A stretch of 38,943 nt of DNA from Gammaproteobacteria bacterium (GTDB lineage: Bacteria; Pseudomonadota; Gammaproteobacteria; HK1). The number at the start of each line of letters is the position of its first letter. Position 1 is the stretch's first letter. Position numbers and translations under genes: made by a program. Below the pieces are notes generated by a model, which saw nothing but the letters and a program-made list of their open reading frames with translations, did not search any database and was not told the origin of the DNA. Shown piece by piece: positions 1 through 38,943 of this stretch. The stretch covers positions 1 to 38,943 of the forward strand of contig JAJDUQ010000201.1 of assembly GCA_022826505.1 (NCBI GenBank), given 5' to 3'.

Positions 1-382
1 GGGACAACAACGTAGCCGCCATCGACACCGCGCACCACACCGTGCGACGGCCAGGCTCGCCCTGCGTCGTATCCCGCGAGCACACCGCGGCTCCTCACCG
101 CCTCACGCATCGAACATCCCGCCCAGCGGGAATTGCTGCTCGACTCGGTGGAGACCCACCCTGGAGTGTGCGGTCTGTCGGGGGAGAATCGAAGAATACC
201 CGTGACCCGCTTCCGGAGGCACGAGTTCCGCGTGGCCGACCAGGCACGGCGTCGCTCGAGGTCACCCTCATTCGTGTCGGTGCGCAGTCCGGGAGGCGGA
301 GTGGCGGCCGGGTCGGACCGGGAGCCGGTCCCGGGTGGAGCGGCGTGCCTGCAGCGGTGCTCGGTGCAGGTCGAGTCGACGG
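1..382. other. Window edge without a recognisable intact gene
   Basis: No convincing complete gene is seen before the hydratase stop codon at 383. The + strand frame beginning at base 3 is open to 686, and its first 14 codons read DNNVAAIDTAHHTV, which resembles one blade of a YVTN-type beta-propeller. The similarity ends there and the rest of the frame is arginine- and proline-rich, as expected for a shadow of the opposite-strand gene. The edge may therefore hold the last scrap of a beta-propeller gene lying to the left, but this rests on a very short match. Confidence 0.3.
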
Positions 383-1174
383 CTACGCCAACGTCACCTC
401 GGCGGTGCCGATCGGACCGAAATCCACCGCGACCCGGTTTCCCGCCGCGATGGGGCTGGGCTTGCCGCAGACTCCGGTGGTGACGATGTCGCCGGCACGA
501 AGCGATGCTCCCTGGGCCTCGTGGTTGTTTGCAATCCATGCCAGCGCTTCGCGAGGGTCTCCGAGAGCGTCGGCGCCAGTGCCGGTGGTCGCCAGGTGGG
601 CGTCGATTGTCAGGGTGACGCGCTGCGCGGCGAGGTCGATCGCGCGCCAGTCCGCGTCGGTGGCGGGGCCGAGGACGAATTCGTGAGCACAGGCGTTGTC
701 GGCGGCGAGCTGTGCGCTGCCCGCGCGCGTGAAGTCCGCGAATCTCGAATTCGGAATTTCGATGGCCGGGTGCAGCGCGGCGACCGCCGCAAGCACTTCC
801 TCGACCGAATACGCCTCCCCCCGGGCCGGGAGGTCGGCGCCCATCACGAACGCGAACTCTGCCTCGGCGACCGCCATGCGGTTCGCCCCGAACGCGACTT
901 CGCACGGGCTGTGGTGCACACGGCTTGCGAGCAGGCGACCCGCGATGGGGCCTTCGACATTGATGTGGCGCTGTCCGGCGGTGCTCGTGGCCGCGATCTT
1001 CCAGCCACGGACCGGGTCGCCGCTCGTGACCGCGAGGGCGCGTTGGGCGGCGTAGCCGTCGGCCATGGTGTGCGGACGGCAGGTGTCCGGGAGCGCCTCG
1101 ATGACCTCGCCGTTCGTCCAGCATCGGTGGATGATGCGGCCGGCCTCGTTCGCATGCCTCGAAGACGAGGTCAT
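383..1174 (-). CDS. 2-keto-4-pentenoate hydratase / fumarylacetoacetase-fold protein (MhpD-like)
   Basis: The 263-residue protein has the length and motif order of the hydratase/decarboxylase group that acts on 2-hydroxypenta-2,4-dienoate-type acids in meta-cleavage pathways. Acidic metal-ligand candidates are visible in AEAEFAFVM and [10 protein letters not shown], and the C-terminal part contains the family-like stretch [25 protein letters not shown] as a continuous block. The ATG at 1174 was chosen because it overlaps the stop of the upstream ferredoxin-like gene in an ATGA junction, which implies translational coupling; the longer upstream open frame is only the shadow of that gene. No other aromatic-degradation gene is nearby, so the substrate cannot be inferred from context. 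Confidence 0.85.
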
Positions 1175-1623
1175 GCCCGCTTCCTCAACGCCGCGTCGTC
1201 CATTGCACCGAAGCGTTCCGACGCCGGCGGTTCGGGTGCTGGAAGCGAATGTTCGTGGAAGACGAATTCCTCCACCGGACGGCCGCCGATCAAGTGCTCC
1301 TGGATGATGCGTTCCAGCACGTTCGGAGTGCACGAGTGGTACCAGGTTCCGTCGGGGTAGACGACCGCAATCGGGCCGTGCACGCACACGCGAAGGCAGT
1401 TCACCTTGCTGCGATAGACGCCGCCGGCATCCACGAGCCCGAGTTCGGCGAGCCTTGCCTTGAGAAAGTCCCATGATTTCAGACCCAATGCCTTCGGACA
1501 GCACTTGGGCTTGGTCTGATCGCTGCACAGCAGGATATGGCGCCGGACCTGCCCGATGTGCAGCTCCTCGACCATCGCTTCGAGCGCAACCTGTTTCTCG
1601 GTACGTCGTGTCGGTGAGCTCAC
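1171..1623 (-). CDS. (2Fe-2S) ferredoxin domain protein, thioredoxin-like type
   Basis: The protein carries the cysteine pattern of thioredoxin-like [2Fe-2S] ferredoxins: [13 protein letters not shown] near the N-terminus and [11 protein letters not shown] in the middle, followed by [17 protein letters not shown]. Such proteins are small soluble electron carriers. A fourth ligand is available in both cysteine clusters, so cluster binding is plausible. The GTG at 1623 gives 150 residues; an ATG at 1575 gives 134 residues starting MVEELHIG and is an equally reasonable start, since neither has a strong ribosome-binding site. It overlaps the hydratase downstream by four bases, so the two are probably co-transcribed. 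Why a hydratase should be paired with a ferredoxin is not explained by the sequence. Confidence 0.85.
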
Positions 1624-1811
1624 GGTTCGTCGTCGGTGTGGCGGAAGAAGGCGCGTAGTATCCAGGATCGGGCGGGCGGGTCGTAGTGCGAATCGTGCCG
1701 GTCAGCCGGCGGACGGTACCAGCGCACGGTCCGTCACGTTGCGGGCGCGGAGCGACCGGCGGTTTCGGCAGCTCGTCCGGGCCGGCCGCACCTCGATCGA
1801 TCCGAATTCGT

Positions 1812-2204
1812 TCAAACGCTCAAGTCGTGGACCGGGATGTCCATCGCGTGTGCCGCGGCCGTCATCCGATGGTCGTAGCTGGCCAGCTCGACGGCCTGGC
1901 GTTGACCACGCAGATAGTCGAGCGACGCCAGGTGCAGGGCGTCGAGCGTGCGAAGCGGGATCGGGAACGTTCCAAGGGCTCGTGCGAGCACCCGCGGCGA
2001 GAGCTCCAGGAGCGCAAGGCGACCGACGATTCCCTGAGCCGCTTCACCATGGGAGAGCGCAAGATTGCGGGCGTGGACACGGTTCCAGAGTTCGTATTCC
2101 AGCAGGCGACTGGAGACCAGCGAGTTGTCCCAGAACGACACCGGCGGACGGCGATCTTCCGAGAGAAGATGAGCGAGTGCGACGGACGTGTCGACATAGA
2201 TCAC
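1812..2204 (-). CDS. vapC: PIN-domain ribonuclease toxin, VapC family
   Basis: The 130-residue protein begins MIYVDTSVALAHLL and shows the acidic residues of a PIN nuclease: Asp5 in YVDTS, a Glu in LLEYELWNR, an Asp in LDALHLASL and an Asp in ELASYDHRM. Toxins of this family cleave RNA, often tRNA or rRNA, when released from their antitoxin. The start is GTG at 2204, overlapping the antitoxin stop in a GTGA junction, the usual coupling in such modules. The length is normal for a VapC and all the expected acidic positions seem present, so the toxin looks intact. Confidence 0.9.
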   Translation of the reverse strand: MIYVDTSVALAHLLSEDRRPPVSFWDNSLVSSRLLEYELWNRVHARNLALSHGEAAQGIVGRLALLELSPRVLARALGTFPIPLRTLDALHLASLDYLRGQRQAVELASYDHRMTAAAHAMDIPVHDLSV

Positions 2205-2494
2205 CGGTCCGTCCGATCTTGATCCAGTTCCGCCATGAGCTCATCGAACGTCGCAACCGGTGCCGGCGTCGGCGGCGGTCCCGCATTCGCCAGCGCGGGC
2301 GGCGTCAGCCGCCCGCGCCTCACCTCCTCCGCAAGGAGGGCATCTGCCAGCATCGGGCTTCTCTCCTGCCGCGGAGGCACGATTTCGGCCACCACTCGGT
2401 CGCGGTCGGTCACCAGCACGGTCTCCCCGGAAGCAGCCAGGCGTACATACTCGCTCAGCTTGCTGTTGAGGATCTTGAGGCCGACGGTTCGCAT
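2201..2494 (-). CDS. Type II antitoxin, Phd/YefM family
   Basis: The 97-residue product starts MRTVGLKILNSKLSEYVRL and continues SGETVLVTDRDRVVAEIVPP, the typical N-terminal DNA-binding fold of Phd/YefM antitoxins. The C-terminal part is proline-rich and then acidic (FDELMAELDQD), a likely toxin-wrapping tail. A longer frame begins at 2530, but the ATG at 2494 matches the family start. It precedes and overlaps the PIN toxin by four bases. Members of this family usually repress their own promoter, so this pair is probably autoregulated; no operator could be singled out by eye. Confidence 0.88.
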   Translation of the reverse strand: MRTVGLKILNSKLSEYVRLAASGETVLVTDRDRVVAEIVPPRQERSPMLADALLAEEVRRGRLTPPALANAGPPPTPAPVATFDELMAELDQDRTDR

Positions 2495-2800
2495 TCGGCG
2501 AAGGTAGCTACCAGAAGCCACCAGTGTCAAATCCGGAGTCCCGCTGAATCAGGCGCTTGTCCGATCGGCCCCTCTTCGGCGGGTGCACCCACCATTTGCA
2601 GCAGATTCACCCGCCCGCACAGCCCCGCCGACGACACGGCGTTGTCCATATGCGGATCGTCGAAGCCGCGCCCGGTTTCGGGGTTGCGTGGTCACGTTCG
2701 TTGCTGCCTGCGAATCGCTTCCAGCGCGCGGATGGGACCCACGCCCCTGCGGGATGGCCTACTATCGAGGCTTCCAAACAAGATACGTGACGGAGCCCCC
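2495..2800. other. Intergenic region between antitoxin and MaoC gene
   Basis: This 306-base stretch lies between divergently transcribed genes and should contain both promoters. A TACTAT hexamer at 2760-2765 could be the -10 element of the MaoC gene, but no good -35 partner was found. No gene, terminator or repeat was recognised. Confidence 0.4.
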
Positions 2801-3283
2801 ATGAACCTCGAGTCCGCCCTTGTCGAGCTGACGCCGAAGATCGGCACGGAGTTCCACACGAGCCCCTGGATCACCATTACCCAGGAACGGATCGATCGCT
2901 TCGCGGATGCCACGGGAGATCATCAGTGGATCCACGTGGATCCGGAACGCGCACGCACGGAGTCTCCGTTCGGGGCGACCATCGCGCACGGATACCTCGT
3001 GCTCTCGCTGTATCCGAGTCTGCGCGGCCACGACGGAAGGAACACGCCGCCATTCCCCGGCGTGACCCGCACCATCAACTACGGGGTGAACCGGGTGAGG
3101 TTCCCGAGCCCGGTCCGGGCCGGAGCGCGGTTGCGCGGGCGGTTCGAACTCGTCGGCGCGGCCGAGCGCAACGGCGCCCTGCAGGTCGTCGAGCGGTTCA
3201 CCGCGGAGCTCGATTCCGGCGACAAGCCCGCCTGCGTGGCCGAAATCGTGCGGTTGCTGTACTTCGAAGGAGAAGCACGATGA
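2801..3283 (+). CDS. MaoC-family (R)-specific enoyl-CoA hydratase-like protein
   Basis: The 160-residue protein has the hot-dog-fold hydratase signature: ITITQERIDRFADATGDHQWIHVDPERA followed by SPFGATIAHGYLVLSL as consecutive blocks. The Asp and His of the D-x4-H active-site motif are seen in GDHQWIH. Enzymes of this family hydrate trans-2-enoyl-CoA esters. The ATG at 2801 gives the family's usual N-terminus. The stop overlaps an ATG of the downstream ectC fragment in an ATGA junction, so the two frames look translationally coupled. No fatty-acid or polyester gene is adjacent, so the physiological substrate is unknown. Confidence 0.88.
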   Translation: MNLESALVELTPKIGTEFHTSPWITITQERIDRFADATGDHQWIHVDPERARTESPFGATIAHGYLVLSLYPSLRGHDGRNTPPFPGVTRTINYGVNRVRFPSPVRAGARLRGRFELVGAAERNGALQVVERFTAELDSGDKPACVAEIVRLLYFEGEAR

Positions 3284-3438
3284 TTGTCCGCACCGTCGAA
3301 GATCTGAAGACGCAAGGAAGCTACCGGGAGATGCCGGGGGTGTGGAGCAGTGCGCGCTACCTGCTGCGCCGCGACGGCATGGGATTCACCCTCACTCGAA
3401 CCACCGTCGCAGCCGGCTCGTCACAGACCATCGCCTGA
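3280..3438 (+). pseudogene. Truncated ectoine synthase (EctC) N-terminus
   Basis: The 52-codon frame begins MIVRTVEDLKTQGSY and continues WSSARYLLRRDGMGFTLTRT, which matches the conserved start of L-ectoine synthase (MIVR, then the W-x-S-x-R-x-L-L and GMGF positions). Full EctC is about 130 residues; this frame ends at AAGSSQTIA, just before the cupin strands that carry the iron and substrate ligands, so it cannot be active as ectoine synthase. It starts inside the MaoC stop codon and ends 6 bases before the stop codon of the convergent ABC gene, suggesting that a deletion removed the remainder. No ectA or ectB is present in the window. Confidence 0.7.
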
Positions 3439-3444
3439 CCGCAG

Positions 3445-5295
3445 TCACGACGGCTGCGCCGCTTCGTTCGCGGCTGCGCCGGTGGGCGCGACGCCGCCGT
3501 TGCTCTCCTGCTGGCGGCGCCACATGTCGGCGTACGTGCCGTCGAGTGCGATGAGCTCGTCGTGCCGGCCCCGCTCGGCGATCCTTCCGGCGTCGAGGAC
3601 GAGGATCTCCTGGGCGTCCACGATCGTCGAGAGACGGTGCGCAATGCTGAGGGTCGTGCGCCCGCGCGCGAGTTCTCTCAGGTTCTGCTGAATCTCGCGC
3701 TCGGTCGCCGAATCGAGTGCTGAAGTCGCTTCGTCGAGGATGAGGATCGAGGGGTCTTTCAGCACGGTGCGTGCGATCGAAACCCGCTGCTTCTCGCCGC
3801 CCGACAGCTTCAACCCGCGTTCGCCCACCACCGTCCGGTACCCGTCCGGCGTGGAGACGATGAAGTCGTGGATGCGCGCGAGCCGCGCGGCGCGCTCCAC
3901 CTCGGCCGGCGTCGCCTCCGGCCGTCCATAAGCGATGTTGTAGTAGATGGTGTCGTTGAACAGCACCGTGTCCTGCGGAACGATGCCGATGGCGGCACGC
4001 AGGCTGGACTTGGTGATGGCGCGCACGTCCTGGCCGTCGATCCGGACTGCGCCGCCGTCCACCTCGTAGAAGCGGAACAGCAGACGGCTCACCGTCGACT
4101 TTCCGGCGCCGGACGGCCCCACGATCGCCAGGGTGCTCCCGGCCGGGACCGTGAAGCTCACGTCCTCCAGCAGCGGGCGGCGGGGGTCGTACCCGAATGC
4201 GACTCCGTCGAACTCGATTCGACCGCCGTCCACCGCGAGGTCCCGGGCTGCCGGCGCATCGGCGATCTCGTCGGACTCGTCGAGGAGTCCGAACATCTCC
4301 TCGATGTCGATCAGCGCCTGCTTGATCTCGCGATAGATGAAGCCGAAGACATTCAGCGGCTGGTAGAGCTGCATGAGGTAGGTGTTGGCCAGGACGAACC
4401 CGCCGATGGTCATCGTCCCGGCGACGATGCCGTAGGCGGAGAGCAGCATCACCGCGGTCAGCCCCACCGCGATGATCGCAGCCTGTCCGACGTTGAGCAG
4501 GGAGAGCGAGACCTGGTTCATCACCGCGGCGCGTTCGTACCCCTGCAGCGCCTCGTCGAGCCGCCGTGCCTCGTGTGCCTCGTTGCCGAAGTACTTGACG
4601 GTCTCGAAGTTGAGCAGACTGTCGATCGACTTGTTGCTCGCCTGCCCTTCCTCCTCGTTCATCCGCCGGCGGAACTTGATGCGCCACTCCGTCACCACCA
4701 GGGTGTATGCGATGTAGAGGACGACGGTCGCCATCGTGGTCAGCGCGATGACCGCGTCCAGCATGTTCCACAGGATGACGAACACGAGCACGAGCTCGAC
4801 CGCGGTGGGAATGATCGAGAACAGGCTGAAGCGCAGCAGGAGCGAGATTGCCCGGGTGCCGCGGTCGAGCGCCTGCGACAGCCGCCCGGTCTGTCTCCCG
4901 AGGTGGAAACGCAGCGACAGCGCGTGGAGATGGCGAAACACCTGCAGGGCGATGGTGCGGATGGCCCGCTCCGCCACGTTGACGAAGATGGCGTCTCGCG
5001 CCTCGTTGAACGCGAGCGAGAGCACCCGTGCGGCGCCGTAGGCCAGGATGAGCGCGACCGGCACCGCGATGAGGCCGATGTCGTCGGGGGAGAGCACATC
5101 GACCGCACGCGCGTAGAAGACCGGGATGTACACCGACACCCCCCGCGCCGCGAGCAGCATCGCCATCGCGAGCACCACCCGCACCCGCAGCGAAGGCGCC
5201 CCGCGCGGCCACAGGTAGGGCAGCAGGGACGGAAGGGCCCCCCACCCGCCGGTCGCGGATTCCCGGGACACCGCATGGTTCGAACGGTATTTCAT
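3445..5295 (-). CDS. Atm1/HMT-type ABC transporter, fused permease and ATPase
   Basis: The 616-residue half-transporter has an N-terminal six-helix exporter domain and a C-terminal ATPase. Visible motifs are Walker A GPSGAGKST near residue 393, the Q-loop block IGIVPQDTVLFNDTIYYNIA, the signature LSGGEKQRVSIART, Walker B ILILDEATSALD and the switch AHRLSTI. The Q-loop wording and the Asn-Glu-Glu-Glu-Gly-Gln segment in the membrane domain are typical of the Atm1/ABCB7 branch, which exports glutathione-linked sulfur or metal species. The ATG at 5295 was chosen because it gives the usual short N-terminal extension; no strong ribosome-binding site is present. The C-terminal tail is Ala-rich and unremarkable. 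Confidence 0.92.
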   Translation of the reverse strand: MKYRSNHAVSRESATGGWGALPSLLPYLWPRGAPSLRVRVVLAMAMLLAARGVSVYIPVFYARAVDVLSPDDIGLIAVPVALILAYGAARVLSLAFNEARDAIFVNVAERAIRTIALQVFRHLHALSLRFHLGRQTGRLSQALDRGTRAISLLLRFSLFSIIPTAVELVLVFVILWNMLDAVIALTTMATVVLYIAYTLVVTEWRIKFRRRMNEEEGQASNKSIDSLLNFETVKYFGNEAHEARRLDEALQGYERAAVMNQVSLSLLNVGQAAIIAVGLTAVMLLSAYGIVAGTMTIGGFVLANTYLMQLYQPLNVFGFIYREIKQALIDIEEMFGLLDESDEIADAPAARDLAVDGGRIEFDGVAFGYDPRRPLLEDVSFTVPAGSTLAIVGPSGAGKSTVSRLLFRFYEVDGGAVRIDGQDVRAITKSSLRAAIGIVPQDTVLFNDTIYYNIAYGRPEATPAEVERAARLARIHDFIVSTPDGYRTVVGERGLKLSGGEKQRVSIARTVLKDPSILILDEATSALDSATEREIQQNLRELARGRTTLSIAHRLSTIVDAQEILVLDAGRIAERGRHDELIALDGTYADMWRRQQESNGGVAPTGAAANEAAQPS

Positions 5296-5725
5296 CGCGG
5301 CTGTACCCGGTGTCCATGTCCCGACCCGTGGGCGGCCGGCTCCACCGGGTGGATCTCCGTTTGCGCGACACTGACGGTACCAATGCCGGAGCCGCCATTC
5401 CCGCCAAGGCAGGGATTCGGCAACGAGCGCTGCACTGGAGGAAGTTTCATGCGAGGGGGAATCTCTGGTCCCGGTTCCGGCCGTGCGAGATCGAATGGCC
5501 GGCCTCGCCGAGCCGTCTCCGTGTACGTCGGTGCGCCCCGTGCCTCGTTCGAACCGTGCCGTGACCCGCGTCGCCTCCCTGACGCGGCGGTTCCGATCGT
5601 TTCCGCATGACGTGCATTCCGGCGAAACCGCGTCATGGTAGCCCACTCGTCGTCCCGAACCGGCGAGACTTCCGGTCCGAATCGGTCTTTCCGCGCCATG
5701 CTCGCGTCTGTACCCTTGCCGCCCC
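5296..5725. other. Intergenic region between ABC exporter and Nudix gene
   Basis: This 430-base stretch separates divergent genes and contains no recognisable coding sequence. It holds two small palindromic elements, one near 5397-5417 (ATTCCCGCC...GGCAGGGAT, imperfect) and one at 5606-5637. Both resemble remnants of the short extragenic palindromes with an ATTCC-GCGAAA-GC core that are common in proteobacteria. Confidence 0.45.
5606..5637. repeat. Short inverted repeat, extragenic palindrome remnant
   Basis: Perfect 7-bp arms CATGACG (5606-5612) and CGTCATG (5631-5637) enclose 18 bases that themselves contain a CGG-CGAAA-CCG mini-hairpin. The arrangement resembles dispersed REP-like palindromes. 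Whether it recurs elsewhere in the genome cannot be seen here. Confidence 0.45.
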
Positions 5726-6415
5726 GTGCAATCCTCGACGAACGACTCACCGCCGCGCGAGCCGGTCCGGCCGCGAGACGCCGCGACTCTGATCGTGGTA
5801 CGTCCCGGCAATCGCGATCCCCTGTGCCTGATGGGGCGACGCCACGCCAAGTCGGAATTTCTGCCCGGCTACTTCGTCTTTCCGGGAGGAGCGGTCGAGG
5901 AAGCGGACCGAGTGGCGGAGCCCGCATCGCCGCTCGATCTCACCCATCTCGCAGCGATGGGTGTCGGAGCGAACGCCGGTGCCGCCGCTGCGCTCGCCGT
6001 CGCGGCGGTGCGCGAGACCTACGAGGAGACCGGAGTCATGATCGCGGCGCCGGGAGACGTGGGCGACACCCCGGGCCGGACCTTCGACGAGATGCGGCAC
6101 CGTGGCGTGGCACCGGCCCTCGGACGGCTCGTCTATCTCGGCCGGGCGATCACTCCGACATACTCCCCGATCCGGTTCCACGCCAGGTTCTTCCTCACCC
6201 GGCTCCGGCCCGGCCACGTCGGACTCGGCGGAGACGGAGAGTTGCACGACCTGACGTGGGTCCCTCTTTCCGACGTGGCATCCCTGCCGACCATCGACAT
6301 TACACGCTTCATGGCCGACTTCGCGGCGGAAATCATCAAGCGCACGCCAATCGTTCCACGGGGCCGGCCGGTGTTCACGACCCGGGGCGATCGCCATATC
6401 GTTCGCTATCTTTGA
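5726..6415 (+). CDS. Nudix hydrolase with an extended Nudix box
   Basis: The 229-residue protein has the start of a Nudix box in FVFPGGAVEEADR and its end in AAVRETYEETGV, separated by an insertion of about 40 residues. Such a long insertion between the glycine part and the catalytic REx2EE part is typical of the NUDT7/NUDT19-like and related hydrolases, which often act on CoA or nucleoside diphosphate derivatives. The start is GTG at 5726. The last 10 bases overlap the last 10 bases of the convergent metallo-beta-lactamase-fold gene. The precise substrate is not deducible. Confidence 0.85.
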   Translation: MQSSTNDSPPREPVRPRDAATLIVVRPGNRDPLCLMGRRHAKSEFLPGYFVFPGGAVEEADRVAEPASPLDLTHLAAMGVGANAGAAAALAVAAVRETYEETGVMIAAPGDVGDTPGRTFDEMRHRGVAPALGRLVYLGRAITPTYSPIRFHARFFLTRLRPGHVGLGGDGELHDLTWVPLSDVASLPTIDITRFMADFAAEIIKRTPIVPRGRPVFTTRGDRHIVRYL

Positions 6416-7353
6416 CCGCTGCGTTGTGCCGCGAGCGCGTAGCCGGCGTCGATGGACGCGGGCGCCGACCCGGAATCCCGGCGGATCGCCACCCCCTGCT
6501 CGACCAGGAGGGTCATCGTCGAGAGTACCGAGCGCGCCGCGGCCGGGTGCATCCGCACCGGCAGGTCGCGGTAGAGCCGTTTCACCATCTCGGGGATCGT
6601 GTCGATTCCGTCGCGCAGACAGGCCTCGACCTGCCAGGCGCGCAGTCGGCGGTGCTCGATGAGCGATTCGACGTACGGCTTCGGCTTGCGGATCAGTGCC
6701 CCGTGGGTGGGCCAGTAAGTCCGGTCGGCGCCGCCCAGCAGCCGCTCCAGGCTCGCGATGTAGGTGCCCATGTGTCCGTCCGGCGGTGACACGATGGTGG
6801 TCGACCAGCCCATCACGTGGTCGCCGCAGAACAGGGCCCGGTCCTCGCGCAACCGGTAGCACATGTGGTTGGAGGTATGGCCGGGCGTGTATACGCACTC
6901 GAAGCTGAACCCGTCGCACTCGATGACGTCACCGTCGCGCACCTCGACGTCGGGTGCGAATTCGAAGTCCGCGCCTTCCTCGACCACCACGGTTTCGTCG
7001 CCTGCGGCCGGGTTCCGGCCCGAGCCGTGTGGTCCGAATCCGTACGTCGGGGCCGACACGTGGCCGCGCAGCAAGGCACATCCCGGTGAATGGTCCAGGT
7101 GCGTATGGGTGACGAGCACGTGGGTGATGGTCTCGCCCCGAAGCCCGTGGACCAGGGCGTCGATGTGCGCTCCGAGCGCCGGCCCGGGGTCGATGACCGC
7201 GACGCGTCCGTGCCCCACCACGTAGGTGCCGGTGCCGTGAAACGTGAACGGGCTCGGATTGCGGGCGATCACGCGCCGGATCGACGGCGCCACGGTCTCC
7301 AGCACTCCGTACTCGAAGTCGAGTTCCCGGTTGAATCGGATGTCCGCCGGCAT
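6406..7353 (-). CDS. Metallo-beta-lactamase-fold hydrolase (LACTB2-like)
   Basis: The 315-residue protein contains the zinc motif as HVLVTHTHLDHSPG, a downstream metal His in YTPGHTSNHMCY, the bridging Asp in LFCGDHVMGW and a late His in YWPTHGALI. The C-terminal region, rich in helices (SLIEHRRLRAWQVEACL and MVKRLYRDLP), resembles the winged-helix end of LACTB2-type proteins. The ATG at 7353 has a good ribosome-binding site, GGAGG nine bases upstream, which decides the start over the longer open frame. Such enzymes hydrolyse thioesters, RNA or other esters; the substrate here is unknown. It converges on and overlaps the Nudix gene by 10 bases. Confidence 0.88.
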   Translation of the reverse strand: MPADIRFNRELDFEYGVLETVAPSIRRVIARNPSPFTFHGTGTYVVGHGRVAVIDPGPALGAHIDALVHGLRGETITHVLVTHTHLDHSPGCALLRGHVSAPTYGFGPHGSGRNPAAGDETVVVEEGADFEFAPDVEVRDGDVIECDGFSFECVYTPGHTSNHMCYRLREDRALFCGDHVMGWSTTIVSPPDGHMGTYIASLERLLGGADRTYWPTHGALIRKPKPYVESLIEHRRLRAWQVEACLRDGIDTIPEMVKRLYRDLPVRMHPAAARSVLSTMTLLVEQGVAIRRDSGSAPASIDAGYALAAQRSGQR

Positions 7354-7657
7354 CGGAATCGTTCCTCCAGGTAGGGAAAGCAGCGCAGTGATGATATCGG
7401 CACGACGTGTTCCCATGCACCGGGCTGTCGAACCGGCCGCCGAATCGCGTACCGGGCGGGATCGCGCAGGTTCGCTCGCGTGCGGGCCATCGGCACGCGG
7501 CCGGTTCCGGGCCATTGGACGAGATCGCCTGCATGCAGGACGGGGAGCGCGAACGGCGACACCGGGCAGACGGGTTCGGGGTGCTATCGTGCGGGAAACC
7601 GGCAGCGGCTCATCGACGATCGAACGACCAGCAACCAGCGAGGGTCCAAGACACGAC
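7354..7657. other. Intergenic region between divergent MBL and LOG genes
   Basis: These 304 bases should contain both divergent promoters. The only promoter-like hint is a TATCGT hexamer near 7585 oriented toward the LOG gene. No coding sequence, terminator or repeat was recognised. Confidence 0.4.
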
Positions 7658-8224
7658 ATGAAGAGAATCTGCGTTTTCTGCGGTGCACGCGACGGCCGGG
7701 CGCCGGCGTACCTGGAGGCGGCCCGGGCGCTCGGGACGGCGATTGCCGAGAACGGAATCGAACTCGTCTACGGCGGCGGGGGACGAGGCATGATGGGCGC
7801 AGTGGCCGATGCTGCCATCGCCGCGCGCGGCCGCGTCGTCGGCGTCATCCCGCGCGACCTGTTCCAGCGCGAGTTCCTCCATCGCGGACTCGCGGAGCTG
7901 CGTGCGGTGGATGGAATGCTCGAGCGGAAATCCCTCATGGCCGAGCTCTCCGACGGGTTCATCTCCCTTCCCGGCGGCATCGGCACCATGGACGAACTGT
8001 TCGAGATGTGGACGTGGACCCAGCTCGGCATCCACGACAAGCCATCGGTGCTGCTCAATGTCGACGGATACTACGACTCCATGGTCGCGTTTCTCGACGA
8101 AATGACCGCGGCCGGTTACCTCGCCCCCGATCAGCGCGCGCTGCTGCGTGTCGCCGGTACTGTGGACGAAGCGCTTTGCGGCCTGCAGTCGGCCGCCGCA
8201 CCCGGTGGTGTCCGCACCGGTTGA
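7658..8224 (+). CDS. TIGR00730/LOG-family nucleoside 5'-monophosphate phosphoribohydrolase
   Basis: The 188-residue Rossmann-fold protein starts MKRICVFCGARDG and has the family motifs LVYGGGGRGMMGAVADAA and LPGGIGTMDELFEMWTW; the latter is the PGGxGTxxE active-site signature. Members remove the ribose phosphate from cytokinin nucleotides or, in bacteria generally, from nucleoside monophosphates such as AMP. The length is normal for the family. The gene stands alone between a divergent gene and sohB, with a 199-base gap downstream, so a shared operon is not evident. Confidence 0.92.
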   Translation: MKRICVFCGARDGRAPAYLEAARALGTAIAENGIELVYGGGGRGMMGAVADAAIAARGRVVGVIPRDLFQREFLHRGLAELRAVDGMLERKSLMAELSDGFISLPGGIGTMDELFEMWTWTQLGIHDKPSVLLNVDGYYDSMVAFLDEMTAAGYLAPDQRALLRVAGTVDEALCGLQSAAAPGGVRTG

Positions 8225-8423
8225 CTCATCCACCTTCGAGAGCCCTGTGCGGTATCGCGGCCACCGGGCCTGCACGTGCATGCCGGTGCGCGCCGAATCG
8301 GTCGGTCCGGCAAGAGTCGCGCGGTCGTTCCACACTGTGACCGACCGTCGTCGCCGGTAGCGGTTCCACCGGGTGGGGTCGTGGCAAGATCGGCGCGAAT
8401 CAATCAGGACAGGAGCCCGCACG

Positions 8424-9458
8424 ATGCTCGACTATCTGCTGCAGTACGGACTGTTTCTGGCCGAAACCCTCACCGTCGTCGCGGCCGTCGCGGTGGTGGT
8501 CCTCCTGGTCGCCGCGCTTGCCACCCGCCGGCGCGGCGGCGGCGGCCCGGAGCGGCTCGAAGTCCGTGATCTGGGGGCACGCTATCGCGAGATGAAGCAG
8601 ACGCTCGAGAGCGGGTTGCTCGGCGCCAAGGAACGCAAGGCCGCCGCGAAGGCCCGCAAGCGCGCGTCGAAAGCTCGCCAAAAGAAGGGCCGCGCGGACC
8701 GACCTCGGGTGTTCGTGCTCGACTTCAAGGGGGACATTCGCGCGAGCGCCGTCGCCTCGTTGCGCGAGGAGATCACCGCGGTGCTGGGATTCGCGCGGCC
8801 CGAGGACGAAGTGCTGGTGCGGCTCGAGAACGCCGGCGGTCTCGTCCACGAACACGGCCTTGCAGCTTCGCAGCTCCTGCGGGTACGCAAGCGCGGCATC
8901 CCGCTGACGGTGAGCGTGGACAAGATTGCGGCGAGCGGCGGCTACATGATGGCCTGCGTGGCGGATCGCGTCGTCGCCGCGCCGTTTGCGGTCCTCGGCT
9001 CGATCGGGGTGCTCGCGCAGATACCGAACTTCCACCGCCTGCTCGACAGCCACGGCATCGACTTCGAGCAGTTCAAGGGCGGGGAGTACAAGCGCACCAT
9101 CACCATGTTCGGGGAGAACACCGACGCCGACCGCGCGAAGCTCAGGCAGGACATCGAGGACATCCACGGCATCTTCAAGAGCTTCGTCACCGAGCAGCGT
9201 CCGGGACTCGACATCGACAAGGTGGCCACCGGAGAGCACTGGCTCGCACGTCGCGCCAAGGACCTCGGCCTGTGCGATACGCTCATCACGAGCGACGACT
9301 ACCTCCTGGAAGCCAACGAGCGCGCCGAACTGGTCGGCGTTCGATTCGTGGCACCCAAGCGGTTCTCGACCCGACTCGCCGAGTCGCTCGCGGTATTCGC
9401 TGGCGGTGCCGAGGCCGCGCTCTGGGCGAGCGAGCGCGACCGGCGTCTGTCGCTGTGA
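8424..9458 (+). CDS. sohB: SohB-type inner-membrane serine protease (peptidase family S49)
   Basis: The 344-residue protein begins MLDYLLQYGLFLAETLTVV, the characteristic SohB start with one N-terminal membrane segment (about residues 5-34). A Lys/Arg/Ala-rich cytoplasmic-like linker follows (residues 69-92). The S49 catalytic serine is seen at Ser171 in KIAASGGYMMA, and the general-base lysine at about Lys223 in GGEYKRT. The ATG at 8424 is preceded by AGGAG with suitable spacing, favouring it over a start 51 bases upstream. The proteins of this family degrade membrane-associated peptides in the periplasm. Confidence 0.92.
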   Translation: MLDYLLQYGLFLAETLTVVAAVAVVVLLVAALATRRRGGGGPERLEVRDLGARYREMKQTLESGLLGAKERKAAAKARKRASKARQKKGRADRPRVFVLDFKGDIRASAVASLREEITAVLGFARPEDEVLVRLENAGGLVHEHGLAASQLLRVRKRGIPLTVSVDKIAASGGYMMACVADRVVAAPFAVLGSIGVLAQIPNFHRLLDSHGIDFEQFKGGEYKRTITMFGENTDADRAKLRQDIEDIHGIFKSFVTEQRPGLDIDKVATGEHWLARRAKDLGLCDTLITSDDYLLEANERAELVGVRFVAPKRFSTRLAESLAVFAGGAEAALWASERDRRLSL

Positions 9459-9721
9459 GGCGGGTCGAGCTCGCGGCGGATCCTGACAACCTGCGCGTCA
9501 GCTCGCGATGCCCGGAAACAATGCCGGCGCTCGGTTGACGCGGAGCAGGTCCGCGTCGTCGAGGCGTCCGAAGGTATCTCCGAACCGGCGTGTGCTGGCC
9601 GAGAAGGTCTGGTCGATATGCCAAATCCGGACTTTCGGCGAAGGCAGCGCCGAGCGTTCCCACGGGCCGGACAGTTCCGTATTCTTCGTCGGCACCCGAA
9701 GCAGCCACCGAGACATCAGAA

Positions 9722-10045
9722 ATGATCGTAGAGCAACGAATTCGCGAAAAGCTCACCGGTGCGCTGTCGCCGGTGCATCTTGAGGTGGTGAACGAGAGCG
9801 GACAGCACAATGTTCCCGCCGGCTCCGAAACCCACTTCAAGGTCGTCGTCGTCTCCGACGCCTTCGCCGGCAAGCCGCGGGTCGCACAGCACCGGATGGT
9901 GTTCCGCGCGGTCGACGACGAGATGAGCGGTGGTGTGCATGCGCTCGCAGTGCATACCTACACCGAAGATGGCTGGGCTCGTGCCGGCGCCGGCGCGCCC
10001 GAGTCTCCAAAGTGCCTCGGGGGCAAGGCGACGGAGAGCGCCTGA
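9722..10045 (+). CDS. bolA: BolA family protein
   Basis: The 107-residue product matches BolA in length and along its full sequence: HLEVVNESGQHNVPAGSETHF, then FKVVVVSDAFAG, then a QHRMVF segment and VHALAVHTYTEDGW. BolA proteins partner with monothiol glutaredoxins in iron-sulfur cluster handling and influence morphology and stress regulation. The histidine in QHRMV and the C-terminal HALAVHTYT segment contain conserved potential cluster ligands. The ATG at 9722 matches the usual BolA start. It is a single gene with a long gap on either side. Confidence 0.93.
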   Translation: MIVEQRIREKLTGALSPVHLEVVNESGQHNVPAGSETHFKVVVVSDAFAGKPRVAQHRMVFRAVDDEMSGGVHALAVHTYTEDGWARAGAGAPESPKCLGGKATESA

Positions 10046-10344
10046 ATCGCTTCGGGCGACTCGGTGCGGGTGAACCGCTGTCCATGCAGGTCCGTTCATT
10101 CGTGACCGACTGACGACGACGAAGGCATGGTTCCTCACGTAGCGGCTTTCGGTCATTCGACGAGTTGTTCGCCACATCGGCGTCCCTGCCGACCCGGCGC
10201 TGGCGCACGGTGGAACCGGCTCGCGCCTTGCGCCGAGGTCAAGACCGACTTGAAATCAACAAGTTGAGTGTCGAGTCGAATTCGTCGGCATCATCTCCGT
10301 CACTCGTCGTCACTGTGTGGAGGAACTGACTGGGGTCGGGTGTT
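10046..10344. other. Gap between bolA and the LacI-family operon
   Basis: No coding sequence was recognised in these 299 bases. The right part (about 10240-10300) is richer in A and T than its surroundings and may contain the promoter for the regulator gene, but no convincing -35/-10 pair was identified. Confidence 0.35.
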
Positions 10345-10381
10345 TGTGAAAACGTTTACACCGAAAATGAAAACGATTACA
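10345..10381. promoter_or_regulatory. Tandem LacI-family operator-like palindromes
   Basis: Two similar elements lie upstream of the LacI-type gene: TGTGAAAACGTTTACA at 10345-10360 and AATGAAAACGATTACA at 10366-10381. Each is centred on a CG step flanked by AAA/TTT-type half-sites, the form expected of LacI-family operators. Their centres are 21 bp apart, two helical turns, so dimers would sit on the same face. They are about 90-130 bases before the regulator start, consistent with autoregulation. Confidence 0.65.
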
Positions 10382-10472
10382 GTCCGAACCCTCCCAGTCG
10401 AGATCCCGTGATGCGCTCGTCGGACAGACCCGTCGGATTCGCTCCCTGTGACCACTCATTCGTTTCTCCCGG

Positions 10473-11519
10473 ATGGCTCGAATGAGCAAGCCGCCCACCA
10501 TCCGCGAGGTTGCGAGTCGGGCTGGCGTGTCGGTCGCCACCGTCTCGCGGGTGATGAATGGTCGGGGGTCGGTCAGCGAGCGGACCCGTCTGACGGTGGA
10601 TGAAGCGATTCGCGAGACCGGGTTTCGTCCCAACGTCATCGGGCGGGGATTGAAGACGGCGCGCAGCGGCACCCTCGGCGTGCTCGTGCCCAGTCTGCGC
10701 AACCCCATCTTCGCGGACGCCGTGCAGGGGATCGAGCATGCCGCGGAAGCGGGCGGGTACCGCATCCTGCTGACCTCCTCGAACTACGTGCCCGAAAAGG
10801 AGGTGGCCGCCATCGACGTGCTGCTGTGCAACCGCGTCGAGGGCCTCGTGCTGACGGTCGCGGACGAATCGACGAGCCGGGCGCTGGAGTTCCTGGGTCG
10901 CGCGCATGTGCCGTTCGTGCTGGTGTTCAACCCGGCCGGCACGGCGAGCCATTCGATCGTCACCATCGACAACTACGCTGCCGCCCGTGAAATCGTCAGC
11001 CGGCTCATGCAGATGGGCCACCGTCGCATTGCGATGATCGCGGGAGACTTCCAGGCGTCGGATCGTTCGAACCTGCGGCGAGAAGGATACGAGCGAGCCA
11101 TGGCAGACGGCGGGTTGCGTCCGGGGCCTGTCATCGAGGTGGGTTTCGACAGCCGCGATCTCGCACGGCACTGCCGCTTCCTGCTGTCCTGCGACCCCGC
11201 CCCCACCGCGCTCTTCTGCTCCACGGACATGCTCGCCATTGCCGCCATCCGGGGATTCGCCGCCCTGGGGCTCGGGGTGCCGGACGACATCTCGGTCACC
11301 GGATTCGACGGCATCGAGGTGGGCCAGTACATGTCGCCGAGCCTCGCGACGGTGGTGCAGCCGGCCGAAGACATGGGCATGCGCGCCGTCGAACATCTGC
11401 TTGAACGTCTGAATGCCGGAGCGCCGGCCACGAATCTGACGCTGCCGTATCGGTTGCGTCATGGAGAGTCCTGGGCCGAGCCCAGGGAAACGACCGCACC
11501 GAAAGGGACCCCGGTGTAG
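10473..11519 (+). CDS. LacI-family transcriptional regulator
   Basis: The 348-residue protein has the N-terminal helix-turn-helix TIREVASRAGVSVATVSRVM and hinge region, then a periplasmic-binding-type effector domain (for example LGVLVPSLRNPIFADAVQGIE and ALFCSTDMLAIAAI, and VTGFDGIEVGQY). Two in-frame ATGs, at 10473 and 10482, are possible starts and neither has a strong ribosome-binding site; the second gives the common MSKPPTI start. It directly precedes the transport operon by 48 bases in the same orientation, so it probably controls that operon in response to its substrate or a breakdown product. Two operator-like palindromes upstream suggest it also controls itself. Confidence 0.93.
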   Translation: MARMSKPPTIREVASRAGVSVATVSRVMNGRGSVSERTRLTVDEAIRETGFRPNVIGRGLKTARSGTLGVLVPSLRNPIFADAVQGIEHAAEAGGYRILLTSSNYVPEKEVAAIDVLLCNRVEGLVLTVADESTSRALEFLGRAHVPFVLVFNPAGTASHSIVTIDNYAAAREIVSRLMQMGHRRIAMIAGDFQASDRSNLRREGYERAMADGGLRPGPVIEVGFDSRDLARHCRFLLSCDPAPTALFCSTDMLAIAAIRGFAALGLGVPDDISVTGFDGIEVGQYMSPSLATVVQPAEDMGMRAVEHLLERLNAGAPATNLTLPYRLRHGESWAEPRETTAPKGTPV

Positions 11520-11540
11520 CCACCAAGGGAACCATCCACC

Positions 11541-11556
11541 TGTGAAATCGATTCGG
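11541..11556. promoter_or_regulatory. Third LacI-type operator-like site before the binding-protein gene
   Basis: TGTGAAATCGATTCGG shares its first seven bases and its CG centre with the two operators upstream of the regulator gene. It abuts the ribosome-binding site (GGGGAG, 11555-11560) of the binding-protein gene, a position where a bound repressor could block elongation or initiation. The right half-site is poorer than in the other two copies. Confidence 0.4.
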
Positions 11557-11567
11557 GGAGAACCAAC

Positions 11568-12575
11568 ATGAAATCTGCAAGGCTCGTCGCCGCCGCTCTG
11601 GGCGCCATCGCGATCACGTTCTCGAACGTCGCTCCCGCCGCCGATGCCATCTGCTACAACTGTCCGCCGCAATGGGCGGACTGGGCAAGCATGCTCAAGG
11701 CCATCGAGAAGAATCTCGGGTACGAGATCCCGCACGACAACAAGAACTCCGGACAGACCCTGTCGCAGCTCATCGCCGAGAAGGACAGCCCGGTCGCCGA
11801 CGTCGCGTACTACGGCGTGTCCTTCGGCATCCAGGCGAAGGAGAAGCAGGTCACCGAAGCGTACAAGCCCGCCAATTTCGACGACATTCCCGACGGGCTC
11901 AAGGACTCGGAAGGGCACTGGTTCACGATCCACTACGGAACTCTCGGCCTGTTCGTGAACGTGGACGCACTCGGTGGCGCGGCGGTGCCGACATCGTGGG
12001 CCGATCTGCTGAAGCCGGAGTACGACGGCAAGGTCGGCTACCTCGACCCGAGCAGCGCCTTCGTCGGCTACGCGGGAGCGGTGGCGGTGAACCTCGCCAT
12101 GGGCGGTTCGCTGGACGACTTCTCGCCGGGCATCGAGTTCTTCAGGAAGCTGAAGGAAAACGACCCCATCGTGCCCAAGCAGACCTCGTACGCCCGGGTG
12201 CTGTCCGGTGAGATCCCGATCCTGTTCGACTACGACTTCAACGCCTACCGGGCCAAGTACAAGGACGAGGCGAACGTGGCGTTCGTGATTCCGCAGGAGG
12301 GCACGGTGGTGGTGCCGTACGTGATGAGTCTGGTCAAGGGCGCACCGAATCCGGACAAGGGCCGAAAGATCCTGGACTTCATCATGTCCGACCAGGGTCA
12401 GGCGATGTGGGCCAATGCCTATCTCCGGCCCATCCGGGCGGAGGCGATGTCCGACGACGTGGCCTCGAAGTTCAATCCGGCCTCCGACTATGCCCGTGCG
12501 GCACCCATCGACTACGCGAAGATGGCCGCGGTTCAGGTCGGGTTCCGTGACCGGTACCTGAACGAAGTCCGGTAG
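11568..12575 (+). CDS. Periplasmic solute-binding protein of an ABC importer
   Basis: The 335-residue protein has a clear signal peptide (MKSARLVAAALGAIAITFSN, probable cleavage after APAADA near residue 27), followed by the fold of family 1 / ferric- and spermidine-type binding proteins: DVAYYGVSFGIQAKEK, HYGTLGLFVNVDALGG, PTSWADLLKPEYDGKVGY and GRKILDFIMSDQGQ. The mature N-terminus contains a CxxC pair (Cys29 and Cys32), unusual for this fold and possibly a disulfide. The ligand is not known. The combination with a phosphodiesterase at the end of the operon suggests an organic phosphate, phosphodiester or phosphonate. Confidence 0.88.
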   Translation: MKSARLVAAALGAIAITFSNVAPAADAICYNCPPQWADWASMLKAIEKNLGYEIPHDNKNSGQTLSQLIAEKDSPVADVAYYGVSFGIQAKEKQVTEAYKPANFDDIPDGLKDSEGHWFTIHYGTLGLFVNVDALGGAAVPTSWADLLKPEYDGKVGYLDPSSAFVGYAGAVAVNLAMGGSLDDFSPGIEFFRKLKENDPIVPKQTSYARVLSGEIPILFDYDFNAYRAKYKDEANVAFVIPQEGTVVVPYVMSLVKGAPNPDKGRKILDFIMSDQGQAMWANAYLRPIRAEAMSDDVASKFNPASDYARAAPIDYAKMAAVQVGFRDRYLNEVR

Positions 12576-12584
12576 GACGCAGTC

Positions 12585-12618
12585 GGGCCGGCGGGGCGGC
12601 GAGCCGCCTTGCCGGTCC
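12585..12618 (+). terminator. Strong intergenic hairpin between binding protein and permease genes
   Basis: Arms at 12585-12600 (GGGCCGGCGGGGCGGC) and 12603-12618 (GCCGCCTTGCCGGTCC) pair along 16 positions, 13 as Watson-Crick pairs and three as G-U in the RNA, with a very tight turn. There is no run of U after it, so it is more likely to be a partial attenuator or an mRNA-stabilising structure than a complete terminator. This would leave more binding protein than permease. Confidence 0.6.
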
Positions 12619-12632
12619 GTGAGCGGCCGGCC

Positions 12633-13454
12633 GTGAAACATCGCGAACTGCACCACCTCACGCTGCTGGTGTTGCCGTCGTTGACGGTGTTCGCGGCGTT
12701 CTTTCTGTTGCCGATGGCACGGCTGGTGATGGTGGCGGGCAGCGGCGACCTGGGCGCCCGTGCCTACGTGGCCTTCCTGACGACGCCGCGCTACCTGGAA
12801 AGCCTGATTGCAACCATCGTGCTGTCCGCGAGCGTGACCGTGGCGACGCTGGCGATATCGGTCGTGTCCGGACTCTTCCTCGAACGCAACCGGTTCTCGG
12901 GACGAAAGATCCTGATCTCGCTGCTTACCTTCCCGCTGGCGTTTCCGGGAGTGGTGGTGGGGTTCATGGTCATCATGCTCGCGGGCCGGCAAGGGCTCAT
13001 CGGAGATATCACGCTGGCGCTCGCCGGGGACAAGCTCGTGTTCGCGTACTCCATGGCGGGACTGTTCATGGGCTACGTCTACTTTTCGATTCCCCGGGTG
13101 GTCCTCACCATCATGGCGGCCGCGGAGAAGCTCAATCCGGCGCTGGAGGAGGCGGCCCGTTCGCTGGGGGCGTCGCCCTGGCTCGTCGTCAAGGACGTCA
13201 TCCTGCCCGGTCTGAAGCCGGCCCTGATCGCGTCCGGGGCCATCTGCTTCGCCACCGCGATGGGCGCCTTCGGTACCGCCTTCACGCTGGCGACCGACAT
13301 CGACGTTCTGCCGATGACCATCTACACCGAGTTCACGCTGAACGCGAACATCGCCATGGCGGCCGCGCTGAGCATCGTGCTGGGCCTGATCACCTGGATC
13401 GCGCTGAATGCGGCCCGTTCGCTGGCCGGCTCCACCGTCGCGGCGGCCGGTTGA
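12633..13454 (+). CDS. ABC importer permease, first subunit
   Basis: The 273-residue integral membrane protein has about six hydrophobic segments, beginning at LTLLVLPSLTVFAAFFLL, and the cytoplasmic coupling motif EEAARSLGASPWLVVKDVI followed by LPGL, the EAA loop that contacts the ATPase. It belongs to the PotB/CysT-like permease group. A TTG at 12609 would add eight residues, but that start lies inside the strong intergenic hairpin, so the GTG at 12633 (MKHRELHH) is preferred. It is the third gene of the operon and is followed after 7 bases by the second permease. Confidence 0.88.
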   Translation: MKHRELHHLTLLVLPSLTVFAAFFLLPMARLVMVAGSGDLGARAYVAFLTTPRYLESLIATIVLSASVTVATLAISVVSGLFLERNRFSGRKILISLLTFPLAFPGVVVGFMVIMLAGRQGLIGDITLALAGDKLVFAYSMAGLFMGYVYFSIPRVVLTIMAAAEKLNPALEEAARSLGASPWLVVKDVILPGLKPALIASGAICFATAMGAFGTAFTLATDIDVLPMTIYTEFTLNANIAMAAALSIVLGLITWIALNAARSLAGSTVAAAG

Positions 13455-13461
13455 GGGAACG

Positions 13462-14331
13462 ATGGGCCGATCGCGCTACTTCCCGATCCAGCTCGCGTTC
13501 ACGCTGCTGGTGTGCGCATTCCTGATCGTGCCCGTGTGCATGTCCGTCATGGCCGGGTTCACGAGCAACTTCTTCCAGGGCATCAAGAGCGGCTTCACCC
13601 TGCGGTGGGTGTTCGAGGTCTGGGACCTGTACGCCGACACCATCTTCCTGTCCATGGGCATCGCCCTGGCCTGTCTCGCGTGCACGATCGTTCTCGGCGT
13701 TCCCGCCGCCTACGTGCTGGCCAAGCGACCAGGGCGCGTCACTCGCATGATCGAGGAGTTCCTGGTGCTTCCCCTCGCCATTCCCGGACTGGCGATCGCG
13801 CTCGCGCTGATCATCAGCTACGGCCAGATTCGGGGGTTTCGCCTGAGCTGGACCTTCATCCTCGTGGGCCACGTGCTGTACACGCTGCCCTTCATGATTC
13901 GCGCGGTGCTCGCGGTGCTGTCGTCCACCGACTTCAAGACCCTGGAGGAAAGCGCCGCAAGCCTCGGGGCACGGTTCTGGCAACGCTTCTTCCAGATCGT
14001 GATCCCCAACTGTCGGTCCGGCATCCTGGCCGGCTCCCTGATGGTGGTGACGCTTTCCATCGGGGAGTTCAACCTCACCTGGATGTTGCACACGCCCCTG
14101 ACGAAGACGTTGCCGGTGGGACTGGCGGACAGTTACGCGTCCATGCGCCTGGAGATCGGCAGCGCCTACACGGTAGTGTTCCTGATCATGCTGATTCCCC
14201 TGCTCATGGCTCTGCAGCTCTGGGGTCAACCCCGCGCCCCTCGCAAGGTCATTCCGGAAGACGACTCGCTCGACGGCGAATCGGGCCGTTCCATCGAGTC
14301 CTCGATTTCTTCCGGCCGCACGAACGCGTGA
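13462..14331 (+). CDS. ABC importer permease, second subunit
   Basis: The 289-residue protein has about six membrane helices, starting FPIQLAFTLLVCAFLIVPVC, and an EAA-type coupling loop EESAASLGARFWQRFFQIV followed by IPN. It resembles PotC-like permeases and should form a heterodimer with the product of the gene 7 bases upstream. The ATG at 13462 follows the stop of the first permease closely and has AGGGA before it. The C-terminal tail after the last helix is hydrophilic and acidic-serine-rich (EDDSLDGESGRSIESSISS), longer than usual for the family but unlikely to affect transport. Confidence 0.9.
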   Translation: MGRSRYFPIQLAFTLLVCAFLIVPVCMSVMAGFTSNFFQGIKSGFTLRWVFEVWDLYADTIFLSMGIALACLACTIVLGVPAAYVLAKRPGRVTRMIEEFLVLPLAIPGLAIALALIISYGQIRGFRLSWTFILVGHVLYTLPFMIRAVLAVLSSTDFKTLEESAASLGARFWQRFFQIVIPNCRSGILAGSLMVVTLSIGEFNLTWMLHTPLTKTLPVGLADSYASMRLEIGSAYTVVFLIMLIPLLMALQLWGQPRAPRKVIPEDDSLDGESGRSIESSISSGRTNA

Positions 14332-14352
14332 GCCAGGATTTCAGGCCGACCG

Positions 14353-15402
14353 ATGATCGCCGGTACCGCCGTCTCCCTGATCGAATGTGCGAAGACCTTC
14401 GCCGACGGCACGCGCGCCCTGTGGCCGCTGAGTCTCGAAATCGAAGACGGCGAGACCGTGGTCTTCCTGGGGCCGTCCGGCTGCGGCAAGACCACCACTC
14501 TTCGAATCATCGCCGGGCTCGAGAGTCCCGATCCGGGCGGGCGGGTGCTGTTCAACGGGGAAGACGTGACGCAGGTGCCAATCGAGCTGCGCAACGTCGG
14601 GATGGTGTTTCAGTCCTATGCCCTGTTCCCGAACATGAACGTCGAGCAGAACGTCGCCTACGGACTGAAGGTGAGGAAGGTCTCCGGCGAAGAAATCGCG
14701 CGGCGCGTTCGCGAAATGCTCGAGATGATGGACATCGTGGAGCTGAAGGATCGGGAGATCGATCAGCTCTCCGGCGGACAGCGCCAGCGGGTGGCGCTCG
14801 CGAGAGCCATCGCGGTGCAGCCTCGCGTGCTGTTGCTCGACGAGCCGCTCACCGCGCTCGATGCGCTGCTGCGCGAGCGCTTGAGAGTGGATATCGACGC
14901 CCTGCTGCGCCGGCTCGGCATCACCGCCATCTACGTCACCCACGATCAGGCGGAGGCCATGGCGCTGGGTGATCGAATCGTGGTGATGAGCCACGGCAGG
15001 GTCGCGCAGGTCGGCACCCCTCGTCAGATCTACTACCAGCCGTCGAACCGGTTCGTGGCCGACTTCATCGGCACCATGAACCGGGTGCGCGGCGTGATCT
15101 CCAACGGAGTGGTCCGGACCGCGGCCGGCGCGATTCCCTGGAGCAAGGAGGGAGCGGGGGAGGTCGAGGTGCTGTTTCGGCCCGAGAACCTGACGTTCAC
15201 CGACCCCGGCGAAGGGCACCTGGCCGGTGTCGTGGAAGCCGCATTCTTTCTTGGCGACCGCACTCGGATCATCGTCAGGGGCGGCGGCGACACGGTGCTG
15301 GTGGTGGAGACCTCGGACCGGCACGAGTTCACGCAAGGCGAGAACGTCGGACTGGTTGTCGGGCCGGATACCCTGACGATTCCGGATGGGGAGGCGCCGT
15401 GA
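14353..15402 (+). CDS. ABC importer ATPase
   Basis: The 349-residue ATPase has Walker A GPSGCGKTT, the Q-loop MVFQSYALFPNMNV, signature LSGGQRQRVALARAIA, Walker B VLLLDEPLTALD and switch YVTHDQAEAMALGDR, all intact. A C-terminal TOBE-type region (residues about 270-345, with VLFRPENLTF) is typical of the PotA/UgpC/FbpC class and often regulates uptake. It energises the two permeases immediately upstream. Together with the binding protein it forms a complete type I importer. The gene is followed after 22 bases by the phosphodiesterase, which is likely in the same operon. Confidence 0.93.
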   Translation: MIAGTAVSLIECAKTFADGTRALWPLSLEIEDGETVVFLGPSGCGKTTTLRIIAGLESPDPGGRVLFNGEDVTQVPIELRNVGMVFQSYALFPNMNVEQNVAYGLKVRKVSGEEIARRVREMLEMMDIVELKDREIDQLSGGQRQRVALARAIAVQPRVLLLDEPLTALDALLRERLRVDIDALLRRLGITAIYVTHDQAEAMALGDRIVVMSHGRVAQVGTPRQIYYQPSNRFVADFIGTMNRVRGVISNGVVRTAAGAIPWSKEGAGEVEVLFRPENLTFTDPGEGHLAGVVEAAFFLGDRTRIIVRGGGDTVLVVETSDRHEFTQGENVGLVVGPDTLTIPDGEAP

Positions 15403-15424
15403 TTCGAAGCATCGAGATGCCGGC

Positions 15425-16246
15425 ATGTTGATTGCACAGATTACCGATACCCATATCAAGACCGAAGGCAGGCTGGCCTACCGGAAGGTGAATACCGCGG
15501 CCAATCTGGCTCGGTGTGTCGAGCACCTCGGGCGACTCGATCCGAGACCCGACATCGTGCTCATGACCGGCGATCTCGTGGACTTCGGGAAACCGGAGGA
15601 GTACCGCCTGCTGCGGCGGCTCATCGCTCCACTGGAGTGTCCGGTCTACGTCATTCCCGGCAATCACGACGATCGCGAGAACCTGCGTCGTGCCTTCTCC
15701 GACCACGACTACCTGCCCGACGACGGGGAGTTCCTGCACTACGCGGTAGAGGACTATCCGGTCCGACTGATCGGTCTCGACACCACGATTCCCGGTGCGC
15801 CGGGCGGGACCTTGTGCGACCGGCGCCTGGAGTGGCTCGACCGAACCCTGGCGCAGGCGCCCGATCGCCCGACGGCGCTCTACATGCACCATCCTCCGTT
15901 CCTGACCGGCATCACCCACATGGACGTCCAGAACTGCGATGCCGGCGATGCCCTGGGCGCGCTGATCGAATCCCACCCTCAGGTGATGAGGGTGATGTGC
16001 GGTCATGTGCACCGACCCATCCAGCTCCAGTGGCACGGCGTGACCGCCTCCATCGCCCCGAGTCCATCGCACTACGTGGCGTTCGATCTGCGCGAGAACG
16101 GTCCACCGTGCTTCGTCATCGAACCCGCGCTCTGCCAGCTTCATCATTGGCGGGAGGACACGGGCCTTGTCAGCCACTTGAGCTTCATCGGCAGTTTCGA
16201 AGGTCCCTTCCCGTTCTTCGACGAGCACGGAAAGCTGATAGATTGA
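15425..16246 (+). CDS. Calcineurin-like phosphodiesterase (CpdA/GpdQ family)
   Basis: The 273-residue metallophosphoesterase shows every metal motif of the class III phosphodiesterases in order: QITDTHIK, LMTGDLVDFG, IPGNHDDREN, YMHHPPF and MCGHVHRPI. It lacks a signal peptide and should be cytoplasmic, acting on what the importer brings in. Family members hydrolyse cyclic nucleotides or glycerophosphodiesters. The ATG at 15425 gives the normal family start MLIAQITDTH; an earlier GTG-type frame at 15386 overlaps the ATPase gene and is not needed. As the last gene of the operon it points to a phosphodiester or related phosphate compound as the transported substrate. Confidence 0.9.
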   Translation: MLIAQITDTHIKTEGRLAYRKVNTAANLARCVEHLGRLDPRPDIVLMTGDLVDFGKPEEYRLLRRLIAPLECPVYVIPGNHDDRENLRRAFSDHDYLPDDGEFLHYAVEDYPVRLIGLDTTIPGAPGGTLCDRRLEWLDRTLAQAPDRPTALYMHHPPFLTGITHMDVQNCDAGDALGALIESHPQVMRVMCGHVHRPIQLQWHGVTASIAPSPSHYVAFDLRENGPPCFVIEPALCQLHHWREDTGLVSHLSFIGSFEGPFPFFDEHGKLID

Positions 16247-16401
16247 ACGCGCGACCGCGCGACACGACCGGTGTTCACGCCCGCCGGTGCAGTTCGTTCG
16301 CGCGCCAATCCGTGTGCGTCGGGTAAGGTGAAGCGCCGAACGATTCCGCTCGGGGTGCGGTCCAAGTGGGCCTGTCCGTGTTATCCGACCGAGGCTCCGG
16401 C

Positions 16402-19263
16402 ATGCTGAGCGCATCTTCTCTTCCTTCCGTCGTTGCATATGTCCTGTTGCTTGCAGGTCTCGTGCCGGTGCACGGCGCCGGAATCGAGCGCAGCCCTGCC
16501 GACACCCGGGACTACCGCGCCGTCATGCTCGACAACGGGCTCGAGGCGCTCGTCGTCTCCGACCCCGACGCGGACAAGGCAGCAGCGGCGCTCAATGTCA
16601 ACGTGGGCAGCGGCAACGACCCGGAGGCTCGGCCGGGACTCGCGCACTTCCTCGAGCACATGCTGTTTCTCGGCACCGAGAAGTATCCGGATCCCGGGGA
16701 GTACAACCGGTTTCTGACCGAGCACGGCGGCTCCAGCAACGCCACGACCTCGTTCGCCAACACGAGCTACTTCTTCGACGTCGACGCCTCGCACCTCGAC
16801 GGCGCGCTCGACCGCTTCGCCCAGTTCTTCGTCTCACCCCGTTTCGACCGCGACTACGTCGAGCGCGAACGTCAGGTCGTGCACTCCGAGTTCGTCTCGC
16901 GTCTGCGCAGCGACCGGATGCGCAGATACGCCGCATGGAAGCAGGCCCTCGATCCTCGCCATCCGCTCTCTCGGTCTTTCGTCGGCACCGCGCAGTCGCT
17001 GGCGGACCGCCCCGGCTCCGATATCCGCGACGAACTGATTGATTTCTACGAGGGCGCCTATTCGTCGCACCTGATGAAGCTCGTGGTGGTGGGCCGCGAG
17101 CCGCTCGGTATGCTCGAAGACTGGGTGCGGACGCGCTTCAGCGTGGTGCCGCGCCGAGAATTCGAACCGCCGCGCATCACCGTCCCGCTCTATCCGGAAG
17201 AACTCCTGCCAGCGCGGCTGGACATTGAACCGATCCGCGAGATTCGCAGCATCGCGCTCTCGTTCGCGATCCCGTCGCTTCGCCCGCACTATCGGGCGCA
17301 TCCTCTGGCGCTCGTGTCGCACCTTCTCGGACACGAAGGCCGCGGCAGTCTGCTCTCGACTCTCAAGGCGCGCGGCTGGGCGGAGGGTTTGAGCGCGGGT
17401 CCGGGCATGGGACACCGGGATTTCGCGACGTTCGGCGTCACCATAAGGGCGACGGAATCGGGGCTCGAACACCTGGACGACGTCGTCGCATCGGTGTTCG
17501 CCTATCTGGACCTCATACGCGAGGAGGGCATCGAGCCGCGCTTCCATGAAGAGCTCGCGCGCATGGCACGAATCCAGTTCGACTATCTGGAGAAGAATGA
17601 CGCCCGCGCGTACGCGGTGTCGCTCGCCGCCGCCCTGCACGTCTATCCGGTACGTGAAGTGTTGACCGCACCCTACCGGTTCGACGACTTCGACCCCGTG
17701 CTGGAGCGGCGGTTTCTCGAAGCGCTCGTCCCCGAACGCGTGCTCGTGACCGCGATGGCGAGGGGCGTGACCACGGATGCGGTTGCACCGTTGTACGAGA
17801 CGCCGTATCGGCTGAATTCGATTCCGAGGGAGGTCGTGGCGGAGTGGCGCGACGCGATTGCCGACGACGCGCTCGCGCTCCCGGAACCCAATCCGTTCGT
17901 CCCCGGCGATCTGGCACTGATCGCTGCCGCTGCGCCCGAGCCGAAACCGGTCCGCATCGCAAGCCGGCCCGGCTTCGAACTGTGGCACCGGGCCGACGTC
18001 GAGTTTCGACAGCCGCGCACGAATTTCTATTTCGCGGTGCGTTCTCCGATCGTCAACGATTCGCCGCGACACGCGGTGCTGAGTGCGTTGTTCACCCGCA
18101 TGGCGAATGACGCACTCAACGAGTTCGCGTATCCCGCCGCGCTCGCCGGGCAGACCTATTCGCTCTACCGGCACCGCCGCGGAATCAGCGTCCGCCTCTC
18201 CGGCTGGAGCGACAAGCAGGAGTTGCTGCTCGAGCGGATCGTGTCGACCCTGCGGAGGCTGCCGTTGCCCGCCGGACGGTTCGAGGCGGAGAAGACCGAG
18301 TACGCCCGCCAGCTCCGAAACGTCGGCGAGCGTCGGCCGTCGCGCCGTGCGATTGCCAACGTGCGCGAGTTGCTGCTCGACCCGTACTGGTCCGACGATG
18401 CATTGAGCGAGGCGCTCGAAGCGGTGGAGGTCGAGGATCTGCGCGAGTATGCGACCCGATTCTTCGAGCGTGGCGAGATCGTCGCTCTCGCCCACGGGAA
18501 CGTGGCCGTCAAGGACGCGAAGGCACTGGGTGAGGTGCTGGAGCGCGAGCTGCTGGGTTCGATGCGACCGACGCCGGTGTCGCATGGGCGAGTGGTACGG
18601 CTCGAGCCCGGTACGCGGTACCTTCGATGGATCGCGAGCGAGCACGAAGACCATGCCCTCGCCGTCTACGCCCAAGGACGCGAGCGCAGCCTTGCCGAGC
18701 AGGCGACGATGGGGGTGCTGGCGCAGGCGACCGGAAACCGGTTCTTCCACGAGCTGCGCACGGAACGCGAAATCGGATACATCGTCTTCGCAACGCTGCT
18801 GTCGGTGCTCGAGGCGCCGGGTCTGGCACTGGTCATTCAATCCCCGTCGACATTGCCCGAGGCGCTCCATGAGCATGTGGAGGCCTTCATCGACCGTTCC
18901 CGCACCGTCCTGCGCGAAATGCCTGCCGACGTTTTCGCGCGTCACCGGACGGCGGTGGAGAGCTACCTCCTGGAAGCCGAGACGCGACTCGTCGACCGCA
19001 CCGAGCGTTACTGGGGGGAAATCGACCGCGAGAACTACGCATTCGACCGACGCGAGCGCCTTGTCGAGGCGGTGCGCGCCGTCACGAGGGACGAACTCGC
19101 GGACGCCTGGGACGATCTCTTCGCCGCCACCGAGACGGCGAGAGGGGTGGTGGTCGCAGTCTCTGCCGGTGCACCCCCCGTCGCCGGACCGTCATTCGGA
19201 GGCGCGGAACCGGTCGTAGACGCGGACGCATTCAGGCTCGGGCGGCGCTACTTCGACGAATAG
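16402..19263 (+). CDS. Insulinase/pitrilysin-family zinc metalloprotease (M16A)
   Basis: The 953-residue protein has an N-terminal signal sequence (residues about 1-26) and the inverted zinc motif HxxEH in LAHFLEHMLFLGTEKYP, with the distal Glu in ERERQVVHSEF. Three further M16 repeats follow, giving the clam-shell of pitrilysin (protease III), which digests small peptides in the periplasm. The C-terminal repeats lack a zinc motif, as expected. The ATG at 16402 begins the signal peptide; an in-frame GTG at 16366 would add 12 residues. The length agrees with E. coli protease III (about 960 residues), so the gene appears complete. Confidence 0.9.
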   Translation: MLSASSLPSVVAYVLLLAGLVPVHGAGIERSPADTRDYRAVMLDNGLEALVVSDPDADKAAAALNVNVGSGNDPEARPGLAHFLEHMLFLGTEKYPDPGEYNRFLTEHGGSSNATTSFANTSYFFDVDASHLDGALDRFAQFFVSPRFDRDYVERERQVVHSEFVSRLRSDRMRRYAAWKQALDPRHPLSRSFVGTAQSLADRPGSDIRDELIDFYEGAYSSHLMKLVVVGREPLGMLEDWVRTRFSVVPRREFEPPRITVPLYPEELLPARLDIEPIREIRSIALSFAIPSLRPHYRAHPLALVSHLLGHEGRGSLLSTLKARGWAEGLSAGPGMGHRDFATFGVTIRATESGLEHLDDVVASVFAYLDLIREEGIEPRFHEELARMARIQFDYLEKNDARAYAVSLAAALHVYPVREVLTAPYRFDDFDPVLERRFLEALVPERVLVTAMARGVTTDAVAPLYETPYRLNSIPREVVAEWRDAIADDALALPEPNPFVPGDLALIAAAAPEPKPVRIASRPGFELWHRADVEFRQPRTNFYFAVRSPIVNDSPRHAVLSALFTRMANDALNEFAYPAALAGQTYSLYRHRRGISVRLSGWSDKQELLLERIVSTLRRLPLPAGRFEAEKTEYARQLRNVGERRPSRRAIANVRELLLDPYWSDDALSEALEAVEVEDLREYATRFFERGEIVALAHGNVAVKDAKALGEVLERELLGSMRPTPVSHGRVVRLEPGTRYLRWIASEHEDHALAVYAQGRERSLAEQATMGVLAQATGNRFFHELRTEREIGYIVFATLLSVLEAPGLALVIQSPSTLPEALHEHVEAFIDRSRTVLREMPADVFARHRTAVESYLLEAETRLVDRTERYWGEIDRENYAFDRRERLVEAVRAVTRDELADAWDDLFAATETARGVVVAVSAGAPPVAGPSFGGAEPVVDADAFRLGRRYFDE

Positions 19264-19390
19264 CGGAACTGCGCAAGAATCGGGTCGCCCGCACATCGTT
19301 CCGGCGCGATGATTCCGTTCGTCGAGCGTCCGTGTGTCCGAGAGTTCCCTTTGCCTCGATCGACGCTTGCGATCCCGCACCGGAGAGGAG

Positions 19391-20284
19391 ATGTCGATGA
19401 ACGCGCCCGATGCGCTGCGGCCGATGGACGGAGCACTTCCCGAGTCCAATTCGAGCCAGAAGGATGCGTCCGAGGTCGAACGCGCGCTCGACTGGCTGTC
19501 CCGAAACTTCGAACACCAGCCCTCGCTGGCCGAGGCGGCGAGCCAGGTGGGTCTGAGCGAGTACCACTTTCAGCGCAGTTTTCGGCGCCAGGTGGGGCTG
19601 AGTCCGAAAAAGTACGTGCAGTTCCTCACTCTGGAGCGCGCGAAGCAGGTGCTGGCGCAGTCGCGCAGCGTGCTCGACGCCGCCTACTCCTCAGGCCTGT
19701 CCGGACCCGGCCGGTTGCACGACCTCTTCGTGAACGTCGAGGCGATGACTCCCGGCGAGTACAAGCACCGGGGTCGGGGACTCACGATCAGGTACGGCAT
19801 TCACCCGTCCCCGTTCGGATGCTGCGTGATCATGCGTACCACCCGCGGCGTGTGCGGGCTCGCGTTCGCATCCCCGACGCGGTCCGCCGAGGTGCTGGCG
19901 TCCCTGGCCCGAGGATTCGAGTCGGCCACCTTCGTCGCCGATTCGGGAGCCACTGCCGGTATCGCGAGGAAGGTCTTCGGTGAGTGTCGCCGCGGCGAAG
20001 ACTTCACGCTGCACGTGCGCGGCACCCCATTCCAGATCAAGGTGTGGCGTGCGCTTCTGACGATTCCCTCGGGTGGCGTCACATCCTATGGCGACGTCGC
20101 TCGTCGCGTCGGGGTGCCCGGCGCGTCACGGGCGGCCGGCAACGCGATTGCGTCCAATCCCGTCGCCTGGATCATTCCCTGCCATCGGGTTATACGTGCA
20201 TCCGGCGTTCTCGGTGACTACCGGTGGGGCGGGGGACGCAAGCTCGCGATGCTGAGCCTGGAGACCGGCGTGGCTGGCCCGTGA
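19391..20284 (+). CDS. AraC-type HTH fused to O6-methylguanine-DNA methyltransferase (Ada-like, lacking the metal-binding N-domain)
   Basis: The protein (297 residues) has an AraC helix-turn-helix region at about 30-110 (LAEAASQVGLSEYHFQRSFRR) and a C-terminal methyltransferase with the acceptor cysteine in AWIIPCHRVI. It therefore resembles the C-terminal two thirds of Ada. The N-terminal zinc domain with the phosphotriester-accepting cysteine of E. coli Ada is absent, so the classic methylation switch must differ. ATGs at 19391 and 19397 are both possible; the AGGAG ending at 19390 is better spaced for 19397. It repairs alkylated guanine and may act as its own regulator. Confidence 0.9.
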   Translation: MSMNAPDALRPMDGALPESNSSQKDASEVERALDWLSRNFEHQPSLAEAASQVGLSEYHFQRSFRRQVGLSPKKYVQFLTLERAKQVLAQSRSVLDAAYSSGLSGPGRLHDLFVNVEAMTPGEYKHRGRGLTIRYGIHPSPFGCCVIMRTTRGVCGLAFASPTRSAEVLASLARGFESATFVADSGATAGIARKVFGECRRGEDFTLHVRGTPFQIKVWRALLTIPSGGVTSYGDVARRVGVPGASRAAGNAIASNPVAWIIPCHRVIRASGVLGDYRWGGGRKLAMLSLETGVAGP

Positions 20285-20479
20285 CGTCCGGATGCCGTCT
20301 GTCGAGCGCTTCGCGGAACAGGTCATGCCCGCGTTCGGCGCAGACCGATTACCGGCACACGCAGCCACTTCGGCGATCGACGAACTGACCGCGAACCGGA
20401 GTTCGCAATGATGCGCACGCCGAACGGAAGAACCCTGGCGCCGTTCCGAGTGTTTCCGAGACCGGATTGCACGTAGGGC

Positions 20480-20905
20480 ATGCCGCACAGTGTTCTGACC
20501 ACCGCCGCGGATCTCACGCTGATTGCCCATGCAGCGTTCATCGTATTCGTGCTGGCAGGTCAGGGCCTGATCCTGGCCGGGTGGATGCTCGGCTGGCGCT
20601 GGCCGCGCAATCCCACCTTCCGCCTGGTTCATGTCGGCGCCATCGCGCTGGTGGTGCTCGAGTCCTGGTTCGGGGTCGTGTGTCCGCTCACCTGGCTGGA
20701 GTTTCGGCTTCGGGCGGCCGCCGGGAGTCCCGTTGTCGCCGAGAGCTTCGTCGGGTACTGGCTGCAACGGCTGATCTTCTACGACGCCCCGCCGTGGGCG
20801 TTCACCCTGACCTACACCGCTTTCGCCGCGTTGGTGGCGGTCACCCTTGTCTACTATCCTCCGAATCGGCGCGGCTCGGGTGTGGTCGAAGACCATCGAC
20901 AATGA
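20480..20905 (+). CDS. DUF2784 integral membrane protein
   Basis: The 141-residue protein is strongly hydrophobic with about four membrane segments (for example LTLIAHAAFIVFVLAGQGLI, HVGAIALVVLESWFGVVCPL and FTLTYTAFAALVAVTLVYY). The motifs HAAFIVFV, NPTFRLVHVGAI, CPLTWLE and VGYWLQRLIFYDAPPWAF are those of the DUF2784 family, whose function is unknown. It lies alone between the Ada-like gene and the cold-shock gene; the promoter of the latter begins just after its stop codon. Confidence 0.88.
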   Translation: MPHSVLTTAADLTLIAHAAFIVFVLAGQGLILAGWMLGWRWPRNPTFRLVHVGAIALVVLESWFGVVCPLTWLEFRLRAAAGSPVVAESFVGYWLQRLIFYDAPPWAFTLTYTAFAALVAVTLVYYPPNRRGSGVVEDHRQ

Positions 20906-20936
20906 TTGACTATCCCCACGAGAATGGGGCTATACT
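20906..20936 (+). promoter_or_regulatory. Sigma70-type promoter of the cold-shock gene with an internal inverted repeat
   Basis: TTGACT at 20906-20911 and TATACT at 20931-20936 are good -35 and -10 hexamers, though the 19-bp spacer is long. The spacer contains the perfect inverted repeat CCCCA-CGAGAA-TGGGG at 20914-20929, which could be an operator. The predicted start of transcription leaves about 105 bases of untranslated leader, a length usual for cspA-type genes. Confidence 0.7.
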
Positions 20937-21047
20937 GCCGTCCGCGCTGCAAAGCTGTCATGCCCTTCGGAGTGCCTCCTGGTTTCCCCGTTCGTAGCTG
21001 AGATGGCCCGCAGGCGTTCATTCGTTTCTGTTCAGAGGTGAGTATCA

Positions 21048-21254
21048 ATGCCGATCGGTACCGTGAAGTGGTTCAACGACTCGAAGGGGTATGGCTTCAT
21101 CGCCCCTCAGGACGGCGGAGAGGACGTATTCGTCCACTTCTCCGCGATCAACGCGTCCGGATTTCGTACCTTGAGCGAGGGGCAGACCGTCAGCTTCGAA
21201 GTCGAGCAAGGCCCGAAGGGCTTGCAGGCACGAAACGTCACGGCTCAGGCGTAG
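21048..21254 (+). CDS. Cold-shock protein, CspA family
   Basis: The 68-residue protein is a single cold-shock domain with both RNA-binding motifs intact: KGYGFIAP and VFVHFSAI, starting [11 protein letters not shown]. It binds single-stranded RNA or DNA and melts structured mRNA. A GAGGTGAG ribosome-binding site precedes the ATG at 21048. A long leader, a nearby promoter and a downstream hairpin show it to be a single-gene transcription unit. Whether it is cold-induced or constitutive cannot be told from the sequence. Confidence 0.95.
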
Positions 21255-21314
21255 CAGTCAGCAGCAGGCGTATCGCCGGCCAGTAGACGAATTCGGGCCG
21301 GCGAGTTCTCATCC

Positions 21315-21356
21315 GACCGGGGCGCGCGTGCGCTCCGGTCAACGCCCTTTCTATTT
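21315..21356 (+). terminator. Rho-independent terminator of the cold-shock gene
   Basis: Arms GACCGGGGCGC (21315-21325) and GCGCTCCGGTC (21330-21340) pair over 11 positions, with one G-U, around a GCGT loop. A T-rich tail (CCCTTTCTATTT) follows within 15 bases. The tail is interrupted, but the stem and position after the stop codon make termination likely. Confidence 0.65.
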
Positions 21357-21409
21357 CCCGGCGTCGTATTCCGACACCATGCACCGGGCCGCACCCGAGT
21401 CATCCCAAC

Positions 21410-22996
21410 GTGCCGGACCGTGATGTTCTCGCCGAGATCGCGCGTCGGCGTACGTTCGCGATCATCTCCCACCCCGATGCGGGAAAGACGACTCTCACCG
21501 AGAAGCTGTTGCTGTTCGGCGGTGCGGTGCGGCTTGCCGGCACCGTCAAGGGGCGCAAGGCCGCGCGCCATGCGACCTCCGACTGGATGGAGCTCGAGAG
21601 GCAGCGTGGTATTTCCGTCACGTCCTCGGTGATGCAGTTCCCCTACGCGGGACGTATCGTGAACCTGCTCGACACACCCGGCCACGAGGACTTCTCCGAA
21701 GATACCTACCGCACCCTGACCGCGGTCGACTCGGCTCTCATGGTCATCGACGCGGCCCGTGGCATCGAGGCGCGCACCATCCGCCTGATGGAAGTGTGCC
21801 GGCTGCGCGACACCCCGATTGTCACATTCGTGAACAAGATGGATCGCGAAAGCCGCGATCCCGTCGAGCTGCTCGACGAGATCGAGCAGGTGCTCGGACT
21901 GCGGTGCGCACCGGTGACGTGGCCGATTGGAAGCGGCCGGCGTTTCAAGGGCGTGTACCACCTGCTCGACGACCGGATTCACTTCTTCAGTGCACGCCAC
22001 GACGGTGGCATCGTGGAAGGTGAAGTCGTCGAGGGCATCGACAACCCGGCGCTCGACGAACGTCTCGGGACACAGGCCGAGGAGCTGCGCGAGGAGGTGG
22101 AGCTCGTGCGCGGCGCCAGTCACGAGCTCGACGCCCGCGCGTATCTCGACGCCGCCATGACCCCGGTGTTCTTCGGCTCCGCGCTGAACAACTTCGGTGT
22201 TCGCGAGTTGCTGGAGAAGTTCGTCGAGCTTGCGCCCAGGCCCGGGCCACGCACGGCCGAGCAGCGAACGGTCGGCCCCGAGGAGGAACGGTTCAGCGGA
22301 TTCGTCTTCAAGATTCAGGCAAACATGGACCCGCAGCATCGCGACCGCATCGCGTTCCTGCGCGTCACCTCCGGACGTTATCGCCGGGGAATGCGCGTTC
22401 GCCACGTGCGCACCGGCAAGGACGTGCAGGTGGCGAACGCCATCACCTTCATGGCCCGCGATCGCGATCAGGTGGACGATGCCTGTGCCGGCGACATCAT
22501 CGGACTGCCGAATCACGGAACGATCAGGATCGGGGACACCTTCACGCAGGGCGAGGCGCTCAAGTTCACGGGGATCCCGAGCTTTGCCCCGGAGCTGTTC
22601 CGACGGGTCATGCTCCGCGACCCGTTGCGCCTGAAGGCTCTGCAGAAGGGACTCGATCAGTTGAGCGAGGAAGGCGCCACGCAGGTGTTTCGCCCGCTCG
22701 CCACCAACGACCTCATTCTCGGGGCAGTGGGTGTCCTGCAGTTCGACGTGGTTGCCTGGCGACTGCGCAACGAGTACGGCGTCGAAAGCCGATACGAGCC
22801 GGTCGACGTCACCACCGCGCGCTGGGTGAGCAGCGGTGACCCGGCTCGCCTGGAGGCGTTCCGTCGCAGGAACGACACCCGCCTCGCGTTCGACGGCGCC
22901 GGCGACCTGACCTATCTCGCGCCGACGATAGTCAACCTCAACCTCGCCGTCGAGCGTTGGCCCGACATCGAGTTTCGCGCGACCCGTGAGGTGTGA
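21410..22996 (+). CDS. prfC: Peptide chain release factor 3
   Basis: The 528-residue GTPase matches PrfC in length and has the G motifs [27 protein letters not shown] and FVNKMDR, followed by the release-factor-specific domains (for example [20 protein letters not shown] and [13 protein letters not shown]). RF3 recycles RF1 and RF2 from the ribosome after peptide release. The start is GTG at 21410; no strong ribosome-binding site precedes it, but the [17 protein letters not shown] start matches the family. It converges on the FKBP gene with only 9 bases between the stop codons. Confidence 0.95.
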
Positions 22997-23005
22997 ACTC
23001 CGGAC

Positions 23006-23746
23006 TCAGCCCTTCGGCTTGATCTCGAGGAGTTCGATCTCGAAGTGCAGCGCCTGGTTCGGACCAATGGCGCCGCCGGCGCCTCGTTCACCGTAGGCAA
23101 GCTCGGCCGGAATCCACACCTCCCAGCGCGCCCCCACCTGCATGCGCTGCAGCGCCGCCTGCCAGCCCGGGATCACCGCGCCGAGCATGAACTCGGTCGG
23201 TTCGCCGCGCCCGTACGAGCTGTCGAACTCGGTGCCGTCGAGCAGCCTGCCCCGGTAGTGCACCACCACTCGGTCCTCGGCGGTGGGGGTTGCCCCCTCG
23301 CCCGCGCGAAGGACACGGTACTGGAGTCCGTCCGAGGTCTGCTCGACGCCCTCGTTACTCGCATTCGATGCGAAGAACGCCTCCCCGGCCGCCAGGTTGT
23401 CCGTCGCCTCCCGGCCCTGCTGCGCGGCGCGTTCGGCCTGGAACGCAGCTTGCGCCGCCTGCATCTCTTCCAGCGTGAGTCTCGGCGGGTGGTCCTGGAA
23501 CACGTCGTTCAGGGCCGCCGCAAGTGCTGCGGTATCGATCTCATGGAGACCCTGCTGGCGGAGCGACTGCCCGACCTGGAGACCAATCATGTAGCTCAGG
23601 CGCTGGACGCTCGATTCCAGCCTGGGGCCATCGTCGGCCGCGGGTGTCTGCATGCCGGCCAGAAGCACGAGGCAACCTGCCGCGAGCGGCGCGACGCGCG
23701 GTACGAGACGGCGGGGCGTGCGAACGCCCTCACGGCGGTGATTCAT
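23006..23746 (-). CDS. FKBP-type peptidyl-prolyl cis-trans isomerase, Mip/FkpA type
   Basis: The 246-residue protein has an N-terminal signal sequence (hydrophobic stretch VAPLAAGCLVLLAG), a helical dimerisation domain (LSYMIGLQVGQSLRQQGL onward, residues about 45-115) and a C-terminal FKBP domain with VVVHYRGRLLDGTEFDSS, VIPGWQAALQRMQVG and ELAYGERGAGG followed by IGPNQAL. It should fold periplasmic or outer-membrane proteins as a V-shaped dimer. The FKBP active-site aromatic and Asp positions look intact. Cleavage is likely near MQTPAAD; a lipobox at LAAGC is poor. It is transcribed away from rsmE. Confidence 0.93.
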   Translation of the reverse strand: MNHRREGVRTPRRLVPRVAPLAAGCLVLLAGMQTPAADDGPRLESSVQRLSYMIGLQVGQSLRQQGLHEIDTAALAAALNDVFQDHPPRLTLEEMQAAQAAFQAERAAQQGREATDNLAAGEAFFASNASNEGVEQTSDGLQYRVLRAGEGATPTAEDRVVVHYRGRLLDGTEFDSSYGRGEPTEFMLGAVIPGWQAALQRMQVGARWEVWIPAELAYGERGAGGAIGPNQALHFEIELLEIKPKG

Positions 23747-24149
23747 GATCCTTCCTCCGAATGGTGGTGCAGGCGCGGCCCGAACGGGCCGCTCGCGAAG
23801 AGATGGCCGTGCGCATGCAGGCTCGCGCAGGCCGCGAATCGCATCGTGTGCGGGGGTGCGATGCGATCATCATCGCACGGTGACGGCACCCGGCACCAAT
23901 GTTCGAGATTCAGGTGTCGGCCTCTGCCTCCGTGCGCGCAGGAGCCCGAACCGCCGGCAAGGGCGGCCATGGTCGCTGGTGTGGGAATCGATGGACATCC
24001 GTGCTGAGGCTGCGTGCCCATACCGGGGTTGCGCCCCGCCGTGTCGTCGAACCTTTGCAGCCTGGACTCTGGTTCCCGAGCCCGAGTTTCGGGGATCATG
24101 TCTCCGGAAGAACCTCCGGTCCGGGACAGCGGACCGCCTGCACGAAACG
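23747..24149. other. Intergenic region between divergent FKBP and rsmE genes, with an 8-bp inverted repeat
   Basis: No gene was recognised in these 403 bases, which should contain both promoters. A perfect inverted repeat, GTGCGATG at 23856-23863 and CATCGCAC at 23871-23878 with a 7-base centre, lies about 110 bases upstream of the FKBP start and is an operator candidate. Confidence 0.45.
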
Positions 24150-24893
24150 ATGACGATGAGAATCCCGCGTCTGTTCGTCGGTTTGCCGCTCGAAGCCGGA
24201 ACGAGGCTCACCCTGCCCGAGTCCGCGGGCCATCACGCGACACGCGTATTGCGGCTCGGAGCCGGCGATGCGCTCACGGTCTTCGACGGACGCGGCGGCG
24301 AGTACGACGCCACCATCGCACGAGCCCACCGTGGTGGAGTGGAGGTCGACGTCGGTGCGCACACGGCCGTCGACCGCGAGTCGACGCTCGAGATCGATCT
24401 CGGACAGGGGATCTGCAAGGGCGATCGAATGGACCTGGTCGTCCAGAAGGCAACCGAGCTGGGCGTGCAAGCGATTCACCCCATCGTCTGCCGGCGTACC
24501 GTGGTGAAGCTGAATTCGGCGCGGGCGGCGCGTCGGATTGCGCATTGGCGCGCGATTGCAGTCCATGCCGCGCAACAGTCGGGACGCACGCGGGTGCCGG
24601 AGGTACTGGACGTCGTGGATTTCGATACGTGGCTGGCGCGCCCGGGCGCAGGTCCGCGCATCGTCCTCTCGCCTCACGCCGAAGCGTCACCCTGCGACAT
24701 CGCGCCGCCTCCACCGGACCGTCCGCTACGACTTCTCGTCGGTCCGGAAGGAGGCTTCGCCCCCCCCGAAGTCGAGCGCGTTCGGATCGCGGGCTTCACC
24801 GCGGTGCGCCTCGGTCCGAGGGTTCTGCGGACCGAAACGGCGGCACTGGTCGCGCTCAGCGTGCTGCAGGCGCGATGGGGGGATCTTCGATAG
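24150..24893 (+). CDS. rsmE: 16S rRNA (uracil1498-N3)-methyltransferase
   Basis: The 247-residue protein has the SPOUT methyltransferase knot of RsmE: a PUA-like N-terminus with PRLFVG and HHATRVLRLGAGD, the IDLGQGICKGDRMDLVVQKATELGV region, and the knot motifs LLVGPEGGFAPPEVE and LGPRVLRTETAALVAL. It methylates U1498 of 16S rRNA. Two ATGs at 24150 and 24156 are both possible starts. It is followed after 84 bases by argH in the same orientation, so the two may be co-transcribed. Confidence 0.94.
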   Translation: MTMRIPRLFVGLPLEAGTRLTLPESAGHHATRVLRLGAGDALTVFDGRGGEYDATIARAHRGGVEVDVGAHTAVDRESTLEIDLGQGICKGDRMDLVVQKATELGVQAIHPIVCRRTVVKLNSARAARRIAHWRAIAVHAAQQSGRTRVPEVLDVVDFDTWLARPGAGPRIVLSPHAEASPCDIAPPPPDRPLRLLVGPEGGFAPPEVERVRIAGFTAVRLGPRVLRTETAALVALSVLQARWGDLR

Positions 24894-24977
24894 TCGGAGT
24901 CGGACCGGGTTCGGCGATACTTCTCCGACGCGAGGCACGAGACTCCACCCGACGACCGACCCATCCGGAGGCAATCG

Positions 24978-26375
24978 ATGAGCGACGAAACCCCATCCGC
25001 CAAGCTCTGGGCGGGCCGATTCACCGAGCCGACGGATGCGCTGGTCGAGCGGTTCACCGAATCCGTGAGCTTCGACCACCGGCTCGCGAAGCACGACATC
25101 CGGGGCTCGATCGCGCACGCGACGATGCTCGCCGAGGTCGGCGTGCTGAGCCCCGGTGACCGGGACGCCATCATTCGGGGGCTCGAGGGCATCCTGGCCG
25201 ACATCGAAGCGGGTGGCTTCGAGTGGCGCACCTCGCTCGAAGACGTGCACATGAACGTCGAGTCCGTGCTCACCGACCGAATCGGTGACGCCGGCAAGCG
25301 CCTGCACACCGCACGGTCGCGCAACGACCAGGTGGCTACCGGTGTGCGCCTCCTGGTGCGTGAAGCGCTCGACGACATCGTCGGGTCCGTTCGCGCGTTG
25401 CAGGACGTCATCCTTTCGATCGCGGAGCGCGAAGCGGAGACCGTGCTGCCCGGCTGCACCCACCTCCAGCCCGCGCAGCCGATCACCTTCGGTCACCACG
25501 TGCTTGCATGGTTCGAGATGCTGGAACGCGATGCCGAACGGTTCATCGAGTGTCGTGCCCGAGTCAACCGCATGCCGCTCGGCGCGGCCGCCCTCGCGGG
25601 AACACCGTATCCAATCGACCGCTCGATCACCGCGCGGCTGCTCGAATTCGAGGGACTGTGCGAGAACTCCATGGATGCGGTGAGCGACCGTGACTTCGCG
25701 ATCGAGTTCGTCTCCGACTGCGCGCTCGTGATGATGCACCTCTCGCGGATGTCGGAGGAGCTGGTGCTGTGGGTGTCGGCGCCCTTCGCGTTCGTCGAGC
25801 TCGGCGACGCCTACTGCACGGGCTCGTCCATCATGCCGCAGAAGAAGAACCCGGACGTCCCGGAGCTGGTGCGCGGCAAGAGCGCGCGGGTCATCGGCCA
25901 CCTCAGTGCGCTGCTGGTGCTGATGAAGGGTCAGCCGCTCGCCTACAACCGCGACAACCAGGAGGACAAGGAACCTCTGTTCGACACCATCGACACCGTC
26001 ACGGACTGTCTCCGGGTATTCGCCGGGATGCTCCGCACTCTCGAATGCAGACGCGACCGGATGCACGAGGCGGCGAGGCTCGGCTACATGACCGCGACCG
26101 ACCTCGCCGACTATCTCGTGCGCAGGGCGGTGCCGTTTCGCGACGCCCACGAGGCAGTGGGGCGCGCGGTTCGCGGCGCGGTGGAGACCGGACGGGATCT
26201 GTCGGAGATGACGCTGGAGGAGCTTCGGTCCTTCTCTCCCGTCATCGAGGCCGACGTGTTCGAAGTACTGACTCTCGAAGGCTCGGTGGCGGCGCGGGAC
26301 CATCCGGGCGGAACCGCGCCGGGACGGGTGCGGGCCGCGGTCGCGCGGGCGCGGGAAAGGTTCGATTCCGGATGA
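24978..26375 (+). CDS. argH: Argininosuccinate lyase
   Basis: The 465-residue enzyme has the fumarase/aspartase superfamily signature [15 protein letters not shown] and the ArgH start [21 protein letters not shown] split across its first 30 residues. The catalytic serine lies in that signature loop, and the [14 protein letters not shown] region supplies the catalytic histidine. It makes arginine and fumarate in the last step of arginine synthesis. An AGGCAATCG run and GGAG-like bases precede the ATG at 24978. Length agrees with the family (about 460 residues). No other arg gene is nearby. Confidence 0.96.
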
Positions 26376-26576
26376 CGGGCTCACGTCGGCTGTCGATGGG
26401 CAGCGAGGCGGGTGCCGATCCCGACGTCCATGTTCGGCCGCGAGGCGTCGTGATCCTGAGCAAGACGAGCTCCGGCGTTTCATGCGGCCCGTTGGCTTCT
26501 GCTCCGTCACGAATGCCGATGTCGGGCTGAACGTGCAGAAGCGTTCTTCGCCGATTTCGTTCCGGCTCCCGGCTTC

Positions 26577-27644
26577 ATGAACGACGAGTTCGAGCCGATC
26601 GCCGCACGGCTGATCGACTGGCATGCGCGCCACGGCCGCAAGCACCTGCCCTGGCAACGCGACCCGACTCCGTACCGAGTGTGGGTATCCGAGATCATGC
26701 TCCAGCAGACTCAGGTCAGCGTTGTCGTCGGGTACTACGAACGGTTCGTGGCGCGGTTCCCGGTGCTCGAAACGCTGGCGGACGCTCCCCTCGACGAAGT
26801 GCTCGCGCTGTGGACCGGACTCGGCTACTACTCGAGAGCACGCAACCTGCACCGTGCCGCGGTCCTCGTGCGTGACCGGCACGGCGGCGAGATGCCGCGC
26901 AACCTCGACGCGCTCGTCGCCCTGCCGGGGATCGGCCGCTCGACCGCCGGGGCGATCCTCGCGCTCAGCCACGGTGACCGGCATCCCATCCTCGACGGCA
27001 ACGTCAGGCGCGTGCTCTGCCGCTACCATGGCATCGACGGCTGGCCGGGGCAGAGCCGGGTCGAGCGCGCTCTCTGGACGCTTGCGGAACGCCACACCCC
27101 CGACGAACGCGTAGCCGCCTACACCCAGGCGATCATGGACCTCGGAGCGATGCTCTGCGTGCGGTCGCGGCCCTTGTGCGCGCTCTGCCCCATCGGCTCC
27201 GACTGCACCGCGCGACGCGAGGGCACCCAGGCAAGGCTCCCCGCGCCGCGGCCTCGTCGCGCCACGCCGCGCCGCGAGACCGCGTTCCTGGTGCTGCGCG
27301 CTCCGACTGGCTCGCTGCTTCTCGAACGCCGGCCTCCGACCGGTATCTGGGGCGGGCTGTGGTGCTTTCCGGAGTGCGACCCCTCGGCCGACATCGAGGC
27401 GACCTGCCGGTCGCGGTTCGGTCTTTGCCCGGCCTCGGTCACCAGGCTCGCGCCGATCGCCCACGGGTTCACCCATTTCAGGCTCGACGTACATCCCGTC
27501 CTGGTCGAGATCTGCGGCGACGGCGCGGCCGTGGCGGGCGTCGCCGACTCGGGCGAGTTGCGCTGGGTTGCGCCCGGCGCCGTCGCGAGCATCGGGCTGG
27601 CCGCACCGGTGAAGCGGCTGATCGAGGCGCTCGTGCCCGCGTAG
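26577..27644 (+). CDS. mutY: A/G-specific adenine DNA glycosylase
   Basis: The 355-residue protein has the MutY catalytic Glu in VSEIMLQQTQVSVV, the helix-hairpin-helix LPGIGRSTAGAIL with the catalytic Asp in PILDGNVRRVL, and four cluster cysteines spaced C-x6-C-x2-C-x5-C (CVRSRPLCALCPIGSDC). A C-terminal Nudix-like domain for recognising 8-oxoguanine follows (from about residue 225). It removes adenine paired with 8-oxoguanine. It is followed by yggX in the same orientation after 276 bases, the same partner order as in E. coli although the gap is much longer here. Confidence 0.95.
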   Translation: MNDEFEPIAARLIDWHARHGRKHLPWQRDPTPYRVWVSEIMLQQTQVSVVVGYYERFVARFPVLETLADAPLDEVLALWTGLGYYSRARNLHRAAVLVRDRHGGEMPRNLDALVALPGIGRSTAGAILALSHGDRHPILDGNVRRVLCRYHGIDGWPGQSRVERALWTLAERHTPDERVAAYTQAIMDLGAMLCVRSRPLCALCPIGSDCTARREGTQARLPAPRPRRATPRRETAFLVLRAPTGSLLLERRPPTGIWGGLWCFPECDPSADIEATCRSRFGLCPASVTRLAPIAHGFTHFRLDVHPVLVEICGDGAAVAGVADSGELRWVAPGAVASIGLAAPVKRLIEALVPA

Positions 27645-27758
27645 CCGCCGCGAGTGCGCCCAGGTGCCTCCGTCGACCGGGTCGGTGACGCCCTGCCGGC
27701 GGATTTGGGCCGGCCCGTCTCCCGGTGGCTTGCGATTCGCGAACCGCGATTCGGTTCA

Positions 27759-27823
27759 CCGTCCCGCAACCGCCCCGTCGCTCCGCGACTCGTAATTCGA
27801 ACCGTCCTCCGCAACCGCCCCGT
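27759..27823. repeat. Degenerate direct repeats upstream of yggX
   Basis: The phrase CGCAACCGCCCCGT occurs twice (around 27765-27777 and 27810-27823), in copies separated by about 44 bases and each preceded by CCGTCC. A third weaker copy follows near 27861. Upstream-extended frames translate them as RNRPV-APR and RNRPV-VPR, in the yggX reading frame but without a start codon shared with it. They may be a decayed short tandem duplication. Confidence 0.5.
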
Positions 27824-27920
27824 GGTCCCGCGGCGCGTCGTCCCGGACTCGCGAATCGATCCGTCGCCTGCAATTGGAGACAATCGCGGCCTGACAGTCC
27901 CATTCGACGAGGCAGCGCAG

Positions 27921-28193
27921 ATGGCAAGAACCGTCCAGTGCATCAGGCTGGGAGAAGAAGCCGAGGGCCTCGATTTCCCGCCCCTGCCCGGGGAGCTCGG
28001 AAAGCGGGTGTTCGAGAGCGTGTCGAAGCCCGCGTGGCAGCAGTGGCTCGCCCACCAGACGATGCTCATCAACGAGAACCGCCTGAAGGTCACCGACCCC
28101 GCAGCCCGGCGGTTCCTCGAACAGGAGCTGGAGAAGTACTTCTTCGGAGAGGGCTCGGCGGCGCCGCAAGGGTACGTACCGCCGCAGGGGTAG
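27921..28193 (+). CDS. yggX: YggX-family probable Fe(2+)-trafficking / oxidative damage protection protein
   Basis: The 90-residue protein starts [19 protein letters not shown] and contains [32 protein letters not shown] and a final [12 protein letters not shown], all typical of YggX. It contributes to iron handling and protects iron-sulfur enzymes from superoxide, and conserved Cys7 is present. The ATG at 27921 was chosen from the family start; a longer upstream frame exists but consists of the repeats described above. It lies downstream of mutY, which itself carries an iron-sulfur cluster. Confidence 0.93.
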
Positions 28194-28369
28194 CAACGTC
28201 GCCTGCATTACCGGACGGCGTGCAGGTGTCGATGGAGACGCGCATGAACGGTGGCCGGCATGTCCGCACGGATGCCTTGCGCCTTCCAGTGCATGGATAC
28301 CCGCGATTCTTGCTGCGCTCAAGCGACGGTGTCGGGCGGCGCGCCACGACGATCGCGAGCTCCGAACGT

Positions 28370-28385
28370 TGTCGAAATTGCGACA
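28370..28385. promoter_or_regulatory. Near-perfect 16-bp palindrome upstream of the flavin oxidoreductase operon
   Basis: TGTCGAAATTGCGACA differs from its reverse complement at only two positions. It sits 82 bases before the start of the LLM oxidoreductase gene, where an operator would be expected. A half-site TGTCGAAA recurs at 32616-32623 between cdhR and the keto-acid cleavage gene, suggesting a shared regulator. The identity of the protein that binds it is unknown. Confidence 0.5.
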
Positions 28386-28467
28386 CGGCAGGCGATAAAG
28401 CTGAACTCCCGTTCCGGGTTTCCATCGATGATCGGCGCACGTCGAACGCTCCGGGAGGTCATGTCCC

Positions 28468-29505
28468 ATGAAGTTTCAGCTCGCAATCAACATGGAGCGC
28501 CTGTCGCCGAACCTCGACATGGCAGACGTCGAGCGCCATACGCTGGAGATGGTGCAGATGGCCGACGAGGGCGGGTTCGCGATTGCGTGGGCGGCCGAGC
28601 ACCATGCGCTGGAGATGACCATCGCTCCCAATCCGTTCCAGATCCTGACCTGGTGGGCGGCTCATACGTCCCGGATCAGACTGGGCTCGGCGGTTGTGGT
28701 CGCGGCATACTGGCATCCCATCAAGGCCGCGGGCGAGGCGGCACTGCTCGATCTCTACAGCGGCGGGCGGCTCGAGTTCGGCATCGGCTCCGGCGCATAC
28801 CAGCGCGAGTTCGACCGCATGCATCCCGGCCTCGCGCGCACGGACGGCTTCCGCTACATGTACGAGATGCTGCCGGCCGTGAAGGCCCTGTGGCAGGGCG
28901 ACTACGAGCACCACGGCGAGTTCTGGTCCTTTCCCGCCGCGACCTCGGTGCCGAAGCCGGTGCAGAGACCGCATCCGCCGATCTGGATCGCGGCGCGTTC
29001 GCCGGACACGTACGACTTCGCGGTCAAGCACGAGTGCAACATACTCTCCTGGGCCCTCACGCGTCCGATGTCCGAGGTCGAGCTGTACCGGGGCCACCTG
29101 GAGAAGGCCCTGGCCGACAACCCCGGCGCGCGGCGGCCGCTCTTCGCCACCATGCGCCACACCGTGGTCTACGAGCGCAAGGAGGACTGGGAGGTGCCGG
29201 TGAAGGCCGCGATGCGCCAGTTCGGCCAGTTCGAGAACCTGTTCAAGAACCTCGGCGACGTGGCCGACGGATTTCCCCGGACCGTCGATCTCTCGGAGCT
29301 GGAGAACCGCGGCGAGTACGACCCGCGCATGCTCCACGACAACCTCCTGTTCGGCACCCCGGACGAGGTGATCGCGAAGCTCCGGGCCTACGACGCGCTC
29401 GGCGTCGACCACTTCACGTACTACGCGAGCCTGGGCCTGGGGATGAAGGAGCAGAAACGGTCGCTGGAGCTGTTCGTCAAGGAAGTGATGCCGGCATTCG
29501 CGTGA
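28468..29505 (+). CDS. LLM-class flavin-dependent oxidoreductase
   Basis: The 345-residue protein has the bacterial-luciferase-like barrel: MKFQLAINMERL, MADEGGFAIAWAAEHHAL, IRLGSAVVVAAYWHPIKAAGEAAL and LDLYSGGRLEFGIGSGAYQREF, the last being a flavin phosphate-binding segment. It should use reduced FMN from a separate reductase and oxygen to oxidise a small substrate. The ATG at 28468 is preceded by GGGAGG 8 bases upstream. It is the first gene of a run with a CaiD-like hydratase and a carnitine dehydrogenase-like gene, 43 and 8 bases apart, so a role in carnitine or betaine metabolism is plausible but not demonstrated. Confidence 0.88.
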   Translation: MKFQLAINMERLSPNLDMADVERHTLEMVQMADEGGFAIAWAAEHHALEMTIAPNPFQILTWWAAHTSRIRLGSAVVVAAYWHPIKAAGEAALLDLYSGGRLEFGIGSGAYQREFDRMHPGLARTDGFRYMYEMLPAVKALWQGDYEHHGEFWSFPAATSVPKPVQRPHPPIWIAARSPDTYDFAVKHECNILSWALTRPMSEVELYRGHLEKALADNPGARRPLFATMRHTVVYERKEDWEVPVKAAMRQFGQFENLFKNLGDVADGFPRTVDLSELENRGEYDPRMLHDNLLFGTPDEVIAKLRAYDALGVDHFTYYASLGLGMKEQKRSLELFVKEVMPAFA

Positions 29506-29548
29506 ACGGACCGCGAACCGCCGGGACCGCCCGCTGCGAGGGAACGAC

Positions 29549-30352
29549 GTGACACGACATGTAGAGATTGCCCGCGACGGCCCGATCGTCGAGATCAGGC
29601 TGAACAAGCCCAAGGTCAACGCCATCGACCATGCGATGAGTCGGGAACTCGGCGAGGCGTTCGCGACGCTGCGTGACGACCCCGAGCTGAGGGTGGCGAT
29701 TCTGACCGCCGAGGGCGATCGGATCTTCTCCGCCGGCTGGGATCTGAAGGCGCTGGACGCCGGGCAGGCCCAGCTCGACGAGTGGTGGGACGACGGCGAC
29801 TACGGGGAAGGCGGCTTTGCCGGCCTGACCGAGAACTGGACCCTGAACAAACCGGTGGTGGTCGCCCTGAACGGGCTCGCGATCGGCGGCGGATTCGAGC
29901 TGGCCCTGGCCGGTGATCTGATCATCGCGGCCGACCACGTGGAGTTCGCGCTCCCCGAGATGCCGCTCGGCATGGTGCCGGACGCCGGCGCCATTCAGCG
30001 CCTGCCGCGACGCATTCCCTGCAACATCGCGATGGAAATGCTGTTGATGGGACGCCGGATGGGTGCGGAAGAGGCGGCGCGATACGGTCTTGTCAACAAG
30101 GTCGTTCCGAAGGACGAGCTGATGGAGTGCGCGCGGGCCTGGGCGGCGCAGCTCGCCGAGGCGGCACCCCTTGCCATGCAGAGCGTGAAGGAGGTGCTGC
30201 GGGCCATCGAATGCCGTCCGCTCGAGCATGCGTTCGGCGTCATGCGCACCGGAGAGCTTCCGGTCTACCGAGCCATGCTGCAGTCGGAGGACGCCGCGGA
30301 GGGCGTGCGCGCCTTCGTGGAGAAGCGCAAGCCGCGGTTCAAGGGCCGGTAG
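29549..30352 (+). CDS. Enoyl-CoA hydratase family, CaiD-like (carnitinyl-CoA dehydratase)
   Basis: The 267-residue crotonase resembles E. coli CaiD throughout, including the oxyanion block FSAGWDLKA, the helix ALNGLAIGGGFELALAGD, the ALPEMPLGMVPDAG loop, GRRMGAEEAARYGLVN and the C-terminal EKRKPRFKGR. The acidic residues expected for catalysis are seen in GFELAL and ALPEMP. CaiD interconverts crotonobetainyl-CoA and L-carnitinyl-CoA, and the neighbouring dehydrogenase argues for that role here. The start is GTG at 29549 with GAGGGA upstream. It is followed by the dehydrogenase after 8 bases. Confidence 0.87.
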   Translation: MTRHVEIARDGPIVEIRLNKPKVNAIDHAMSRELGEAFATLRDDPELRVAILTAEGDRIFSAGWDLKALDAGQAQLDEWWDDGDYGEGGFAGLTENWTLNKPVVVALNGLAIGGGFELALAGDLIIAADHVEFALPEMPLGMVPDAGAIQRLPRRIPCNIAMEMLLMGRRMGAEEAARYGLVNKVVPKDELMECARAWAAQLAEAAPLAMQSVKEVLRAIECRPLEHAFGVMRTGELPVYRAMLQSEDAAEGVRAFVEKRKPRFKGR

Positions 30353-30360
30353 TCGCGGGC

Positions 30361-31314
30361 ATGCCCAGACCGCGCCCGGAGGAGGTGCGCTGCGTCGCCA
30401 GCCTGGGCGGCGGCCCCATCGGTGGGGGCTGGACCGCGTTCTTCCTCGCCCGGGGCTACGACGTGTGCAGCTATCTGCACGACGCTGCCGAGGAGAAGAG
30501 GTTTCGCGGCATCGTCGGGACTGCGTGGCGCATCCTCGAGGCCCTCGGCCTGGATGAGCGGGCGTCGCTGGACCGGCTGCGTGTTTCATTCGATCTCGCC
30601 GAAGCGGTCGGCACCGCGGAGTTCGTGCAGGAGAGCGCTCCCGAGGTCCTCGATGTCAAGCAGGCCCTCTACTCGACTCTGGGCCGCCTGACGCCCCCGG
30701 AGGTGATCATCGCGTCGAGCACGTCGGGGCTGCCCATGACCGACATTCAGGCGCGGTGTCCGACGCCCGCGCGCACGGTGGTCGGACATCCGTTCAATCC
30801 GCCGTATCTGCTGCCCCTGGTGGAGATCACGGGAGGCCGAGAGACCTCGGTGGACGCGATCGAGTGGGCACAGACGTTCTACCGCGCGGCGGGCAAGGAA
30901 CCGCTGGTGCTGAAACGCGAAGTCCCCGGGTTCGTCGCAACCCGACTGCAGGAGGCGCTGTGGCGCGAAGCGCTGCACATGGTCGCCAACGGCGAGGCGA
31001 CGCCGGAGCAGATCGATTTCGCCCTGATGCACGGACCCGGACCCCGGCTTGCGCTGATGGGTCAGTGCATGGCGTTTCACGTGGCGTGCGGCGAGGGCGG
31101 CATGGCCACCAATCTGGATCAGTTCGGTCCCGCGCTCGATCTGCCCTGGTCCCGGCTTGTCGCGCCGGCCCTGACCAGGGAGCTTCGCGATCGCATGGTC
31201 GACGGCTGCGACGCGATGGCGGCGGGACGAAGCTTCGAGGAACTTGCGGCGGAGCGGGATCGGGGAATCGTCGCGATTCTCCGCGCGATCAGGGCCACTC
31301 GACGCGGTCCATGA
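30361..31314 (+). CDS. L-carnitine dehydrogenase-like 3-hydroxyacyl-CoA dehydrogenase family protein
   Basis: The 317-residue protein has an N-terminal NAD-binding motif (SLGGGPIGGGW) and a 3-hydroxyacyl-CoA dehydrogenase active site in VVGHPFNPPYLLPLVE with the His and Glu of the catalytic pair. VQESAPEVLDVKQ, VPGFVATRLQEALWREALH and FGPALDLPW match bacterial L-carnitine dehydrogenases such as Pseudomonas CdhA. It would oxidise L-carnitine to 3-dehydrocarnitine with NAD. Its last 26 bases overlap the end of the convergent regulator gene. Context with the beta-keto acid cleavage enzyme strengthens the assignment over a generic 3-hydroxybutyryl-CoA dehydrogenase. Confidence 0.85.
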   Translation: MPRPRPEEVRCVASLGGGPIGGGWTAFFLARGYDVCSYLHDAAEEKRFRGIVGTAWRILEALGLDERASLDRLRVSFDLAEAVGTAEFVQESAPEVLDVKQALYSTLGRLTPPEVIIASSTSGLPMTDIQARCPTPARTVVGHPFNPPYLLPLVEITGGRETSVDAIEWAQTFYRAAGKEPLVLKREVPGFVATRLQEALWREALHMVANGEATPEQIDFALMHGPGPRLALMGQCMAFHVACGEGGMATNLDQFGPALDLPWSRLVAPALTRELRDRMVDGCDAMAAGRSFEELAAERDRGIVAILRAIRATRRGP

Positions 31315-32392
31315 ACCCGCGACCCGTCTCCGCCGTCTCGATGCGGCGTCGGCGCGCGAGCCGGGCTCGCTCGACGAAGGCGAACAGGGTTCCCGGCCAC
31401 GAGGGTGCGGGATCGCCCTCCGGCCATGCCTGGCGGTACTCGCTCGGCCGCCGCGAGAAGCACCGGGAGAACGCCTGCGAGAAGTAGGACAGGGAGTTGA
31501 AGCCGCACGCGACCGACACCTCGCGGATCGACATGCGCGTGCTGGTCAGCAGCACCCGGGCATACTGCAGCCTGAGAAGCTGGCTGAACTGGACGACGGA
31601 ACATCCGAGGTGGCGCTGGAACAGCCGCTCGATCTGGCGCTGCGAGATGCCCAGCCCGGCCGCGATTCTCGGGACCGGCCACGGCTCGTCGACATGCTCC
31701 TCGATGAGCGCGATGGCGGCCTTGACGTCCGGGTGCAGCGCGTCGGTGGCTGCGCCCATGGTGTGGCGTTGAGGGGCGTCCGCGAGCCTGACGGGGTGGT
31801 GCAGAATCTGGTCCGCGATCTCCGATGCGAGCTGCGCGCCGTGCCGTTCGGAGATGAGGTGCAGCATGAGATCAAGGCTCGCGGTCCCGCCGGCGCAGGT
31901 CATCACGGATCCGTCGGTGGTAAAGGCCTGCTCGCGCACGAACGTGTCGGGGAACTGCTCCGCGAACCCGGCCAGGATGGACCAGTGGGTGGTGGCGAGC
32001 CGATTGCGCAGCAGGCCGGCGCGGGCCAGCAGGTAGGCACCGGACTCCAGCGCGATCAGAGTGGCTCCGCGTCCCGCCTGGCGGCGCAGCCACTGGAACA
32101 GATCGGGGGACCGAAAGTGCTCGCATCCCCAGCTCCCGCAGAGCACCACGACGTCGAGCGGTCCCTCGGATGCCTCGACGGAAGACGACGCGACCGTCAT
32201 GCCGTTGCTGGCGGTGACCATGCCCCCCGCGGGTGAACGGTACTCCCACTCGAACAGCGTCTCCGGCGCCAGATAGTTGGCGACGCGCATCGGCTCGATG
32301 GCCGCCGTCAGCGACATCATGTTGAACCGGGGAACGACCACGAACGTGACCCTGGTCGTCCGGGTCCCGTTCGTGTCGCGGGAATTCTTCAC
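31289..32392 (-). CDS. GlxA-type AraC-family regulator (CdhR-like)
   Basis: The 367-residue protein has an N-terminal DJ-1/GATase1-like domain (residues about 15-190) and a C-terminal double helix-turn-helix (RIAAGLGISQRQIERLFQRH then IREVSVACGFNSLSYFSQAF). The catalytic cysteine of the GATase1 domain is replaced in ALESGAYLLARAGLL, as expected for a sensor rather than an enzyme. The GTG at 32392 is preceded by GGGAGG and decides the start. In Pseudomonas the homologous CdhR activates carnitine catabolic genes; here it faces the keto-acid cleavage gene and converges on the dehydrogenase, so the same role is likely. Confidence 0.88.
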   Translation of the reverse strand: MKNSRDTNGTRTTRVTFVVVPRFNMMSLTAAIEPMRVANYLAPETLFEWEYRSPAGGMVTASNGMTVASSSVEASEGPLDVVVLCGSWGCEHFRSPDLFQWLRRQAGRGATLIALESGAYLLARAGLLRNRLATTHWSILAGFAEQFPDTFVREQAFTTDGSVMTCAGGTASLDLMLHLISERHGAQLASEIADQILHHPVRLADAPQRHTMGAATDALHPDVKAAIALIEEHVDEPWPVPRIAAGLGISQRQIERLFQRHLGCSVVQFSQLLRLQYARVLLTSTRMSIREVSVACGFNSLSYFSQAFSRCFSRRPSEYRQAWPEGDPAPSWPGTLFAFVERARLARRRRIETAETGRGFMDRVEWP

Positions 32393-32887
32393 GGATGCGG
32401 CCTCCCAGCGCGAGATTCTCGCCGACGCACAGCCGCGGGCGCCGACCTGCCGGCATGGGCTGCGCGGTGGCGTGCTCCCTTCGGGCGCCGCCATCCGCTC
32501 CTCGCGGAATCATGGACGCGCCCCGGGGCTCGACGTGCTGTCAAGTCCCTGCCGCCCTGCGCAGTCCCTGCTTCGAAATGCTTGCACCGCCACCGGTTCA
32601 TCTGAGCAGAGTATCTGTCGAAAAACAAACACAAGTGGCGAGAATTCTACAGATGGCCCGTCATGCGAACCGCAAAATGGTCGATATGCGAGGGCGGAAC
32701 GCTGGCGGTGTGGTACGTGGCCCGAACATTCGGCGATCAGTGCCTGGACGCACAAATCGCGAAACGTTCGGGCGGGTTCGAAGGGGCGTGCGGACGAATG
32801 GACACGCTGCCGAGGACATCCGGACCGCAATTCGACTCGGTCGCAGCGACGGCGGCCATGCGACGTTTGCAGGGAGGTTTCCGACAC
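32393..32887. promoter_or_regulatory. Divergent regulatory region between the CdhR-like gene and the keto-acid cleavage gene
   Basis: This 495-base gap is richer in A and T near 32600-32660 than the rest of the window, and it should contain both promoters. It holds TGTCGAAA at 32616-32623 and GTCGATATGCGA at 32680-32691, both related to the palindrome at 28370-28385. An upstream in-frame extension of the keto-acid gene to 32663 is open but has no family-like sequence. Confidence 0.45.
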
Positions 32888-33772
32888 ATGAACTACGAGG
32901 TGGTGGTGACTTGCGCGGTGACCGGCGCGGGGGACACGGTGAGCAGGCATCCGGGGGTCCCGGTCACCCCCGAGCAGGTCGCGGACGCGGCCATCGAGGC
33001 GGCTCGGGCCGGCGCGGCGATCGCCCACATCCACGTCCGAGATCCCGAGACCGGCAAGGGGAGCCGGGATCCGGCGCTGTTCCGGGAAGCCGTGGAGCGG
33101 GTGCGGGCGAGCGACACCGACGTGGTGATCAACCTCACGAGCGGCATGGGCGGCGACTGGGCGTCGAGCGCGGACAATCCCGCGATGCCCGGCCCGGGCA
33201 CCGACATGGTGGGGCCGGTGGAGCGCCTTGTTCACGTCGCGGAGTTGCGGCCCGAGATCTGCAGCATCGACTGCGGCACGATGAACTTCGGCGACGGCGA
33301 CGAGATCTACATCTCCACCCCGGCCTGCCTGCGCGCGATGGCCGAGATGGTCAGGGACTGGGGCGTGAAGCCCGAGCTCGAAGTGTTCGAGCTGGGCCAG
33401 ATCCGCTTCGCCCGGCAGATGATTGCGGAAGGTCTGATCAAGGAACCGCCGTTGTTCCAGATCTGCCTCGGCATCCCCTGGGGCGCCGACCACAGCGTCG
33501 ACACCATGAAGGTGATGAAGGACGAGTTGCCCGGCGGGGCGGTGTGGGCAGGATTCGGCATCTCGCGCATGCAGATGCCGCTTGCCGCCGCCGCCGTCGC
33601 GATGGGCGGCAACGTGCGGGTGGGACTGGAGGACAATCTCTATCTCAGCCGCGGGGTGCTGGCCACCAACGCCGAGCTGGTCGAGCGGGCGGTTCGTATC
33701 GTGGAACTGATGGGCGCGAGAGTGGTCGGCCCCGAGGAAGCCCGCGAGAGGCTGGGTCTGCGCCGGCACTGA
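32888..33772 (+). CDS. Beta-keto acid cleavage enzyme (BKACE, DUF849), probable 3-dehydrocarnitine cleavage enzyme
   Basis: The 294-residue TIM-barrel enzyme has the zinc ligands in [13 protein letters not shown] (His47 and His49) and the later metal Glu in [34 protein letters not shown], split in two around the Pro, and [14 protein letters not shown] are typical of the family. BKACE enzymes use acetyl-CoA to cleave beta-keto acids; the dehydrocarnitine-specific members give acetoacetate and betainyl-CoA. The proximity of a CdhR-like regulator and a CdhA-like dehydrogenase supports that substrate. The ATG at 32888 has AGGGAGG upstream. Confidence 0.88.
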
Positions 33773-33840
33773 TTGCGGCCGGAGCGGAGGATCGGCATCG
33801 AGTTGCGCCGGCACCGCATCCGAACACCGGCTGCCTGCCG

Positions 33841-33970
33841 ATGACGTGCCTGTGCAAGCGTTCCGGAGAGGTCGTCGCGATCGCGGATGCCAAGTTGCAC
33901 ATCGGGGGCGGAGAGCTCCTGATCCGGCCGGGCCCCTCGGGAGCCGACAAGACGACGCTGCCGGTACCCC
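33841..33970 (+). pseudogene. Remnant of an ABC transporter ATPase N-terminus
   Basis: A short frame starting at 33841 reads GEVVAIADAKLHIGGGELL and then GPSGADKTTL, which matches the beginning of ABC ATPases up to Walker A. The motif has Asp in place of the last conserved Gly (GPSGADKTT instead of GxxGxGKT), and the similarity stops immediately afterwards. It is therefore a decayed piece, possibly of a betaine or carnitine importer given its position between two catabolic genes. The open frame continues to 34134, overlapping the next gene, without recognisable sequence. Confidence 0.5.
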
Positions 33971-34118
33971 GGCGTGCGCGGGGTGGCATCCGCGAGAACA
34001 TCGATTCAACCGTGACGGCCACCGCGGTGGTGCATTCGGCGTCGACCATCGCCGTCTCGATCGTGCTCGGTCGCCGCGTGCGTGGACGGATCCCGCATTC
34101 CAGACCCGGAGGCTACGG

Positions 34119-35279
34119 ATGGACATCGAGCTGAACCACGAGCAGCGGATGCTGCTCGACACGGTCCGGTCCTTCATGGAACGGGAGATCCATCCGCACG
34201 AAGACGAGGTCGACCGCCGCGGCGAGGTGCCTCCCGAACTCGGGCGCCAGATCGAGGCTCGCGCTATCGAGTCCGGGCTCTACGCCGCAAACCTGCCCGA
34301 GGCGGTGGGTGGGGGAGGGCTCGGTTACCGCAGCATGGCCGTGGTGGAGCGCGAGTACGGCAAGACCAGCCACGCGCTGCATGCCTGGATCGGCCGCCCC
34401 ACGGAAATCCTGCTCGCGTGCGAGGGCGATCAGAGGGAGCGCTACCTGCTGCCCTGCGTGCGAGCGGAGAAGCGCGAGCTCTTCGCCCTCACCGAGCCCG
34501 AGGCGGGGTCCGACATCATGTCGATGAGGACCCATGCCCGGCGCGACGGCGACGACTGGATTCTCAACGGCGCCAAGCACTTCGCGTCCGGTCCCACGAT
34601 GCCGGACTTCGCGATCGTGTTCGCGGCGACCGGCGTGGACGAGACGGCGCGCGGCCCGCGCAAGCGCATCACCGCGTTCCTGGTCGACGTGGGGGAGAAG
34701 GGCTTCCATATCGCGGAGGGCAATCGGTGCGTCAGCTACCGCGGCCACCTCACGTTCCGGCTCCACTTCTCCGACGTGCGGCTCGGCCCGGGCCAGATTC
34801 TGGGCGAGGAGGGCAGGGGGCTCGATCTGTCCGGGAAGTGGCTCGGCATGGGGCGGGTCTGGGTGGGGGCGACCTGCTGCGGCAAGGCGGAGCGGCTGTT
34901 CGGCCTGGCGGCCGAGTGGGCCGCGATGCGCCGCCAGTTCGACCGGCCCATCGGTCAGTTCCAGGCGACGGGATTCAAGCTTGCGGATACCGCCGTGGAA
35001 CTCCGGGCGGCGGATCTGCTGGTGATGCACACGGTGGAGAAGGCCGAGCGCGGCGCGATGACCGAGGCGGACGCGGCGATGGTCAAGCTGTACTGCTCCG
35101 AGATGCTGGGGCGGACCGCCGACCGCACCGTGCAGATTCACGGAGGCATGGGGCTGATGGAGGAGGTCCCGGTCCAGCGCCTGTGGCGCGATGCGCGGCT
35201 GGAGCGAATCTGGGACGGCACCTCCGAGATCCAGCGCCACATCATCACGCGCTCGATTCTCAGGCCGCTCGGTGCGTGA
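34119..35279 (+). CDS. Acyl-CoA dehydrogenase, candidate gamma-butyrobetainyl-CoA dehydrogenase
   Basis: The 386-residue flavoenzyme has the family signatures FALTEPEAGSDIMSM (flavin/substrate loop), GHLTFRLHFSDVRLGPGQILGEEG across two adjacent segments, and RQFDRPIGQFQATGFKLAD and QIHGGMGLMEEVPVQRL. The position normally occupied by the catalytic Glu (YEGT) is Asp366 in IWDGTSEIQR. That is a conservative change, but it may slow or alter catalysis. The ATG at 34119 has CCGGAGG upstream. It lies between the BKACE and an acyl-CoA synthetase, which suggests it removes hydrogen from a quaternary-ammonium acyl-CoA such as gamma-butyrobetainyl-CoA. It needs an electron-transfer flavoprotein, not found here. 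Confidence 0.87.
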   Translation: MDIELNHEQRMLLDTVRSFMEREIHPHEDEVDRRGEVPPELGRQIEARAIESGLYAANLPEAVGGGGLGYRSMAVVEREYGKTSHALHAWIGRPTEILLACEGDQRERYLLPCVRAEKRELFALTEPEAGSDIMSMRTHARRDGDDWILNGAKHFASGPTMPDFAIVFAATGVDETARGPRKRITAFLVDVGEKGFHIAEGNRCVSYRGHLTFRLHFSDVRLGPGQILGEEGRGLDLSGKWLGMGRVWVGATCCGKAERLFGLAAEWAAMRRQFDRPIGQFQATGFKLADTAVELRAADLLVMHTVEKAERGAMTEADAAMVKLYCSEMLGRTADRTVQIHGGMGLMEEVPVQRLWRDARLERIWDGTSEIQRHIITRSILRPLGA

Positions 35280-35289
35280 GTGCGGGACA

Positions 35290-35403
35290 GGGCGGGTCGG
35301 CGGATGAGTGTGGAACGGGGCGGGTCGGCGGATGAGTGTGGAACGGGGTGGGTCGGCGGATGAATGCGGGGCGCGGTGGAGTCGGGCGGATGGGTGCGGG
35401 AGG
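35290..35403. repeat. 28-bp tandem repeat array between acyl-CoA dehydrogenase and synthetase genes
   Basis: Two identical 28-base units (35290-35317 and 35318-35345), each containing GGGTCGGCGGATGAGTGTGG, are followed by a third with four changes (35346-35373) and a diverged fourth to about 35403. The array starts just after the dehydrogenase stop codon. It looks like a short minisatellite that could vary in copy number between strains. No coding function is suggested. Confidence 0.8.
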
Positions 35404-35567
35404 GTGCGGACTCGTGCGGCGCGCATGGGTCCGCGGCTGCGCGAGGGTTCGGCCGGGCGCACGTGGCCGATTCGGCAAGTGGGTCCGGCTCGGCGCAATC
35501 GTTCCGTGCGACGAGTGAATCGGGTGCGGTGCGAGCGTCCGGGATCGTGCAAGGGAGCGGCGCGCGC

Positions 35568-37823
35568 ATGACTCCCTCCCGGCGCCTCAATCTCGAGCGT
35601 CTGCTGAACCCGCGCCACGTGGCCGTCATCGGTGGGCGCGAGGCCGAGACGGTGGCGGGAGAGTGCGCGCGAATCGGTTACCGGGGGCCTGTATGGCCGG
35701 TCAATCCGCGCCGCGAGTCGATCGGCGGACACCGGTGCTTGCGCAGCGTCGACGATCTTCCGGAGCCGCCCGACGCCGCCTTCGTGGCGGTACCGCGCGA
35801 GGCGGCTATCGACACCGTCGCACGGCTGGCCGCGATGGGTGCCGGCGGGGCGGTCTGCCACACCGCGGGGTTCGCCGAGACCGGAGGCGAGGGAGCGCGG
35901 CTCGAGGCGGCGCTGGTCGAGGCGGCCGGCGACCTCGCCCTGATCGGTCCGAACTGCTATGGCTTCATCAACTACCTCGATCGGGCCGCCCTGTGGCCGT
36001 TCGCGCACGGGGGCTCGTGTCCGGGCTACGGCGCCGCCATCGTCACCCAGAGCGGCATGCTCTCCTCCGATCTCACCATGAGTCAGCGCTCGGTGCCGTT
36101 CGCGTTCATGGCCTCGATCGGGAACCAGTCGGTGGTGACCCTGGCCGACTGCGTCGACGTCTTCGCCGGTTTTCGCGGAGTGCGGGCCATCGGGCTGCAC
36201 ATCGAGGACATTCCGGACGTCGCCGAATTCTCGGTAGCGGTCCGCGAGGCGGTGGGTGCCGGTATCCCGGTGGTTGCACTGAAGACCGGGGTATCGGAGA
36301 TCGGGGCGCGCCTGACCGTCAGCCATACCGGCGCACTGTCCGGCGACGACGATCTCTACCAGGCCCTGTTCGACCGTCTCGGCGTCATCCGGGTCTCCAC
36401 CCCCGCCCAGCTTCTGGAGACGCTGAAGTTCCTGTGCGTGGCGGGCGTGCCGGAGGGAGATCGAGTCGCCGGCCTCACCTGCTCGGGCGGCGCCGCGGCG
36501 ATGCTCGCCGACTACGCGCAGGTCGTCGGGCTTCGGTTTCCGCCGCCGTCCGGGCGGACGGCCGGACGTCTCGCCGAGTGCCTGCCCCACACTGCCACGG
36601 TCTCGAATCCGCTCGATTACACCACCCCGATATGGGGCATGCCGGAACACGTCGGGGCGGTGTTCGGGACCATGTTCGAGGACCCTTTCGACATCGCGGT
36701 GATCGTGCAGGACTACCCTCTCGAGGGACTCGACGAGAGCAAGGACAGCTACCTGAGCGACGCGCGGTCGTTCGTCGCGGCGACGCGGGCGGCGGGGATT
36801 CCGGCCGCGGTGTGCAGCACGTTGCCGGAGAACCTCGACCGGGCCACCCGGGAGATGCTGATCACGGATGGGGTGGCGCCGATGCAGGGACTCCGCGAGG
36901 CCCTGGACGCCATCGCGGGCGCGGTCTGGCACGGGCGGCAGCGGGAGCGGATGCGGCGCGAGGCGCGCGCGGTCGGCGCGCAAGCCGGTGCGGCGCCGCC
37001 GATTGGAGTGGGGTGTGCGTTCGGGACCGAAGCCGAGGCTGGCGACCGCTTCGAAGCCGAGGCCCGGGCAGCAGCCGGCGCGGGAGTGGGAGTTCGGGCC
37101 GGCGCGGGTGCGGAGGTCGAAGCCGGTGCCGGGGTCGCGGCCCGTCTTGCCGGGACCGGCCCCGTGACGAGCGTCGACGAGCATCGGGCCAAGCGCTGGC
37201 TGCACGGGGTCGGGATCCCGATCCCCGCCGGTTGCGTGACGGGTGCGCGTGCCGCGCCGGAGGTCGCGGCGAGCATCGGGTTTCCGGTTGCGGTGAAGCT
37301 TGTGAACGAGCACTTGCCGCACAAGACCGAGGCCGGTGCCGTCGCCCTGGGGATTTCGAGTCCGGCGGAGGTGGAGGCCGCGGTTGCCCGGATCCACGCC
37401 GGCGTGCGCCGCTTCGACGCGGGCGCTTCGGCGGACCGGTTCCTCGTCGAGCGCATGGTCGGGCCGCCGCTGGCCGAGCTACTGGTCGGCGTTCGGACCG
37501 ACCCCCGGTTCGGGCTCGCGATGACACTTGCGAGCGGTGGTGTCCTGACCGAGCTGGTGGCGGACGCGGTGACAATTCTGCTGCCGGCGTCGCGCGCCGA
37601 TCTGGAGGAGGCGCTGGGGCGGTTGCGCATGTCCCGTCTGCTGGACGGATTCCGGAGCGCCGCGCCGGCGAATCGGGCCGTGGTCGTCGACGCGCTGTCC
37701 CGGCTCGCATCGCGCCTGTGTCGCGAGGACAACGACGTCGTGGAGGTCGAGGTCAATCCGCTGTTCGTCCTGACCGATCGCGTCTGCGCGGTCGACGCGC
37801 TGATGCGGGTGCGCGGGGAGTGA
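35568..37823 (+). CDS. NDP-forming acyl-CoA synthetase, fused alpha and beta domains
   Basis: The 751-residue protein has a CoA-binding Rossmann domain (NPRHVAVIGGREAE, VWPVNPRRESIGG), succinyl-CoA-ligase-like domains with a probable phosphohistidine His253 in TVSHTGALSGDDD, and a C-terminal ATP-grasp domain (IPIPAGCVTGARAAPEVAASIG in two adjacent parts, then KLVNEHLPHKTEAGAVALG and VVEVEVNPLFVL). These enzymes make acyl-CoA from acid, CoA and ATP with ADP release. A low-complexity Ala/Gly/Glu-rich linker of about 65 residues (residues about 464-530) joins the halves. Its location suggests it activates gamma-butyrobetaine or carnitine. The ATG at 35568 has AAGGGAG upstream. Confidence 0.88.
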   Translation: MTPSRRLNLERLLNPRHVAVIGGREAETVAGECARIGYRGPVWPVNPRRESIGGHRCLRSVDDLPEPPDAAFVAVPREAAIDTVARLAAMGAGGAVCHTAGFAETGGEGARLEAALVEAAGDLALIGPNCYGFINYLDRAALWPFAHGGSCPGYGAAIVTQSGMLSSDLTMSQRSVPFAFMASIGNQSVVTLADCVDVFAGFRGVRAIGLHIEDIPDVAEFSVAVREAVGAGIPVVALKTGVSEIGARLTVSHTGALSGDDDLYQALFDRLGVIRVSTPAQLLETLKFLCVAGVPEGDRVAGLTCSGGAAAMLADYAQVVGLRFPPPSGRTAGRLAECLPHTATVSNPLDYTTPIWGMPEHVGAVFGTMFEDPFDIAVIVQDYPLEGLDESKDSYLSDARSFVAATRAAGIPAAVCSTLPENLDRATREMLITDGVAPMQGLREALDAIAGAVWHGRQRERMRREARAVGAQAGAAPPIGVGCAFGTEAEAGDRFEAEARAAAGAGVGVRAGAGAEVEAGAGVAARLAGTGPVTSVDEHRAKRWLHGVGIPIPAGCVTGARAAPEVAASIGFPVAVKLVNEHLPHKTEAGAVALGISSPAEVEAAVARIHAGVRRFDAGASADRFLVERMVGPPLAELLVGVRTDPRFGLAMTLASGGVLTELVADAVTILLPASRADLEEALGRLRMSRLLDGFRSAAPANRAVVVDALSRLASRLCREDNDVVEVEVNPLFVLTDRVCAVDALMRVRGE

Positions 37824-37865
37824 ATGCGTGAACGCAGCTCCGAGGCCGCAACCAGTGCCCGCGCC

Positions 37866-37890
37866 GCCGGCTCCGGGACGTGGAGCCGGC
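37866..37890 (+). terminator. Hairpin after the acyl-CoA synthetase gene
   Basis: Perfect 9-bp arms GCCGGCTCC (37866-37874) and GGAGCCGGC (37882-37890) enclose a 7-base loop, 42 bases after the stop codon. No T-run follows, so it may help end the transcript only together with other factors or may protect the mRNA end. Confidence 0.5.
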
Positions 37891-38316
37891 GACCGTGGGC
37901 TATCGCATCACGAACGGGTTCCCCGTCGTCCGGCGAACAGGCGAAGCAGCGCGAGCACGTGACCCCGAGCCGAGCACCACGTTGGCGGAACGCGATACGG
38001 AGGCGCAGATTTCGCCGACATCGGCCGTGAGCTGATACTGAAGACACTCCCCATCTCCGGCCCTGTCCTGACTGCGCCCGCAGGTGCACGACAGCCCGGC
38101 TGCGCCTCGCCTCCCGTGCCCTTCGCCCTGCACCGCCTTGCGGACATGCGTTCATGTCTGTCGGCTCGAAATCGCGTCACCTCGACCGCGATTCGTCTGC
38201 TCTGGCACCGACATCGGACCCGACAACGACCACACCGATACTCCCGCAACCATCGCAATCGACGCGTTATTCTGCCTATCCTTCTCTGCCTCACCGACCC
38301 GCGCCCGCAGGCGCAC
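37891..38316. other. Non-coding region without recognisable gene
   Basis: These 426 bases contain several short open frames on both strands but none shows family-like sequence, a ribosome-binding site or plausible composition. The region leads into a decayed oxygenase gene and is probably degraded coding DNA. Confidence 0.5.
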
Positions 38317-38655
38317 GTGATCACCCCGTACTTCGACCCGAAGCGCCGCTCCGCCCATACCTGGGCAGAGGCGTTCTACCAGCCGGTGGCCGGCAGGCTC
38401 ATCGCGTTTCCGGGATGACTCGTCCACTCCACGCACCCGAACATGGCGGGTGCCTGTTCGGAGCCGGTCGAGAATCGGGACGGGACGGCGCGGAACGGGA
38501 TGGCAAGGGACGACCGTGCGTAGCGGCGAGAGGAGGGCGGCCTCGCCGACGAGCGGATCAGCATCAGCTTCAACTTTCGCCAGCGACGCAAGGACATCGA
38601 CCCGGCGACCGCTCCGGCAAACGAGGTGGTGCGGGTGGGTCTGCTCGCGAGGTGA
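38317..38655 (+). pseudogene. 2OG-Fe(II) oxygenase (2OG-FeII_Oxy_5 / TIGR02466-like) remnant with two in-frame stops
   Basis: One reading frame carries VITPYFDPKRRSAHTWAEAF, then YQPVAGRLIAFPG, stop, LVHSTHPNM, and after a second stop, DERISISFNFRQRRKD. This order (GRLxxFPxWLxHSVxPN then RISISFNF) is the C-terminal half of the 2OG-Fe(II) oxygenase superfamily. The first stop TGA at 38416-38418 stands where a Trp codon (TGG) is expected; the second, TAG, is at 38521-38523. No frameshift is needed over the whole stretch. The N-terminal half was not found. The metal-binding His is still seen in LVHS. Confidence 0.7.
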
Positions 38656-38656
38656 C

Positions 38657-38693
38657 AATCAACTACTAATTTGATCGAGATTAGTAGTTGATT
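38657..38693. repeat. Perfect 14-bp AT-rich inverted repeat
   Basis: AATCAACTACTAAT (38657-38670) and ATTAGTAGTTGATT (38680-38693) are exact reverse complements around a 9-base centre. The element is strikingly AT-rich in a GC-rich window. It begins right after the oxygenase pseudogene and ends 37 bases before an open frame, so it could be an operator, a promoter element or a transcription-end hairpin. Confidence 0.8.
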
Positions 38694-38730
38694 TACATTT
38701 CGCCGAGCCATCAACCGGTCCCCCTCGCCG

Positions 38731-38943
38731 ATGAAGATTCCGCCGCCGGCGCCGACCCTGCAGGATCTGTTTGACGACGATCGAGTCGCCCGACTTCCCG
38801 CCCTGGGCACCGATCAAAATCCGGTGAATCATCTTTACACATGCGAGCGGTGCCGTCCCGAGGCACGTAGCGCTCGGGGCGGGGCGTCAATGAGAGGGCG
38901 GGCGCGGGTGCGCCCGGCACGCTATGCGAGTGCCGGTGAGGGC
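38731..38943 (+). CDS. Start of an open frame running off the window, possibly Fic-family N-terminus
   Basis: From the ATG at 38731 the frame stays open for 71 codons to the last base of the window. The first residues, MKIPPPAPTLQDLFDDDRVA, resemble the N-terminus common in Fic-domain proteins (M-K-I-P-x-x-P-P-S-L-x-x-L), which modify target proteins by AMP transfer. Beyond about residue 35 the sequence becomes Arg/Gly-rich and no longer resembles the family, so the frame may be decayed or the likeness accidental. The catalytic Fic motif would lie beyond the window. Confidence 0.3.
   Translation, partial: MKIPPPAPTLQDLFDDDRVARLPALGTDQNPVNHLYTCERCRPEARSARGGASMRGRARVRPARYASAGEG

Follow-up and report, generated by a model that had tools for sequence, protein, structure and literature searches.

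The cai operon of E. coli encodes CaiT, CaiA, CaiB, CaiC and CaiD. The Pseudomonas aeruginosa carnitine operon is caiX-cdhCAB-hocS with cdhR (PMC5806209). Rhizobial carnitine 3-dehydrogenase is fused to a betainyl-CoA thioesterase, as in Sinorhizobium meliloti SM2011_c01638 (PMC12482172, citing Bazire 2019). Two further systems concern the sea: a SAR11 genomic island with a carnitine dehydrogenase (CDH), BKACE, gamma-butyrobetaine dioxygenase and acyl-CoA thioesterase (PMC12421898), and DddX, an ATP-dependent DMSP lyase of the ACD superfamily that forms a CoA thioester of a marine zwitterion (PMC8163506). Here we describe a related cluster in the window, i.e. the whole 38,943-nt stretch of DNA that was analysed. 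No published description of this cluster was recognised in the CC-licensed papers searched, which does not imply its absence from print.

Gene content and comparison with described systems

The first-pass annotation proposed a seven-gene island, and all seven reading frames are open, each with its Pfam domains. Three genes on the forward strand encode a luciferase-like (LLM) flavin oxidoreductase of 345 residues (28468–29505; Bac_luciferase, 190 bits), a CaiD-like enoyl-CoA hydratase of 267 residues (29549–30352; ECH_1) and a CdhA-like 3-hydroxyacid dehydrogenase of 317 residues with 3HCDH_N and 3HCDH domains and no thioesterase domain (30361–31314). A CdhR/GbdR-like AraC/DJ-1-type regulator (HTH_18 and DJ-1_PfpI) is encoded on the reverse strand (31289–32392, with a possible alternative start at 32494); its 3′ end overlaps that of the dehydrogenase gene and it is transcribed away from the BKACE gene (32888–33772, forward; PF05853, 335 bits). 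The forward strand continues with an acyl-CoA dehydrogenase of 386 residues (34119–35279; Acyl-CoA_dh domains) and a single-chain NDP-forming acyl-CoA synthetase (ACD) of 751 residues with a repetitive linker (35568–37823). The latter has the CoA-binding (CoA_binding_2), ligase-like (Succ_CoA_lig) and ATP-grasp (ATP-grasp_5) domains of the ACD superfamily, with SHTG at residue 252 and HKTE at residue 585. As first noted, neither a betainyl-CoA thioesterase nor CaiB is among the seven genes, and Pfam and NCBIfam searches of these genes found no match to the CaiB CoA-transferase or the CaiC ligase.

The likenesses to CaiD, CdhA and CdhR claimed at first pass agree with the best NCBIfam models, but every score lies under its curated cut-off. 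The hydratase scored 323.8 bits against crotonobetainyl-CoA hydratase CaiD (NF002936; cut-off 500), the dehydrogenase 305.8 bits against the L-carnitine dehydrogenase model (cut-off 414) and 251.3 bits against a second CdhA model (cut-off 592; both from the NF005471/NF005716 test), and the regulator 251.3 bits against GbdR (cut-off 480). As judged from these scores, the best models of the three proteins point to quaternary-amine metabolism, with none over its cut-off. The acyl-CoA dehydrogenase was closest to an acryloyl-CoA reductase model (229.9 bits; cut-off 640) and scored 157.6 bits against CaiA (cut-off 540). Among solved relatives, the ACD matched 4-hydroxybutyrate-CoA ligase (209 bits) and 3-hydroxypropionate-CoA ligase (201.8 bits) ahead of DddX (176.6 bits); it shares a superfamily with DddX, but DddX ranks only third.

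Like the P. aeruginosa operon, the locus has a BKACE (CdhC) beside the dehydrogenase and a GATase-type AraC regulator whose gene points away from the catabolic genes. In contrast to that operon, the cluster has no thioesterase or caiX, has in addition an ACD, an acyl-CoA dehydrogenase, a hydratase and an LLM enzyme, and carries a dehydrogenase scoring below the CdhA cut-off. The published CdhR site (GGTCGC-N15-GGTCGC) was not found with up to two mismatches between the regulator and BKACE genes (32393–32887); the whole window has 43 matches. A rhizobial-type locus in Rhizobium sp. CC-CFT758 (L055) has, as in the window, matches to the regulator, BKACE, dehydrogenase, acyl-CoA dehydrogenase, ACD and hydratase, but compared with the rhizobial fused enzyme the window dehydrogenase is unfused, belongs to another clade and lacks Asp39. 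The likeness to E. coli cai consists of a hydratase closest to the CaiD model and the presence of an acyl-CoA dehydrogenase, whereas CaiB and CaiC are missing from the seven genes, the acyl-CoA dehydrogenase has a best match other than CaiA, and the predicted route ends in a dehydrogenase and BKACE. With the SAR11 island the cluster shares a CdhA-like dehydrogenase and BKACE in marine bacteria; the SAR11 route, however, runs via the dioxygenase, and the four Pelagibacteraceae rows among the matches listed fall outside the window's dehydrogenase clade and have no ACD or LLM gene.

A thioesterase-free lineage of carnitine-type clusters

The window dehydrogenase falls in one well-supported clade (A), with 30 rows among the matches listed, which in the tree is separate from the fused CdhA–thioesterase lineage and from a thioesterase-linked, mostly actinobacterial lineage. 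Of 591 confirmed loci, the named-genome scan kept the best 80, so that the groups are a sample near the window protein. From the tree, 22 of 108 dehydrogenase rows were left out, yet these are included in locus counts; L159 (internal stop) enters no count, L056 was omitted as apparently the same contig as L037, and the L046 dehydrogenase frame contains stops and masked bases. Among the matches listed, clade A loci carry a hydratase (29/30), BKACE (27/30), acyl-CoA dehydrogenase (23/30) and ACD (23/30), and a thioesterase in 0/30, even at E 0.01. The cluster belongs to a separate, thioesterase-free lineage that resembles the gamma-butyrobetaine/carnitine to glycine betaine route, the third lineage of carnitine-type degradation cluster apart from the fused and thioesterase-linked ones. 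Three clade A relatives of the dehydrogenase likewise score under the CdhA cut-offs. The clade A hydratases are not the more CaiD-like ones, since they score 295–324 bits against the CaiD model compared with 324–385 bits, also below cut-off, for four hydratases of the orthodox group.

These counts overturn two points of the first-pass annotation. It regarded the NDP-forming ligase as unusual, but an ACD is present in those 23 clade A loci and in 12/23 loci of the fused group, and several orthodox loci, with the dehydrogenase fused to a thioesterase, also have this ligase together with the same acyl-CoA dehydrogenase and hydratase. Nor is the flavin oxidoreductase an extra: among the matches listed it occurs in 19/30 clade A loci (a distant LLM-like gene in L074 not being counted) compared with 0/65 in the other three groups, and the window protein is 61–86% identical to 17 other copies in loci of the clade. 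The LLM group, together with an aldehyde dehydrogenase, a hydrolase and a flavin-reductase-fusion-like gene, was found without carnitine-type genes nearby in 5/8 loci read, and so may bring its own substrate. An AA_synth partner of this group is absent from G001–G004 and located on another contig in the window's own genome. The predicted LLM structure (mean pLDDT 69) gave generic luciferase-fold matches, the best to RslO1, and was uninformative on substrate; a literature search on the trigonelline and uracil (Rut) pathways as possible analogues of the LLM group gave nothing usable.

Clade A enzymes also differ in residues. The Rossmann-fold Asp39, which has a role in NAD binding, is replaced in 30/30 dehydrogenase rows among the matches listed, and the clade A dehydrogenase has Thr194. 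In BKACE, H47, H49, R244, E248 and D249 (zinc-site and catalytic residues, assigned as in Kce) are present in 27/27 clade A rows among the matches listed, and D106 and D128 are also conserved. Overall, BKACE of clade A is no outlier among the carnitine-type groups, since identities between groups are similar (A–F 55%, A–B 56%, F–B 55%). It is distinctive at W91, L169 and R173, the last of which is mostly Trp in the carnitine-type groups.

With regard to the missing thioesterase, a search of the rest of the genome found thioesterase-like candidates, none of which is in the cluster. Across the 59 tree rows flanked by 5 kb on either side, 26 had an ACD without a thioesterase, 16 neither, 12 only a thioesterase and five both. 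With phylogeny allowed for, thioesterase loss was not associated with ACD presence (median p 1, with only four pairs on starred branches that were independent). Because of this result and the thioesterase-like genes elsewhere, substitution of the ligase for the thioesterase is unproven.

Conservation of the locus

Congeners G002 and G003 and a plasmid of Parasedimentitalea marina have the same gene set, ordered in the same way, so the arrangement is not due to chance; gene set and order are also kept in marine Alphaproteobacteria. On the Parasedimentitalea plasmid, a PotABCD-like ABC importer (importer genes identified by Pfam) lies between the BKACE and acyl-CoA dehydrogenase genes. The importer is gone from the window, where a scar at 33819–34082 (forward), recognised by DNA and translated matches to L036, consists of the start of the ATPase gene followed by the end of the last permease gene. 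A ProV-like identity was dropped for this remnant, in which the start of a TOBE_2-containing ABC ATPase runs into the end of a permease.

Upstream of the BKACE gene, comparison with the congeners identified a 39-bp block (32616–32654; no strand assigned) with 38/39 bases identical in G003 and 36/39 in G002; no other similarity between 32393–32887 of the window and the two congeners reached E <1. We consider it a candidate operator. In 40 loci scanned, a full or near fit to its 26-bp core (at least 24/26) was confined to the window, L036 and L038, the best fit elsewhere being 19/26 in L005.

Proposed route and alternatives

Gene content and order, conservation and phylogeny are observed, whereas every reaction in the following scheme is inferred, as are its substrate and directions. 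The ACD ligase would form the CoA thioester of an omega-(quaternary amino) C4-type acid, either gamma-butyrobetaine or something closely analogous; desaturation by the acyl-CoA dehydrogenase and addition of water by the CaiD-like hydratase would give a carnitinyl-CoA-like product. CoA release, either through reversal of the ACD reaction, which would gain ATP, or through a thioesterase from outside the cluster, would precede oxidation of the 3-hydroxyl group by the CdhA-like enzyme. BKACE would then use acetyl-CoA to split the resulting beta-keto acid, yielding acetoacetate and a betainyl-CoA-like product. The LLM enzyme probably supplies the route by converting a precursor. We tentatively favour, with a little less than even confidence, a paralogous route in which gamma-butyrobetaine or a close analogue undergoes CoA activation, beta-oxidation and BKACE cleavage. 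In an extended version, which we think unlikely, this thioesterase-free CdhA/BKACE lineage of marine Alphaproteobacteria and gammaproteobacterial assemblies would use a reversible ACD both to activate the substrate and to recover ATP from carnitinyl-/betainyl-CoA-like thioesters, with a dehydrogenase altered at its nucleotide site and an LLM monooxygenase that admits an unrecognised zwitterion.

The first-pass annotation saw the organism's complete route from gamma-butyrobetaine via L-carnitine to glycine betaine, in an unusual order and with no second substrate. What stands of this is that the enzyme set suits a carnitine-like acid being activated with CoA, desaturated, hydrated, oxidised and cleaved by BKACE; the best family matches all point to carnitine/choline metabolism, the ligase, acyl-CoA dehydrogenase and hydratase also occur in orthodox carnitine loci, and the window's own genome and its congeners each match the MTTB demethylase family 6 to 10 times, counting fragments. 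The claim is weakened, however, by co-occurring orthodox genes. The same genome encodes, at C157, a second, more orthodox dehydrogenase (570 bits against a carnitine 3-dehydrogenase model with cut-off 592) adjoining a BKACE and an acyl-CoA dehydrogenase, and in G002 and G003 a further locus encodes an orthodox-type dehydrogenase together with an acyl-CoA dehydrogenase, ACD and hydratase. At least 12/20 clade A genomes also encode a full-length, orthodox fused carnitine 3-dehydrogenase, and 4/6 of those examined have two parallel gene sets, which points to a distinct role for the clade A cluster. Together with the lineage-wide changes in the cofactor site and BKACE, these duplicate sets suggest a different substrate or cofactor, and we regard the complete route as rather unlikely.

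The residue changes also bear on whether the acid has a quaternary head group at all. Given that the dehydrogenase lacks Asp39 and has Thr194, and that BKACE has R173, which with W91, L169 and Thr194 distinguishes the clade, the head group could be non-quaternary, the acid arising, for example, as a product of the LLM group from the oxidation or opening of another compound; the occurrence of that group away from carnitine-type genes is in line with this. But a BCCT transporter gene adjoins clade A members in L074 and L077, L072 has a homologue, and CaiT is the best-scoring specific model, below cut-off, for the L077 protein. Since R173 occurs in the BCCT-linked L074, it is compatible with a quaternary amine substrate, and BKACE of L077 keeps Trp. 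With a regulator and hydratase most like GbdR and CaiD, an acid of this other kind seems distinctly improbable. Least likely is a cluster decaying in the window genome and no longer a functional pathway: an importer has been deleted and the G004 locus is without an importer, a regulator or an LLM gene, yet the seven genes are all open, the congener proteins are 73–91% identical to those of the window and the 39-bp block is retained.

Marine bacteria and those living in animal hosts feed on carnitine, gamma-butyrobetaine and related betaines. Clade A clusters are carried by Roseobacter-type, SAR116 and uncultured Thiotrichales-type genomes, often also with ordinary carnitine genes. For the paralogous route that we favour, the genes for the LLM enzyme, for a CdhA-like enzyme lacking Asp39 and for BKACE with W91/L169/R173 are offered as markers, and Ruegeria conchae TW15 is a named strain suited to testing substrate and CoA release. 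A conserved cluster beside ordinary carnitine genes predicts a second route, which may serve a related compound or have different energetics.

Organisation of the cluster and its congener loci

The gene set reported in the first-pass annotation is borne out at 28468-37823, where seven genes encode a luciferase-like flavin oxidoreductase (LLM), a CaiD-like hydratase, a CdhA-like dehydrogenase, an AraC/DJ-1-type regulator, a BKACE, an acyl-CoA dehydrogenase and a ligase, all with the expected Pfam domains. The closest NCBIfam models were crotonobetainyl-CoA hydratase, L-carnitine dehydrogenase and GbdR, each matched below its curated cut-off. The ligase is an NDP-forming acyl-CoA synthetase (ACD) with both histidine motifs, and its best solved relatives were 4-hydroxybutyrate-CoA ligase and 3-hydroxypropionate-CoA ligase, followed by the DMSP lyase DddX. 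The two halves of the ligase (35568-37823) are joined at about residues 485-535 by a repetitive Ala/Gly/Val-rich linker, longer than that of marine relatives (protein length 751 vs about 700 aa). The window is all of contig C133 in a 6.23-Mb assembly (completeness 94.5, contamination 7.36). Elsewhere on it, a row at 10473-16246 (named by eye: LacI-like regulator, solute-binding protein, two permeases, ATPase and phosphodiesterase-like gene) is apparently a separate importer operon.

Two congeners, G002 and G003, have the cluster genes in the same order, plus four genes that separate BKACE from the acyl-CoA dehydrogenase; by Pfam, those in G003 encode a solute-binding protein, two permeases and an ABC ATPase carrying a TOBE_2 domain. 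In the window a scar is left in which the beginning of the ATPase (49% over 37 aa, E 7e-11) abuts the final part of the last permease (53% over 43 aa, E 1e-10), and therefore the importer was lost through an internal deletion. The locus of G004 retains the hydratase, dehydrogenase, BKACE, acyl-CoA dehydrogenase and ligase. The gene upstream of its hydratase (L037 7341-8693), where other loci carry the LLM gene, is by eye class III aminotransferase-like. Directly upstream of the LLM gene, G002 has a LarA-type nickel-dependent racemase gene (L038 11503-12891, minus strand), which G003 lacks at that place. The stretch that separates the regulator from BKACE contains a 39-bp block (32616-32654; 38/39 identical in G003, 36/39 in G002), a candidate operator. 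The CdhR site published for P. aeruginosa (PMC5806209) was not found in this stretch.

Dehydrogenase lineages and thioesterase linkage

Named genomes were scanned with a dehydrogenase alignment, and a tree of 86 rows was built from the best 80 of 591 loci together with a Parasedimentitalea marina plasmid, the congeners and further loci. The window's dehydrogenase falls in clade A (30 rows), which had an SH-aLRT support of 100 in this quick tree without bootstrap. The other groups were the fused carnitine 3-dehydrogenase lineage (F, 23 rows), a thioesterase-linked, mostly actinobacterial lineage (B, 38 rows) and four Pelagibacteraceae rows (S), with 13 further rows placed in no group. Identities between groups were 54% (A-B), 42% (A-F) and 45% (F-B) for the dehydrogenase and 56%, 55% and 55%, respectively, for BKACE; clade A is therefore no outlier among the groups.

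Neighbours were counted within 9 kb of the dehydrogenase; with some loci short or truncated, the presences given here are minimum values. The absence of a thioesterase noted in the first pass holds throughout clade A (0/30, including 23 loci with 5 kb or more on each side), compared with 16/23 in F, 38/38 in B and 0/4 in S. The ligase type and the flavin oxidoreductase, which had been taken as an oddity and an extra, are instead regular members: ACD is nearby in 23/30 A and 12/23 F loci (B 0/38, S 0/4), and LLM in 19/30 A loci and none of the 65 in F, B and S. By bit thresholds, the 30 clade A loci also contain a regulator (19), aldehyde dehydrogenase (15), RidA (14), alpha/beta hydrolase (14) and solute-binding protein (10).

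The window's own genome has two thioesterase-like genes, one on C11 (41% to the fused domain) and another on C52 (34%), so CoA release in trans is possible; no CdhA-like or BKACE gene was found near either in the 15-20 kb read. That ACD frees CoA with a gain of ATP is an attractive but unproven idea, and loss of the thioesterase showed no association with ACD presence after allowing for phylogeny.

The LLM accessory group

Neighbours of the Parasedimentitalea LLM gene are an aldehyde dehydrogenase gene, whose product is nearest to betaine-aldehyde dehydrogenase models (493 bits; cut-off 669), and genes for RidA, a hydrolase resembling enol-lactonases, an AA_synth protein and a CoA-transferase/flavin-reductase fusion. 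Homologues of these neighbours recur in clade A loci. The group is likely a two-component flavin monooxygenase. Among 398 genomes sampled from the phylum, 9 had LLM homologues (E 1e-90), including the window's own genome with two copies. At all eight places read outside the window cluster (excluding that in genome G384), no cluster core gene lay in the stretch covered; therefore the LLM group is able to stand apart from carnitine-type genes. In five of the eight, genes for an aldehyde dehydrogenase and an alpha/beta hydrolase lie close by, together with one resembling the fusion protein and probably corresponding to its reductase part. Seven of the eight other genomes (G384 included) encode a CdhA-like protein elsewhere (best match 38-48% identical). 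L187, L188, L189, L192 and L194 carry an LLM group of this kind (aldehyde dehydrogenase, alpha/beta hydrolase and a reductase-like gene) away from carnitine-type genes, and in some of these loci PotABCD-like importers or a BCCT-like gene lie nearby.

Evidence for and against carnitine-type chemistry in clade A

Several lines of evidence favour carnitine-type chemistry, the between-group identities given above among them. Catalytic and acidic BKACE positions are common to clade A and the other groups. A BCCT gene adjoins the clade A genes in L074 and L077, with a homologue in L072; the L077 protein scored 434 against the BCCT subfamily model (cut-off 408) and 426 against CaiT (cut-off 541). Group F loci such as L122, L125, L049, L055, L169 and L171 combine a dehydrogenase-thioesterase with acyl-CoA dehydrogenase, ACD and hydratase. 

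As to downstream steps, the MTTB demethylase family had 10 matches in the window's own genome (ten places on eight contigs; three are short pieces on C13), from 6 to 10 per genome in four congeners and a match in 1/14 control genomes (Methanosarcina acetivorans), which fits a lineage using methylated amines. Ruegeria pomeroyi is reported to have MtgB-type glycine betaine demethylation and to show increased CdhABC on carnitine (PMC12478193).

Against a simple carnitine route stand parallel orthodox (carnitine 3-dehydrogenase-type) genes. Of the 20 clade A genomes searched, at least 12 carry a full-length match to the fused dehydrogenase-thioesterase (in one case with an internal stop); such matches also occurred in one plasmid record and three other genomes. 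Four of six genomes whose orthodox locus was read at length (G058, G059, G063, G073) have matches for two complete sets, each with ligase, acyl-CoA dehydrogenase, hydratase, dehydrogenase and BKACE, one G059 set having its ligase in two pieces. In G073 (Puniceispirillum; L167, C20 1-18726), the orthodox set (BKACE, fused dehydrogenase-thioesterase, acyl-CoA dehydrogenase, ACD and hydratase) is in line with the clade A set within 19 kb. The window's own genome has on C157 an orthodox-type dehydrogenase (L005 8990-10093, minus strand) without the thioesterase domain usual in its lineage, adjoined by BKACE and acyl-CoA dehydrogenase; nothing matching ACD, hydratase or thioesterase was found in the 15.9 kb read, nor a thioesterase within 9 kb of the copies in G001, G002 and G003.

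Residue changes point the same way. The dehydrogenase Asp39 position is L, I or V in 30/30 clade A sequences and Asp in 23/23 F and 36/38 B (two gaps); Thr194 is present in 30/30, with Asp or Asn there in F and B. Clade A BKACE has W91 (26/27), L169 (27/27) and R173 (26/27); at these positions the F, B and S sequences mostly carry Leu or Ile, Thr and Trp. By the same rule, private positions in dehydrogenase and BKACE numbered 11 and 7 in A, 7 and 2 in B, and 6 and 0 in F. Given the presumed roles of these residues, the changes suggest another cofactor preference or substrate. BKACE position 173 is R in BCCT-linked L074 and Trp in L077, and R173 alone is therefore compatible with a quaternary amine.

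The first-pass annotation had proposed one complete route from gamma-butyrobetaine and carnitine to glycine betaine. Its carnitine-type chemistry is supported, but the parallel orthodox sets and residue changes weaken the idea of a simple single route. Together, these results partly support that proposal, placing probable carnitine-type chemistry in a separate lineage that lacks the thioesterase, may act on another substrate and has the NDP-forming ligase and LLM enzyme among its regular members.
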